Shown piece by piece: positions 1-52,182 of a stretch of 52,182 bases of DNA. The translations under genes were made by a program, and so were the position numbers. Source of the DNA: Rhodoblastus sphagnicola. GTDB taxonomy: Bacteria; Pseudomonadota; Alphaproteobacteria; Rhizobiales; Beijerinckiaceae. Below the pieces are notes generated by a model. It made no database searches and was not told where the DNA came from. It worked only from the letters and a program-made list of their open reading frames with translations. Position 1 is the first letter of the stretch. The number at the start of each line of letters is the position of its first letter. The stretch lies in assembly GCF_002937075.1 (NCBI RefSeq), contig NZ_NHSJ01000118.1, forward strand, positions 1 through 52,182, in the 5' to 3' direction.

Positions 1-1
1 C

Positions 2-283
2 CGCGAACGCACCGCCGCCGTCGCCGTCGCCGAGGAGGCGCGCGAAACCCGTCCGGCGCGCGAACCTCGTCCGCCGCGTGAAGCCCGCCCGCCGCGCGAG
101 GTCCGCCCCGCCCGGGAAACACCGGGTCCAGGTCGCGAAACCCCTCCGGTGCGCGAACCGCGCGAAGCCCGCGCGCCCCGCCGCCGCGACCGCGACGACG
201 ACGGGCCGGCCGTCGTGGGTTTTGGCGATCATCTGCCCGGCTTTTTGATGCGCCCGGTGCGCGTCAAGGCCAAGGTGGACTGA
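2..283 (+). CDS. C-terminal tail of a DEAD-box RNA helicase (5' end outside the window)
   Basis: An open frame enters from the left edge and stops with TGA at 281-283. About 93 residues are visible. The first 65 or so are low complexity, built from repeated Arg-Glu-x-Arg-Pro-Pro units. The tail ends in a short ordered stretch, VVGFGDHLPGFLMRPVRVK. Arg/Pro-rich tails closed by a 'GFGDHLPAFLxRPV' motif occur at the C-terminus of alphaproteobacterial RhlE-type DEAD-box RNA helicases, where the basic tail binds RNA. No helicase core is visible, so the family call rests on the tail alone. Confidence 0.6.
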   Translation, partial: RERTAAVAVAEEARETRPAREPRPPREARPPREVRPARETPGPGRETPPVREPREARAPRRRDRDDDGPAVVGFGDHLPGFLMRPVRVKAKVD

Positions 284-429
284 GCTTTCGCACATTCGAC
301 CAGCCGCTCGGCCAGTCTCCTTCTCCTCATGGCCCGTCCAAGATGTTCGCGGTTTCGGGGCGGGAGAAGGCGGCAGACGAGACGGGCGAGCGAGTGTGCT
401 TCATATTCAACGATGACGCGGCGGTGGAC

Positions 430-476
430 GCCCTCTCATCCGGCCCCTTCGGGGCCTCCTTCACCCGCAAGGCGCC
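430..476 (-). repeat. Dispersed intergenic repeat with internal hairpin (copy 1 of 2)
   Basis: Read on the minus strand the element contains GCGGGTGAAGGAGGC, then the hairpin GGCCCC-GAA-GGGGCC, then CGGATGAGAGGG. A related copy at 44784-44843 has the same framework: GCGGGAGAAGGTGGC, a different hairpin, then CGGATGAGGGGG. The hairpin arms have changed while remaining complementary, so the structure appears to be conserved rather than the sequence. Confidence 0.65.
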
Positions 477-626
477 AAGGACGTGGCGGCGCTTCGGCTC
501 GACTTAGGCCTGAACTGGACAGCGGCGCTTGCGCGCTCGCCCCCGGAAAACGCCCCCTACCGCATATTCCCCAGGGGTATGCGCGGTTTTCGGAAAAGAA
601 TATGCGCAATACCAAAGATCTAGAAC

Positions 627-656
627 AAGTTCGGTGAACGGGAGTTCACCGAACTT
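627..656 (-). terminator. Perfect 13-bp hairpin downstream of the response regulator
   Basis: The arms AAGTTCGGTGAAC (627-639) and GTTCACCGAACTT (644-656) are perfectly complementary around a GGGA loop. The hairpin lies 3 bases beyond the stop codon of the minus-strand gene at 660-1007. The U-tract on that strand is weak (TTGTTCT), so this is either a modest intrinsic terminator or an mRNA 3'-end stabiliser. Confidence 0.55.
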
Positions 657-659
657 GGG

Positions 660-1007
660 CTAATGCGTCTGGAACCGCCGCACCTCGCGAAGCAGATCCT
701 CGTCCTTGAACGGCTTGTCCACCACCCCCGCCTCGCGATGCGCCGGCGGCAGGTTGTCCCGGCCATAGGCGGTCACGAACACGAAGGGCACGCACTTGCG
801 CGCCAGAATTTCAGCGACATCGTCGATGCGGCCGCCGTCGATGTTCACGTCGAGCAGGGCGCCGTCCACGGTCACATTGCGCGCCAGTTGCATCGCCTCC
901 TGTAGCGATCCGACCGGCCCGATCACCTCCACCCCTTCGCCTTCGAGCACGTGCTCGATATGGGCCGCGACGAAGAATTCGTCTTCAATCACCAAAATTC
1001 GCTGCAT
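660..1007 (-). CDS. Single-domain response regulator (receiver only)
   Basis: The product is about 115 residues and consists only of a CheY-like receiver domain. The expected acidic pocket is present (Glu8-Asp9). Asp53 in LLDVNIDGG is the likely phospho-acceptor, with Thr79 in FVTAYG and Lys98 in VDKPF. There is no output domain, so it probably works through protein partners, as stand-alone receivers paired with HWE/HisKA2 kinases do in this group. I place the start at MQRILVIEDE; the upstream extension to 1061 has no receiver character. A second receiver gene lies at 1310-1666 in the same orientation. No partner kinase is in the window. Confidence 0.85.
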   Translation of the reverse strand: MQRILVIEDEFFVAAHIEHVLEGEGVEVIGPVGSLQEAMQLARNVTVDGALLDVNIDGGRIDDVAEILARKCVPFVFVTAYGRDNLPPAHREAGVVDKPFKDEDLLREVRRFQTH

Positions 1008-1309
1008 GTGGCTTGATTCCTCGCGCCTTTCGCTGGCGCACAGGGCGGTCGTGCGCGACAACTTGTCACGAGTGTAGCCGTTTTTCCGGCGATTTGAAAT
1101 GGTTGAGGCGCATGATTTTCGCTCGCCCCCACCCGCCGGCGCATCCAGATCGCCCCTTGGCGCGCCAAGGCAAAACGTCGTTCCCGTCGCGCCGGCCGAC
1201 CGGATGGGCTAGAGCGCGATGCGTTTCCACGGAAACGCATCGCGCTCTAGCCTCTTTGTTTTCGCATGATCTTTTCCAAAAACCGGCATCCACTTTTTGG
1301 GATCATGCT
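1008..1309. other. Intergenic stretch occupied by palindromic repeats
   Basis: These 302 bases separate the two receiver genes. I find no credible gene. The right-hand 100 bases are a perfect 20-bp palindrome (1209-1250) joined to a second imperfect palindrome (1251-1312). Both recur elsewhere in the window. The left half (1008-1208) shows no clear feature beyond the probable promoter region of the upstream-reading receiver gene. Confidence 0.6.
1209..1250. repeat. Perfect 20-bp-arm palindrome
   Basis: The arms CTAGAGCGCGATGCGTTTCC (1209-1228) and its exact reverse complement (1231-1250) surround a two-base loop, AC. A partial copy (the left arm, the loop and the first bases of the right arm) sits at 25779-25799. 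The core AGAGCGCGAT also borders the repeat at 30364-30438. This looks like one module of a dispersed alphaproteobacterial palindromic repeat family. Confidence 0.85.
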
Positions 1310-1313
1310 CTAA
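1238..1313 (+). repeat. Dispersed palindromic repeat, copy A
   Basis: The element reads from CATCGCGCTCTAG through CGCATGATCTTTTCC and CCACTTTTTGGGATCATGC to TCTAA. It contains an imperfect inverted repeat: GCATGATC (1264-1271) pairs with GATCATGC (1301-1308), and the A-run CCAAAAA pairs with TTTTTGG. The reverse complement of 30364-30438 matches it over nearly the full length, with a few substitutions. Its right edge supplies the TAG stop codon (1310-1312) of the minus-strand receiver gene, so the repeat inserted at, or now defines, that gene end. Confidence 0.8.
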
Positions 1314-1666
1314 GCCAGCAACCGCGCCACGGCGTCGCGCAAAGCCTCCGGATGGTAAGGCTTGTTGAGCGCCGGACGGTCCTTGAAACCCTGTGGGAGG
1401 GCGGAGGCGTTGACGTAGCCCGTGGTGAAGACGAAGGGGATGTTGGCCGCCGCCAGCGCGCGGGCGACGGGGTCGATGGTCTCCCCGCCGAGATTGACGT
1501 CGAGAATGGCCGCGTCGATCCTGTCGCTCGCGATGAGCTTCATCGCCGCCCGCACGCTGGGCGCGGGTCCGACCACGTCATAGCCGAAGTCCGCCAGCGT
1601 CTCCTCCAGCGCGAAGGCGACCAGCGCTTCGTCTTCCACGATCAGAACTCGGGCTCGCGCGCTCAA
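1310..1666 (-). CDS. Single-domain response regulator (receiver only)
   Basis: The product is a 118-residue CheY-like receiver with no output domain. Acidic residues Glu11-Asp12, phospho-acceptor Asp56 in ILDVNLGG, Thr81/Thr82 in FTTGY and Lys102 in LNKPY are all in place. It resembles the receiver at 660-1007, but the two differ enough to be old paralogues. The start appears to be TTG at 1666, with an AAGGA box seven bases upstream; an ATG at 1673 is out of frame. Its stop codon lies inside a dispersed palindromic repeat. Confidence 0.82.
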   Translation of the reverse strand: MSARARVLIVEDEALVAFALEETLADFGYDVVGPAPSVRAAMKLIASDRIDAAILDVNLGGETIDPVARALAAANIPFVFTTGYVNASALPQGFKDRPALNKPYHPEALRDAVARLLA

Positions 1667-1690
1667 TGGCCATCCTTCGGTGTGGGCCGT

Positions 1691-2119
1691 TCAATCCCGG
1701 TCCAGAATAGACCTTCGCCCCTGTTTGTGAAGCGCCCGCGTTTTTTTGGCTTCGAGCCGCCGCTCCACTGATCCCTTGGTCGGACGCGTCGGCCGACGCA
1801 CGGGCGGCGGCGGCTTGGCCGCCTCGCGCACCAGCTCCACCAGCCGTTCAAGCGCATCGGCGCGATTGAGCTCCTGGGTGCGGAACCTTTGCGCCGTGAG
1901 GACGAGCACGCCGTCCTTGGTCAGCCGCCGCCCCGCCAAAACCTTGATGTTGGTTCGCACCCGCTCTGTCAGCGCGGGCGACGCGGCCACGTTCCAGCGC
2001 AATTGCACGGCGGTCTCGACCTTGTTGACATTCTGGCCGCCAGCGCCCGACGACCGCATGAACGACAGCGCGATCTCGCTGACGTCGATCCAGAGTCGGC
2101 CGCCGATGTGCAGCATCAT
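1691..2119 (-). CDS. arfB: Alternative ribosome-rescue factor / peptidyl-tRNA hydrolase ArfB
   Basis: This 142-residue protein belongs to the class I release-factor superfamily. The catalytic GGQ motif lies in [16 protein letters not shown] near residues 26-41. A basic C-terminal tail, rich in Arg and Lys and ending RRSILDRD, fits ArfB (YaeJ), which inserts its tail into the empty mRNA channel of stalled ribosomes and hydrolyses the stuck peptidyl-tRNA. The length matches the family (about 140). There are tandem ATGs; the first overlaps the TGA of the upstream tyrS as ATGA, so the two genes are probably translationally coupled. Confidence 0.93.
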
Positions 2120-3372
2120 TCCACCTTCAACAGCACGTGCTTCTTCTTGCCGGCCGACAGTTTCGCCACACCGTCGACGAAATCGGTCTCGCCCAGCCTA
2201 TAACGCTCGTCTGTCAGCGCCGTGTCATTGAGGCGCAATCCGCCGCCCTTGATCTGGCGCCGCGCCTCTCCGGTCGAGGGCGTCAGCCCGGCCTTCACGA
2301 ACGCATGAAGCGCGCCCAGCCCCGCCGCGATCTCGGCGCGCGCCACGGTCACGGTGGGCAGGTTGTCGGCCAGCACGCCCTCCACAAAGGTTTTTTGCGC
2401 CGTCTCGGCCGCCAGTTCGGCCGCCGCGCGCCCATGCAGCAGCGCCGTCGCCTCGTTGGCCAGCACCTTTTTCGCCTCGTTGATCTCCGAACCTTCCAGC
2501 GCCGCGAGCCGCGCGATCTCGTCCATCGGCAGCGTGGTGAACAGTTTCAAAAACCTTGCGACATCGGCGTCCTCGGCGTTGCGCCAGTACTGCCAGTAGT
2601 CATAGACCGGCAGCATGTCGGCGTTGAGCCAGACCGCGCCCGCCGCCGTCTTGCCCATTTTGGCGCCCGAGGCGGTGGTCAGCAACGGCGATGTCAGGGC
2701 GTAAAGCTGCGGCGTCCCCATCCGGCGCCCGAGATCGAGTCCGGTGACGATATTGCCCCACTGGTCCGAGCCGCCCATCTGCAACAGGCAGCCATGACGG
2801 CGGTTCAATTCGACGAAATCATAGGCCTGGAGGCACATGTAGTTGAATTCGATGAAGGACAGCTCATGTTCGCGCTCCAGCCGCAGCTTCACGCTGTCCA
2901 TGGCCAGCATGCGATTGACGGAGAAGTGTTTCCCCACGTCGCGTAAAAAATCGATGTAGTTGAGCGCGGTCAGCCATTCGGCGTTGTCGGTCATCACCGC
3001 GTCGGTTTTTGCCGCGCCGAAAACCAGGAATTTCTCGAACACCTTTTTGATCGAGTCCTTGTTGGCGTCGATCTGTTCGAGGGTGAGCATTTTCCGGCCT
3101 TCGTCCTTGCCGGAGGGGTCGCCGACCCGGGTGGTGCCGCCGCCCATCAGCGAGATCGGCTTGCCGCCGGTCTTTTGCAGCCAGTGCAGCATCATGATCG
3201 GCAAGAGCGAACCGACATGCAGCGAGGGCGCGGTGCAATCGAAGCCGATATAGGCGATCAGTTCGCCGGCAGCCGCCTTCTGGTCCAACCCGGCAAGGTC
3301 GGAACATTGATGGATGAAGCCGCGCTCCGTCAGGACGCGCAGAAATTCGGATTTCGGCTGAAAGTCGGTCAT
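2116..3372 (-). CDS. tyrS: Tyrosyl-tRNA synthetase
   Basis: This 418-residue class I aminoacyl-tRNA synthetase charges tRNA-Tyr with tyrosine in the cytoplasm. The HIGH-type motif is HVGS at residues 52-55, and the KMSKS-type motif is KMGKT at 238-242. The tyrosine-pocket segment [10 protein letters not shown] is near 199-207, and an S4-like RNA-binding domain occupies about the last 70 residues ([17 protein letters not shown]). A good GAGGAG ribosome-binding site precedes ATG 3372. arfB follows with a 4-base overlap, forming a two-gene translation operon. Confidence 0.97.
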
Positions 3373-3551
3373 TTGCTCCTCGCTTGGCGCGAAGTCTTAG
3401 GGATTCGGCGTGGGAGGCGCAAGCGTCCGAGTCGATCTGTTCGAGGAAAGAGCCTGCGCCGCAATTGACTCGGTCAAGCCTGCCCTCTACCAACGATAGG
3501 CATTGCGGTGCGTGACCCCGCGCGCCGAACGGTGGAGCCACGGAGCGTTCG

Positions 3552-4118
3552 ATGGAGCACCAGACTTTCGATATTGCCGGTCCCGTCCTGCTGACCCCGA
3601 AAAAATTCGGCGACGAACGCGGTTTTTTCTCGGAAACATATAATGAGCGCGTTGTCTCGCCCCTGATCGGCGACGCCCGTTTCGTCCAGGACAACCATTC
3701 GCTGTCGGCGCCGGCGGGCACGTTGCGCGGACTGCATTTCCAGATCGACCCGATGGGGCAAGGCAAGCTGGTGCGCGTGGTGCGCGGCGCCATTTTCGAC
3801 GTCGCGGTCGATATTCGCCTGAAATCTCCGACCTTCGGCAAGCATGTCGCGGTGACGCTGAGCGCGGAAAACTGGAGCCAGTTCTGGATTCCCGTGGGCT
3901 TCGCGCACGGTTTTTGCACGCTCGAACCCAACACCGAGGTGATCTACAAGGTCACGCAATATTATTCGCCCGAATGCGACCGGGGCCTGGCCTTCGACGA
4001 TCCGGAGTTGGGCATCGCCTGGCCCAAGGTCGCCGGGGCGCCGACTGGCGGCTATCTGCTGTCGGCCAAGGACAAGACCCATCCCACCTTGCGCGACCTG
4101 CCGGCCGCTTTCGCCTGA
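3552..4118 (+). CDS. rfbC: dTDP-4-dehydrorhamnose 3,5-epimerase
   Basis: RfbC (RmlC) epimerises dTDP-4-keto-6-deoxyglucose at C3 and C5, the third step of dTDP-L-rhamnose synthesis. The 188-residue length is typical. Family hallmarks are DERGFFSETY near 21-30, the active-site histidine His62 in LRGLHFQ, the segment GAIFDVAVDIR, and VGFAHGFCTLEP. It is first in the order rfbC-rfbA-rfbB-rfbD, with 22 bases before rfbA. A CGGAG box precedes the ATG. The operon supplies activated rhamnose for lipopolysaccharide or exopolysaccharide, but no glycosyltransferase using it is nearby. Confidence 0.96.
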   Translation: MEHQTFDIAGPVLLTPKKFGDERGFFSETYNERVVSPLIGDARFVQDNHSLSAPAGTLRGLHFQIDPMGQGKLVRVVRGAIFDVAVDIRLKSPTFGKHVAVTLSAENWSQFWIPVGFAHGFCTLEPNTEVIYKVTQYYSPECDRGLAFDDPELGIAWPKVAGAPTGGYLLSAKDKTHPTLRDLPAAFA

Positions 4119-4140
4119 CCTGACTTTTTTGGAGTGATCG

Positions 4141-5013
4141 ATGAAGGGCATTGTCCTCGCGGGCGGTTCTGGCACGCGCCTGCATCCGGCGACATTGGCG
4201 ATCAACAAGCAATTGTTGCCGATCTACGACAAGCCGATGATCTATTATCCGATCTCCGTGCTGATGCTCGCCGGCATACGCGAAATCCTGATCATTTCCT
4301 CGCCGGACTATATCGAGAATTACCAGCGCCTGTTCGGCGGGGGCGAGCAGTTCGGCCTGACGATTTCCTACAAGGTGCAACCCAAGCCGGAAGGACTGGC
4401 GCAGGCCTTCATCCTCGGCGCCGAATTCATCGGGACGGATCCCGTCTGCCTGGTGCTCGGCGACAACATCTTCTTCGGCGCCGGCCTGCGCGCCTCGCTG
4501 GGACGCGCGCGCGACCGGCGCGCCGGCGCCACCGTGTTCGGCTACCACGTCGAGGATCCCGAGCGTTACGGCGTGGTCACGCTCAACGCCGAGGGCCGTC
4601 CCGTCTCCATCGTGGAAAAGCCGCAAGAGCCGAAATCGCCCTATGCGGTGACCGGCCTGTATTTCTACGACAATTCCGTGGTGGAGATCGCGGCGAACCT
4701 GAAACCGTCGCCGCGCGGCGAGCTTGAAATCACCGACGTCAACCGCATCTATCTGGAGAAGGACGACCTGCACGTCGAAGTGCTGTCGCGCGGCTTCGCC
4801 TGGTTCGACACCGGAACCCATGACAGCCTGCTCGAAGCCTCCAACTTCGTCCAGGTCATCCAGAAGCGCCAGGGCATTCAGGTGGCCTGTCTTGAGGAAA
4901 TCGCCTATATCAACGGTTTTATCGACCGTGAGCAGTTGATCGCGCGCGGCCAGTTGTTCGCCAAGAACGCCTATGGCCGCTTTTTGCTGCGCATCGCCGA
5001 AGGCAAGATTTGA
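4141..5013 (+). CDS. rfbA: Glucose-1-phosphate thymidylyltransferase
   Basis: RfbA (RmlA) joins glucose-1-phosphate and dTTP to give dTDP-glucose, the first and feedback-controlled step of dTDP-rhamnose synthesis. The 290-residue protein begins with the nucleotidyltransferase signature GGSGTRLHP (residues 8-16). It continues with the family blocks [44 protein letters not shown] and ITDVNRIYL. The ATG follows TTTGGAGTGATCG, which contains a GGAG box. rfbB begins 10 bases after its stop. Confidence 0.97.
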
Positions 5014-5023
5014 GGAGGGGGCG

Positions 5024-6085
5024 ATGCGGATTCTGGTGACGGGCGGCGCGGGTTTCATCGGTTCGGCGCTCTGCCGTTATCTGGTGGGCGAGGCCGGCGC
5101 AACGGTGCTCAACGTCGACAAGCTGACCTATGCGGGCAATCTGGCCTCATTGCGCGAGATCGCGCAAAATCCCAATTATCACTTCCTGCAAGCCGACATT
5201 TGCGATCGCGCCGCGCTGGATGCCGCCTTCGCGCAATTCCAGCCCGATGGCGTGATGCATCTGGCCGCCGAAAGCCATGTCGATCGCTCGATCACCGCCG
5301 CCGGCGACTTTGTCACCACCAATGTGGTCGGCAGCTTCACTTTGCTCGAAGCGGCGCGCGCCTATTGGAGCGCGCTCGCCCCGGAAAAACGCGACGCCTT
5401 CCGCTATCTCCACGTCTCGACCGACGAGGTCTACGGCTCGCTCGGGGCTGACGGCCTGTTCGAGGAGACCACGCCCTACGACCCCTCCTCGCCCTATTCG
5501 GCCTCCAAGGCGGCCTCGGACCACCTCGCCACCGCCTGGGGCCGCACCTATGGCCTGCCGGTGGTGATCTCGAACTGCTCGAACAATTACGGGCCGTATC
5601 ATTTCCCCGAAAAGCTGATTCCGCTGATCATCCTCAATGCGTTGCACGGCAAGCCGTTGCCGGTCTATGGCGACGGCTCCAACATCCGCGACTGGCTCTA
5701 TGTCGAGGACCACGCCCGCGCCCTGCTCACCATTTTGACGCGCGGGCGGCTTGGGGAAAAGTACAATGTCGGCGGCCGCAACGAGCGCCGCAACATTGAT
5801 ATCGTCCGGCGCGTCTGCGAAATCCTCGACCGCGAGCGCCCCATAGCGGAAAAGCGCGAAAAGCTGATCACCTACGTGACCGACCGCCCCGGCCACGACC
5901 ATCGCTACGCCATCAACGCCGACAAGCTCGAAACCGAACTCGGCTGGCGCGCCCGCGAGAACTTCGACAGCGGCATCGAGAAGACGGTGGCCTGGTACCT
6001 TGACAATGAATGGTGGTGGCGGCCGTTGCGCGACAAGGTTTATGCAGGCGAAAGGCTGGGCCTGGTCGCGGAGACCGCGCCATGA
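5024..6085 (+). CDS. rfbB: dTDP-glucose 4,6-dehydratase
   Basis: RfbB (RmlB) is an NAD-dependent extended short-chain dehydrogenase that removes water from dTDP-glucose. The product has 353 residues. The Rossmann motif TGGAGFIG spans residues 6-13. The catalytic block STDEVYG and the YxxxK pair (YSASK) follow, then [15 protein letters not shown] chose ATG 5024 because it follows GAGGAGGGGGCG and starts exactly at the Rossmann strand MRILVTGG; an in-frame ATG at 4973 lies inside rfbA. The stop overlaps the rfbD start (ATGA). Confidence 0.97.
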
Positions 6086-6987
6086 CCAAACTCAGGCTTG
6101 TCGTCACCGGCCGGGAAGGTCAGGTCACCCGCGCCTTGCAGGCGCTCGCCGGCCGGGAGCTTGAAGTCGTCGCGCTCGGACGGGACTCTTTCGACCTCGC
6201 CGCCGAGGGCGACGCGACGGCGGTGTTCGCAACGGCGCGGCCCGACGTGATCGTCAACGCCGGCGCCTATACCGCCGTGGACAAGGCCGAGAGCGAGCGG
6301 GATCTGGCCTTCGCCGTCAACGGACGCGGCGCGGGCCGGGTGGCGCAAGCCGCCGCCGCTCTGAACGTGCCGGTGATCCAGATCTCCACCGATTACGTGT
6401 TCGACGGCTCGGGCGAAAACTTTTGGCGCGAGGACGATTCCACCGGGCCGATCGGCGCCTATGGCGCGTCGAAACTGGCCGGCGAGGAGGCGGTGCGCGC
6501 GGCGACGCCGAACCACGCCATTTTGCGCACCTGCTGGGTCTATGCGCCCTGGGGCGCGAATTTCGTGAAAACCATGCTGCGCCTCGCGCAAACCCGTCCC
6601 GAACTGCGCGTGGTCGCCGACCAGACGGGCGCGCCGACCTCCGCGCTCGACATAGCCGAGGCGGTTGTAACAGTCGCGCGCAATCTCGCAACGCGGTCGG
6701 ACGAAAACCTGCGCGGCACATTCCATCTGGCCTCGCAAGGCGTCACCAACTGGGCGGATTTCGCCCGCGAAATCTTCGCCCAATCCGCCGCGCGCGGCGG
6801 CCCGAGCGCGAACGTGGTTTCCATCCCCAGCAGCGATTATCCGACCCCGGCGGCGCGGCCCCCGAACTCGCGGCTCTCGACGGAAAAGCTCGCGGTGGCG
6901 CATGGCGTGCGCCTGCCGGACTGGCGGCAAAGCCTCGCGCGGGTGATGGAGCGCCTGGTTGACGCGAAAGCCACACCAACAGCCTGA
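6082..6987 (+). CDS. rfbD: dTDP-4-dehydrorhamnose reductase
   Basis: RfbD (RmlD) reduces dTDP-4-keto-rhamnose to dTDP-L-rhamnose with NAD(P)H. The 301-residue product has an N-terminal TGREGQV nucleotide motif, [20 protein letters not shown] and YGASKLAGE, the classic RmlD blocks. The start overlaps the rfbB stop as ATGA and is preceded by rfbB coding sequence, so the two are probably translationally coupled. It ends the rfbCABD operon. All four enzymes of the pathway are present and intact. Confidence 0.95.
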
Positions 6988-7085
6988 TGCGCGCCGCGCC
7001 CCGATTTTGCGCTCGCCTCGAATCTCGTTTTGGTTAAGATCGCGCCAAGAGTCTCCCCCCTTTTTCAGCGCGCACGAGGATCATT

Positions 7086-7871
7086 ATGAAAGTTTCGCAA
7101 TTGGTTATCGGTCTTGCCGCCGTTCTGGCGCTCGGCCAGACCGCGCAGGCGGCGCAATGCGGCAATTCCGGCGGCGGGTTCGATGCCTGGAAGGCGAGCT
7201 ACGCGCAGGAAGTGAGCGGCAAGTTCACCCCGCGCGCCATCAACGCGCTGATGTCCACCTCCTACGCCCAGGCCACCATCAACGCCGATCGCGGCCAGCA
7301 CAGCTTTCATCTTTCACTGCCGGCCTTCTGCCAGAAGCGCGGCTGCGCCACCATCGCGGCGCGCGGCAAGAAGCTGAAGCACCAATACGCCAACCTGTTC
7401 GCCCAGATCGAGAGCACCTATGGCGTGCCCGCCGGCCCGCTGCTGGCGATCTGGGGTATGGAGACGGGTTTCGGCGCGGTGTCCGGCCACCAGAACGTGC
7501 TCTCCGCCGTGGCGACGCTGGCCTATGACTGCCGCCGCACCGAATATTTCACCGACCAGCTCAATGCGGCGCTGACGCTGGTCGATCGCGGCGTGTTCGC
7601 GGCCGGCACCACCGGGTCCATGCATGGCGAGGTCGGCATGACCCAGTTCATGCCCAAGACCGTGCTGCAATATGGCGCGGGCGGCAGCCTGGAGACGGCG
7701 GCGGGCGCCTTGTCCTCCACGGCCAATTACCTCAAGGGCCACGGCTGGACGCGCGGCGCCGGCTATGGTCCCGGCGAGCCCAATTTCGCGGCCATCGCGG
7801 AATGGAACGCCGCGAGCGTGTACCAGGAGGCCATCGCCAAGGTCGGCGCCGAGATCGACGCCGCGCCCTGA
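7086..7871 (+). CDS. Periplasmic lytic murein transglycosylase (MltB-like)
   Basis: This 261-residue exported protein starts with a signal peptide (hydrophobic residues 5-19, cleavage expected after AQA near 22). The rest matches the SLT_2/MltB transglycosylase domain, which cleaves peptidoglycan between MurNAc and GlcNAc to 1,6-anhydro products. The catalytic glutamate is Glu126 in IWGMETGFG. The later GEVGMTQFMPKT and AEWNAASVYQEAI blocks are also family features. At 261 residues it is short and lacks the C-terminal peptidoglycan-binding domain of longer relatives. A GAGGATCATT leader precedes ATG 7086. An intrinsic terminator follows at 7899-7925. Confidence 0.9.
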   Translation: MKVSQLVIGLAAVLALGQTAQAAQCGNSGGGFDAWKASYAQEVSGKFTPRAINALMSTSYAQATINADRGQHSFHLSLPAFCQKRGCATIAARGKKLKHQYANLFAQIESTYGVPAGPLLAIWGMETGFGAVSGHQNVLSAVATLAYDCRRTEYFTDQLNAALTLVDRGVFAAGTTGSMHGEVGMTQFMPKTVLQYGAGGSLETAAGALSSTANYLKGHGWTRGAGYGPGEPNFAAIAEWNAASVYQEAIAKVGAEIDAAP

Positions 7872-7898
7872 GCTGAGCGTGAACCTGCGCATAGACCG

Positions 7899-7927
7899 GA
7901 GCCGATCGCCCTGCGGTCGGCTCTTTT
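7899..7927 (+). terminator. Intrinsic terminator after the transglycosylase gene
   Basis: GAGCCGA (7899-7905) pairs with TCGGCTC (7917-7923) and is followed directly by TTTTTG. It lies 28 bases past the transglycosylase stop codon. Confidence 0.8.
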
Positions 7928-8005
7928 TGTTCAAGCAAAGCCCTGCGCGGTCGCGAAATTGGCCCCGTTCTTGCTTAGATTTTGAGCATAACACCGAGGA
8001 CCGAC

Positions 8006-8242
8006 ATGCCGCTTTATTCCTTCCATTGCTCCGCCTGCGCCGCCGATTCGGAATTGCTGATACGCTCCGACGAACCCGCGATTTGCCCGGCCTGCGGCAG
8101 CGAGAAAATGGAGCGCCTGCCCTCCTGGCTGGCGCCGGACCCGAAATTCGACAAGATGCGCAAGGCGGGCCGCGCCAGGGCCGCGCGCGAGGGCGACCTG
8201 TCGAATTTCAGCAAGAAGGAAATATCCACCTTCAAGAAGTGA
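8006..8242 (+). CDS. FmdB-family zinc-ribbon protein
   Basis: This 78-residue protein has the FmdB/CxxC_CxxC_SSSS fold: an N-terminal MPLYSFHCSAC followed by CPACGSE, giving two CxxC knuckles for zinc. The C-terminal half is basic and low complexity (ARAAREGDLSNFSKK). The family is named from a putative formamidase-operon regulator, but its function is generally unknown. I set the start at MPLYSFHC, the universally conserved beginning; an in-frame ATG at 7982 would add eight unconserved residues. It stands alone between a terminator and a convergent gene. Confidence 0.85.
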   Translation: MPLYSFHCSACAADSELLIRSDEPAICPACGSEKMERLPSWLAPDPKFDKMRKAGRARAAREGDLSNFSKKEISTFKK

Positions 8243-8293
8243 TGTGAGGCTGTCCGCCCTTCACCGCCGCCGAACCCGACGCGCTCGGCCATG

Positions 8294-8770
8294 TCACGGA
8301 AGCGCGCTTCCAGCCGGCGGCGGGGACGCTTTATTGCGACTTCGCGGGCTATCCCGGTGGCGCCCTGTGCCTGCCGGCGCGTCAGAAAGATAGGGTGGCG
8401 GCTCGGCCCAGCCGTCGCCCTGCCCCAGCCGCGCTTTTTCACGCGCCAGTATCATCGGCGCGTCGAGTCCGGCGATCGGCTGCGTCGGATCGGCGGGAAT
8501 GTCGCCGGCCAATTGCAACATGAGATAGCGGGCGCAGCAGACCCTCAGGAATGAGGCGAAATTGTCGACCTCGCCCTGCGTTTCCAGCAGTTCCTCATAG
8601 AGTCGGGCGAGGATCGCGTTGACGCTCATTTTTTCGCGCGCGGCAATGTCCTGGAGGAGCCGCCAATAGATGTTTTCCAACCGCACGCTGGTGGAAAAAC
8701 CGCTCAGCCGCACCGAGCGCAGTTTTTGGCGCCAGAGGTCCGGATCGGCCTTGATGAACAATTGGCACAT
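8294..8770 (-). CDS. Ribbon-helix-helix domain protein
   Basis: The product has about 158 residues. Residues 15-80 fit the RHH_4 family: the segment SVRLSGFSTSVRLENIYWR forms the predicted DNA-binding ribbon and first helix, and MSVNAILARLYEELLE the second helix. The C-terminal half is Pro/Arg-rich and probably disordered. Proteins of this family are common in alphaproteobacteria and are likely DNA-binding regulators of unknown targets. I prefer the start at MCQLFIKADPDLW (8770) because the upstream in-frame extension to 8842 has no family resemblance. Confidence 0.75.
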   Translation of the reverse strand: MCQLFIKADPDLWRQKLRSVRLSGFSTSVRLENIYWRLLQDIAAREKMSVNAILARLYEELLETQGEVDNFASFLRVCCARYLMLQLAGDIPADPTQPIAGLDAPMILAREKARLGQGDGWAEPPPYLSDAPAGTGRHRDSPRSRNKASPPPAGSALP

Positions 8771-8858
8771 GAACGAGACTCCGCGCCGCGTCATCGAACA
8801 ATGGCGAGGCGCGTCGGTTTTGGCAAACGGCTTTGGACTCACTTCGCCGTGAAAGCCC

Positions 8859-9461
8859 TCATGCCGCCTTCGACAGCCCGCCCTCGCTCAAACCATGGCC
8901 GATCACCGCCAAAAACTGGTTGAGCCAAGCGGGATGCGCCGGCCAAGCCGGCGCGGTGACCAGATGGCCGTCGGTGACGGCGGCGTCGATGGCGATGTCG
9001 GCATAGGTTCCGCCCGCCAACTCCACGTCCGGCCGGCACGCGGGATAGGCGGAGACGCGGCGGCCCTTGATCACGCCGGCCGCCGCCAGCAGTTGCGCGC
9101 CGTGGCAGATGGCCGCGACCGGCTTGTTGGCGGCAAAGAAATGCTGGACCAGCGCGATCACCTTCGGATCGAGGCGGAGATATTCCGGCGCGCGTCCGCC
9201 CGGAATCACCAGCGCGTCGTAGCTTTCCGGATGGATGTCGGCGAAACTGGCGTTGAGCGTGAAATTATGGCCGCGCTTTTCGCTGTAGGTCTGCTGGCCC
9301 TCGAAATCGTGGATCGACGTGGCGACGCTGTCGCCGGCCGCCTTGCCCGGACAGACCGCGTCAACCTTGTGGCCGACCGCCAGAAGGGTCTGGAACGGAA
9401 CCATCACCTCGTAATCCTCGACGAAATCGCCGGCGATCAGCAGAATTTTCCTGGCGCTCAT
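8859..9461 (-). CDS. DJ-1/PfpI-family protein (glutamine amidotransferase-like)
   Basis: This 200-residue protein has the DJ-1/PfpI fold. The nucleophile-elbow cysteine is Cys119 in AAICHGAQ. Glu18 in FVEDYEV occupies the place of the conserved acid, and [12 protein letters not shown] is the oxyanion-hole region. Relatives include deglycase/protease-like stress proteins (YhbO, PfpI), but substrates are usually unknown. It resembles the longer ~190-200 residue subgroup with an insertion ([17 protein letters not shown]). It appears monocistronic, with an AGGA box before the ATG. Confidence 0.88.
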
Positions 9462-9562
9462 GGCGTCCTCCCGTGTTTTATCAGGAGGACAGGATGGCGC
9501 CGAATTTTGCCTGTGGGTGTTACCCCGCTATCGCGCGCGCCGGACGGCCCGGCGCGCGACAT

Positions 9563-9595
9563 GAAAGGGCGCCGGTCGCGGCGCCCTTTCGTTTT
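9563..9595. terminator. Strong hairpin, possible bidirectional terminator
   Basis: GAAAGGGCGCC (9563-9573) pairs perfectly with GGCGCCCTTTC (9580-9590). On the plus strand it is followed by GTTTT. The gene ending next to it (9594-9851) is on the minus strand, where the hairpin would be read with only a short U-run. It is best described as a terminator-like hairpin overlapping that gene's last codon. Confidence 0.5.
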
Positions 9596-9851
9596 ACCTG
9601 CAAACCTTGCGCGGCCCCCACGGGGTTTCCTTCCACCAGCAGCGGCGACGCCACGGCGGTGGGCCGTAGCCGGGCGGCGGCGGCGGCGGGCGGCGCGGAC
9701 GGCCCCAGTCATCCCGAGGCGGCGGTGGGCGCAGCGGCCGGTCATAGGGGTCGTAGGGCTGCGCCTCGGCCTCGCCGCTGTTCGCGACGACGCCAGCGAG
9801 CAGGGCGGCGCCGAACAGGCGAAACGCATTCCTGCGGGTGGTGTTTTCCAT
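9594..9851 (-). CDS. Small Tat-exported proline-rich protein of unknown function
   Basis: The 85-residue product starts MENTTRRNAFRLFGAAL. Twin arginines are followed by a hydrophobic run and a cleavage-like site (GEAEA) near residue 30, which fits a Tat-type signal. The mature part is dominated by Pro, Arg, Tyr and Trp (DPYDRPLRPPPPRDDWGRP and RPPPPPPGYGPPPW). It ends in CWWKETPWGPRKVC, with two cysteines near the terminus that could form a disulfide. I chose ATG 9851 because a GGAG box precedes it. I do not recognise a functional family. Confidence 0.65.
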   Translation of the reverse strand: MENTTRRNAFRLFGAALLAGVVANSGEAEAQPYDPYDRPLRPPPPRDDWGRPRRPPPPPPGYGPPPWRRRCWWKETPWGPRKVCR

Positions 9852-9991
9852 TTTCGCTCCTTCCATTTTGCGGATCGGGCGCCGTTTGCGAATCAGTTGA
9901 ACGCCGATTGCGCTCAAGCCCGAAGCGTTACAGAGGCTTGAGTGGCCCCCGCGCCAGACCGCCTTGAGAGCGGGAAAAGTTTAGCGACAGT

Positions 9992-11221
9992 TCAGGCCAA
10001 AACAAGGGCGGCCGCGCTCAAACCCGAGCGTACAGCCCCTTCGATGGTCGAAGGCAGCCCGGTTTGGGTAAAATCGCCGGCGAGAAAAAGATTTTTCCAG
10101 TCCGTCGCCGGGCCGGGCCGCAGCGCGTCCTGCGCCGGCGTCGCGGCGAAGGTGGCGCGCTTTTCCTTGATGATTTGCCAGACCGGCAGCGGCGCCGAAA
10201 CGCCCGCGACCCGCTGAACCTCGTCCCAAATGCGCGAGGCGAGCTCCTCGCGCGGCGTGGCCAAAAACCGCTCGGCGGCGCTGATGGTCACCGAGAGCCG
10301 GTCGGGGAAAGCGAACACCCATTCGCTCCAGCCGCCGATCACGCCGGTGAGCAGCGGCATGTCCTTCGGCGCCGGGAAAGCGAAATGAGCGTTGACGATG
10401 GAGCGGAATTCATTTGGCGCGGACAGGCCCGGCAGCAGTTCCGCCGCAACCGGCGCCGTCACCGCCAGCACGACGCGATCTTCCGCATCCAGCGCGACGG
10501 TCTCCTCGCCAAAGTCCAGCGCCGCCACGCGCCCGCCCTCAAAGGCGAGACCGCGCAATTTGGCGCCGAATTTTACCCGCGCACCCTTCCCGCGCAAAAA
10601 ATCCAGCGCCGGATCGACGAAGGCGGCGGACAGGCCGTCCGCCACCACCGGACGGCAGGCGTCGCCGCCCCGTGCAAAAGTTTCGCGCACGATGGTCGCG
10701 GCCAACGTCGCCGACGCCTCCTCCGGCGCCGTGTTCAGCGCCGAGACGAAAATCGGGTCCCACAGCCGCCGCGCCATGTCGCCGGAGCCGAGGAACGGCC
10801 GCAGCGTCTGGCCGGGCTTGGCGAACAGCAGTTTTGCGAGCGCCATGTAATCCAGCCCCGCCGTGCCCGGCAGCCGGCGGTCGGGCATCAGAATCCACCA
10901 GGGCAGTTTTCCGGCGTTGGGGCGCAGCCGCCACCGCGTTTTCTGCTCCAGATCGCAAAAATCGAACCCGGCTTCCTCGGCGATGGACAGTTTGTCGGAA
11001 CCGCCGGTTTTTCGCGCGTAATCGAGCGATGCGGAATTGCCCGACAGCAGCAGATGATTGCCATTGTCGATGGTCATGCCGAGCGTCGCGTCGAAATAGG
11101 AGCGGCAGCGCCCGCCCGCCTGCGGCGCGGCCTCGTAAAGCGCGACCTCGAAGCGATCCGCCAGCTCCACCGCCGCCGACAGGCCGGCGAGGCCGGCGCC
11201 GATCACATGAACCCGCGCCAT
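9992..11221 (-). CDS. hpnE: Hydroxysqualene dehydroxylase HpnE
   Basis: HpnE is an FAD-dependent enzyme that converts hydroxysqualene to squalene, the last step of the HpnCDE route to squalene for hopanoid synthesis. The 409-residue protein opens with an FAD Rossmann motif (GAGLAGLSAAVEL, residues 8-20). It carries the amine-oxidase/phytoene-desaturase-like blocks GGRCRSY and GNHLLLSGN. The C-terminal GDFTQTGLPSTIEGA is the usual FAD-contacting end. It is last in hpnABCDE; its start overlaps the hpnD stop by one base (TGATG). No hpnF/shc follows. Confidence 0.93.
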   Translation of the reverse strand: MARVHVIGAGLAGLSAAVELADRFEVALYEAAPQAGGRCRSYFDATLGMTIDNGNHLLLSGNSASLDYARKTGGSDKLSIAEEAGFDFCDLEQKTRWRLRPNAGKLPWWILMPDRRLPGTAGLDYMALAKLLFAKPGQTLRPFLGSGDMARRLWDPIFVSALNTAPEEASATLAATIVRETFARGGDACRPVVADGLSAAFVDPALDFLRGKGARVKFGAKLRGLAFEGGRVAALDFGEETVALDAEDRVVLAVTAPVAAELLPGLSAPNEFRSIVNAHFAFPAPKDMPLLTGVIGGWSEWVFAFPDRLSVTISAAERFLATPREELASRIWDEVQRVAGVSAPLPVWQIIKEKRATFAATPAQDALRPGPATDWKNLFLAGDFTQTGLPSTIEGAVRSGLSAAALVLA

Positions 11222-12051
11222 CAGAACAGCCCGTAGCGCAGGAAGGCGCCGAGCACGGCCAGTTTCGGCGTCGCGATCTTTTCACGCGGCGCCTTGAAGC
11301 CCCTGTGGTCCAGCCGCCGCCAGATCGCGCGATAGGCCAGATACATGATTTTCGGCGCGCGGATTTCCGCGCGGGGACGCTCCACCATAATGGCGTTCGC
11401 CTGATCGAAATGGACCTTGGCCTGCGCCAGCAGCGGGCGACACACGGGGTCGAGATCGGGCCGCGCCACGACTTGTTCCGGCGTCGGGTCGGACACGCCC
11501 GCGCCCGAAAGAAGCTCGCGCGGCAGATAGAGCCGGCCGATGGCCGCGTCCTCGTCCACGTCGCGCAGGATGTTGGTGAGTTGCAGCGCGCGCCCGAGAT
11601 GATGGGCGAGTTCGATCCCCTGTTGCTCCGGCAGGCCGAACACCCGCACCGACAACCGCCCCACCGCGCTGGCGACGCGGTCGCAATAGAGATCGAGTGT
11701 TTCCGCGTCCGGCGCGACGATGTTCGCGTCGACATCCATCTGCATGCCGTCGATGACGGCGAGAAAATCCTCTTGCCTGAAACTGAAGTCGCGCAGCGGC
11801 GTGATCAGCCCCTCGGCCCGACCGGAATGGCCCCCCTCATAGAGCGCGGCGATGTCGCGGCGCCATAGGTCGAGCGCTTCGGTCTTTTCCTCGCGGGTTC
11901 CGCCGCCGTCGGCGATGTCGTCCACGGCGCGGCAGAACGAATAGATTTCGAACATGGCGTCGCGCTGCCCTTGCGGCAGGATCGCCATGGCCCGATAAAA
12001 CGAGCTGTTGCGCGCGGTTTCCCGCGCGGCCTCATGTGTCGCGAGGCTCAT
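11221..12051 (-). CDS. hpnD: Presqualene diphosphate synthase HpnD
   Basis: HpnD condenses two farnesyl diphosphates to presqualene diphosphate. The 276-residue product has both aspartate-rich motifs of the squalene/phytoene synthase family, AVDDIAD near residues 37-43 and LRDVDEDA in the second half, which bind the Mg-diphosphates. SFYRAMAILP is the family's N-terminal substrate block. I place the start at MSLATHEAARETAR (12051), because the in-frame extension upstream is Arg-rich and lies in hpnC. The start overlaps the hpnC stop by four bases. Confidence 0.93.
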   Translation of the reverse strand: MSLATHEAARETARNSSFYRAMAILPQGQRDAMFEIYSFCRAVDDIADGGGTREEKTEALDLWRRDIAALYEGGHSGRAEGLITPLRDFSFRQEDFLAVIDGMQMDVDANIVAPDAETLDLYCDRVASAVGRLSVRVFGLPEQQGIELAHHLGRALQLTNILRDVDEDAAIGRLYLPRELLSGAGVSDPTPEQVVARPDLDPVCRPLLAQAKVHFDQANAIMVERPRAEIRAPKIMYLAYRAIWRRLDHRGFKAPREKIATPKLAVLGAFLRYGLF

Positions 12052-12914
12052 GCGGCCCTCCGGAACAAGCGTGAAACCGCCTCGACGCCGACGGCGGCCG
12101 CGGCGCCGATAACCATCTCGCCCTTGTTGAGCTTCACCTTTTCGCACAAGGGATCGCGCGCCGTCAGCAGGTCCACGATGCTGAAGGCGTGGCGGACGAT
12201 CACCGCGATTTCCAGGCCAAGCCTGAAATCCTTGATCGCGGCGGTGAGATCCGCGCCGCGTTCGAGCAGCCCGCGGTTCTTCCACGCCAGGTTCTGAAGG
12301 CAGGACAGCAAGGCCGGCGAACTTTTGGCTTCCCCCAGATCCTCGATCCGCGCGCCCGCCGCATCAAGCGCGTCCCGGGGGATGTAAACGCGGTCGAGGG
12401 CTTTGAAATCCTTGGCGCAATCCTGCAAATGGTTGTTGATCTGCAAACCCGCGCAAATGTCGTCGGAGGCCGCCCACAGGCTCTGGCTCTCGCCGTGGAC
12501 GTCGAGCAGGAAGCGCCCGACAGGCATGGCCGACAGGCGACAATAAGCGATCAGATCATCCCAGTCGGCGTAACGATTCTTGTCCACGTCGAGGCGGAAC
12601 GCATCGAGCAGGTCGCGCGCGTGCTGGTCGGTGAGGTCGTGTTCGGCGAGTTTTACGCGCAACTTTACGCCAAGCGGCTCGGCCTCGCTCTTGCCGATCA
12701 GCGAATCCTCCATCTGGTCCAGCAAAGCGTGTTTTTGCGCCGGCGCCAGATCGGGATTGTCGGCGACATCGTCGCCGGAGCGCACGAAATCGTAAAAGGC
12801 GAGAATCACCGGGCGCAGACGTTCCGCGATCAGCCCCGAGGCGACCGGAAAATTCTCGTCCGCGCCGGTCTTGCCGGAACGCAGGCTTTCCGCCGTGACC
12901 GTGTCTTCGCTCAT
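12048..12914 (-). CDS. hpnC: Hydroxysqualene synthase HpnC
   Basis: HpnC, a homologue of squalene/phytoene synthase, turns presqualene diphosphate into hydroxysqualene. The 288-residue product carries the first motif as RSGDDVADNPDL and the second as HLQDCAKDFKALDRVYIP. The start MSEDTVTAESLRSGK at 12914 overlaps the hpnB stop, consistent with tight translational coupling. The N-terminal GKTGADENFPVAS block is typical of HpnC rather than HpnD and separates the two paralogues. Confidence 0.92.
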   Translation of the reverse strand: MSEDTVTAESLRSGKTGADENFPVASGLIAERLRPVILAFYDFVRSGDDVADNPDLAPAQKHALLDQMEDSLIGKSEAEPLGVKLRVKLAEHDLTDQHARDLLDAFRLDVDKNRYADWDDLIAYCRLSAMPVGRFLLDVHGESQSLWAASDDICAGLQINNHLQDCAKDFKALDRVYIPRDALDAAGARIEDLGEAKSSPALLSCLQNLAWKNRGLLERGADLTAAIKDFRLGLEIAVIVRHAFSIVDLLTARDPLCEKVKLNKGEMVIGAAAAVGVEAVSRLFRRAA

Positions 12915-14059
12915 GCTTCTCCCGCCTCTTGAGCGCCCCGCTGGGCTTGCGCCCGGCCCTTCCACATGCCGCCGCGCCCGCGATAAAAGTCGAGCGCCGA
13001 ACGCAACGTGTAGACCATATAAATCGCGGCGATGCCCGGCAAGAGCGCGGCGCGGGCGCGGCTCAGCCCGTAGAATCGGTTGATCGGCATGAAGCTGGCG
13101 ATCATCAGGCCGAAGGCCAACGCGCCCAACAGGCCGGCGACGCCCGGCGCGCGCAGGGCGAGGATGACCGGAAGCACAAAGGTCGCCACCAGCCCGGCCA
13201 TCGCGCCCGCAAGTCGCCAGGGCGAAAACCCCAGTTGCGCATAAGCCGAGCGCGAAATCATGCGGCCGATGTCGCCAATGCGCGGGTAAGGCCGCAGGCT
13301 CTTGACGCGACGCGTCAGGCCGAGCCAGACCGGCCCGACCGTCTTCATCCGCGCCGCCAGCGCGCAATCGTCGATCAGCGCGCCCCTCAAACTCTCGATT
13401 CCGCCGGCCGTCGCCAGCAGGTCCGGGCGAACCAGCATGCAGCCGCCCGCCGCGGCGCCCGTGCGCCGCCGCGAATCGCGCGCCCAGCGGAACGGATAGA
13501 GCATCTGGAAGAAATAGACGAAGGCGGGAACCAGCAGCTTTTCCGCGAAGGATTGGCAGCGCAGCAGCGCCATCAGCGAGGTCAGGCCGATGGCGTCGGC
13601 TTCCGCCCGCGCCACCAGCATGCGCAGATTGTCGGGCTCGTGGAAAATATCGGCGTCGGTGAACAGGATGTATTTGGCGGAAAAGTTTTCGCGGGTGTAG
13701 CGCACGCCCTGCGCCATGGCCCAGAGTTTTCCGGTCCAGCCCTCCGGCGGCGCCGAGCCGTCGAGCACCCGCAGTCGGTCGTTGCCCAGCGCGCGCGCGA
13801 TTTCCGCCGTGCCGTCGCTGCTTTGATCATCCACCAGAACGATGCGAAAATCGCCGGGATAATCCTGCGCCAGCAGTCCGCCCATGCTTTGCGCGATGAG
13901 TTCGGCCTCGTCGCGCGCGGGAACCACTGCAACCACGGCGGGCCAGGTGGTCAATTGCGGCTTGGGCGCGAAATCCGTGTCGAGACAGGCCCAGAATTTG
14001 CCGCGCGCAAAAATCAGGACCAGCCAGATCGCGAGAACGACAACGCCGAGCGCGATCAC
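12911..14059 (-). CDS. hpnB: Hopene-associated glycosyltransferase HpnB
   Basis: HpnB is a membrane-associated GT-A-fold glycosyltransferase (family 2-like) linked to hopanoid gene clusters; its exact substrate is not established. The 382-residue product has an N-terminal membrane helix (residues 2-20), the GT2 nucleotide-sugar block VVAVVPARDEAE, VLVDDQSSDGT and the DxD-like FTDADI. A set of C-terminal membrane helices (about 290-360) follows. The start is GTG at 14059, overlapping the hpnA stop as GTGA. Confidence 0.9.
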   Translation of the reverse strand: MIALGVVVLAIWLVLIFARGKFWACLDTDFAPKPQLTTWPAVVAVVPARDEAELIAQSMGGLLAQDYPGDFRIVLVDDQSSDGTAEIARALGNDRLRVLDGSAPPEGWTGKLWAMAQGVRYTRENFSAKYILFTDADIFHEPDNLRMLVARAEADAIGLTSLMALLRCQSFAEKLLVPAFVYFFQMLYPFRWARDSRRRTGAAAGGCMLVRPDLLATAGGIESLRGALIDDCALAARMKTVGPVWLGLTRRVKSLRPYPRIGDIGRMISRSAYAQLGFSPWRLAGAMAGLVATFVLPVILALRAPGVAGLLGALAFGLMIASFMPINRFYGLSRARAALLPGIAAIYMVYTLRSALDFYRGRGGMWKGRAQAQRGAQEAGEA

Positions 14060-15060
14060 TTGACCATGCCCTTCGCGCGGAACCAGGACAGCGCGTCGGC
14101 TATGGCCTGCGCGTAGGGCCGCGCGGAATAGCCCAGTTCGGCCTGCGCCTTATGGGAGGAAAAATACATGCGGTATCCGGCCATGCGCAGGGCGTCCACG
14201 GTGGCGAACGGCTCCTTGCCGGTGAAGCGCGCCAAAAACTCCGCCGCATGGGCGAAGGGGAACAGGGCGCCGCGCGGAATCTTCAGCGTGGGCGGGCGCC
14301 GTCCCGCCATGACGCAGATTTCGCTCAGGAACTGGCCGAACGGCGCGTCCTGGCCGCCGAGGATGTAGCGCTCGCCGATTCGCCCCTTCTCCATCGCCAG
14401 GAGATGGCCCGCCGCGACATCCTCGACATGGACGAGGTTGAGGCCGGTATCGACGTAGCCGGGCATTTTCCCGTTCGCCGCCTCGACGATGACGCGCCCC
14501 GTGGGCGTCGGTTTGATGTCGCGCGGGCCGATCGGGGTGGACGGATTGACGATCACCGCCGGCAGGCCCTGCGTCTGGATCATGGTCTCGACCACGCGCT
14601 CGGCAATGGTCTTGCTGCGCTTGTAAGCGCCTATGGCCTGTTCCGGCGTCGCGGGCGAGGTTTCGTCTACCGGACGGCCCTCGGCGTTGAGTTTTAAAGT
14701 CGCGACCGAGGAGGTGTAGACCACCCGTGACACGCCGGCGCGCAGCGCCGATGTCATGATGTTGGTGACGCCGACGCGGTTGGCCTCGACGATCTCGTTG
14801 GGATCGCGCGCCCACAGCCGGTAATCGGCGGCGACATGGTAGAGCCGGTCCACGCCCGCGAAGGCGGGGGCGAGCGTGGCGGCGTCAAGCAGGTCGCCAA
14901 TCACCACCTCGGCGTCCAAACCCTCGACATTGCCGCGCGGCGAGGTTTTGCGCGCCAGCAGCACCACGCGCTCGCCGCGCGCGATCAGCGCCCGCGCCAC
15001 CGCCGCGCCGACGAAGCCGGTCGCCCCTGTCACCAGAATCTTGCCGCCTGAACTCATCAT
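14056..15060 (-). CDS. hpnA: Hopanoid-associated sugar epimerase/reductase HpnA
   Basis: HpnA is an NAD(P)-dependent extended short-chain dehydrogenase of the dihydroflavonol-4-reductase type, thought to act on the sugar head of hopanoids. The 334-residue product has the cofactor motif VTGATGFVGAA, YTSSVATLK, and the catalytic YxxxK in AYKRSK. Two consecutive ATGs exist; AGGAG lies five bases before the first, so I use 15060. As first gene of hpnABCDE, its promoter must lie in the AT-rich stretch between here and the divergent cys operon. Confidence 0.9.
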   Translation of the reverse strand: MMSSGGKILVTGATGFVGAAVARALIARGERVVLLARKTSPRGNVEGLDAEVVIGDLLDAATLAPAFAGVDRLYHVAADYRLWARDPNEIVEANRVGVTNIMTSALRAGVSRVVYTSSVATLKLNAEGRPVDETSPATPEQAIGAYKRSKTIAERVVETMIQTQGLPAVIVNPSTPIGPRDIKPTPTGRVIVEAANGKMPGYVDTGLNLVHVEDVAAGHLLAMEKGRIGERYILGGQDAPFGQFLSEICVMAGRRPPTLKIPRGALFPFAHAAEFLARFTGKEPFATVDALRMAGYRMYFSSHKAQAELGYSARPYAQAIADALSWFRAKGMVK

Positions 15061-15325
15061 CGATTCTCCTGGTCGCCCGAGGCCCGGAATCCCGTTACGT
15101 CCTCCTAGCATGGCGAGCGCCCCCGCCAAACGGGGAAAAGCGGGCGCCGCGCGCGACACCCCGCCCGAATGAGAATTTTTTGCTCCTAATAGCTGACCAA
15201 TCCACTATAATATAGGAATCCTTTCTACCCATACTCGATAAATAGCCTATTTCATTCTGTTTCTCAGCATTGCAACGTGACGCCGCCCCGCCTATTTTCC
15301 CAGCCGACCAACCTGTGAGGTTCCC
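15061..15325. promoter_or_regulatory. Divergent control region between hpnA and the cys operon
   Basis: This 265-base gap separates two divergent operons. Its middle (15170-15265) is conspicuously AT-rich for this genome. It contains TATAAT at 15206-15211 within the palindrome CTATA-A-TATAG (15205-15215), which could be a -10 element overlapped by an operator. I cannot assign a regulator. The -35 element is not clear in either direction. Confidence 0.4.
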
Positions 15326-15646
15326 ATGGCCGCCGTCAAGCGTCCGCCTTTGCCTGTCATTCTCGTCGCCAACGACCTTGTCGAGGGCGAGGTGCTGTTC
15401 GCCGCGAACAACGGCTGGACCCGCGACGTCCGCGCGGCCCGCGTCGCCTCCGACGAAGCCGCGGCGCTGGAGCTGGAGCAGTTCGGCGCGGCGCAAGCCA
15501 GCGAGTCCAAGGTGGTGGACGCCTATCTTGTCGATGTCGAAATCGAGGCGGGCGTCCCGGTCCCGCGCCATTACCGCGAAAGGCTGCGCACGCTCGGCCC
15601 AAGTCACCGCCTCGATCTCGGCAAGCAGGCCGAGTTCCACATCTGA
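15326..15646 (+). CDS. DUF2849 protein, sulfite-reductase-associated
   Basis: This 106-residue soluble protein matches the DUF2849 family, which in alphaproteobacteria is almost always encoded just upstream of the sulfite reductase hemoprotein. Visible features are the N-terminal strand PVILVANDLVEGEVLF, the NNGWTRD segment and a C-terminal PRHYRERLR block. It has no known catalytic motif; a role in assembling or regulating sulfite reductase is inferred only from neighbourhood. cysI starts nine bases after its stop. In many relatives a cysG-like siroheme gene precedes it, which is absent here. Confidence 0.85.
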   Translation: MAAVKRPPLPVILVANDLVEGEVLFAANNGWTRDVRAARVASDEAAALELEQFGAAQASESKVVDAYLVDVEIEAGVPVPRHYRERLRTLGPSHRLDLGKQAEFHI

Positions 15647-15655
15647 GAGTCCAAC

Positions 15656-17323
15656 ATGTATGCTTATGACGAATTCGACCGCCAGATCGTGCGCGAGCGC
15701 GTGGCGCAATTCGCCAGCCAGGTCGAGCGCCGGCTGGACGGCTCGCTGACCGATGAGGAATTCCGGCCGCTGCGCCTGAAGAACGGCCTCTATCTGCAAT
15801 TGCACGCTTATATGCTGCGCGTCGCCATTCCCTATGGCGCGTTGTCGGCGCGACAATTGCGGCAGATGGCGCTGATCGCGGAGACCTACGACCGCGGCTA
15901 CGGCCATTTCACCACGCGGCAGAACCTTCAGTACAACTGGCCGAAATTGCGCGACACGCCGGCCATTCTCGGCCTGCTCGCCGATGTCGACATGCACGCC
16001 ATCCAAACCTCCGGCAATTGCATCCGCAACACCACCACGGATTGTTTCGCCGGCGCCGCCTTCGACGAGATCGAGGATCCCCGCCCCACCGCCGAGTGGA
16101 TTCGGCAATGGTCCACGCTGCATCCGGAATTCGACTGGCTCGGCCGGAAATTCAAGATCGCTGTCACCGCTTCGCGGCAGGATCGCGCTGTGCTGAAAGG
16201 CCATGACGTCGGCGTGCGCATCGTGCGCGACGCCGACGGCGAGACCGGCTACCAGATTTACATCGGCGGCGGCCTCGGCCGCACGCCGATGGAAGGCAAG
16301 CTGATCCGCGAGTTCCTGCCCCGCGCCGAACTGCTCGACTATCTCGAAGCCATTTTGCGCGTGTACAATCTCGAAGGTCGCCGCGACAACAAATACAAGG
16401 CGCGCATCAAGATTCTCGTCCACGAAATCGGCCTGGAGAAAATCCGCGCCGATGTCGAAGCCGAATACGCCAGCATCGTCGCCGCATCGCCCAAGGCGGA
16501 CCTGCGCGAATTCCATCGCATTCAGGCGGCGTTCGACGCGCCTGAATTCGCCGATCTGCCGGAAGTTTCGCGCAAGCTCGAACAGGCGCAGGCCAATGAT
16601 CCCGACCTCGCCCTGTTCGTCGAGCACAATCTGTTCCGCCACAAGCACAAGGGCTACGCGTCCCTGACGATTTCGCTGAAGGGCATCGGCCAGGCGCCGG
16701 GCGACGCCAATGCCGCGCAAATGCGCGCGGTCGCCGATCTCGCGGAAAAATATTCCTTCAACGAACTGCGCGTCAGCCACAAGCAGAACCTCGTGCTGCC
16801 GCATGTGCGGCTCGACGACGTTGCCGAAATCTTCGCCGTGCTGAAGGCGCACGATCTCGCGACCGCCAACGCCGAGTTGATCACCGACATCATCTGCTGC
16901 CCCGGCCTCGATTATTGCGCGCTGGCCACCGCGCGTTCGATCCCGCTGGCGCAAAAGCTGTCGCGGCATTTCGGCGACGCCGCGACGCAGAAGGACATCG
17001 GCGAATTGTCGATCAAAATATCCGGCTGCATCAACGCCTGCGGCCATCATCACATCGGCAATATCGGCATTCTCGGCCTGGAGAAAAAGGGCGCCGAATC
17101 CTACCAGATCACCATCGGCGGCGACGCCGGCGACCAGTTCGCCATCGGTGAACTGCTCGGCCCCGGCCTGCCTGAAACCCATGTGCCCGAAGCCCTCGAC
17201 AAGCTGATCGCCGTCTATCGCCGCGAGCGGCGCCAGGGCGAAACCTTCATCGAAACCTATCGCCGCATCGGCCTCGCGCCGTACAAAACCGCCTTCAAGG
17301 AAATCGCCGATGCTTTTGCTTGA
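15656..17323 (+). CDS. cysI: Sulfite reductase hemoprotein subunit
   Basis: CysI reduces sulfite to sulfide with six electrons at a siroheme/[4Fe-4S] centre in assimilatory sulfate reduction. The 555-residue length suits the duplicated nitrite/sulfite reductase fold. The tracts HFTTRQNLQYNWP and TSGNCIRNTTTDCFAGA lie in the first half. The cluster/siroheme cysteines follow in CCPGLDYCALA and KISGCINACGHH in the second half, giving the C-x5-C and C-x3-C pattern. No cysJ flavoprotein is present, so electrons probably come from ferredoxin or another donor. The 3' end overlaps the next gene by 14 bases. Confidence 0.94.
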   Translation: MYAYDEFDRQIVRERVAQFASQVERRLDGSLTDEEFRPLRLKNGLYLQLHAYMLRVAIPYGALSARQLRQMALIAETYDRGYGHFTTRQNLQYNWPKLRDTPAILGLLADVDMHAIQTSGNCIRNTTTDCFAGAAFDEIEDPRPTAEWIRQWSTLHPEFDWLGRKFKIAVTASRQDRAVLKGHDVGVRIVRDADGETGYQIYIGGGLGRTPMEGKLIREFLPRAELLDYLEAILRVYNLEGRRDNKYKARIKILVHEIGLEKIRADVEAEYASIVAASPKADLREFHRIQAAFDAPEFADLPEVSRKLEQAQANDPDLALFVEHNLFRHKHKGYASLTISLKGIGQAPGDANAAQMRAVADLAEKYSFNELRVSHKQNLVLPHVRLDDVAEIFAVLKAHDLATANAELITDIICCPGLDYCALATARSIPLAQKLSRHFGDAATQKDIGELSIKISGCINACGHHHIGNIGILGLEKKGAESYQITIGGDAGDQFAIGELLGPGLPETHVPEALDKLIAVYRRERRQGETFIETYRRIGLAPYKTAFKEIADAFA

Positions 17324-17798
17324 TCGAAACGGCGCCAAAGCCGATCCGTTCGCGCGCGTCGAAACGCTCGACGACGTCGCCGGAAAAGCCGTGATCGTCG
17401 CTTTCGACGCGGCGGAAAAACTGCTCGCCGCCGCGCCGGCGCAAGCCGGCGTTTTCGCGCCCAACACGCTCGACGCCGAACAGCTTTCGCCCTTCCTCGA
17501 CCGTCTCGCGCTGATCGCGATCGCCTTTCCCTCGGCGACCGACGGGCGCGGGTTTTCGCTGGCGCGGCAATTGCGCCGGCTCGGGTTCAAGGGAATTTTG
17601 CGCGCCTCCGGGCCGCTGTTTTCCGACCAGTTCCCGCAGGCGCTGGCCTGCGGTTTCGACGAGGTCGAAATCCCCGACGCCAACGCCGCGCGCCAGCCGG
17701 TGCAGCAATGGCTCGACGCGCTCAAGCGCGTCACCGTCACCTATCAGCGCGATTACGCCCAGGGCGAGCGAATCCTCGATCGCCGCGCGCGGAGTTAA
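17310..17798 (+). CDS. DUF934 protein, sulfite-reductase-associated
   Basis: This 162-residue protein belongs to the DUF934 family, annotated as an uncharacterised oxidoreductase-like partner that regularly sits between cysI and cysH in proteobacteria. Segments LALIAIAFPSATDGRGFSLA and LRRLGFKGILRASGPLFSDQF are characteristic. No cofactor motif is obvious. Overlap with the end of cysI (17310-17323) indicates co-translation. A role alongside sulfite reductase is inferred from position only. Confidence 0.85.
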   Translation: MLLLDRNGAKADPFARVETLDDVAGKAVIVAFDAAEKLLAAAPAQAGVFAPNTLDAEQLSPFLDRLALIAIAFPSATDGRGFSLARQLRRLGFKGILRASGPLFSDQFPQALACGFDEVEIPDANAARQPVQQWLDALKRVTVTYQRDYAQGERILDRRARS

Positions 17799-17801
17799 AT
17801 C

Positions 17802-18566
17802 ATGTCCGAACATCGTCAAATCCTGATCGACGAACTCAACGCGGCCTTCGTCGCCGCGACCCTGCCCAATCGCCTGCGCCTGCTGCGCAAGGCGGTGTCC
17901 GGCCGGATCGTCTTCACCACCAGCCTCGGCGTCGAGGATCAGGCCGTCACCCACGCGGTCGCGGATTCGAAAGTCGATTTCGACGTGGTCACGCTCGACA
18001 CCGGCCGCCTGTTTCCCGAAACCTATGACGTCTGGCAGCGCACCGAGGAAAAATACGCGCTGCGCATCAAAGCCTATTCTCCCAAGGCCGAGGCGATCGA
18101 GGCGCTGGTCGCGGATCAGGGCATCAACGGTTTCTATTATGGCCTCGACATGCGCAAGGCCTGCTGCGAAATCCGCAAGGTCGAGCCGCTGGCGCGCGCG
18201 CTGGCCGGCGCGGATATCTGGGTCACCGGGCTGCGCGGCGACCAGAACGCGCATCGCTCGCATCTGCGCTTCGTCGAATGGGACGCGGAGCGCGGCCTGA
18301 TCAAGGCCAATCCGCTGCTCGATTTTTCCCGCGACGATGTCGTGACCTACGCCAAGGCCAACGACGTTCCGGTCAACGCGCTGCACGAACAGGGTTTCGT
18401 CAGCATCGGCTGCGCGCCCTGCACCCGCGCGATCAAGCCCGGCGAGTCCGAGCGCGCCGGACGCTGGTGGTGGGAGAGCGAAGACAAGAAGGAATGCGGC
18501 CTGCACGTCGCCGCCGACGGCCGCGTGTCGCGCGCCAAGGAAACCGAAAGCGAGGCCGCGGAATGA
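17802..18566 (+). CDS. cysH: Adenylyl-sulfate (APS) reductase
   Basis: CysH reduces adenylyl-sulfate to sulfite with thioredoxin as donor. Of its 254 residues, the paired cysteines Cys121-Cys122 (KACCEIRK) and Cys204/Cys207 (GCAPCTR) form the CC...CxxC set of the [4Fe-4S] APS-reductase subtype. A PAPS-only enzyme would lack these cysteines. The catalytic cysteine is in the C-terminal KKECGLH motif. The subtype fits the operon, which has cysD and cysN but no APS kinase gene. Its stop overlaps the cysD start (ATGA). Confidence 0.94.
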
Positions 18567-19468
18567 ACGCGCCACTGACCCATCTGCAAAGGCTCGAAGC
18601 GGAATCGATCCACATTTTTCGCGAGGTCGCGGCGGAATGCGAAAAGCCGGTGTTTCTCTATTCGATCGGCAAGGATTCGGCGGTGCTGCTGCACCTCGCG
18701 TTAAAAGCGTTTTATCCGTCCAAACCGCCGTTCCCGCTGCTGCATGTCGACACCACCTGGAAGTTCAAGGAGATGATCGCCTTTCGCGACCAGCGCGTGA
18801 AGGATCTCGGCCTGGAGCTTCTCGTTCACATCAACGAAGAGGGCGTGAAGGCCGGCGTCAATCCGTTCGATTCCGGCTCGCGCCTGCATACCGATGTGAT
18901 GAAGACGCAAGGTTTGAAACAGGCGCTGGACAAGTACAAATTCGACGCGGCCTTCGGCGGCGCGCGGCGCGACGAAGAGAAGTCGCGCGCGAAAGAGCGG
19001 GTGTTCTCGCTGCGCTCGCCCGAACATCGCTGGGATCCGAAAAACCAGCGGCCCGAACCCTGGCGGCTCTACAACACGCGCAAGCGTCCCGGCGAGAGTT
19101 TTCGGGTGTTCCCGCTGTCGAACTGGACCGAGAGCGACATCTGGGATTACATCGCCAAGGAAGACATTCCGGTTGTCCCGCTGTACTTCGCGAAAAAGCG
19201 TCCGGTGGTGCGCCGCGACGGCGCGCTGATCATGCGCGACGACGAGCGCATGAAGTTGCGGCCCGGCGAACAGGTTGAAGAATTGAGCGTGCGCTTCCGC
19301 ACGCTGGGCTGCTACCCGCTGACCGGCGCCGTTGAAAGCACGGCCTCAACCTTGCCCGAAATCATCGCGGAAATGCACGCCTCGAAAACCAGCGAACGCG
19401 AGGGCCGCATCATCGATCACGACGGCTCCGCCTCGATGGAGCAGAAGAAGCAGGAAGGCTATTTCTGA
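18563..19468 (+). CDS. cysD: Sulfate adenylyltransferase small subunit
   Basis: CysD is the ATP-sulfurylase catalytic subunit; with the GTPase CysN it forms adenylyl-sulfate from ATP and sulfate. The 301-residue product has the PP-loop ATPase motif [14 protein letters not shown] and the segments [11 protein letters not shown] and [16 protein letters not shown]. It ends in [10 protein letters not shown], the usual CysD C-terminus. I use the ATG overlapping the cysH stop. cysN begins one base after its TGA. Confidence 0.95.
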
Positions 19469-19469
19469 C

Positions 19470-21050
19470 ATGACCGCTCTTCCTGACCAAAAAGCCTGGG
19501 TTGCCCCCGAAGCGGCGCCCGCCGCGCCGGAAAAGGCGCTGTTGCGTTTCATCACCTGCGGCTCGGTGGACGATGGCAAATCCACGCTGATCGGGCGTAT
19601 GCTCTATGATTCGCAAATGATCGCGGAGGACCAGCTCGAAGCGCTCGACCGCGATTCCAAAAAATTCGGCACGCAGGGCGGCGCGCTCGATTTCGCGCTG
19701 CTGGTGGACGGCCTCGCCGCCGAGCGCGAACAGGGCATCACCATCGATGTCGCCTACCGCTATTTCAAGACCGACCGGCGCGCCTTCATCGTCGCCGACA
19801 CCCCCGGCCACGAGCAATATACCCGCAACATGGCGACGGGCGCCTCCACCGCCGATCTCGCGATTATCTTGATCGACGCGCGCAAGGGAATCCTGCCGCA
19901 AACCCGCCGCCACAGTTTCATCGTCTCGATGATCGGCGTGCGCGATGTGGCGCTGGCCATCAACAAGATGGACCTGGTCGATTACTCGGAGGCGCGCTTC
20001 AACGAGATCGTCGCGGCCTACAGCGAAATGGCGAAGGGTCTTGGGTTCCGCTCGATCACGGCCCTGCCGATTTCCGCGCTGAATGGCGACAACATCGCCA
20101 CGCTGTCGGAACGCACGCCCTGGTTCCAGGGCGAACCGCTGCTGCCCTGGCTCGAAACGATCGACGCCGGCTCAGGCGAACTCAGCGAGGCGCCGTTCCG
20201 CTTTCCGGTGCAATGGGTCAACCGGCCCAACCTCGATTTTCGCGGCTTCTCCGGCTGGGTGGCGAGTGGGTCGATCAAACCGGGCGACGCCATTGTCGCC
20301 TTGCCCTCGGGCCGGACCAGCAAGGTCGCGCGCATCGTCACGCAGGACGGCGATTTGCCGGTCGCCGTCGCCGGCCAGTCGGTGACGCTGACGCTTGCCG
20401 ACGAGATCGACGTGTCGCGCGGCGATATTCTGTCGAGCGTCGAACGCCAACCGCAGGTGGCCTCGTCCGTCGAGGCGCGGCTGCTGTGGACGGCCGAAAC
20501 CAACATGCATCCGGGCGCGTCCTATATCGTCAAGCTCGGCGCGCGCACGGCCAATGCGACCGTATCAAAAGTGCGCGCGCTGATCGACATCCACACCTTC
20601 GAGCCCGCGCCGGGAAAACCCCTCGCCCTCAACGAAATCGCCGAGGCGCAATTGCGCTTCGACCGCCCCTTCCCCATTGGCCTTTATCGCGACAATCGCG
20701 ATCTCGGCGGCTTCATCCTGATCGACCGCATCACCAACGAGACCGTCGCCTTCGGCATGGTCGCGCCAAATCGGGTCGAGGTGGAGCCGCCGGCGCCGGA
20801 AGAAAACGGCGTCGACTGGGCGCGTCTCGGCAAGGATTTGGGCGAAAAGCTGCTGCCGGCGCTCGGCGGCGGCGTGTTGATCGGGCTCGGCGCCAAGCTG
20901 TTTGGCGCGCCGACTGCGACGGCGGTGACGCTCGGCCTCGCCGACGCCGCCTTCCGGCCGCTGGTGCGCGGCTGGTATGGCGATTTCCGCGCGGCGCTGG
21001 CCAAACGCGGCGGCGATGACGAGGTCACGCCCGACGGCGCGGGGATTTGA
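19470..21050 (+). CDS. cysN: Sulfate adenylyltransferase large subunit (GTPase) with an unusual C-terminal extension
   Basis: CysN is the regulatory GTPase of ATP sulfurylase. Over 526 residues the G motifs are clear: GSVDDGKST (31-39), DTPGH (110-114) and NKMD (165-168). EF-Tu-like barrel domains run to about residue 435. Normal CysN ends there or continues into the CysC kinase. Here an extra stretch of about 85 residues carries an acidic/proline linker (EVEPPAPEENGVD), two hydrophobic segments (LLPALGGGVLIGLGAKLFG and TATAVTLGLADAAF) and a basic tail. It has no kinase motif. The extension could anchor the enzyme to a membrane or a partner; that is inference. Confidence 0.93.
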   Translation: MTALPDQKAWVAPEAAPAAPEKALLRFITCGSVDDGKSTLIGRMLYDSQMIAEDQLEALDRDSKKFGTQGGALDFALLVDGLAAEREQGITIDVAYRYFKTDRRAFIVADTPGHEQYTRNMATGASTADLAIILIDARKGILPQTRRHSFIVSMIGVRDVALAINKMDLVDYSEARFNEIVAAYSEMAKGLGFRSITALPISALNGDNIATLSERTPWFQGEPLLPWLETIDAGSGELSEAPFRFPVQWVNRPNLDFRGFSGWVASGSIKPGDAIVALPSGRTSKVARIVTQDGDLPVAVAGQSVTLTLADEIDVSRGDILSSVERQPQVASSVEARLLWTAETNMHPGASYIVKLGARTANATVSKVRALIDIHTFEPAPGKPLALNEIAEAQLRFDRPFPIGLYRDNRDLGGFILIDRITNETVAFGMVAPNRVEVEPPAPEENGVDWARLGKDLGEKLLPALGGGVLIGLGAKLFGAPTATAVTLGLADAAFRPLVRGWYGDFRAALAKRGGDDEVTPDGAGI

Positions 21051-21114
21051 GCTGGACCCTGTTTTCAGCTTGACCGGGATCGGCTAGGCAGCGCGCCGTG
21101 ACTGGAGCGCCGCC

Positions 21115-21249
21115 ATGAAAGCCTTTCGTTTCGCCGCTGTTTTTGCGACCGCCTGCGCGGCGCTTCCCGCCGCCGCGCAGGGCGTCCATGTCGGCGCCTT
21201 TGACATCGCCGGCTATGCCGAGCAACGAGCTGAAGGCGTTGAAGGGTAG
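21115..21249 (+). pseudogene. Truncated start of a secreted-protein gene
   Basis: From ATG 21115, with a GGAG box, runs a 44-codon frame. It begins with a textbook signal peptide (MKAFRFAAVFATACAALPAAAQG, shown in part: Lys2, hydrophobic 5-16, AAAQ cleavage). After about residue 23 the codons coincide with the reverse strand of a decayed transposase (from 21187). The original gene was therefore probably cut by the mobile-element insertion, leaving a signal peptide and a short nonsense tail. The original product cannot be identified. Confidence 0.5.
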
Positions 21250-21446
21250 AAGCGAAACGTGAATTCGTTGAGGCAAGGCTGCAGATGCTGTGCGCTGACC
21301 CCGTCCGGGAAAAGCCGCTGAAACTCCGGCGGCGACTTCGGAAACGGCGGTTCGGCGTGCTGGTCGATGGCCATCGGCAGCGGCGAAGGCGCTTTCCTTC
21401 CCGCATCGCCCTTCCAGCTCATTGGGTTTCGATTCCATCGGCGCAT
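21187..21446 (-). pseudogene. IS1595/ISXO2-like transposase remnant, minus-strand copy
   Basis: Read on the minus strand, one frame gives VSAQHLQPCLNEFTFRF. A frameshift later another gives PFNAFSSLLGIAGDVKGADM. Together these match the usual transposase ending, in which HLQ-YLNEF-FRFNRR is followed by a LLGIA block. No full gene or intact ends remain. About 36 bases near the left end (21187-21232) are nearly identical in inverted orientation to 22076-22115. Confidence 0.6.
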
Positions 21447-21493
21447 CGGACGTCGAATTCAGGCCCAGCTCACGACAAAATATGAGCGCGAGA

Positions 21494-21525
21494 GCCTGTT
21501 CCGATCCGGCCGAATCGGAACAGGC
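21494..21525. repeat. 12-bp-arm hairpin upstream of the pilin gene
   Basis: GCCTGTTCCGAT (21494-21505) and ATCGGAACAGGC (21514-21525) are exact complements around the loop CCGGCCGA. The flanking GAGCGCGAGA resembles the border of the dispersed palindromes at 1209 and 30430, so it may be another member of that class. Confidence 0.6.
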
Positions 21526-21614
21526 ATCCATTTCGCTCGAAAATTGCTCTCGTGGGTGTCGGCATAAACCGGATAGCCATGAACCAAGCGTCAACCTATT
21601 GGAAACGTTCTCCG

Positions 21615-21620
21615 TATAAT
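21615..21620 (+). promoter_or_regulatory. Candidate -10 element of the pilin promoter
   Basis: A perfect TATAAT lies 61 bases upstream of the pilin ATG in AT-rich DNA. No convincing -35 hexamer is found at the usual spacing (TCAACC at 21592-21597 is the best). Confidence 0.35.
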
Positions 21621-21681
21621 ATTTGGGCTCGGGACATAGAAGTATCCCGTCTCCGACCCTTGAATTCAAGAGGGAAAAACT

Positions 21682-21843
21682 ATGAAATTGCTCAAATCCT
21701 TTCTCCGTGATCAATCCGGAGCCACAGCCATCGAATACGGTCTGATTGCAGCGCTGATCTCCGTCGTGGCCATAGCCACGTTGACCACAATCGGAACTAA
21801 GCTGAACGCCAAGTTGGACGCCGTCTCCAACGGCCTTAACTGA
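21682..21843 (+). CDS. flp: Flp/Fap-type pilin
   Basis: This 53-residue protein is a Flp-type (type IVb) prepilin, the subunit of Tad pili. After a short basic leader (MKLLKSFLRDQSG) comes the invariant ATAIEYGLIAALIS block. The conserved Glu18-Tyr19 and the hydrophobic helix form the filament core, with the prepilin peptidase site at the glycine before ATAIEYG. GAGGGA lies seven bases before the ATG. No tad/cpa assembly genes are in the window, so it must rely on machinery elsewhere. The gene is enclosed by two inverted transposase remnants. Confidence 0.92.
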   Translation: MKLLKSFLRDQSGATAIEYGLIAALISVVAIATLTTIGTKLNAKLDAVSNGLN

Positions 21844-21951
21844 TACGCGATCACAGATCGCCACAAGCAATTCGCGCGACGGACGCTTCCGTCTTGCTCT
21901 GGAAGCTTTTCCTTAATACTGCTCCTTCAACCGTTTCTCGCGCGTGGTTCC

Positions 21952-22178
21952 GATCTCACGCGAGAATTTTGTCGGTGGACACTGGACGAGAGAGAGACCG
22001 AGGAATTTCTGCCCATCATCCATCTCGTTCTTGCTCATCTCAAGACGTGGCTGCTCGGCATCCATCACGGGACTCTTTGCTCGGCATCGCTGGTGATGTA
22101 AAGGCGCCGACCTACACTGAGCTTTATTCCGGCGACTGGCGCACCCCACATGTGGCGGGTGTATGGGTTACCGGATAG
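21952..22178 (+). pseudogene. IS1595/ISXO2-like transposase remnant, plus-strand copy
   Basis: One plus frame reads FLPIIHLVLAHLKTWLLGIHHG, given here as its core LKTWLLGIHHG. It matches the LP-x-VH-x-VFSNLKTWLxGxHHGV region of ISXO2-like transposases. After an apparent internal deletion and frameshift, another frame gives SLLGIAGDVKAPTYTELYSG and continues to a stop at 22176-22178. The region between HHG and LLGIA, about 30 codons that the minus-strand copy at 21187-21446 partly retains, is missing here. Confidence 0.6.
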
Positions 22179-22189
22179 GCAAGAACTAA

Positions 22190-22221
22190 AGCTTCCCCGC
22201 TTCACGCGAAGCGGGGAAGCT
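22190..22221 (-). terminator. Strong 14-bp hairpin, terminator of the lipoprotein gene
   Basis: AGCTTCCCCGCTTC (22190-22203) pairs perfectly with GAAGCGGGGAAGCT (22208-22221) around ACGC. On the minus strand it is followed by TTTAGTTCTT. That places a terminator-like structure about 75 bases beyond the stop of the gene at 22297-22686. Confidence 0.6.
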
Positions 22222-22296
22222 CTCGATTCCTTTGCCAACGCCGGTCCTTTTCGCCAAACAGGCATCCGCTTTTGCGGGATACGCCAAGGCGCGGCT

Positions 22297-22686
22297 TCAC
22301 CAATAATGGCGGTGGAATCCGAAGCCCACGCCGTAATACGCGCCGGGCGGCCCCCAGAACGGATCGTAATAGGGGCCGGGGCCGTAATAGGGGCCGTAGA
22401 AGACGTGGCGGCGGCGCACCTCCTCCACGTCATAACCCTTGTTCAGCATGCAATCGCCGTAGAGCTGGTCGAAATGGCTTTGCAAATCGCCCTGCCCGGC
22501 GGCGGCTTCGGCGTCGGTCACCGATTTCGCCTTGGCCTTGCAAGACGAATCGTCACGAGCGAAGGCGGCGTCGCTGACTTTCGCGCCGGCGACGGCGCTG
22601 ACATGGCGCGGCTCGGTCGGGGGAACGCTGGCGCAGGCGCCAAGCAGGGCGCAAAGCGCAAGAGATGAGAGAATCTTTTTGTTCAT
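22297..22686 (-). CDS. Small lipoprotein of unknown function
   Basis: The 129-residue product begins MNKKILSSLALCALLGACAS: a basic start, a hydrophobic stretch and a lipobox (LLGAC), so it should be lipidated at Cys18 and inserted in a membrane. The mature part has two more cysteines (SSCKAK and YGDCML, near residues 47 and 78). It ends in a Tyr/Gly/Pro-rich tail (YYGPGPYYDPFWGPPG). Such 'glycine-tyrosine tail' lipoproteins are common and uncharacterised in this group. I chose ATG 22686 because the upstream in-frame extension lacks any signal character. Confidence 0.75.
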   Translation of the reverse strand: MNKKILSSLALCALLGACASVPPTEPRHVSAVAGAKVSDAAFARDDSSCKAKAKSVTDAEAAAGQGDLQSHFDQLYGDCMLNKGYDVEEVRRRHVFYGPYYGPGPYYDPFWGPPGAYYGVGFGFHRHYW

Positions 22687-22945
22687 CGTCGAACCATACC
22701 TCTGACTTGGCATTTTGCACCGCAGTGGCGCGCGCGACAAGCGCAGCCGCGCAACAGGCCAAAAGAGTTTGGCTTGTTGCGGTTGACCTGTTGCGGTTGA
22801 CTTGTTGCTGTTCTTGGCGCGCGGCGCGACGCCGTCGAGGCCATCCGCATCCCGCCTCAAGGCGTGGATTTCGATCGCCAGCTCTGAATCGCCGGCCCCA
22901 GCCACGCTTGCAGCCCCTCCACAACCCTGTTAGCGTAAAAAAATC
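22687..22945. other. Intergenic region with short direct repeats
   Basis: No gene is visible between the lipoprotein start and the TPP riboswitch. At 22773-22810 an imperfect 13-15-base unit recurs about 2.7 times (CTTGTTGCGGTTGAC, CTGTTGCGGTTGA, CTTGTTGCTG). Promoters for the divergent lipoprotein gene and for thiC should be in this stretch, but I cannot define them. Confidence 0.45.
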
Positions 22946-22947
22946 GA

Positions 22948-24908
<1,961 letters not shown>

Positions 24909-24973
24909 GTCCAGGACCTTCCGCGCTCGCCAAGTTCCTCCGCCGCGGCTAAGCTGGCGTCGCGGAGGAGAAA

Positions 24974-25402
24974 ATGGATTCGACCGAGCAGGACAAACCC
25001 CAAGGTGAGTTGACCATTAAAATCATCGCCATGCCGGCGGACACCAACGCCAATGGCGACATATTCGGCGGCTGGGTGCTGTCGCAGATGGATGCGGCGG
25101 GCGGCATTTGCGGCGTGGACCGCGCCGGCGGGCGCGTGGTGACGATCAAGGTGGACACGATGCACTTCATCCGCCCGGTCAAGGTCGGGGACGTGCTCAA
25201 CGTCTACACGGTGGTGGATTCGATCGGCCGAACCTCGATGAAGATCCACATCGAGGCCTGGGTGAATCGTTTCATCACCAACAGGCTGGAAAAGGTGACG
25301 GACGCGATCTTCACCTTCGTCGCCATAGACGAACAGGGCCGCCCGCGCCCGATCCCGCGCGCGGGGGGAGAAATATTGCCAGAGCCTCCGATTTCGGTCT
25401 AA
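24974..25402 (+). CDS. Acyl-CoA thioesterase, YciA-like hotdog protein
   Basis: This 142-residue hotdog-fold protein resembles YciA/acyl-CoA hydrolases that split acyl-CoA to free acid and CoA. The family block MPADTNANGDIFGGWVLSQM contains the catalytic Asn/Asp region (residues 19-38). VDTMHFIRPVKVGD and SMKIHIEAWV follow. A GGAGGAG box stands just before ATG. It ends 17 bases upstream of a tRNA gene. Its physiological substrate cannot be told from sequence. Confidence 0.88.
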   Translation: MDSTEQDKPQGELTIKIIAMPADTNANGDIFGGWVLSQMDAAGGICGVDRAGGRVVTIKVDTMHFIRPVKVGDVLNVYTVVDSIGRTSMKIHIEAWVNRFITNRLEKVTDAIFTFVAIDEQGRPRPIPRAGGEILPEPPISV

Positions 25403-25419
25403 AAGGCGCATCCTGCGTG

Positions 25420-25495
25420 GGGCCGGTAGCTCAATGGTTAGAGCCGGCCGCTCATAACGGTCTGGTTGCAGGTTCGAGTCCTGCCCGGCCCACCA
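25420..25495 (+). tRNA. tRNA with CAU anticodon, probably tRNA-Ile2 (lysidine type)
   Basis: A complete 76-base cloverleaf is present. The acceptor GGGCCGG pairs with CCGGCCC, and the D-arm is GCTC/GAGC. The anticodon arm GGCCG-CTCATAA-CGGTC has one G-U pair, and the T-arm is GCAGG-TTCGAGT-CCTGC. The discriminator is A and CCA is encoded. The anticodon CAU fits elongator Met or Ile2. The short D-loop and the CTCATAA loop resemble E. coli ileX, so I lean to Ile2, but the choice is not secure. Confidence 0.9.
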
Positions 25496-25585
25496 GCAAA
25501 TTCAATGTCTTAATATAGGTCGGTGCTAACATTGGATTGACCGGGGGCCAAAACGGGGACCGAAACGAAAAAATGCCCCACCCGC

Positions 25586-25779
25586 TCATTCCTTTTCCTT
25601 CCCTTTGTTGAGGATGGCGCGGGCGCGGCGAAGATGGCCCATCGTGATTTCCGCCTCGAATTCAGTTCCGACGTGAATGCCGTGCAGCTTATCCCCGATG
25701 GATCGCAGCGGACGCCGGTCGAATTGATCCATGAAAACCGCGACCGGCTTCGGCGCCTCTTCAAGCTCAGCGATGCTGG
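25586..25779 (-). pseudogene. 3' remnant of an unidentified gene
   Basis: A minus-strand frame of about 62 codons ends at 25586. It reads like real protein: SIAELEEAPKPVAVFMDQ, GDKLHGIHVGTEFEAEIT, and HLRRARAILNKGKEKE at the end. It has no start of its own: its 5' side is cut by a palindrome fragment (25779-25799) and an IS3 stub. I do not recognise the family. Confidence 0.4.
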
Positions 25780-25862
25780 AGCGCGATGCGTTTCCACGGG
25801 CGGCCAAGGGCCACTTTCGCCTTGAAAGCAGGCGTGAGGTTCCGGCGCGGTCGTTTGGTCAT
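25767..25862 (-). pseudogene. IS3-family OrfA stub
   Basis: From ATG 25862, with AGGAGAG upstream, the minus strand encodes MTKRPRRNLTPAFKAKVAL, the near-invariant start of OrfA (InsE-like helix-turn-helix subunit) of IS3-family elements. After 19 codons the similarity ends, where a dispersed palindrome fragment begins. The frame then closes with TGA at 25767-25769 after 31 codons. No OrfB or terminal inverted repeats are visible. Confidence 0.7.
25779..25799 (+). repeat. Fragment of the dispersed palindrome
   Basis: These bases match the left arm, loop and first two bases of the right arm of the perfect palindrome at 1209-1250 (AGCGCGATGCGTTTCCACGG). The rest of the palindrome is missing. 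It lies exactly at the breakpoint of the IS3 OrfA stub. Confidence 0.7.
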
Positions 25863-26082
25863 ATTATAATCTCTCCTGATGCGCGGCGATCATCGACGCC
25901 GTCAGGCCGAAAAGCCACTTATCGCCCTGTCCGGTTTCCCCGAGCCGGCTCTATACCCGCAAATTTCGTCGATGCAAGCGCACGCGAGCGAACAGCCAAG
26001 GACGCCTTTCGGCCTGAACCGCCTGATTTCCCTGGGTCTATCAGACAGTTGCAGACAGTCTTGGACGATTGTGGATTGTGAT
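25863..26082. other. Non-coding junction between IS stub and tRNA-like gene
   Basis: No credible gene is seen. A tandem decamer-like repeat, AGTTGCAGAC/AGT (complement ACTGTCTGCA-ACTGTCTGAT), lies at 26044-26063, just beyond the 3' end of the tRNA-like gene. Integrated elements often leave attachment-site debris there, but no integrase gene is present. Confidence 0.35.
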
Positions 26083-26159
26083 TGGAGGCCTCGGAAGGGA
26101 ATTGAACCCAACCTGAAAGGATTTGCGCATCCTTTGCGTTATCGCTCCGCCACGAGGCC
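26083..26159 (-). tRNA. Aberrant tRNA-Cys-like gene (probable pseudo-tRNA or variant tRNA)
   Basis: The minus strand gives a 77-base cloverleaf. The acceptor stem is perfect (GGCCTCG/CGAGGCC), with discriminator U and encoded CCA, and TGGCGGAG follows as in alphaproteobacterial tRNA-Cys. Several features are abnormal. The anticodon stem AAAGGA/TCCTTT encloses an 8-base loop, TGCGCAAA, instead of TTGCAAA. Position 33 is not U. The D-loop AGCGATAA lacks the GG pair. The T-arm has two T-T mismatches (TTGGG/CCCTT). Read in register the anticodon would still be GCA (Cys). It is either a decayed copy near a mobile-element scar or a non-standard tRNA. Confidence 0.6.
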
Positions 26160-26280
26160 GCGCCGCCGCCGAAATCCGGCGGGAACAAGCGAGATTAGAC
26201 CCCGAAATCCTTGCGATTGTATTGACATAACGCAACGAGAAAGCTTCGGTTTCCACGGAGCCGCCCGGTCCCCGCCGCCG

Positions 26281-26814
26281 TCAGGGCGCGCGTTCCATCG
26301 CGCTCAACTCCTTCGGCGTGACGAAGCGCGTCAGCTTGCCGCCGTTCAGTTCAAGCTCGGCCCAGGGACGATCCAGTTCGAATTGCGCGAGGGCGCCGGT
26401 CGGATAGGCCTCGGCCATGCGCCGCGCCGGCGCGGCGTTGCTTGCGCCGGACAAGCGCAGGGCGAAGTCGTGCAGGCCGGGATTGTGGGCGATGACGAGC
26501 AGGATTCGGGCGGAACCCGGCGCGGCGCGGATGGTTTCGAGGATCGTTTCGGGCGCGGCGTGGTAGAGCGCCGGCAGGATTTCGACCGGCGGCGGCGACG
26601 CCCAGGGGTTGAGCGCATCAAGCGTTTCGAGCGCGCGCTTCGCGCTCGACACCAGCACGAGGTCCGGCCGGATCGCCTCGGCGCGGAAAAATTCGCGCAG
26701 CAGAGCGCCGGCCTTGCGGCCGCGCTTGGCCAGCGGACGCTCGTGGTCCGACAAGTCGGGTTCGTCCCACGAGGATTTGGCGTGGCGCAGCAGCAGGAGC
26801 TGTCGGCTCATCAT
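26281..26814 (-). CDS. sixA: SixA-like histidine phosphatase
   Basis: This 177-residue protein of the histidine-phosphatase superfamily has the N-terminal catalytic motif LLLLRHAKSSW, with His as phospho-acceptor. A second histidine lies in LVIAHNPGLHDFA, and HERPLAKRGRKAG follows the first block. SixA-type enzymes remove phosphate from phosphohistidine domains of signalling proteins. Its ATG (26814) overlaps the stop codon of the upstream napC-like gene as ATGA; a second ATG follows directly. Co-transcription with napBC is probably incidental. Confidence 0.85.
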   Translation of the reverse strand: MMSRQLLLLRHAKSSWDEPDLSDHERPLAKRGRKAGALLREFFRAEAIRPDLVLVSSAKRALETLDALNPWASPPPVEILPALYHAAPETILETIRAAPGSARILLVIAHNPGLHDFALRLSGASNAAPARRMAEAYPTGALAQFELDRPWAELELNGGKLTRFVTPKELSAMERAP

Positions 26815-27524
26815 TTTGCGGGCGCGGGTGCGGGCGCCTTCTCCTGCAAGGATTTCAGATAAGCCGCGATGCCGTCGCCCTTGCCGGCGAGTTCGTCGTC
26901 CAGAACCTTTGTGGCCTCCTGCGCATGGTCGGGCAAGGTGTGGGCTATGCCCGCGTGGCAATCGATGCAGGTCTTGCCGCTTGCGAAGGCGGTCTTGTGC
27001 GTCTCCGCCGAGACCTTGGTCTGCACGGAATAGTCCATATGCCTGAAATCGTGGCAATTGCGGCATTCTCGGCTGTCGTTGGTCTTCAGCCGCCGCCATT
27101 CGTTCACGGCGAGTTCGAGCCGGTGCGCGGCGAATTTCTCGGGCGTGTCGATGGTGCCGAGCACCCAGTGGGGAACTTCGTGGAACGTCGCCTGGATCTT
27201 GCGCTGGAATCTCCACACCCAGGGGTGCGGCACGTGGCAATCGGCGCAGGTGGCGCGCACGCCGGTGCGGTTGCTGTCGTGGATCGTGCCGCGCAATTCC
27301 TGATAAACGTTGTCCTTCATCTCGTGGCAGGAAATGCAGAATTCCTGGCGGTCTGCGAGGTCCAGCGCGGTGTTGAAGCCGCCCCAGAAAATAATGCCGG
27401 CGGCGAAGCCCGAAATGGCGATCGCGCCGAGCGACCAGCGCGCCGTCGGCGACCACACCCATTTCCATGCTTGAACCAGTTTTTCGCGCAGCGTGGCGGC
27501 CTTGGGGATGTCGTCCTCAGTCAT
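26811..27524 (-). CDS. napC: NapC/NirT-type tetraheme cytochrome c
   Basis: This 237-residue membrane-anchored cytochrome carries quinol electrons to periplasmic reductases. A short cytoplasmic N-terminus precedes one membrane helix (about 33-52, ISGFAAGIIFWGGFNTAL). Four CxxCH heme sites follow: CISCH, CADCH, CRNCH and CIDCH. This is the NapC pattern and length. The tail is Ala/Pro-rich. It overlaps napB by four bases and follows it, the usual napB-napC order, but napA is not here. Confidence 0.9.
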   Translation of the reverse strand: MTEDDIPKAATLREKLVQAWKWVWSPTARWSLGAIAISGFAAGIIFWGGFNTALDLADRQEFCISCHEMKDNVYQELRGTIHDSNRTGVRATCADCHVPHPWVWRFQRKIQATFHEVPHWVLGTIDTPEKFAAHRLELAVNEWRRLKTNDSRECRNCHDFRHMDYSVQTKVSAETHKTAFASGKTCIDCHAGIAHTLPDHAQEATKVLDDELAGKGDGIAAYLKSLQEKAPAPAPAK

Positions 27525-27892
27525 TGGCGGCCTCCAGTGTCGCCGGGGAGCGGTTTCGCGTCAGGCTTGGCCATATGGCATTGCGTGCAGATGAAGCGCG
27601 TCGCGGCGATCTTGTCGAGGCGTTCGCCCTTGCGCCAGACGTAATGGGCGTCCGACACTTTTCGCGCGCCCGCCTTCTCGTTCGCCGGCGGCTGGTGGCA
27701 GGTCAGGCATTCGTTGAGGTCGTGGGTGATCTTGTAGCCGTCGATCGAATGCGGAACCAGCGGCGGCTGGCTGGCGGCGTCGGAAGGCGCGTCGGTCTCG
27801 GCCGCGCCGACGCCGGGGGACGCGGCAAGTGCGAGGACGACGACGACGCCCACCCAAAAAATGCGTTTCAAGGATAAATTCAACACGTCCAT
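27521..27892 (-). CDS. napB: NapB-like diheme cytochrome c (nitrate reductase small subunit)
   Basis: The 123-residue product has a signal sequence (hydrophobic 12-26, cleavage after VGA or so). A periplasmic diheme domain follows with CLTCH and CTQCH. The context PHSIDGYKITHDLNECLTCH matches NapB, which passes electrons from NapC to the molybdenum subunit NapA of periplasmic nitrate reductase. CCAGGAGGGCTGC precedes the ATG. No napA, napD or napE lies upstream; the next gene is a transaldolase. Its catalytic partner is therefore elsewhere or different. Confidence 0.85.
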   Translation of the reverse strand: MDVLNLSLKRIFWVGVVVVLALAASPGVGAAETDAPSDAASQPPLVPHSIDGYKITHDLNECLTCHQPPANEKAGARKVSDAHYVWRKGERLDKIAATRFICTQCHMAKPDAKPLPGDTGGRQ

Positions 27893-28119
27893 GCAGCCCT
27901 CCTGGATTGGCGCGGGCGACGCTCACGTCCTGCAAAGCTATAGCGCGGTCGTGACCAAATGAAGGCTTCGCGCGCAAGTTCGACTTTGCGCGCGAAGGAT
28001 TCTTCGGCTTTTCCGCCGCAACTTGCGGGTGAGACACGTTCGTCGCGACCATCCGCCGCATCTACGGGGCGTCAACGCCGCCCCCGCCGATGCGCATGTC
28101 GCCGTCGGCGGCGGCGCGC

Positions 28120-29238
28120 TCAGCCCGCCGCCTGCCTCAGCGCGGCGCGGCTCTTCTCAAGCGCGGCGAACAGCTTGTCGAAGGCGTCCGCGAACAGGCG
28201 CACGCCGTCGACCAGCAAGGCGCCGGTGATCTCGTCGAGGGAAACGCCGCGCGCGCTCAACGCGGCCAGAATCGCCTTGGCGCCTTCGACGTCCCGGCGG
28301 ATCGCGTCCGGCTTGATCTCGCCGTGGTCGCGGAAGGCGTCCATGGTGGCGGGCGGCATGGTGTTGACCGTGTCGGGACCGATCAGCTCCTCGACATAGG
28401 TCGTATCCTTGTAGGCGGGATTCTTGACGCCGGTGGAGGCCCACAGCAGGCGCTGCGTCCGCGCGCCGGCCTGCGCCAGCGCCTGCCAGCGCGGCCCGGA
28501 AAACAAGGCCTCGTAGCGTTGATAGGCGATTTTTGCGTTGGCGATCGCGGCCTTGCCGCGCAGGTCTTGCGCCTCCGGGTCAGCCAGCGCGTCGAGCCGC
28601 TTGTCCACTTCCGTGTCGATGCGGCTGACGAAGAAACTGGCGACGCTGGCCACGCGCGACACATCGCCGCCGTCCCGCAACAAGGCTTCGAGCCCGGCGA
28701 TATAGGCTTCCGCCGCCTGCTCGTACATATCGACCGAAAACAGCAGGGTGACGTTGACGTTGGCCCCGGTCGCGATCAGGCGCCGGATCGCCGGCAGGCC
28801 GGCGGGCGTCGCGGGCACTTTTATCATCAGATTGGCGCGTTGCACCGTGTTCCACAGCCGCAGCGCCTCCGCCACCGTGGCCTCGGTGTCGTTGGCGAGG
28901 TAAGGCGAGCATTCCAGACTGACATAGCCGTCGCGCTTTTGCGTCTCACGGTAAACCGAGCCGAGCGCGTCGGCGGCGGCGCGAATGTCGGCGACCGCCA
29001 GATGTTCGTAAATGTCGGCGACCTCATGATCGCCCTTCGCCAGAAAGTCCTCGATCGCTTCGGCATATTCGTCGGATTGGGCGATGGCTTTTTCAAAGAT
29101 CGCGGGGTTGGAGGTGACCCCTTTCAGCCCGTCGCGCGCGATCAAGGCCCGAAGGCCGCCCTGCTCGGTGAAGCTGCGCTTGAGATGATCGAGCCAGGGC
29201 GATTGGCCGCAGGTTTGAAGCTGCTGCAACGGGTTCAT
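28120..29238 (-). CDS. tal: Transaldolase
   Basis: Transaldolase moves a dihydroxyacetone unit between sedoheptulose-7-phosphate/glyceraldehyde-3-phosphate and erythrose-4-phosphate/fructose-6-phosphate in the non-oxidative pentose phosphate pathway. The 372-residue product contains LKGVTSNPAIFEKAI near the start, the Schiff-base lysine in NLMIKVPAT, and NVTLLFS. The length fits the long bacterial type. I set the start at MNPLQQLQTCGQSPW, where AGGAG lies upstream; the in-frame extension to 29433 is Arg-rich and unlike the family. Confidence 0.93.
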   Translation of the reverse strand: MNPLQQLQTCGQSPWLDHLKRSFTEQGGLRALIARDGLKGVTSNPAIFEKAIAQSDEYAEAIEDFLAKGDHEVADIYEHLAVADIRAAADALGSVYRETQKRDGYVSLECSPYLANDTEATVAEALRLWNTVQRANLMIKVPATPAGLPAIRRLIATGANVNVTLLFSVDMYEQAAEAYIAGLEALLRDGGDVSRVASVASFFVSRIDTEVDKRLDALADPEAQDLRGKAAIANAKIAYQRYEALFSGPRWQALAQAGARTQRLLWASTGVKNPAYKDTTYVEELIGPDTVNTMPPATMDAFRDHGEIKPDAIRRDVEGAKAILAALSARGVSLDEITGALLVDGVRLFADAFDKLFAALEKSRAALRQAAG

Positions 29239-29475
29239 GACGAGTTCTCCTGGTTTTCCGCGCCTTGCCAGCGCGTGGCGGCGGGCCGTCGCGCGGGCGA
29301 AGCCAACCTTACCATGAGTTCGGGGGCCGTCGCGGAGGCCCCGCCCCCCGCTGCGCGTTATTTTCGCGACGGTCGCGCCGACGGGACGCTCGCAGCCAGC
29401 GCGCGAGCGCGGAAAAGGACCTTGTCGCCGCACCGGGCAATGATCTTATATAGGGAGACCGAACCGGAGAGAACG

Positions 29476-29904
29476 ATGAGCGAACAATGGGAGTTTCAGA
29501 TCCGCGCCACCTTGACGGACCGCGCGGCGGAATTGATTTGCGAGGGGGCCGGCGCGCCGGAGCTTGAGCCGCTCGCCGCCGTCGCCGAACGTCATCATGC
29601 GCAAATCCGCAACCAGTATGACGCCTTCGCCGAATTCGTGACCGAGGCCGAGGCCAGCGGCGATACGGGGACCGCGCTCTACAAATGGACCAAGGTCACC
29701 ATCGAGGATCCCGTCAAGGCCGCCAAGCACAAGAAGATCGTCACCTTCTACATCAACGGCGAGGAGGTCTATCCGCGCGCCGCCGCCGAGGCGCTGGAGG
29801 CCGATCTCGCGCCGCTGGTCGGGGGGGCGCTGGTGGTCAAGATCAACAAATACGATTCCAACCCGGCCAACAATCCGCAACCGCCGGCGCATCTCTGCGC
29901 GTGA
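29476..29904 (+). CDS. Conserved hypothetical cytoplasmic protein
   Basis: This 142-residue acidic, soluble protein is preceded by GGAGAGAACG. It has no signal peptide or membrane segment. Visible features are an alpha-helical first half (RAAELICEGAGAPELEPL), a central TALYKWTKVTIEDPVKAAKHKK and a beta-like GEEVYPRAAAEALEADLAP. A glycine-asparagine-rich tail (KINKYDSNPANNPQPPAH) ends it. Codon composition matches its neighbours and it looks genuine. I do not recognise the family. It stands alone, divergent from the transaldolase gene. Confidence 0.7.
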   Translation: MSEQWEFQIRATLTDRAAELICEGAGAPELEPLAAVAERHHAQIRNQYDAFAEFVTEAEASGDTGTALYKWTKVTIEDPVKAAKHKKIVTFYINGEEVYPRAAAEALEADLAPLVGGALVVKINKYDSNPANNPQPPAHLCA

Positions 29905-30058
29905 GCGCGGGGGGACCTCTGCGCCTCGCGGGCGAGACGCATGAGGCCCCCGCGCGCCGAATTCGCCGCCGAGGCGGTCAGGCGCGTGGCGTTTTTCCTC
30001 GCCGCCTGCCGTTTCGGCGCCTCGCGGCCTGAGATCACACCGGCCGCGTCGGCTTCCA

Positions 30059-30250
30059 TCAAGCCTTGTCGACGGTCTTTTTCACGGCGTCCTTGGCGTC
30101 GCCGGAGGCTTTCTGGATCGCGCCCTTGGCCTCCTGCACCGCCCCCTCGGCTTGCAATTTCTGGTCGTCGAGCGCCTTGCCGACAGCCTGCTTGGCCTTT
30201 CCGGCCACTTCATTGGCGACTCCCGTCACCTTGTCGCTGGTCGAAGACAT
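30059..30250 (-). CDS. CsbD-family stress protein
   Basis: This 63-residue, hydrophilic, helix-forming protein matches the CsbD family: [20 protein letters not shown] followed by repeated Ala/Lys/Gln heptad-like segments ([28 protein letters not shown]). CsbD proteins are small general-stress products of uncertain function; in Bacillus they are SigB-dependent. A GGAAGG box precedes the ATG. It appears monocistronic. Confidence 0.88.
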
Positions 30251-30363
30251 GTGTCATCCTTCCCGTTTGCGTGAAACGCGGCGAGCCTTCAGCGGTTCGC
30301 TTGGGGTCAACGACCTGCGATCAGCTTGGTTCCGACAAATATCCTGACGGCGGGATGAACACG

Positions 30364-30438
30364 CTAAAGCATGATCCCAAAAAGTGGACCCCGGTTTTTG
30401 GAAAAGATCATGCGAAAACAAAAACTTTAGAGCGCGAT
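30364..30438 (-). repeat. Dispersed palindromic repeat, copy B
   Basis: Its reverse complement matches copy A (1238-1313) nearly end to end: ATCGCGCTCTA, TTTTCGCATGATCTTTTCC, then TCCACTTTTTGGGATCATGC. Differences include GGGG for GGCA in the middle. The internal inverted repeat (AAGCATGATCCCAAAAA with TTTTTGGAAAAGATCATGC) is kept. The TAA stop codon (30427-30429) of the adjacent AEC transporter lies inside the element, as happens with copy A and its neighbouring gene. Confidence 0.8.
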
Positions 30439-31305
30439 CCGCAGGACAACGGGCAAGGTCACATAGCTGAGAACGGTCGAGATCAGCACGAGGCCGGCGA
30501 CCTCCTCTTCATGGGCGCCATATTCGCGCGCGAAGAAATAGTTGAACACGGCGACCGGCATGGCGCTCTCGACGATCAGCACGCCACGTTCCGCGCCGGT
30601 AAAGCCGAACAGGCTGGCCACTGCAACACCGCCAGCAAGGCCGAGACCGATGCGCGCCAGTGAGAACGCCATCTGGCGCGGCCAGGCGCGCGCGCCAAAT
30701 TCGGCCAGCGCGCAACCAAGGCCCAGCAACATCAGCGGGATGGTGACGTCGCCGATCAGTTTTAGCGTTTTCAGGATCCAGTCTGGAAAGGCCACTTCCG
30801 CCTGCGAACAGGCGACCGCCGCAACCGCCGCATAAAGGAAGGGGGCGCGCAAAAGCGCGGAGAGCGTGATGCTTCCGCGCGCGATGGCCGGGCCGAAGGT
30901 GAACTGCCCGATTGAGGTGACGGTGAAATAGATCATCGCCAGCGCGAGGCCGCGCTCGCCAAAGGCGTAGAGGCAGATCGGCAGCCCCATATTGCCGATA
31001 TTGGGGAAGATCAGCGACGGCAAATAGACGCGCAGGTCGCGCCCGAGGATTTTGAGCGCGGGGATGGCGACCGCCGTGAACAGCAGCAGGCAGGCCAGCG
31101 TGGCGCCGCCCATTCGGCCGATGTCGGCGAGCGCGAAACCGCTGTTGAGCAGGGTGACGAAGACCAGCGCCGGCGCGCCCACCAGCGATATGAATTGCGT
31201 GACGAAACTCTGGCTGAACGGCAGGGCGCGCCGGCGCCAGACATAGCCGAGCGCCGTGACCAGGAACACGGGCGCGCCGACTTGCAGGAGATCGAGAAGC
31301 GGCAA
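30427..31305 (-). CDS. AEC-family transporter (auxin efflux carrier type)
   Basis: This 292-residue integral membrane protein has about nine or ten hydrophobic segments spread over its length. AEC hallmarks are the N-terminal LLQVGAPVFLVTALGYVWRR, the central NIGNMGLPICLYAFGERGL (conserved glycine/proline kink) and the C-terminal ESAMPVAVFNYFFAREYG. Members export or import small carboxylates and similar anions; the substrate here is unknown. The start seems to be TTG at 31305 and no good ribosome site is seen. Its last codons and stop lie in a dispersed palindromic repeat. It is divergent from the PadR gene. Confidence 0.85.
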   Translation of the reverse strand: MPLLDLLQVGAPVFLVTALGYVWRRRALPFSQSFVTQFISLVGAPALVFVTLLNSGFALADIGRMGGATLACLLLFTAVAIPALKILGRDLRVYLPSLIFPNIGNMGLPICLYAFGERGLALAMIYFTVTSIGQFTFGPAIARGSITLSALLRAPFLYAAVAAVACSQAEVAFPDWILKTLKLIGDVTIPLMLLGLGCALAEFGARAWPRQMAFSLARIGLGLAGGVAVASLFGFTGAERGVLIVESAMPVAVFNYFFAREYGAHEEEVAGLVLISTVLSYVTLPVVLRIAL

Positions 31306-31429
31306 GGCGAAACTTTCGGTTTTTTTTCGCGCCCGCCCTATCAGCTTTTCGCCGCCTTGTCGCTTGGGGCGCCCGCGCGGACCAGGGTTTCGCCAGTCCG
31401 CGCCCGTTCAGGATTTTTCCGAAGGGCTG

Positions 31430-31460
31430 TTGACAAAATGTGTCTAAGATATATCTTAGC
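31430..31460 (+). promoter_or_regulatory. Promoter with a perfect palindromic operator for the PadR operon
   Basis: TTGACA (31430-31435), a 16-base spacer and TATCTT (31452-31457) form a plausible sigma-70 promoter. The perfect palindrome CTAAGATA-TATCTTAG (31444-31459) covers the spacer end and the -10 element. That is the expected position for an autorepressor, and the PadR gene starts 23 bases further on. Confidence 0.7.
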
Positions 31461-31482
31461 TCCATCGCAGATAAGGAGAAAC

Positions 31483-32157
31483 ATGATGCGAATGTTCAAT
31501 AGAGGGGAATTTGACAGGCAGCGGGGCGACGGTTTTGGCGAAGGTCAGGACGGCCCGTGCCGAGGCGGATGGTTCGGCGGCTTGCGCGGCGGCGGCGAAG
31601 GGCGTCGCGGCGGCGGGCGCGGCCTGTTCGGTCATGGCCCGTTCGGTCACGGGCCGTTCGGTCACGGGTTCGGGCGCGGCGATGGCGAAGGGCGCGGGCG
31701 CAAGCGGATGTTCGAGGGCGGCGAATTGCGCCTGGTCATGCTGCTGCTGATCGAACAGGAGCCGCGTCACGGCTATGACATCATCCGCGACCTCGAAGCC
31801 CGCACCGGCGGCGCCTATGCGCCCAGCCCCGGCGTTGTTTATCCGACCCTCACCTTGCTTGAGGAAACCGGTCTGATCGCGACGCAGGCGAGCGAGGGGG
31901 CGAAAAAGCTTTACGCCATCACCGAGGCCGGCAAGGCGGAGCTGGAAAAAAGCCGGGCCGAGGCGGAAGCCGCGCTGGCGCGGCTGGAGGCCTTGCGCAA
32001 GCGCGGCGAGGCGATGGACATGGGGCCGGTGTTCCGCGCCATGACCAATCTCAAGACCGTGTTGCAGCAGAAGGCGCTCGATGCGGGCAATCGCGAGCAA
32101 TTGCTGGCGGTGGCCGAGATCATCGACGAGGCCGCGCACAAGATCGAGCGGCTGTGA
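31483..32157 (+). CDS. PadR-family repressor, YqjI (NfeR)-like
   Basis: The 224-residue product has a Gly/Arg-rich N-terminal extension of about 80 residues with three GHGPFGHGF-type repeats. A PadR winged-helix domain follows (GGELRLVMLLLIEQ, RHGYDIIRDLE, APSPGVVYPTLTLLEE), then a helical C-terminus. E. coli YqjI (NfeR) has the same plan: a metal-binding His/Gly-rich leader before PadR. It represses yqjH, a ferric-siderophore reductase, responding to nickel/iron. The next gene here is a YqjH-type reductase. AAGGAG lies six bases before ATG 31483; the stop overlaps the next start. Confidence 0.88.
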   Translation: MMRMFNRGEFDRQRGDGFGEGQDGPCRGGWFGGLRGGGEGRRGGGRGLFGHGPFGHGPFGHGFGRGDGEGRGRKRMFEGGELRLVMLLLIEQEPRHGYDIIRDLEARTGGAYAPSPGVVYPTLTLLEETGLIATQASEGAKKLYAITEAGKAELEKSRAEAEAALARLEALRKRGEAMDMGPVFRAMTNLKTVLQQKALDAGNREQLLAVAEIIDEAAHKIERL

Positions 32158-32936
32158 GCTTGGCCATGCTGTTCAAGCCGGAAACCCGCCACACCATCGA
32201 ACGCGTGCGTCAGGAGCCGAAAAAGCGGCTCCTGACCGTCGAGACCCGCACGCTTCTCACCCCGTCCATGCTGCGGCTGACGTTTTCCTCGCCCGACCTC
32301 GCGGACTTTTCCAGCCGCGCGCCGGACGACCACATCAAACTGTTCCTGCCCGATCCGAACAATCCGGGCCAGACATTGATGCGCGACTACACGCCGCGCG
32401 CTTTCGACGCGGCGCGGCAAATCCTCACGCTCGACTTCGCCGTGCATGAGGCCGGGCCGGCCATCGCCTGGGCGCTCAAGGCGCGGCCCGGCGACCCGCT
32501 CACGATCGGAGGGCCGCGCGGTTCGGTGGTGGTGGCCGACGATTTCGACTTTTATCTGCTGGTCGGCGACGAATCCGCCCTGCCCGCGATTCTGCGGCGC
32601 GTCGAATGTTTACGCGCGGACGTCGCCGTGACCAGCGTGGTGGTGGTGAACGGACCGGAGGATGCCCAGGCTGTTGCGACCGCCGCGCATTGGACGCCCA
32701 TCTGGGTGTTTCGCCGGGGCGACCACGCCGACGACGCCACGCTGTTGCGCCGCGCGCTCAACGCCTGGCGGGCCCCTTCGGGCGACGGCTATGTCTGGAT
32801 CGCCGCCGAGGCGGGCGTCGCGCGGCGCCTGCGCGATTACATGATCGAGGATCGCGGCCATCCCAAAACCTGGATGAAGGCGTCCGGCTACTGGGTGCGC
32901 GGCGCGGCCGGCGCGAGCGAAAAACTCGACGCCTGA
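32154..32936 (+). CDS. Siderophore-interacting protein (ferric-siderophore reductase, YqjH-like)
   Basis: This 260-residue flavoprotein reduces ferric siderophores with NAD(P)H to release iron in the cytoplasm. The FAD-binding region has LRLTFSSPDLADF and the RxYTxR-type motif in RDYTPRAFD. GGPRGSVVVADD follows, and the SIP nucleotide domain has LVGDESALPAILR. The C-terminal KTWMKASGYWVRGAAG is typical of the family. The start GTG at 32154 overlaps the PadR stop (GTGA); a later ATG at 32166 is possible. Regulator and reductase form one operon, unlike the divergent E. coli pair. Confidence 0.92.
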   Translation: MSLAMLFKPETRHTIERVRQEPKKRLLTVETRTLLTPSMLRLTFSSPDLADFSSRAPDDHIKLFLPDPNNPGQTLMRDYTPRAFDAARQILTLDFAVHEAGPAIAWALKARPGDPLTIGGPRGSVVVADDFDFYLLVGDESALPAILRRVECLRADVAVTSVVVVNGPEDAQAVATAAHWTPIWVFRRGDHADDATLLRRALNAWRAPSGDGYVWIAAEAGVARRLRDYMIEDRGHPKTWMKASGYWVRGAAGASEKLDA

Positions 32937-33006
32937 GTTTTTGCGTTCAGCCGCCCGTCAGTTTGCGCTCCTATAAATCGCGCCGACTGCAACTGGAGTG
33001 TGTGTC

Positions 33007-33498
33007 ATGAAAATTTCCCGCGAATGGGCCACGCCCGTCACCATCGGCGCCTTCGTGCTGATGGCCGTCACCGGCGTGCTGATGTTCTTCCATTCCGAGA
33101 CCGGCCTGAACAAACTCGCCCATGAATGGCTGGGCTTTGTCTTCGTTCTCGGCGTCGCGTTGCACGCTATCGTCAACTGGGGCGCGTTCAAGCGCTATTT
33201 CGTGTCCAGCGCGGCCGGCCGCGCGGTGATCGCCCTGTTCGCCGTGGCGCTGGTCGCCTCGTTCGCGCCACTCGGCGGCAAGGCTGGCGGACCGCCGCCG
33301 ATACTCGCCATGAACGCGGTGCTCAAGGCGCCGCTCTCCACTGTCGCCCCGCTCGCCGGCCGTCCGGTCGAGGCCATCGTCGCGCAACTGAACGGCGCGG
33401 GCTTCGCGGTGTCCGGGCCGGAGGCGAGCCTCGCCAGCGTCGCCCGCAACCGCGAGGCGCAGGCCAAGGTGATGACGCTGCTGTTCAAAAGCAACTGA
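33007..33498 (+). CDS. DUF4405 membrane protein with C-terminal soluble domain
   Basis: The 163-residue product has three hydrophobic segments (about 10-28, 42-60 and 74-91). Histidines sit within or beside them (FFHSETGLNKLAHEW, ALHAIVNW), as expected for a DUF4405, cytochrome b-like heme membrane protein. Residues 100-163 form a soluble domain (MNAVLKAPLSTVAPLAGRP) that resembles a small uncharacterised repeat found behind DUF4405. GGAG lies nine bases before the ATG. It follows the siderophore reductase by 70 bases, which hints at a redox or iron link, but this is inference. Confidence 0.75.
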   Translation: MKISREWATPVTIGAFVLMAVTGVLMFFHSETGLNKLAHEWLGFVFVLGVALHAIVNWGAFKRYFVSSAAGRAVIALFAVALVASFAPLGGKAGGPPPILAMNAVLKAPLSTVAPLAGRPVEAIVAQLNGAGFAVSGPEASLASVARNREAQAKVMTLLFKSN

Positions 33499-33577
33499 CA
33501 AGCGGCGACGTTTGGCGTCCGCGAACGGATGAAGCGCGACTGTTTTCACGCAAAGAGAGCTTGTCGGGGACATTCGG

Positions 33578-33609
33578 GAAAGAAAACGGCGCGGACTCGC
33601 CGCGCCGTT
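33578..33609 (-). terminator. Intrinsic terminator of the outer-membrane protein gene
   Basis: AACGGCGCGG (33585-33594) and CCGCGCCGTT (33600-33609) form a perfect 10-bp stem with loop ACTCG. On the minus strand it is followed by TTCTTTCCC. It starts seven bases beyond the stop codon of the gene at 33616-34488. Confidence 0.75.
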
Positions 33610-33615
33610 CAAAAC

Positions 33616-34488
33616 TCAGAACTTGGCGGCGACCGCCGTCGGCTGCGCGGCGACCCAGACGGGTATGACGATATTGGCCCACACGCGCGTTTCCGGACCG
33701 TAATAATTGGTCTCGGTGACGGTGCGGGTCGCCTTGAGGGCGACGTTCACGCCGCCGAAGTCGTAGCCGACGAGGCCGCCCAGCGCGAACTGGCTCTGCT
33801 TGGCGTAACCAGCGTAGGGTTGGTCGAGATCCCAGGAGCCATAGCCGACGGCGCCCACTTCGAACTTGCCGAATTTCTTCGTCGCGGTCAGGTCGATGTT
33901 GATCCAGTTCGTACCCCAACTGCCCTGATCGGCGAAACTGCCGTGCTGGCCCGTGCCGTAGATCAGGGTGGCCGAGAGATTGTAGCCGTCGGCGAGATAG
34001 CTCACCGCCGCGACGCCCTGGAACGAGGCGAAATCGCGGGCGAGGCCGAGCGCCGTCAAATCGTCCCTCACCGGCAGATAGACGCCGGCCTGCACGCCGC
34101 CGAACCAGCCGCCGCCCAGGTTCCATTTGAGCTGGGCGTCGAGGAGCGGGTTGGCCACGCCGCCGATATTGAAATGACCGACGGAGCCATGAGACGCGAC
34201 GTTGACCAAGGGCGAAGCGGCGTCGAGGAGGAGGTGGCCGCCGAGAATGTCCCAAGGCGTGGACCAGATTACCCAGGACGGAACGGCCGCGCCGATGTTG
34301 ACGCCCTTTTCGGCATAGCCGTAGCTCGGCAGTTGCAGCACGAACACGCCTTGCGGCAGCGGCGCGCCCAGCGCGATGCCGGTCGTGAGGCCCGGCAGCA
34401 GTTCCGAACCGGCCTGGGCCTCGATGGCGCCGCCGGACAGCGACGCCGCGCAAAGCGCGGCTGTCGCGATGGTTCTTCTGAAATTCAT
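33616..34488 (-). CDS. Putative outer-membrane transporter, phenol MetA-pathway family
   Basis: The 290-residue product has a cleavable signal peptide (MNFRRTIATAALCAASLSGG, cleavage near AQA 26). Amphipathic beta-strands then alternate with Gly/Asn/Tyr-rich turns and end in aromatic-hydrophobic strands, as in outer-membrane barrels. It matches the PF13557-type 'MetA-pathway of phenol degradation' family (for example NIGGVANPLLDAQLKWNLGGG and YGTGQHGSFADQGSWGTNW). The family is thought to include aromatic or hydrophobic substrate porins, with little direct evidence. GGAGGGGAGC precedes ATG 34488. It is not linked to the pad genes 6 kb away. Confidence 0.75.
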   Translation of the reverse strand: MNFRRTIATAALCAASLSGGAIEAQAGSELLPGLTTGIALGAPLPQGVFVLQLPSYGYAEKGVNIGAAVPSWVIWSTPWDILGGHLLLDAASPLVNVASHGSVGHFNIGGVANPLLDAQLKWNLGGGWFGGVQAGVYLPVRDDLTALGLARDFASFQGVAAVSYLADGYNLSATLIYGTGQHGSFADQGSWGTNWINIDLTATKKFGKFEVGAVGYGSWDLDQPYAGYAKQSQFALGGLVGYDFGGVNVALKATRTVTETNYYGPETRVWANIVIPVWVAAQPTAVAAKF

Positions 34489-34675
34489 GCTCCCCTCCAA
34501 TCCCGTCTCCGCCCCAGGGAGGGGGCAAAGATGACTTAGTCCACCGACTAACAAGCTGGCTTGAACGGAGCCGGGTTGGAAGCGGGTTTTGGGCTTTGTG
34601 TCGTTTTCAAGATTGGTGTGACGATTTTGCCACAAACAATGCCGTTTCAGCGCGCAGGGGGCGGCAGATCACATT

Positions 34676-34757
34676 CAGGACGGCGGCGGCTTTTCAGGCC
34701 GGCGGCGCCTTTTTTTTCAGGCCGGCGGCGGCTTTTTTTTCAGGCCGGCGGCGCCTT
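34676..34757. repeat. 23-bp tandem repeat with T8 tracts
   Basis: The unit CAGGCCGGCGGCGCCTTTTTTTT (quoted in two parts: CAGGCCGGCGGCGCC, then T8) is at 34695-34717 and again, with one change, at 34718-34740. A shorter, diverged unit precedes it (34676-34694) and a partial unit follows (34741-34757). Each unit can fold AGGC/GCCT or GGCC/GGCC-type stems before a T-run, so on the plus strand they resemble stacked mini-terminators. No plus-strand gene ends nearby. Confidence 0.75.
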
Positions 34758-34765
34758 GGCCCCGG

Positions 34766-36577
34766 TCAAGTGCGCCCGCGCGGGCGGGCGGCTTCGCGCC
34801 GGAACTGGGCGGCGGCCTCTTCGGCGCCCTGCTGGCGCGCGAACAGCATGTCCGCCTCGCGTTCGCTCTGGGCCAGCTTGGTTTGCAGCGAGGCGATTCG
34901 CGCGCCAAGTTCGCGGCGCCGGATCTCGATCATGCGCTTCTTGGCTTCCGCCTCGTGGCGCCGCGCGGCCTCGGCCGCCGAGACCTCCGGCGACGGCTCC
35001 TGGCGGGTTACGCCGGCGGGCGCGGCGCCATTGAGGGCCGCCGCCCTGGCGAGCGAAGGACCGGGGATGGGAGCGGGGATCGAACCGGGCATGGGACCGG
35101 CGCCGAGCTTGACGCCCTCGGCCGACAGCGTGAAGGCGCGAATCTGGCTGGAATGGGCGAGGCCGCGCGCCTTGAGGATCACGAGCCCGCGCGCGCGCGC
35201 GCCGCCGGATTCGATCATGCGCGCTTGCAGCCAGGCGTCCATCAGCGCGTAGACGGCGGCGCGATCGAGCGCGTCGGGCGCATCGGTTTCGGCCGCCGTC
35301 AGCAATGCGGTGATCCCCCGCCCCTTGAGCGCGTCGATCAGCCCCGGCAGCATCGCCCGCGCGTCGCTGGCGGCGAGCGTGGAGAGGGAATCGATCACCA
35401 CCACGCCGGGCGAAAACCGCTCCACCTCGCGATACATGCGGGGGAGATGCGTCTCCACGCCCGGGAAGACCTGGCGGGTCGCGACGAAACGCAACTGTCC
35501 CGCGTCGATCCAGCGCTGCAAGGCGATGCCGACCGAGCCCATGTCGCGGACGATCTGCGGCGGGCTTGCCTCGCAGGCGAAGAAAACGACCTTTTCGCCG
35601 CGCTGGCAGGCGGCCTCGGCGAAACGGGCGGCGAGCGTGGTCTTGCCCGCCCCCGCCACACCCGAGACCAGAATGCTGGAGCCGCGCCAGAATCCCTCGC
35701 CGCCGAGCATGTCGTCGAGGGCCGCGATCCCCGTGCGGACGCGTTCGGTCGAGACGTCGCGCGCCAGGGGCGATGGGCCGACAGGCGGCACGAAAATCCC
35801 GTGCGCGTCGATCAGGAACGGATATTCATCGGCGCCATGCGCCGCGCCGCGATACTTGACCACCCGAACAGTTCGGGTCGCCACGCGCTCGACCACGCGA
35901 TGGTCGAGTTGGATGACGCAATCGGAGAGGTGGTCCTCGAAACCGCGCCCCGTCGGCCCGCCCTCGCCGGTGATCAGCGCGGTGACGCCCCGGTCCTTGA
36001 GCCAGCCGAACAGACGGCGCAGGTCCGCGCGCGGGTTGGCCATGTCGGCAAAACCGGCGATCAGGCTCTCGATGGGGTCGAGCACGACGCGCTTGGCGCC
36101 GACCGCGCGGATGGCCTGGCCGATGCGGAGAAACAGGCCGTCGAGGTCTTGCCCGCCGACGTCTTGCCCGCCGAAATCTTGGCCGCCGACCTCGATGATC
36201 TCGCCGCGCGCGACGCGGATGTGGACGACCGCGAGCCTGTTCGCGGCCTTGAGCTGTTCGAGATCGTAGCCGAGCGAGGCGAAATTGGCCGAAAGCTCCG
36301 CTTCGGTCTCCTCGAAACAGATGAAGACGCCGGGGTCCCGGTATTTCAGCGCGCCTTCAGCCAGGAAGGTGAGGCCGAACAGCGTCTTGCCGCTGCCGGC
36401 GCCGCCACGGAGCAGCGAACACCTCCCGGTGGGCAGCCCCCCGCCGGTGATGTCGTCGAACCCTGCAATGCCGGATGGTGTCTTGCCGGATGATGTTTTG
36501 GCGAGCGTTTGCGCCTGCGCGTTCAAGAGAAAAGCCCTCAATGCCGTATCGGCTTCCGTTGCGTCTTTTTGTGACAT
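34766..36577 (-). CDS. Two-domain KaiC-like ATPase
   Basis: This 603-residue protein has the tandem RecA-like plan of KaiC. Domain 1 has Walker A GGAGSGKT (58-65), the catalytic Glu pair in CFEETEAEL (89-90) and Walker B VVLDPIES. Domain 2 has Walker A GVAGAGKTT (306-314) and Walker B VVVIDSLSTL. Two features are odd. Domain 1 carries a triplicated GGQD insertion (residues 131-144). Domain 2 has FFACEAS, so only one Glu of the usual pair remains. A C-terminal coiled coil (about 550-590) replaces the KaiA-binding tail. No kaiA or kaiB is near. Likely a signalling or circadian-like ATPase; role unknown. Confidence 0.85.
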   Translation of the reverse strand: MSQKDATEADTALRAFLLNAQAQTLAKTSSGKTPSGIAGFDDITGGGLPTGRCSLLRGGAGSGKTLFGLTFLAEGALKYRDPGVFICFEETEAELSANFASLGYDLEQLKAANRLAVVHIRVARGEIIEVGGQDFGGQDVGGQDLDGLFLRIGQAIRAVGAKRVVLDPIESLIAGFADMANPRADLRRLFGWLKDRGVTALITGEGGPTGRGFEDHLSDCVIQLDHRVVERVATRTVRVVKYRGAAHGADEYPFLIDAHGIFVPPVGPSPLARDVSTERVRTGIAALDDMLGGEGFWRGSSILVSGVAGAGKTTLAARFAEAACQRGEKVVFFACEASPPQIVRDMGSVGIALQRWIDAGQLRFVATRQVFPGVETHLPRMYREVERFSPGVVVIDSLSTLAASDARAMLPGLIDALKGRGITALLTAAETDAPDALDRAAVYALMDAWLQARMIESGGARARGLVILKARGLAHSSQIRAFTLSAEGVKLGAGPMPGSIPAPIPGPSLARAAALNGAAPAGVTRQEPSPEVSAAEAARRHEAEAKKRMIEIRRRELGARIASLQTKLAQSEREADMLFARQQGAEEAAAQFRREAARPRGRT

Positions 36578-36578
36578 G

Positions 36579-36610
36579 ATGCGACATTATCGCATGCGTG
36601 TCTCTTTCAA
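36579..36610 (-). promoter_or_regulatory. Candidate promoter/operator of the KaiC-like gene
   Basis: On the minus strand TTGAAA (36605-36610) is followed 14 bases on by GATAAT (36585-36590), only eight bases before the ATG. The gene has no Shine-Dalgarno sequence. The inverted repeat ATGCGA-N5-TCGCAT (36579-36595) covers the -10 element. A near-leaderless transcript with operator control is possible, but the spacer is short for sigma-70. Confidence 0.35.
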
Positions 36611-37030
36611 ATTAACGGACGCGCCGTCCCGCGCCGGCCGCCCGCGCGCCGGGACGCCCGCCCCTCTTCTTCTTGACGGTGGCGGCGCGGCTGTCAACGG
36701 CGCGGACGCCGAGTGAGCATGGCTAACCCCGCCTTCGAGGCCGAACACGCGGCAGCGCAGGGCGCTCGACCGGGCGCCCGTGGGGAAATCCAAGCGGATC
36801 ATCGGCCCGGACCGTCAGTTCGTCGCCGTCGTTCTTAACGAGATCAAGACGACGATCAAGGGTCATTCGCCAACCGCCTGTCCTGTCCAGGACACCCGCG
36901 CCTTGTGTTGACGCGCATCCCGCGCCTCGCGACCCGACCGGCGAGGCGGAGCGCCCCCTCCTCATCGAGACCTTGCGACCTGTTGCATCGGGGATTCGGC
37001 GCAGGCGCGCTCGCCGCCATTTTCTGTCAG

Positions 37031-37073
37031 TACGTAATGGGCCTGCCAATTACGGATCAGGCCAATTTACGTA
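37031..37073. repeat. Long inverted repeat upstream of the radical SAM gene
   Basis: The arms TACGTAATGGGCCTG (37031-37045) and CAGGCCAATTTACGTA (37058-37073) are complementary apart from one mismatch and one extra base, around a 12-base loop. TACGTA is repeated at both ends. It could be an operator, a cruciform or the end of an insertion. It lies about 214 bases before the gene start. Confidence 0.55.
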
Positions 37074-37286
37074 AGTTCAGATCCAGCCTCGATTACTATG
37101 AACGGTCATGTTGGATCGACTCTCCGTGGCGCGCGAACGCGCGCATTGGGCGGAACACGCATCAAACCATCCCAGCGCGGACGGGCGTCGAGGCGCAAGC
37201 GCGCGCCAGGACCCAGCACGAACACCGGCGCAAGTTGGGACTCCCCCGGTTGACGCCAACATACCCACAGCACGGAGGCAGGCACG

Positions 37287-38633
37287 ATGACACAAGGCGC
37301 GGTGGCCAACGAGGGCATCCTGCGGACCGCATGGGCGCTCATCCAGGCGGAACGGCTCGATGAGGCCAACATCTTGCTGGAGAACGCCTGTGGCGACGAC
37401 CCGCAGGCCTTGAACGCGCGCGGCGTCATCTGCGCGCGCCGGGGCGAATTCGCAAAGGGGGTGGCGCTGCTCAGCCAGGCGGTGGCGGCCCTGCCGCAGG
37501 AACCGACAATACGCGCCAACATGGAGATCATGACGCGCGCGGCGTCGGCTCTTCTGTCCGACGCCTGTCCGGGCGGCGAGACCGGCGACAAGCTGTCGCG
37601 CGTCTTGCGCCGGGCGGCGCCGCAAGACGCATATATTCTAACCACGTCGAGATGCAATCTGCGGTGCGTCTATTGCGGCATCAGCGGAGGCCTGGCCGAT
37701 CAAGCGTCCCTTGCCGACATGGAGCCGCGCATCCTCGGCAAGATTGTTTCGATGCTGCAAAAACACCCGGCCAGGCATGTGACCCTCAGTGGCGGCGAAG
37801 TCACATTCATGAAAGATTGGATGAAAACCGTCGATTATATTACCGGAAATGGATTAACCGCCAATTTGATTTGCAATGGAGGGCGCTTGCTCAATGATGA
37901 AGAGCTGGAGTTCATGCTGAGATTCAAGACGATCTGTTTCAGCATCGACACTCCCGATGTCGAACTCGCCAAGCGGCTGCGACCGAAAGTGGCCGTGCCG
38001 AACATCGTCTACAACATCCTCCGGCTCCGGGCCGTGGCCTCGATGCGCAACCAGCCGCCGCCACCCTTATCAATCAGCTGTGTTCTCTCCGACGCGAACC
38101 TGCACACACTCCCCGATCTGGTGGCCCTGGTGCACACAATGGGGCTGAACAATCTGGCGGTGAACGAGGTGACGGAACTGGAGGGCGGCTGCGCCGACAG
38201 CCGCTCGGTCAGACATTGGAAACGTTACAGCCCCGAGCAATGCCGCGCCATCGTCAGCGAGGCGGTGGAATTCGGGCGCCGCTGCGGCGTCCATGTCGGT
38301 TTCTTCGAGGGCTTTCTCGACGCCATCGCCGGCAATGAGCAGAGCGCATCCATGCCCAAGGGCATGACCCGGCTCTGCACCGATCCCTGGCGCCTGCTGG
38401 TGTTCATGCCCAATGGCGACATTCACACATGCTGCTGCATCGGCTATCCACCGATCGCCCATATCGACGAGGTGGAAAGCCTTGAGGACATTTTCTTCAG
38501 CCCGGCCAACCTCCGCTGCAAGGAGGAGTTGCTGACCGGCAAACTGAACGAAAGTTGCCTTAAATGCACGATGCGGCCAATCGCCAGCCCGGCCGATGTC
38601 GTCGCCGCCCGCGCCGCGGAGATGCTGTGTTGA
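37287..38633 (+). CDS. Radical SAM/SPASM protein with N-terminal TPR-like domain
   Basis: Residues 5-90 of this 448-residue protein form TPR-like helices (LIQAERLDEANILLENAC, ALNARGVICARRGEFAKG). The radical SAM core begins at TTSRCNLRCVYC, with the CxxxCxxC cluster ligands Cys123, Cys127 and Cys130, and the SAM-binding LSGGE at 168-171. A SPASM-like C-terminus has CTDPWRLLVFMPNGD, a CCC run and CLKCTM for auxiliary clusters. Such proteins modify peptides (RiPP maturases) or proteins, but no precursor-like peptide is evident next to it. Codons in its middle (37800-37950) are AT-richer than neighbouring genes, suggesting transfer. The substrate is unknown. Confidence 0.85.
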   Translation: MTQGAVANEGILRTAWALIQAERLDEANILLENACGDDPQALNARGVICARRGEFAKGVALLSQAVAALPQEPTIRANMEIMTRAASALLSDACPGGETGDKLSRVLRRAAPQDAYILTTSRCNLRCVYCGISGGLADQASLADMEPRILGKIVSMLQKHPARHVTLSGGEVTFMKDWMKTVDYITGNGLTANLICNGGRLLNDEELEFMLRFKTICFSIDTPDVELAKRLRPKVAVPNIVYNILRLRAVASMRNQPPPPLSISCVLSDANLHTLPDLVALVHTMGLNNLAVNEVTELEGGCADSRSVRHWKRYSPEQCRAIVSEAVEFGRRCGVHVGFFEGFLDAIAGNEQSASMPKGMTRLCTDPWRLLVFMPNGDIHTCCCIGYPPIAHIDEVESLEDIFFSPANLRCKEELLTGKLNESCLKCTMRPIASPADVVAARAAEMLC

Positions 38634-38848
38634 ACCGCTCTCATCCAGGGCGTCCGCCCGGATGCGAGGCGATACATTCATCCAGACGGCTCGTCGATAT
38701 GACGGGCTTGCCCCCCCGCTGAGTCGATCGTTCGCCGTCCAGACTTGAAGGTCGCTGTTAGCCTCTTGAACGAAATCCAAATGCTCCATTTGGACGCAGC
38801 CCCATCTTCGCCGCCGCGCCGTCCATTTTCATCGTCTGGGAACCCGGA

Positions 38849-39220
38849 ATGAGCCAAGACGGTTGCAATGGCGATGGGGGAGCTGAAAACGTGCGCGACC
38901 TTCGCAAGCGGTTTGGTGGAATGGTCGCCATGCATCGGCGGCGGTGCGGAATGACGCAGAGCTGTCTTGCGGGCCTGGCCGACATCAGCGTCGACATGGT
39001 CGGCAAAATCGAGTCGGGATCCAGCGGCGCGCGTTTTCCGGTGATTGAACGGCTGGCTGAGGCCTTGGCCATTGATCCGGCTGAATTGTTTACCGTTTGC
39101 CTTGTCGAGGGGGCGATCCGGCGCGGGGCGCTGCATGAGATCAGCGCCCATCTTGCCGAGCTTTCCGAGGAGGATCTCAAACGCGCGCTTCGCGTGTTGG
39201 TGGCGTTGGCGGAGCCGTGA
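38849..39220 (+). CDS. XRE-family helix-turn-helix regulator
   Basis: The 123-residue product has a Cro/CI-type HTH at about residues 17-75: RDLRKRFGGMVAMHRRRCGM, TQSCLAGLADISVDMVGKIE (recognition helix), and RFPVIERLAEALAIDPAELF. The last 40 residues are helical and may mediate dimerisation. It lies 215 bases downstream of the radical SAM gene on the same strand, so they may be linked. Nothing else indicates its target. Confidence 0.85.
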   Translation: MSQDGCNGDGGAENVRDLRKRFGGMVAMHRRRCGMTQSCLAGLADISVDMVGKIESGSSGARFPVIERLAEALAIDPAELFTVCLVEGAIRRGALHEISAHLAELSEEDLKRALRVLVALAEP

Positions 39221-39415
39221 AATCGCCATGAATTACCAGAGTTCGTCCCGCGCGCGATCGCTTTTCGCCTGTCCGGGACGCGCGCCAAAAAGTCGCCGCC
39301 GGCTTTCCGAACAATCAGGCGGCGATATCGAACCGGACGGAAATTTTCCGCGCTTGCGGGGCAAGGGCGGGAGCAGGAACGTCGGCTTCGCTTTCGTCGG
39401 GACAGGCCGTCGCGG

Positions 39416-40312
39416 CTACCGTCTCAACTGCCGCACCAGCGTCTCGCGCATCCAGGCGTGGCCCTCGTTGGTTTCGTGCCGCGCGCTCCAGTGCAGCCGC
39501 ACGTCGAAGTCCGGCAGATCGATCGGCAGCGGCAGGGCGCGCAGCCCATAGGTGCGCTCAAACCTCTGCGCCACGATGGACGGCAGGCTGACGAGATAGT
39601 CCGTCGCGGCGACCAAAGTGGGAACGCTGGTGAAATGCGGCACGCGCAGGCCGATTCTGCGCTGGATGTTGCGCTCCAGCAGGGCGTTCTCGACCATGTG
39701 GTGTCCGGTGAACGGCGACATCACCAGAATGTGCTTGGCCTCCTCGAAAACTTTTCGCGTGAGCGTGTCGCCGATCAGCGGATGCCCCGCGCGAAACAGG
39801 CAGACGTAGCGCTCGCGAAACACCACCTCATGCCGCGTGGTCGGCGTGATCTCCGGAAGGTTGCCAATGGCGAAATCCAGTTCGCCGATATCGAGCGCGC
39901 GCGAAAGATTCGCCATGGAGATTTGCGCGATTTCCAAGGAAACCCTTGGCGCCGCGGTTTCGAGGAGCGGCGCGATTTTCGGCAGGAAATCGAGCTGGCC
40001 GATGTCCGACATGGCCACGCGAAACGTGCGCTCCGATTGCGCCGGGTCGAACGCCGCCGGGCTGATGGCGGCGTCGAGAATGTCGATGCCGCGCCGCACC
40101 TCGCGATAGATGCGCGCGGCCTGCGGCGTCGGCGCCATGCCGTCGCGGGTGCGGGTGAAGATGGGATCGCCAAAAGTCTCGCGCAGCCGCGCCAGCGAAT
40201 AGCTGACCGATGGCTGGGTCACATTGAGGCTTTCCGCCGCGCGCGACACGCTGCGGGTTTCGAACACGGCGCAGAACACGCGCAGACATTGGAGATCGAT
40301 CGGAGACGACAT
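39416..40312 (-). CDS. LysR-type regulator, divergent from the pad operon
   Basis: This 298-residue regulator has the N-terminal LysR winged helix (LQCLRVFCAVFETRSVSRAA, NVTQPSVSYSLARLRE) and a two-lobed effector-binding domain (residues 95-298, FRVAMSDIGQLDFLPKI). The pad gene cluster starts 151 bases away on the other strand. LTTRs usually control their divergent neighbour and themselves; here the ligand would plausibly be phenylacetate, phenylacetyl-CoA or a similar aromatic, by inference. The known betaproteobacterial clusters are not described with this exact arrangement as far as I recall. Confidence 0.9.
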   Translation of the reverse strand: MSSPIDLQCLRVFCAVFETRSVSRAAESLNVTQPSVSYSLARLRETFGDPIFTRTRDGMAPTPQAARIYREVRRGIDILDAAISPAAFDPAQSERTFRVAMSDIGQLDFLPKIAPLLETAAPRVSLEIAQISMANLSRALDIGELDFAIGNLPEITPTTRHEVVFRERYVCLFRAGHPLIGDTLTRKVFEEAKHILVMSPFTGHHMVENALLERNIQRRIGLRVPHFTSVPTLVAATDYLVSLPSIVAQRFERTYGLRALPLPIDLPDFDVRLHWSARHETNEGHAWMRETLVRQLRR

Positions 40313-40346
40313 AGATACGGCTTATACTATAAATAGATACTATCTA
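40311..40346. promoter_or_regulatory. LysR-type operator between regulator and padB
   Basis: TAGATA-C-TATCTA (40334-40346) is a perfect palindrome matching the LTTR T-N11-A box. The octamer ATAGATAC occurs twice, at 40311-40318 (overlapping the lysR start codon) and 40333-40340, 22 bases apart, which is two helical turns. The whole stretch is AT-rich. This fits one activation/autorepression site pair. Confidence 0.65.
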
Positions 40347-40463
40347 ATTGATCTATATCATGGCCGCGGCGCCCCGACAAGGCGATAAGGGGAGGCTACC
40401 CGGGACCGCAGGACGCGAGCAAACGCGACCGCACAAAAAGTCCTGGGAGCGCAGGGAGGTTTC

Positions 40464-43211
40464 ATGAGCGCGCTGAAAGACGTGCGGCGATTTCCGTCGT
40501 TCTGTTACAATTGCGTGTCAGGCCCCGACTTTCTCCAGGTGAAGGTCGAGGACGGCGTCGCCGTCGAGGTCGAGCCCAATTTCAAAGCGGCGGACATTCA
40601 TCCCGGACGCGGGCGGCCCTGCGTGAAGGCCTATGGCCTCGTGCAAAAAACCTACAATCCCCACCGCATTCTCACGCCGATGAAGCGGACCAATCCCAAA
40701 AAGGGGATCAAGGAGAATCCCGGTTTCACGCCGATTTCGTGGGACGAGGCGTTCGACATCATCGCCGCGCGCCTCAACGCCATCAAGGCCAAGGGGCTGA
40801 TCGACGAATCCGGCGCGCCGCGTCTGGCCGCGAGTTTCGGTCATGGCGGCACGCCGGCGAACTACATGGGGTCGTTTCCGGCCTTTCTCGCGGCCTGGGG
40901 GCCGATCGATTATTCGTTCGGCTCGGGACAGGGGGTCAAATGCACCCATTCCGAGCACCTCTATGGCGAATTCTGGCATCGCGCCTTTACCGTGGCGGCG
41001 GATACGCCGCGCTGCAATTACCTCATCTCCTGCGGCGCCAACGTCGAAGTCACCGGCGGCCCGACGGCCGTGATCCGTCACGCCGACGCGCGGGTGCGCG
41101 GGTACAAGCGCGTGCATGTCGAGCCGCATCTGTCGATCACGGCGTCCTGCTCGGCCGAATGGGTTCCGATCCGCCCCAAAACCGATCCCGCCTTCCTGTT
41201 CGCCCTCATCCACGTCCTCGTCTGCGAGCACGGAACGCAAAAACTCGACCTCCCCTTCTTGCGCGACCGCACCGCCTCGCCCTATCTGATCGGTCCCGAC
41301 GGGTTTTATCTGCGCGACGCCGACAGCGAGAAACCGCTGGTGTTCGACACGGTCTCCGGATGCGCCGTCGCCCATGACGCCCCCGGCGCCGTCCCGGCGG
41401 TGGACGGCCGCTACAAGGTGTCGCGCGCCATCACCATAGGCCCGGACGGCGCGCGCGAGAATTTCGCCGACATCGAAGCGCCCACCGCGCATGAAACGCT
41501 GATCGAGCATATGGCCGGTTACTCGCCGGAATGGGCGGAGCAAATCTGCGATGTTCCCGCCAAAACCATCCGCCGCATCGCCAACGAATATCTCGAAGCC
41601 GCGACCATCGGCGCGACCATTGAAATCGACGGCCAAACCCTGCCGCTGCGTCCCGTCGCGGTCACATTGGGCAAGTCGGTCAATAACGGCTGGGGCGCCT
41701 ACGAGTGCTGCTGGGCGCGCACCGTGCTGGCGGCGCTGGTCGGCGCGCTGGAAAATCCCGGCGGCCTGCTCGGCACCACCCTGCGCATCAACAAGCCGCA
41801 GGACAACCGCCACAAGAGCGCGAAACCCGGCGAAGACGGGTTCATGGTCCAATATTTCAACCCGACCAGCGCGGAGGCGTGGGAGCACACGCCGACGACG
41901 CGCAACCTGCATCGCTCGCTGGTGCCGATTGTCGGCCGCAATGGCGGCTGGAGCCAGGCGCTCGGCCCGACGCAACTGGCGTGGCTGCTGTCGGAGAAGG
42001 TGCCCGACGACTGGAATTTTCCGCAACCCACCTATCCGGAACTCTGGTTCGTGTTCCGCTCGAACCCGGCCATTTCGTTCTGGCAGACGCGCGAACTCGC
42101 CGCGTCCATCGCCAAATTCCCGTTCATGGTCGCCTTCGCCTACACTTTGGACGAAACCAATGCCATGGCGGACATCCTGCTGCCGGATGCGACCGATTTC
42201 GAAACCAACCAGCTCATCAAAATCTCCAACACCAAATATATGGAGCATTTCTGGCGGCACACCGGCGTGGTGTTGCGCGCCAAGGCGGTCGAGCCACAAG
42301 GGGACGCGCGGGATTTTTCCTGGATTTCGGGAGAACTCGCCCGCCGCGTCGGGCTTTTGGAAAAATATGTCACGCAATTGAACCGCGGCGTCGGCGGCGT
42401 CGCGCCGCTCAAGAGCGAAACCTACGATTTCAGCCTAGATCCCGCTGTCGCGCCCAAACCCGAGGAGATCTGGGACGCCGCCTGCAAGGCCGCCACCGCC
42501 GCGCTATCGGGGGGCACGGCCTGTCACGGCCTCGACTGGTTCCGCGAGCACGGGTTTTGGGCCACGCCCATGTCCGAACTCGAATGGTATCTCACCCCGA
42601 CGCTGGCGCAACAGGGTTTGAGATACGAGCTGCCCTATCAGGAACGGCTGATGCGCGTCGGCCAGGAACTCGGCAACCGCCTGCATGAAAAGAACATGCG
42701 CTGGTGGGACGAGCAGCTCGCCGAATATGTCGCTTTGCCCGGCTGGCATGACATCCCCGGACGCTGGACGCGCGCGCTCGAAAACGCCGGATGCGCGCCC
42801 GAAAACTTCCCGTTCTGGCTGCTTTCGACCAAGAGCATGCAATATCATTCCGGCGGCAACGCCGGCATCGCGCTGATGGACGAGGTGTCGCAAAACCTGC
42901 ACGGCCACACCGGCGTGATGATGAACGCCGACACGGCGGCGAAACTCGGCATAGCGGAAGGGGATCGCGTCGAGGTGCGTTCGCAGATCGGCGCGACCTA
43001 CGGACGCGCCGCGCTGATGCAGGGCGTGCGCCCCGACACGATCGTGATCCTCGGCCAGTTCGACCATTGGGCGACGCCCTACATCAAGGACCAGGAGCGC
43101 GCCAGCCTCAACACCATCGCGCCCATGTCGATCGAGCTGACCGACGCCACCGGCTCCGGCGCCGACATCGTGCGCGTCGCCGTGCGGCGCATGGAAAGAG
43201 CGGCGCCATGA
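40464..43211 (+). CDS. padB: Phenylacetyl-CoA:acceptor oxidoreductase, molybdenum catalytic subunit
   Basis: This 915-residue molybdopterin oxidoreductase of the DMSO-reductase superfamily oxidises phenylacetyl-CoA to phenylglyoxylate with PadC and PadD. Family blocks are FTPISWDEAFDIIAARL near the start, FPFMVAFAYTLDETNAMADI mid-protein, and the C-terminal cofactor domain GHTGVMMNADTAAKLGIAEG. The N-terminal cluster motif is unusual: Cys14-x2-Cys17, then Cys53, with no cysteine at the expected third place (Pro21/Asp22). There is no Tat signal, so it acts in the cytoplasm. GGAGG precedes the ATG. Assignment as PadB rests mainly on the gene order B to J. Confidence 0.85.
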   Translation: MSALKDVRRFPSFCYNCVSGPDFLQVKVEDGVAVEVEPNFKAADIHPGRGRPCVKAYGLVQKTYNPHRILTPMKRTNPKKGIKENPGFTPISWDEAFDIIAARLNAIKAKGLIDESGAPRLAASFGHGGTPANYMGSFPAFLAAWGPIDYSFGSGQGVKCTHSEHLYGEFWHRAFTVAADTPRCNYLISCGANVEVTGGPTAVIRHADARVRGYKRVHVEPHLSITASCSAEWVPIRPKTDPAFLFALIHVLVCEHGTQKLDLPFLRDRTASPYLIGPDGFYLRDADSEKPLVFDTVSGCAVAHDAPGAVPAVDGRYKVSRAITIGPDGARENFADIEAPTAHETLIEHMAGYSPEWAEQICDVPAKTIRRIANEYLEAATIGATIEIDGQTLPLRPVAVTLGKSVNNGWGAYECCWARTVLAALVGALENPGGLLGTTLRINKPQDNRHKSAKPGEDGFMVQYFNPTSAEAWEHTPTTRNLHRSLVPIVGRNGGWSQALGPTQLAWLLSEKVPDDWNFPQPTYPELWFVFRSNPAISFWQTRELAASIAKFPFMVAFAYTLDETNAMADILLPDATDFETNQLIKISNTKYMEHFWRHTGVVLRAKAVEPQGDARDFSWISGELARRVGLLEKYVTQLNRGVGGVAPLKSETYDFSLDPAVAPKPEEIWDAACKAATAALSGGTACHGLDWFREHGFWATPMSELEWYLTPTLAQQGLRYELPYQERLMRVGQELGNRLHEKNMRWWDEQLAEYVALPGWHDIPGRWTRALENAGCAPENFPFWLLSTKSMQYHSGGNAGIALMDEVSQNLHGHTGVMMNADTAAKLGIAEGDRVEVRSQIGATYGRAALMQGVRPDTIVILGQFDHWATPYIKDQERASLNTIAPMSIELTDATGSGADIVRVAVRRMERAAP

Positions 43212-43861
43212 GCAAGCGCTATGGAATGGTCATCGACCTGCGCCGCTGCGTCGGCTGCCAGACCTGCACGGCGGCCTGCAAGAGCGCCAACGCCACGCCG
43301 CCCGGCGTGCAATGGCGCCGCGTGCTCGACATGGAGAGCGGCTCCTATCCGGACGCGCGCCGCGCCTTCGTTCCGGTCGGCTGCAATCATTGCGACGAGC
43401 CGCCCTGCAAGGCGGTCTGCCCGACCACGGCCACCGACCAGAGCGCGGACGGCCTCGTCACCATCGACTATGACCTGTGCATCGGCTGCGCCAATTGCAT
43501 CATGGCCTGCCCCTATGACGCGCGCTCCATCGAGCATGAGCCGCGCTACGCCTATGGCGTGGCGATGGCATCGGAGGCCGCGCGGTTCGATCCCAAGCGG
43601 CTCGGCGTCGCCACCAAATGCACGTTCTGCAAGGAGCGGGTCGAAGCCGCCGCAACCAGCGGCAAAACGCCCGGCCTCGATCCCGAGGCGACCCCGGCCT
43701 GCGTCAATTCCTGCATTTCCGCCGCCATGTCGTTTGGCGATCTCCGCGACCCCGACAGCCCCGTGTCAAAACTGCTGGCCGAAACGCGGCATTGGCGCCT
43801 GCACGAGGATTTGGGCGCGGGCCCCTCGGTCTATTACATCTGGGAAGGGGCCGAGCCATGA
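43208..43861 (+). CDS. padC: Phenylacetyl-CoA:acceptor oxidoreductase, iron-sulfur subunit
   Basis: This 217-residue DmsB/NrfC-like ferredoxin subunit carries electrons from the molybdenum subunit to the membrane anchor. It has four cysteine clusters: CVGCQTCTAAC, CNHCDEPPCKAVCP, CIGCANCIMACP and the pair CTFC...CVNSC, which together bind four [4Fe-4S] centres. Start and stop overlap padB and padD by four bases each (ATGA). It has no signal peptide, like PadB. Confidence 0.88.
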   Translation: MSKRYGMVIDLRRCVGCQTCTAACKSANATPPGVQWRRVLDMESGSYPDARRAFVPVGCNHCDEPPCKAVCPTTATDQSADGLVTIDYDLCIGCANCIMACPYDARSIEHEPRYAYGVAMASEAARFDPKRLGVATKCTFCKERVEAAATSGKTPGLDPEATPACVNSCISAAMSFGDLRDPDSPVSKLLAETRHWRLHEDLGAGPSVYYIWEGAEP

Positions 43862-44736
43862 GCGCGCGCGCGAAAATTCACGATCGCGTCGCGCCGCGCC
43901 AGCAAACCAACTGGGACGCGCGCGCCGCCGCCAATTTCATTTGTGGCGGCGCCGGCGGCAGCTTGATGCTGGCGACCGGCGTGGCCGCGACGATGAGCGA
44001 CGACGATCTGCGTCCATTGGCGATCGTCGCGCTGGCGCTGGTCGGCCTCGGCCTCAACGCCGTGTTCTTCGAAATCGGCCGTCCCTCGCGCGCGCTAAAC
44101 GTGTTCAGGCATGTCTCGACATCGTGGATGACGCGCGAAGCGTGGATTGCGCTTGTGCTGTTTTGCGTCGGCGGCGCGGCGCTGTTGCTGAAGTCTGCCC
44201 CGATGCTGCTCGCCGCCGGCGGCATCGGCCTCGGCTTCGTTTTTGCGCAGGGCCGAATGCTCGAAGCCAACAAGGGCATCGCCGCGTTCCGGCAAAAGAC
44301 CACCGTCGCCCTGATCGTCTCGACCGGTCTGGCCGAAGGTTTTGGCCTGCTGACGGTCGCCAGCCTGCACTGGCCGGCGTTGCGCGTTTTCTCCGTTGCG
44401 CTCGCCGCGCTGCTCGCCGTCCGCTTCCTGGTGTGGCGCGCCTATATCGGCGCCCTGCGCGAAGGCAACACCCCGGCGGGCGCGTTGAAGGCTTTTGCGG
44501 CCATCGCGCCGCTGTTCGTGTGGGCGGGTCATTTCGCGCCCATCGTTCTCGCCCTGACCGCGTCGCTGGACGACGCCGGCTGGCTGGCGGCGCCGGCGGG
44601 CGCGCTGGCCGCCGTCACGGGCGCGGCGCTCAAACACACGCTGATCTGCCGCGCCGCCTTCACCCAAGGGTTTGTCTTGCCAAAAAACCCGAGGCGCGGC
44701 GGCGCGCCGAAACTCACGAAAATCCAGGACAATTAA
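43858..44736 (+). CDS. padD: Phenylacetyl-CoA:acceptor oxidoreductase, membrane anchor
   Basis: This 292-residue integral membrane protein of the DmsC/NrfD type has about eight hydrophobic segments (for example 50-68, 96-112, 118-133, 190-206). It would anchor PadBC and pass electrons to quinone. Typical marks are FEIGRPSRALNVFRH and WMTREAW near residues 68-95. It starts at the ATG overlapping padC. After its stop comes a 150-base gap holding a double-hairpin repeat, the only sizeable gap between padB and padI. Confidence 0.85.
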   Translation: MSARAKIHDRVAPRQQTNWDARAAANFICGGAGGSLMLATGVAATMSDDDLRPLAIVALALVGLGLNAVFFEIGRPSRALNVFRHVSTSWMTREAWIALVLFCVGGAALLLKSAPMLLAAGGIGLGFVFAQGRMLEANKGIAAFRQKTTVALIVSTGLAEGFGLLTVASLHWPALRVFSVALAALLAVRFLVWRAYIGALREGNTPAGALKAFAAIAPLFVWAGHFAPIVLALTASLDDAGWLAAPAGALAAVTGAALKHTLICRAAFTQGFVLPKNPRRGGAPKLTKIQDN

Positions 44737-44783
44737 GGCGATGCGGCGAAAAGACTGACTCCATCCCGACACGAACCGGGGAC

Positions 44784-44843
44784 TTCCTTCTCCCCTTGCG
44801 GGAGAAGGTGGCTCGCGGCGAAGCCGCGAGACGGATGAGGGGG
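44784..44843 (+). repeat. Dispersed double-hairpin repeat inside the pad operon (copy 2 of 2)
   Basis: Hairpin 1 is CCTTCTCCC (44786-44794) with GGGAGAAGG (44800-44808). Hairpin 2 is CTCGCGGC (44812-44819) with GCCGCGAG (44823-44830) around GAA. ACGGATGAGGGGG follows. The framework is shared with 430-476. It separates the Mo-enzyme genes padBCD from the phenylglyoxylate dehydrogenase genes padEFGHI, where it could attenuate read-through or protect one mRNA segment. Confidence 0.8.
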
Positions 44844-44886
44844 TCGCAGCGCCGTCGCCGAACGAAACATCATGGGGGGAGAAGCG

Positions 44887-45456
44887 ATGTACGAGGTGCG
44901 TCTTCACGGCCGGGGCGGACAGGGCGCGGTGATGGCGGCGACCATGCTCGCCTCCGGCGTCGTCGCGGAAGGACGGTTCGCGGTCGCCATTCCCTCGTTC
45001 GGCTTCGAGCGGCGCGGCGCGCCTGTCGCCGCTTTCGTGCGGATCGACGACCGCGAAATCCGTCGCATGACCAACATCACCCATCCCGATTGCGTCATGT
45101 GCATCGACCCGACGCTGTCGCGCTCGGTCGATATTTTCGCCGGCCTCAAACCCGGCGGCGCGCTGGTCCAGGCGACCGAAAAACCGCTGTCCGACCTCGT
45201 CACGCCCGAGACGGTCGCGGTCGTCGGCGTGATCGACGCCGTGCGCATCGCGCTGGACATTTTCGGTCGCCCGATCACCAACACGCTGATGCTCGGCGCG
45301 CTGGCCCGCGCCACCGGCCTCGTGACGCTCGAAGGTTTGAAACGCGCGCTGGCCCATTCCGAGTTTCGCGACGCCGGCCTGCGCCAGAATCTCATCGCCC
45401 TGGAACGCGGTTTTCACGAAACGGCGGTCCAAAAGCTCAAGCAGGCGGCGGCATGA
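44887..45456 (+). CDS. padE: Phenylglyoxylate:acceptor oxidoreductase, gamma subunit
   Basis: This 189-residue protein is a gamma-type subunit of the pyruvate/2-ketoacid oxidoreductase superfamily (YEVRLHGRGGQGAVMAATML is the diagnostic start). In phenylglyoxylate dehydrogenase it forms part of the core that converts phenylglyoxylate, CoA and acceptor to benzoyl-CoA and CO2. I choose ATG 44887, which follows GGGGGAGAAGCG, over an in-frame ATG five codons upstream. It overlaps padF by four bases. Confidence 0.88.
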   Translation: MYEVRLHGRGGQGAVMAATMLASGVVAEGRFAVAIPSFGFERRGAPVAAFVRIDDREIRRMTNITHPDCVMCIDPTLSRSVDIFAGLKPGGALVQATEKPLSDLVTPETVAVVGVIDAVRIALDIFGRPITNTLMLGALARATGLVTLEGLKRALAHSEFRDAGLRQNLIALERGFHETAVQKLKQAAA

Positions 45457-45755
45457 CCAATCATCGCGCCTACCCGATGTTCGATCCGGCGAAAGCCGGC
45501 GCGCCCGACGATCTCTGTCCCATCGCGACGGTGATCAATCCGATGCTGCCGGGCGACTGGCGCAGCCTGCGGCCTCTGGTTGACCGCGACAAATGCGTCA
45601 AATGCGCGGTGTGCTGGCTGTATTGCCCGGTGCAATGCATCGTTGAAAAACCGGCCTGGTTCGACGCGGATCTGCGCACCTGCAAGGGCTGCGGCATCTG
45701 CGCGACGGAATGCCCGCATCGCGCGATAGCCATGGTGATGGAGACGACAGGATGA
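45453..45755 (+). CDS. padF: Phenylglyoxylate:acceptor oxidoreductase, delta (ferredoxin) subunit
   Basis: This 100-residue protein has two [4Fe-4S] ferredoxin motifs, CVKCAVCWLYCPVQC (residues ~50-64) and CKGCGICATECPHRA (~77-91), as in delta subunits of four-subunit ketoacid oxidoreductases. It passes electrons from the thiamine-diphosphate site onward. It overlaps padE and padG by four bases each. Confidence 0.88.
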   Translation: MTNHRAYPMFDPAKAGAPDDLCPIATVINPMLPGDWRSLRPLVDRDKCVKCAVCWLYCPVQCIVEKPAWFDADLRTCKGCGICATECPHRAIAMVMETTG

Positions 45756-46996
45756 CCGCCGCGATGCTGGACCCATGCGTGACAAAGAACGCGCCGGAAT
45801 ATCTGGTCTGCGAGGGCAATGAGGCGGCGGCGCTGGCGGTGGCGCTGGCGCGGCCGGACATGGTGTCGGTCTATCCGATCACCCCGCAGTCGAGTCTGGT
45901 CGAGCATCTGGCGAAACTGGTCGCCGATGGCCGCATGGATGCGGAAATCGTGGACGCCGAGGGCGAGCATTCCGTTCTGTCGGTGCTGCAAGGCGCAGCG
46001 CTGGCGGGCGGGCGGACGTTCACGGCCACCTGCGGCCCCGGCCTCGCTTTCATGTTCGAGCCTTATTTCCGCACGCCCGGCCTGCGCCTGCCGATTGTGA
46101 TGGCGCTGGTAACGCGCGACGGCCTGACGCCCCAATCGGTCTGGGGCGGCCACCAGGACGCCATGACCGTCCGCGAGGTCGGCTGGGTGCAGATGTATTG
46201 CGAGTCGGTTCAGGAGGTTCTGGACACCACGCTGATGGCGTTCAAAATCGCGGAACACCGCGACGTGATGCTGCCGGTCAACATCTGTCTCGACGGCAAT
46301 TACCTTTCCTATGGCGCGGCGCGCGTCACCTTGCCGGCGCAGGCCGACGTGGACGCCTTTTTGGGCGAGAAGGACGTCAACTGGCACGCCGCGCTCGATC
46401 CGCAAAAACCGATGGCGATCGATCCGCTCACCGGCGGCGCGGGCGGCAAGGGTCCGGCGACTTTCGTGCGCTACCGAAAGGGCCAATGCGCGGGCATGCA
46501 GAACGCGCTGCGGGTGATTTGCGAAACCCACGACGCCTATGCGCAAAAATTTGGCCGACGTTTCGCGCCGCTGGTCGAAGAATATCGCATGGCCGACGCC
46601 GAATTCGCCTTGCTGACGCTCGGCGGCATGACCGGCGCCGCCAAGGACGCGGTGGACGAGGCGCGCGACGCCGGCAAGCGCGTCGGCCTCATCAAGATCA
46701 AGACGTTCAGCCCGTTTCCGGTCGAAGCTTTATGCGCGGCGCTGCGGGGGATCAAGGCGCTCGGCGTGGTCGATCGCTCCGTCGCCTTCCGCTGGAATTG
46801 CGGGCCGATGTTCCAGGAAACGCTCGGCGCCCTCTACCGGCTCGGCCGTCCGCTTCCCGCCGCCAGTTTCATTGGCGGCCTCGCCGGCGCCGACATCACT
46901 GTGGAGCATTTCCATCGCGTCATCGAACAGACCGAAGCCCTTCTGCACGGCGCCGCGCCGAAAAACGGCCCGATCTGGATCAACGAGAACGATTGA
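45752..46996 (+). CDS. padG: Phenylglyoxylate:acceptor oxidoreductase, alpha subunit
   Basis: This 414-residue alpha subunit belongs to the pyruvate:ferredoxin oxidoreductase superfamily. VYPITPQSSLVEHLA (residues ~42-56) and the downstream EGEHSVLSVLQGAALAGGRT are the usual pyrimidine-binding/transketolase-like blocks. It pairs with PadI to form the catalytic centre. The start MTAAMLDPCV overlaps the padF stop. padH follows seven bases after the stop. Confidence 0.88.
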   Translation: MTAAMLDPCVTKNAPEYLVCEGNEAAALAVALARPDMVSVYPITPQSSLVEHLAKLVADGRMDAEIVDAEGEHSVLSVLQGAALAGGRTFTATCGPGLAFMFEPYFRTPGLRLPIVMALVTRDGLTPQSVWGGHQDAMTVREVGWVQMYCESVQEVLDTTLMAFKIAEHRDVMLPVNICLDGNYLSYGAARVTLPAQADVDAFLGEKDVNWHAALDPQKPMAIDPLTGGAGGKGPATFVRYRKGQCAGMQNALRVICETHDAYAQKFGRRFAPLVEEYRMADAEFALLTLGGMTGAAKDAVDEARDAGKRVGLIKIKTFSPFPVEALCAALRGIKALGVVDRSVAFRWNCGPMFQETLGALYRLGRPLPAASFIGGLAGADITVEHFHRVIEQTEALLHGAAPKNGPIWINEND

Positions 46997-47003
46997 GGTT
47001 GTC

Positions 47004-48251
47004 ATGCCCCACGCCCACTATCTCGTTGTCGGCGGCAGCCATGCGGCGCTCGAGGCGGTCAACGCCATCCGCATGTGCGACGCGGACAACAACGTGACGC
47101 TGCTCACGCGCGACCGCCGGCCGCCCTATTCGCCGACGGCCCTGCCCTATGTCGTCTCCGGTCGCGCGTCGCCGGAAAAACTCGTCTTGCGCACGCAAGA
47201 CGACTTCGCGCGCCAGCGCGTCGATTATCGCGCCGGCGCCGAACTGGCGCGCATAAATCCCGAGCGCAAAGTGGCGGTGCTGTCGGACGGCGCCGAAATC
47301 GCCTTCGAGAAACTCCTGCTCGCGACGGGGGCGTCGCCGGCGATCCCGCCGATTCCCGGCGTCGAAACCGTTCCCTATCACGTGCTGCGCACGATGGACG
47401 ACGCGCTGCGGCTGAAACAGGCCATCGCCAAAGCGCGCCGCGCCGTGGTTCTGGGCGCGGGGCTGGTCGGCATGCACGCCGCCGAGCATCTGGTCGAGGC
47501 CGGCGCCGAGGTCGCCATCGTCGAAATGCAAGAACAGGTGCTCGGCGCCTGTTTCGACGCCGCCGCCGCCGCCCACATCGAACGCGCCTTTGTCGCCCAC
47601 GGCGCGCGCGTCCTCACGGGACGGCGCGTCATCGGCCTGGCGCGGCGCGGGACTGCGACAGACGTGCGACTGGACGACGGCCAGACGCTGGAAGCCGACC
47701 TGCTGCTGGTGGCGACGGGCGTAAAACCCAATATGGATTTTCTTGCCGGCAGCGGCGTCGCGCGGGATCGCGGCATTCTCGTTGACGACGCCATGCGCAC
47801 CAATGTGAAGGACATTTGGGCGGCGGGCGATTGCGCGCAGGCCAAAAATTTCCATGGCGGCGGCCCCGTGATCAACGCCATCCTGCCCGTCGCGGCGGAG
47901 CAAGGCCGCATCGCCGGGATGGCCATGGCGGGCGATCCCGGCCTGAAACCCTATCCCGGAAGCGCGCCGCTCAACACCTACCGCTTCTTCGGCCGTCACG
48001 CGCTCGCCGTGGGCGCCGGCGACGTTCCCCCCGGCGGCGCGCAACGCGTCCGCGCCGATGACGCCGGCTATCTGCGCGTGGTGATCGAAAACGGGTGTTT
48101 GCGCGGCATTTTCAGCGTCAACCACTTCTTTGACGCGGGCGTGATGCGCGAACTGATCCTGCGGCGCGTCCCAATCTCCGACGCGCTCGATCGTCTGGTC
48201 GCCGACCCGCTGACGACCGGCCGCGAATTCATGTCTCGCTTGTGGAAATGA
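47004..48251 (+). CDS. padH: Phenylglyoxylate dehydrogenase-associated NAD(P) flavoprotein
   Basis: This 415-residue pyridine-nucleotide-disulfide-type oxidoreductase has an FAD motif (VVGGSHAALEAVNAIR), ATGASPAIPPIPG, an NAD-binding fold (VVLGAGLVGMHAAEHL) and the second FAD contact DIWAAGDCAQ. It has no redox disulfide. In Azoarcus the five-subunit phenylglyoxylate dehydrogenase reduces NAD+, and this flavoprotein provides the NAD site. Its TGA overlaps the next start (ATGA). Confidence 0.85.
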   Translation: MPHAHYLVVGGSHAALEAVNAIRMCDADNNVTLLTRDRRPPYSPTALPYVVSGRASPEKLVLRTQDDFARQRVDYRAGAELARINPERKVAVLSDGAEIAFEKLLLATGASPAIPPIPGVETVPYHVLRTMDDALRLKQAIAKARRAVVLGAGLVGMHAAEHLVEAGAEVAIVEMQEQVLGACFDAAAAAHIERAFVAHGARVLTGRRVIGLARRGTATDVRLDDGQTLEADLLLVATGVKPNMDFLAGSGVARDRGILVDDAMRTNVKDIWAAGDCAQAKNFHGGGPVINAILPVAAEQGRIAGMAMAGDPGLKPYPGSAPLNTYRFFGRHALAVGAGDVPPGGAQRVRADDAGYLRVVIENGCLRGIFSVNHFFDAGVMRELILRRVPISDALDRLVADPLTTGREFMSRLWK

Positions 48252-49558
48252 CCATGCGCGCTTACGAAACCCTCGCCTTCGACGCCGGCAAATGCGACGG
48301 CTGCGGCCAATGCGCGACCGCCTGCGCGCAAGAAAAAACGCAGGCGCGCCTGAACATCCTGCCGTCCGGCGCGGGGTTCGCCCTGGCGCTGTGTCGCCAA
48401 TGCGGCGATCCCAAATGCGTCAGCGTTTGTCCGGCCGGCGCGCTGGCCAAAAACGCCGAAACCGGCGTGATCGGCTGGGACGCCGACAGATGCGTGGACT
48501 GCCTGCTCTGCACCGTCGGTTGCGCCTATGCCGGCATTGCGCCCGATGCGACCGGCCGCGTCGCCAAATGCGACATGTGCGCCGGCGACCCCGCCTGCGC
48601 CAAAACCTGTCCGACCGGCGCGCTCACACACATCACCAGCGCGCGCATCTACAACGAGGTCGGCGACTGGGAGGATTTGTTCGCCGAAGGGCTCAGCGGC
48701 TGCCAGGGCTGCAACACCGAACTGTTGATGCGCCACGCCCTGCGCAGGGTCGGCCCCGACACGGTGCTGGCGACGCCGCCGGGCTGCGTTCCCGGCATGG
48801 GTGCGGTCGGCTTCAACGGCCTGACGGGAACCAAGGTCCCGGTGTTTCATCCGCTGCTGACCAACACGGCCGCCATGCTGGCGGGCGTAAAGCGCCAGCT
48901 GGCGCGAAAGGGACGCGAGGTCACGGCGATGGCCCTGGCCGGCGACGGCGGCGCCTCCGACGTCGGCTTTCAATCGCTGTCCGGCGCGGCCGAGCGCGGC
49001 GAAAACATCCTGTTCCTGGTGGTGGACAACGAGGGCTACATGAACACGGGCATGCAGCGCTCCAGCTGCACGCCCTACGGCGCCTGGACCTCGACGACGC
49101 CGGTCGGGCGCCAGGGCAAGGGCAAGACGCAGGACGCCAAGAACCTGCCGCTGCTGATGGTCAACCACCGCTGCGCCTATGTCGCGACGGCCTCGACCGC
49201 CTTCATGGAGGATTTCTACGCCAAGCTCGACAAGGCCATCGTCGCGTCCAAAACCGGCTTCGCCTATCTGCATGTCTATTCGCCCTGCACGACGGGCTGG
49301 CGCTTTCCCCCGGAAAAAAACATCGAGGTGGCGCGCAAGGCGGTCGAGAGCAATTTCGTCATGCTGTGGGAGTTTTCCCCGCGCGCGGGCCTGCGGTTCA
49401 CGCATTCGGTCGAGGCCCCGCTGCCGGTCGCCGACTATCTCAAGGCGATGGGCCGGTTCCGCCATCTCAACGAGGACCAGATCTTACACATTCAGAAAAA
49501 AGTCGAGGAGAACCGCGCGCTGGTCGAGCAACTCGCGACGCGCTCCAGCGCGGCCTGA
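48248..49558 (+). CDS. padI: Phenylglyoxylate:acceptor oxidoreductase, beta subunit fused to ferredoxin domain
   Basis: The 436-residue product is bipartite. Residues 1-150 form a HycB/DmsB-like polyferredoxin (CDGCGQCATACAQ, CRQCGDPKCVSVCP, CVDCLLCTVGC, CDMCAGDPACAKTCP). Residues 160-436 are the thiamine-diphosphate beta subunit, with GCNTELLMRHAL, the Mg/ThDP motif GDGGASDVGFQSL and VVDNEGYMNTGMQRSS. The start may be ATG 48248 (overlapping padH) or ATG 48254. The fused N-terminal polyferredoxin fits the multi-cluster phenylglyoxylate enzyme and departs from simple four-subunit ketoacid oxidoreductases. Confidence 0.86.
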   Translation: MTMRAYETLAFDAGKCDGCGQCATACAQEKTQARLNILPSGAGFALALCRQCGDPKCVSVCPAGALAKNAETGVIGWDADRCVDCLLCTVGCAYAGIAPDATGRVAKCDMCAGDPACAKTCPTGALTHITSARIYNEVGDWEDLFAEGLSGCQGCNTELLMRHALRRVGPDTVLATPPGCVPGMGAVGFNGLTGTKVPVFHPLLTNTAAMLAGVKRQLARKGREVTAMALAGDGGASDVGFQSLSGAAERGENILFLVVDNEGYMNTGMQRSSCTPYGAWTSTTPVGRQGKGKTQDAKNLPLLMVNHRCAYVATASTAFMEDFYAKLDKAIVASKTGFAYLHVYSPCTTGWRFPPEKNIEVARKAVESNFVMLWEFSPRAGLRFTHSVEAPLPVADYLKAMGRFRHLNEDQILHIQKKVEENRALVEQLATRSSAA

Positions 49559-49598
49559 GCGCCCAAAGAGGCGCAGGGCGAACAAGGGGGAGGCAAAC

Positions 49599-50903
49599 AT
49601 GGGATACACGCCATCGGAAATCGCGTCGGCCGATTTCGGCAGTCGCGGCGAGTTGCGCGATCTGCAATTGCGGCGTCTCAAGGCGACGCTGCGCCATGCC
49701 TATGACAACGTGCCGCATTACCGGGAAAAATTCCAGAAGGCCGCCGTTGCGCCCGACGATCTCCAGTCGCTGGCCGATCTGAACAAATTTCCGTTCACCA
49801 CCAAGGCCGATCTGCGCGACACCTATCCGTTCGGCATGTTCGCCACGCCGATGCGCGATGTCGTGCGCATCCACGCCTCCTCCGGCACGACCGGAAAACC
49901 GACGGTGGTCGGCTACACCCAGCGCGACATTGCGATGTGGGCGCAGGTGCTGGCCCGCTCGATGCGCGCGGCCGGCCTCACCGCCGACGACATTGTCTTG
50001 AACGCCTTCGGCTATGGCCTGTTCACCGGCGGCATCGGGTTCCACTACGGCGCCGAATGTCTCGGCGCGACGGTCATTCCGATTTCGGGCGGCCAGACCG
50101 AGAAACAGGTCCAGTTGATTCAGGATCTGAAAGCGACCGTGCTGCTGTGCACGCCGTCCTATGCGCTCACCATCGCCGACGAGATGGCGCGCCAGAACGT
50201 GGATGCGAAAAACACCAGCCTGCGCATCGGCCTGTTCGGCGCCGAGCCCTGGACCAACCAAATGCGCCGGGAAATCGAAACCCGCCTCGGCCTCGACGCT
50301 TACGACACCTATGGCCTGTCCGAGGTGATCGGCCCCGGCGTCGCCTCGGAATCGCGCGAGTGCAGGGATGGCCCGCAGATCTGGGAGGATCATTTTTACC
50401 CCGAGATCATCGACCCCGTCAGCGGCGAGGTCTTGCCCGACGGCGCCGACGGCGAACTGGTGTTCACCTCGCTGACCAAGGAGGCGCTGCCGATCATCCG
50501 CTATCGCACCCGCGATTTGACGCGGCTGTCGCCGGGCAAGGGCGCGATGCGGCGCATGGACAAGATCACCGGGCGGTCCGACGACATGCTGATCATCCGC
50601 GGCGTGAATCTGTTCCCGACGCAGATCGAGGAAATCGTGCTGAAACACGCCACCCTGTCGGGGCATTACCAGCTCCACGTCACCCGCGAGGGGCGGATGG
50701 ACGAACTCACCGTGCTGGTCGAAGTCAAGCCCGAACTGTCCGACGCCGACCCGGATTGGCGCGAAGCGATCGGGCGCGAGGTCGCCCACGACATCAAATC
50801 GCAGATCGGCGTCAGCGCCAAGGTCGCCGTGCTGGAAACGGATTCGATCGAGCGCACCCTGGTCGGCAAGGCCAGGCGCGTCATCGACAAGCGCCCGCAA
50901 TGA
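49599..50903 (+). CDS. padJ: Phenylacetate-CoA ligase
   Basis: This 434-residue adenylate-forming enzyme activates phenylacetate with ATP and CoA, the entry step of the pathway encoded upstream. The AMP-binding motif is HASSGTTGKPTVVGYT (residues ~90-105). YDTYGLSEVIGPGVASE, LPIIRYRTRDLT and the C-terminal GRSDDMLIIRGVNLFPTQIE are PaaK/PadJ-type blocks, and Lys near the end is in LVGKARRV. The length matches the family. AAGGGGGAGGCAAAC precedes the ATG. The aerobic PaaK has the same domain plan; the pad context favours the anaerobic isoenzyme. Confidence 0.92.
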   Translation: MGYTPSEIASADFGSRGELRDLQLRRLKATLRHAYDNVPHYREKFQKAAVAPDDLQSLADLNKFPFTTKADLRDTYPFGMFATPMRDVVRIHASSGTTGKPTVVGYTQRDIAMWAQVLARSMRAAGLTADDIVLNAFGYGLFTGGIGFHYGAECLGATVIPISGGQTEKQVQLIQDLKATVLLCTPSYALTIADEMARQNVDAKNTSLRIGLFGAEPWTNQMRREIETRLGLDAYDTYGLSEVIGPGVASESRECRDGPQIWEDHFYPEIIDPVSGEVLPDGADGELVFTSLTKEALPIIRYRTRDLTRLSPGKGAMRRMDKITGRSDDMLIIRGVNLFPTQIEEIVLKHATLSGHYQLHVTREGRMDELTVLVEVKPELSDADPDWREAIGREVAHDIKSQIGVSAKVAVLETDSIERTLVGKARRVIDKRPQ

Positions 50904-50921
50904 TTTTCACAGGAGAGCGTC

Positions 50922-51344
50922 ATGAAGAACACCATTGTCGTGGGACAGTCGGCGACGCGCCGGATCGAGATCGACACGCCGCGCACCATCGATTTTCTGG
51001 GAGAAGCTCTGCGCGTCTACGCCACGCCGGAACTGGCGCGCGATTTCGAGATCGTCTGCCGCGATTTTCTGCTCGGCCATGCCGACGCCAACGAAGATTC
51101 GGTGGGAACGGGAATCCGCATTTCCCACGGCGGCGCCACCTTGCGCGGCATGCAGGTCGAGATCACGGCGACGGTCGCGAAGATCGAGGGGCGTCTGGTC
51201 ACCTTCGATCTCGTGGCCAACGATTCGATTGAAGAAATCAGCCGCGGCAGCCACAGCCGATTCGTCGTGGACGTCGAGAAATTGCGCGCGAAGGTGGCGG
51301 CGAAAGCGGCAAGCCTCGGGGAGACGCAGGCCGCGACTCCGTAG
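50922..51344 (+). CDS. FlK-like hotdog thioesterase at the end of the pad operon
   Basis: The 140-residue product resembles the fluoroacetyl-CoA thioesterase (FlK) type of hotdog protein: ALRVYATPELARDFEIVCRD, SVGTGIRISHGGATLRGMQV (holding the catalytic Thr/His region) and VTFDLVANDSIEEISRGSHSR. AGGAG precedes its ATG, 18 bases after padJ. It may hydrolyse dead-end aromatic acyl-CoAs or recycle CoA when the pathway stalls; this is inferred from position. Its stop directly abuts the stop of a convergent gene. Confidence 0.75.
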   Translation: MKNTIVVGQSATRRIEIDTPRTIDFLGEALRVYATPELARDFEIVCRDFLLGHADANEDSVGTGIRISHGGATLRGMQVEITATVAKIEGRLVTFDLVANDSIEEISRGSHSRFVVDVEKLRAKVAAKAASLGETQAATP

Positions 51345-51791
51345 TCATACGGCCGCTGTGAAGCGCGCCAGCAGGCCATAGGCCTCGTCGACATCCAGCC
51401 CGCAGGTCGTCAGCGTCTTGGTGTCGAAACGCGGCTCGCCATGCTCCCAGGGAACGTCAAGCCGCCTTTCGCGACCTCCTTCGCGGAAGACGACGCGTCC
51501 CTTGACCCTTTCGCCCTTCGACGGCTCCATGAAGGCGTCGACAAGGTAGATATAGACGCCCCCGTTGGTCGCGGTCGCCGCGGCCTCCACGGCGTCATAG
51601 GGCGTGTCGGTGGGATCGACCGGCAAAGGGAAGACAATCTCGACGAGAGAGCCGACGCGCGCATTGAGGATGGCGGCAGCCTGATCGGCGTCGTCGGGAA
51701 GAACGCCATCAATGCGCCCCGAGTAGTAATCGACCTCGCCGGCGAGCTTTGCTGACATGGGCGGGACGAGAAGAATGATGCGAGGGTCCAT
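51345..51791 (-). CDS. Hypothetical protein, possibly leaderless
   Basis: Starting at MDPRIILLVPPM the product has 148 residues with no signal or membrane segment. Visible features are a beta-rich first half (GEVDYYSGRIDGVLPDDADQ, VGSLVEIVFPLPVD) and GGVYIYLVDAFMEPSKG. A C-terminal domain holds DVPWEHGEPRFDTKTLTTCG. I do not recognise the family. The minus strand has TATAAT (51799-51804) seven bases before this ATG and no Shine-Dalgarno sequence, so translation may begin at the mRNA 5' end. ATG codons at 51800 and 51851 are alternatives. It converges on the pad operon with no gap. Confidence 0.55.
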   Translation of the reverse strand: MDPRIILLVPPMSAKLAGEVDYYSGRIDGVLPDDADQAAAILNARVGSLVEIVFPLPVDPTDTPYDAVEAAATATNGGVYIYLVDAFMEPSKGERVKGRVVFREGGRERRLDVPWEHGEPRFDTKTLTTCGLDVDEAYGLLARFTAAV

Positions 51792-52071
51792 GGCGGCCAT
51801 TATATTACCGTGGGGGAGCGAACGCCATGGCCGAGACGCGTCTCGACGCATTTCGCGGGGAATGCCGCTACGGCAAGGCGTCGTGGGCTTCGCATCGGCG
51901 TTAAAGCGGCTGTTCTGGATCGGACGCCGCCGCGGTCGGCGTTCGCCTCGGTCTCAAGAACGCGGTCCATATCGAGAACCAAACATCATTTGAATGATGC
52001 TATCAACTGGATCAGCCTGGGGCAGATGAAGCGATCATGTTTGCCCTCCATGCGCGAAAGGCCCTGAAACC
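51792..52071. other. Intergenic region before the carboxypeptidase gene
   Basis: No gene is supported in these 280 bases. The left end holds the candidate promoter of the minus-strand hypothetical. The AT-rich stretch near 51975-52015 may hold the promoter of the M32 peptidase. Confidence 0.45.
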
Positions 52072-52182
52072 GTGACAGCCCTTGCCAAACTCAAGCACCG
52101 TTTCGAACGCATCGCCATCATCAATGAAGCCTCCTCGATGCTGGCCTGGGATTCCTCGGTGATGATGCCGCCGGGCGGGGCG
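52072..52182 (+). CDS. Carboxypeptidase M32 (Taq type), N-terminal fragment
   Basis: A GTG-initiated frame runs off the right edge, giving 37 residues: VTALAKLKHRFERIAIINEA, then SSMLAWDSSVMMPPGGA. The pairing of 'LxxRFxRIA...EASSxLxWD' with 'MMPPGGA' is the start of M32 metallocarboxypeptidases (TaqCP), zinc enzymes that trim C-terminal residues. The HEXXH motif lies beyond the window. The GTG start is chosen because the family begins about here. Confidence 0.75.
   Translation, partial: MTALAKLKHRFERIAIINEASSMLAWDSSVMMPPGGA

Follow-up and report, generated by a model that had tools for sequence, protein, structure and literature searches.

The 52,182-nucleotide stretch of Rhodoblastus sphagnicola DNA analysed here (the window) very probably carries a complete operon that would turn phenylacetate into benzoyl-CoA without oxygen; its host is an alphaproteobacterium that also has photosynthesis genes, and we base the assignment on sequence comparison. 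The operon closes with a gene for a FlK-family thioesterase, and this enzyme is likely a working part of the pathway. A full anaerobic gene route for phenylacetate, together with ring-reduction genes, stands in a genome that has two reaction-centre genes (PF00124 matched twice) and in which the aerobic PaaA/PaaC family gave no hit. The whole explanation taken jointly, i.e. the operon, the pathway, the thioesterase as its part, and the exact step of the thioesterase, is one that we favour with reservations.

The pad operon and its predicted pathway

The genes padB to padJ lie on one strand between positions 40464 and 50903 (Table 1). The first-pass annotation had read them as a complete, collinear padBCDEFGHIJ operon in the order of Aromatoleum/Azoarcus, and both gene order and family scores bear this out, with BCDEFGHIJ present in four Aromatoleum/Azoarcus loci (L053, L054, L055 and L074). 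Its list was right for padB-J but left unnamed the thioesterase gene that ends the region. It also described nearly all junctions as 4-base overlaps; the actual count is five of the eight from B to J (B/C, C/D, E/F, F/G and H/I), with gaps of 150, 7, and 40 bases at D/E, G/H, and I/J.

Table 1. Features of the pad locus, in window coordinates
Feature	Position	Strand	Basis
LysR-type regulator	39416-40312	-	Pfam HTH_1 and LysR_substrate; divergent from padB
Inverted repeat (T-N11-A): candidate LysR box, overlapping promoter, or both	40334-40346		the one dyad of this form in the intergenic region
padB, molybdenum subunit of phenylacetyl-CoA:acceptor oxidoreductase, 915 aa	40464-43211	+	Pfam Molybdopterin, Molydop_binding; 70-71% identity to Aromatoleum/Azoarcus PadB; tree
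padC, iron-sulfur subunit, 217 aa	43208-43861	+	4Fe-4S families; 68-72% identity to Aromatoleum/Azoarcus loci
padD, membrane anchor, 292 aa	43858-44736	+	Pfam DmsC barely above cut-off; several hydrophobic stretches; 42-46% identity to Aromatoleum/Azoarcus loci
Dispersed hairpin repeat, ~60 bases, within the padD/padE gap	44785-44843		at least 55 further genome matches
padE, phenylglyoxylate dehydrogenase gamma	44887-45456	+	NF045762 333.2 bits, cut-off 300
padF, phenylglyoxylate dehydrogenase delta (ferredoxin)	45453-45755	+	NF045763 160.2, cut-off 150
padG, phenylglyoxylate dehydrogenase alpha	45752-46996	+	NF045764 772.4, cut-off 700
padH, phenylglyoxylate dehydrogenase flavoprotein (NAD-linked)	47004-48251	+	NF045765 702.5, cut-off 475
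padI, phenylglyoxylate dehydrogenase beta, N-terminal Fe-S clusters	48248-49558	+	NF045766 831.7, cut-off 700; Fer4 families, TPP_enzyme_C
padJ, phenylacetate-CoA ligase	49599-50903	+	TIGR02155 669.4, cut-off 646.3
FlK-family hot-dog thioesterase, last operon gene, proposed phenylglyoxylyl-CoA thioesterase	50922-51344	+	Pfam FlK 90.7 bits, cut-off 27; predicted fold; linkage to pad genes

Curated NCBIfam cut-offs are available for PadE, F, G, H, I, and J, and PadBCD have no such models. We found that all six proteins score above their own cut-offs, the phenylglyoxylate dehydrogenase subunits (5/5) at the equivalog level; five collinear subunits exceeding equivalog cut-offs exclude chance. The annotation had asked whether the catalytic subunits might belong to another substrate group, such as the indolepyruvate or thiosulfate enzymes. 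The scores place them in the phenylacetate/phenylglyoxylate group and rule out both other readings: PadE reaches 333 bits against the phenylglyoxylate dehydrogenase model versus <30 for indolepyruvate models, PadG 772 versus 24, and PadB only 167.8 against the PhsA model, far under its cut-off of 694. Comparison and trees against Aromatoleum proteins agree, with PadB grouping with its Aromatoleum counterpart. PsrA-type enzymes have a molybdenum-ligating cysteine. PadB Cys160 is invariant in 14/14 aligned proteins, but the profile alignment does not bring it into register with the PsrA cysteine; the structure model (pLDDT 64.9 overall, <50 at this place) is too weak for a metal-ligand test.

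By homology, PadJ would convert phenylacetate to phenylacetyl-CoA, and membrane-bound PadBCD would oxidise the alpha carbon of the latter, passing electrons to quinone. The thioesterase may then release CoA from phenylglyoxylyl-CoA, and PadEFGHI, again judged by homology, would oxidatively decarboxylate phenylglyoxylate to benzoyl-CoA with reduction of NAD. Attack on the aromatic ring would fall to a class I benzoyl-CoA reductase whose genes lie outside the window. The annotation had expected a benzoyl-CoA reductase outside the window, and bcrC, B, A, and D were indeed found above cut-offs on another contig of the same genome, together with benzoate-CoA ligase.

An operon serving 4-hydroxyphenylacetate or another arylacetate instead is improbable. 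PadB relatives of two other clades do lie near 4-hydroxybenzoyl-CoA reductase-like genes (7/18 and 6/15 named loci; family scores were obtained for two of these loci, L082 and L104), but such neighbours occur at just 1 of 47 loci of the window's clade. The phenylglyoxylate dehydrogenase and phenylacetate-CoA ligase scores and the Aromatoleum gene order likewise speak for phenylacetate.

The divergent LysR-type regulator probably controls the operon, as its position suggests. It is probably local to the host's lineage, since its relatives are weak (24-33% identity) and occur in only 2 of the 80 named padB loci. The T-N11-A pattern was picked after the dyad had been noticed, and the possible LysR box is marginal because at least one such dyad also arises in 53/2000 shuffles of the intergenic stretch. 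A promoter-like match spans 40334-40361, and the region holds three such matches versus 1.3 expected. Most of the further genome matches to the padD/padE gap fall on its repeat part; the whole gap has a folding z of –2.41.

Distribution and ancestry

PadB relatives are found in 19/385 sampled alphaproteobacterial genomes (13/277 genera). Hence, the alphaproteobacterial setting noted in the annotation is real, but it is patchy rather than exceptional. In the PadB tree (a quick tree with midpoint root), the window falls in an 11-row alphaproteobacterial clade (support 97; two row pairs are the same gene fetched twice), which is nested in a 52-row clade (support 100) with Aromatoleum and Sulfuritalea. 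Direct transfer from Aromatoleum is not supported, since Sulfuritalea-type PadB joins the window's clade on a branch that does not include Aromatoleum. In the phenylglyoxylate dehydrogenase tree the window is sister to Rhodoplanes serenus (support 98), and this pair stands beside, not within, the main 22-row betaproteobacterial branch; two single betaproteobacterial rows (L047 and L058) are placed around it.

One could suppose that the operon came recently from a betaproteobacterium, carried by a mobile element, and is perhaps not expressed. Its patchy occurrence fits such an origin: no PadB match was found in nine other listed genomes of the host genus, and within the family PadB occurs in 5/199 genomes and 2/43 genera, the window's own included. 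The joining of alphaproteobacterial PadB with Rhodocyclales-type PadB in the tree fits it as well. However, PadB shares at most 80% identity with its closest relatives and its clade is common to other alphaproteobacteria, so any transfer would be old. Moreover, all eleven reading frames of the locus (LysR, padB-J, and the thioesterase) are open, and 72,556 plasmid records gave only two PadB matches, at 27% and 25% identity, which speaks against plasmid carriage. We consider recent acquisition very unlikely.

The FlK-family thioesterase and its possible step

The thioesterase gene starts 18 bases past padJ, with AGGAG preceding its start, and encodes 140 residues. The predicted fold (pLDDT 93) has FlK as its top PDB match (TM 0.82 by query length). 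Positions 35, 43, 69, and 113 align with FlK Thr42, Glu50, His76, and Arg120. We take Glu50, His76, and Arg120 to be catalytic residues, and Thr42 appears in the titles of PDB mutant entries. All four are invariant in a 17-row alignment and in every covering copy of a wider set. The place of FlK Phe36, presumably the gate typical of the fluoroacetyl-CoA enzyme, is taken by Ala29, and in relatives this position varies, with Asp or Glu the most frequent; because of Ala29 we do not call the protein a fluoroacetyl-CoA thioesterase. In the thioesterase tree, 10 ordinary FlK relatives split off from 80 other rows; with few columns and many unresolved forks, the tree was used for this split only.

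We found that the thioesterase is strongly associated with PadB among alphaproteobacterial genomes, being present in 18/19 with PadB versus 6/366 without (E ≤ 1e–25; Fisher test, P-value 7e–25); at E ≤ 1e–8 the family appears in 24/366 genomes without PadB. In 13 of these 18 its gene immediately precedes padB in the same orientation, with ~20-200 bases between matches, and it is linked in 30 of the 32 named loci that have padB, padG, and padI. Adjacency to pad genes extends to genomes of Alpha-, Beta-, and Gammaproteobacteria, in some of which no phenylglyoxylate dehydrogenase was detected. Among 40 padB genomes searched whole, many of the surveyed genomes being MAGs, 34 have it at E ≤ 1e–30, and one whole-genome search gave no match at E ≤ 1e–8 in 5 of its 20 padB genomes. 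Two genomes of the window's own PadB clade have best copies of 54% (L044, a weak match only) and 42% identity (AGun1, L036/L078).

We tentatively propose that the enzyme acts on the PadBCD product, phenylglyoxylyl-CoA, and frees its CoA. The chief rival reading is salvage: the enzyme would split phenylacetyl-CoA, benzoyl-CoA, or dead-end esters when these accumulate, much like PaaI in the aerobic phenylacetate pathway, and PadBCD would hydrolyse its own product. Purified PadBCD preparations reportedly also hydrolysed phenylglyoxylyl-CoA (Rhee and Fuchs, in 1999), so a separate thioesterase may be unnecessary. Salvage is also consistent with relatives in other acyl-CoA settings without PadB (partly judged by eye), such as a Variovorax member with genes for a CoA transferase and an enoyl-CoA hydratase nearby, with the position of the Aromatoleum gene after an acyl-CoA synthetase gene, and with thioesterases beside a padJ-like gene in three genomes (L154, L156, and L189). 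On the other hand, a salvage role predicts looser linkage than the tight one seen to genes flanking the proposed step, i.e. upstream of padB as above and directly upstream of padE in four other genomes (L150, L153, L160, and L190). Of the ten genomes that gave no PadI match at E ≤ 1e–60, and so are taken to lack phenylglyoxylate dehydrogenase, eight retain the thioesterase. We regard salvage as possible but rather doubtful.

Overall, hydrolysis of phenylglyoxylyl-CoA might be one case of a wider role, which we put forward with some hesitation: the FlK-family thioesterase could be a general component of anaerobic arylacetyl-CoA alpha-oxidation that, by hydrolysing the arylglyoxylyl-CoA which PadBCD forms, draws the oxidation forward and supplies free arylglyoxylate to PadEFGHI. 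In the parts covered of two recent papers, phenylglyoxylyl-CoA is formed and then hydrolysed in the pathway (PMC9765128) and a thioesterase is listed as a pathway enzyme with no gene given (PMC13416013). No gene for this thioesterase is named in the passages of the literature searched; the window offers a specific candidate.

Comparison with known systems

FlK (PDB 3p3f and 3kx8), presumably from Streptomyces cattleya, shares with the window thioesterase the fold and the Thr/Glu/His/Arg set in register at ~30% identity, and differs at Phe36 (mutated in a PDB entry titled F36A). PglD, a biosynthetic Streptomyces thioesterase of phenylglycine formation, is assigned, in the part of the source covered, to cleave CoA off benzoylformyl-CoA, which is phenylglyoxylyl-CoA (PMC7089894); this reaction is the one proposed for the window enzyme.

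PMC5109826, in the part covered, describes the pathway itself as demonstrated for A. evansii, A. aromaticum, and Thauera aromatica. The Aromatoleum/Azoarcus pad loci share the window's gene order and subunit set, with identities of 70-71% for PadB, 76-77% for PadG, and 74-76% for PadI, and likewise have a thioesterase of the same family downstream on the same strand. However, they end in padJ, acyl-CoA synthetase, and thioesterase, whereas in the window the thioesterase directly follows padJ. They also have a PaaX-type regulator gene upstream, plus fdhD in most, in contrast to the LysR-type regulator of the window and the fdhD of its host on another contig. The closest full operon found is that of Rhodoplanes serenus DSM 18633 (PadB 75%, PadG 83%, PadI 77%, and thioesterase 77% identity); unlike in the window, its thioesterase gene is divergent and upstream of padB, with fdhD adjoining.

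The pad operon and its genome

The window, contig C118, comes from a genome of 5.09 Mb that is 99.26% complete. The first-pass annotation had read a complete anaerobic phenylacetate operon here, and this identification was right: PadE, F, G, H and I each score above their phenylglyoxylate dehydrogenase (PGDH) equivalog cut-offs in NCBIfam, PadJ exceeds that for phenylacetate-CoA ligase, and PadB shares a clade and 70–71% identity with PadB of four Aromatoleum and Azoarcus loci (L053, L054, L055, L074). For PadBCD, no NCBIfam equivalog scored above its cut-off. The operon is a further example of an already known kind. Four-base overlaps, said to mark nearly all junctions, occur at five of the eight between padB and padJ. 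A divergent LysR gene precedes padB, and the 150-base padD/padE gap contains a repeat, about 60 bases long, that matches at least 55 other places in the genome; several of these matches form opposed pairs less than 100 bases apart. Elsewhere in the window lies a gene pair in what we take to be the arrangement of hopanoid clusters (see table).

Coordinates of features in the window and at other loci
Feature	Location	Coordinates	Strand	Remark
padB, C, D, E, F, G, H, I, J	window	40464-50903	+	in that order
T, FlK-family thioesterase	window	50922-51344	+	140 residues; starts 18 bases after padJ; closes operon
padD/padE repeat	window	44785-44843		hairpin
Squalene/phytoene-synthase-like and amine-oxidase-like genes	window	9992-12285		adjacent to each other
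Third BcrAD_BadFG match	G000:C104 (L003)	3850-4626		separate from benzoyl-CoA reductase cluster
2-oxoacid:acceptor oxidoreductase genes	L034	2886-5809		near padBCD
Acyl-CoA synthetase	L178	2275-4359		Succ_CoA_lig, CoA_binding_2
T relative	L197, Variovorax plasmid	7001-7411		annotated as LysR family transcriptional regulator, a likely misnomer

The benzoyl-CoA reductase expected outside the window is indeed present: its four subunits (C, B, A, D) score above cut-off on a single contig of this genome, near genes for a benzoate-CoA ligase family protein, a ferredoxin and an Rrf2-type regulator. Two genes exceed the cut-off of the reaction-centre family PF00124, and nothing in the genome matches the aerobic PaaA/PaaC family. 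Together, the reductase genes and reaction-centre matches indicate that the downstream route is present and make phototrophic growth of the host plausible.

FdhD transfers sulfur to the molybdenum cofactor. An fdhD match lies inside 56 of the best 80 fetched padB stretches, which suggests that PadB needs FdhD, as formate dehydrogenase does. No fdhD was found in the window; the genome has an FdhD gene on another contig.

PadB distribution, history and substrate

In a class-wide sample that includes the window's genome, PadB matches (E <= 1e-50) occur in 19 of 385 genomes and 13 of 277 genera, one of them (G251) weak, at 38% over half the length. The family sample gave 5/199 genomes and 2/43 genera, with PadB absent from all nine other listed genomes of the window's genus, and the phylum sample 3/398. 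The scan of named genomes covered the best 80 loci, and all counts on 80 are among the matches listed. In a PadB tree (109 rows, quick search, midpoint root), the window falls among alphaproteobacteria in a group of 11 rows (support value 97), two row pairs being the same gene fetched twice. This group adjoins a Sulfuritalea-type branch within a 52-row clade also containing Aromatoleum. In the PGDH tree (33 rows), the window and Rhodoplanes serenus form a pair (98) that lies next to the main branch of betaproteobacteria. We read the distribution and both trees as a sign of inheritance that is old and patchy, together with some between-class transfer that may have run in either direction.

Genes resembling 4-hydroxybenzoyl-CoA reductase lie near PadB in 7/18 and 6/15 loci of two other PadB clades (L081, L082, L083, L086, L088, L092, L095, L099, L104, L106, L109, L112, L113) and in 1/47 loci of the window's clade, among the best 80. 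Family scores, taken for L082 and L104 only, put alpha and beta of L082 above cut-off (gamma 257.4 versus 257.8) and alpha of L104 above cut-off. This neighbourhood suggests 4-hydroxyphenylacetyl-CoA as the substrate of the two other clades and phenylacetyl-CoA as that of the window's clade. At the thresholds applied, 16/18 loci of one of these clades, a number of them on short contigs, gave no padC or padD match. At L034, L035 and L036 and in genomes G944, G945 and G936, which hold near relatives of the window PadB, padBCD is present and PadI gives no genome-wide match at E <= 1e-60; at L034, the nearby 2-oxoacid:acceptor oxidoreductase genes might replace PGDH.

Linkage of thioesterase T to pad genes

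At E <= 1e-8, T was found in 42 of 385 class genomes, 18/19 with PadB versus 24/366 without (Fisher test, p 1.7e-18); at E <= 1e-25 the figures are 18/19 versus 6/366 (p 7e-25), p values that overstate independence because the sampled genomes are related by descent. Of the 18 class genomes, 13 have T immediately 5' of padB, in the same orientation and with roughly 20-200 bases between matches, and four have it on a different contig; the window's T ends its operon.

Among the best 80 named loci, T lies inside the fetched stretch at 36 (26/47 in the window's clade, 9/15 and 1/18 in the others). Where padB, padG and padI are all among the matches listed, it is inside at 25/32 loci and linked overall at 30/32. 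It lies just beyond the fetched end at the four Aromatoleum/Azoarcus loci (order padJ, acyl-CoA synthetase, T), and 19 bases beyond at L057. The two misses are L042, with no T match in the whole genome, and L099, where T adjoins a second padB on another contig. Whole-genome searches at E <= 1e-30 found T in 34/40 padB genomes: 19/20 in a first set, where 14 fetched stretches lacked T, and 15/20 in a second, where all 20 did and five genomes had no T match. The acyl-CoA synthetase (Succ_CoA_lig, CoA_binding_2) is itself pad-linked at 24/47 loci of the window's clade and 0/33 others, among the best 80.

Other placements occur. T is immediately 5' of padE at L150, L153, L160 and L190, adjoins a padJ-like gene at L154, L156 and L189, and is first in the row, followed by E to J and then B to D, at L088, L092 and L093. 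Within the window's own PadB clade, the L044 genome has a weak T match only, and AGun1 (L036, L078) has copies at 54% and 42%.

The step proposed for T

PadI was searched at E <= 1e-60 in 19 other genomes, chosen as cases where no E-I had been seen around padB. It was found in nine, including a partial weak match in G949, and not in ten; eight of these ten have T, so T is independent of PGDH. T can adjoin PGDH genes, and is tied to genes flanking the proposed step on both sides.

T resembles FlK in sequence and predicted fold. Residues aligned to FlK Thr42, Glu50, His76 and Arg120 are invariant in 17 aligned copies; across 114 loci (same-gene duplicates included), Thr and Glu are kept in 114/114, His and Arg in the 113/113 covering them. 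These residues indicate competence rather than specificity, because ordinary FlK relatives also have them. The substrate of FlK is an activated acyl-CoA with an alpha substituent, and this fits an alpha-keto thioester as the substrate of T, which would then hydrolyse phenylglyoxylyl-CoA. Work from 1999 reportedly saw PadBCD preparations hydrolyse this compound, which counts against such a role. Also against it, relatives of T turn up in other acyl-CoA contexts (partly judged by eye). A salvage role for T is a somewhat less likely but serious alternative.

The simplest reading casts T as the phenylglyoxylyl-CoA thioesterase; we hold it tentatively, at a little under an even chance. It draws on the linkage, the FlK match and, in two papers, the formation and hydrolysis of phenylglyoxylyl-CoA in the pathway (PMC9765128) and a thioesterase among its enzymes (PMC13416013). 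The open-licence literature searched names no gene for this hydrolysis; T, found in Aromatoleum too, makes a pathway step without an assigned gene directly testable. T differs from FlK in lacking the Phe36 gate. PglD is a thioesterase assigned the same reaction, CoA release from phenylglyoxylyl-CoA, but in phenylglycine biosynthesis (PMC7089894).
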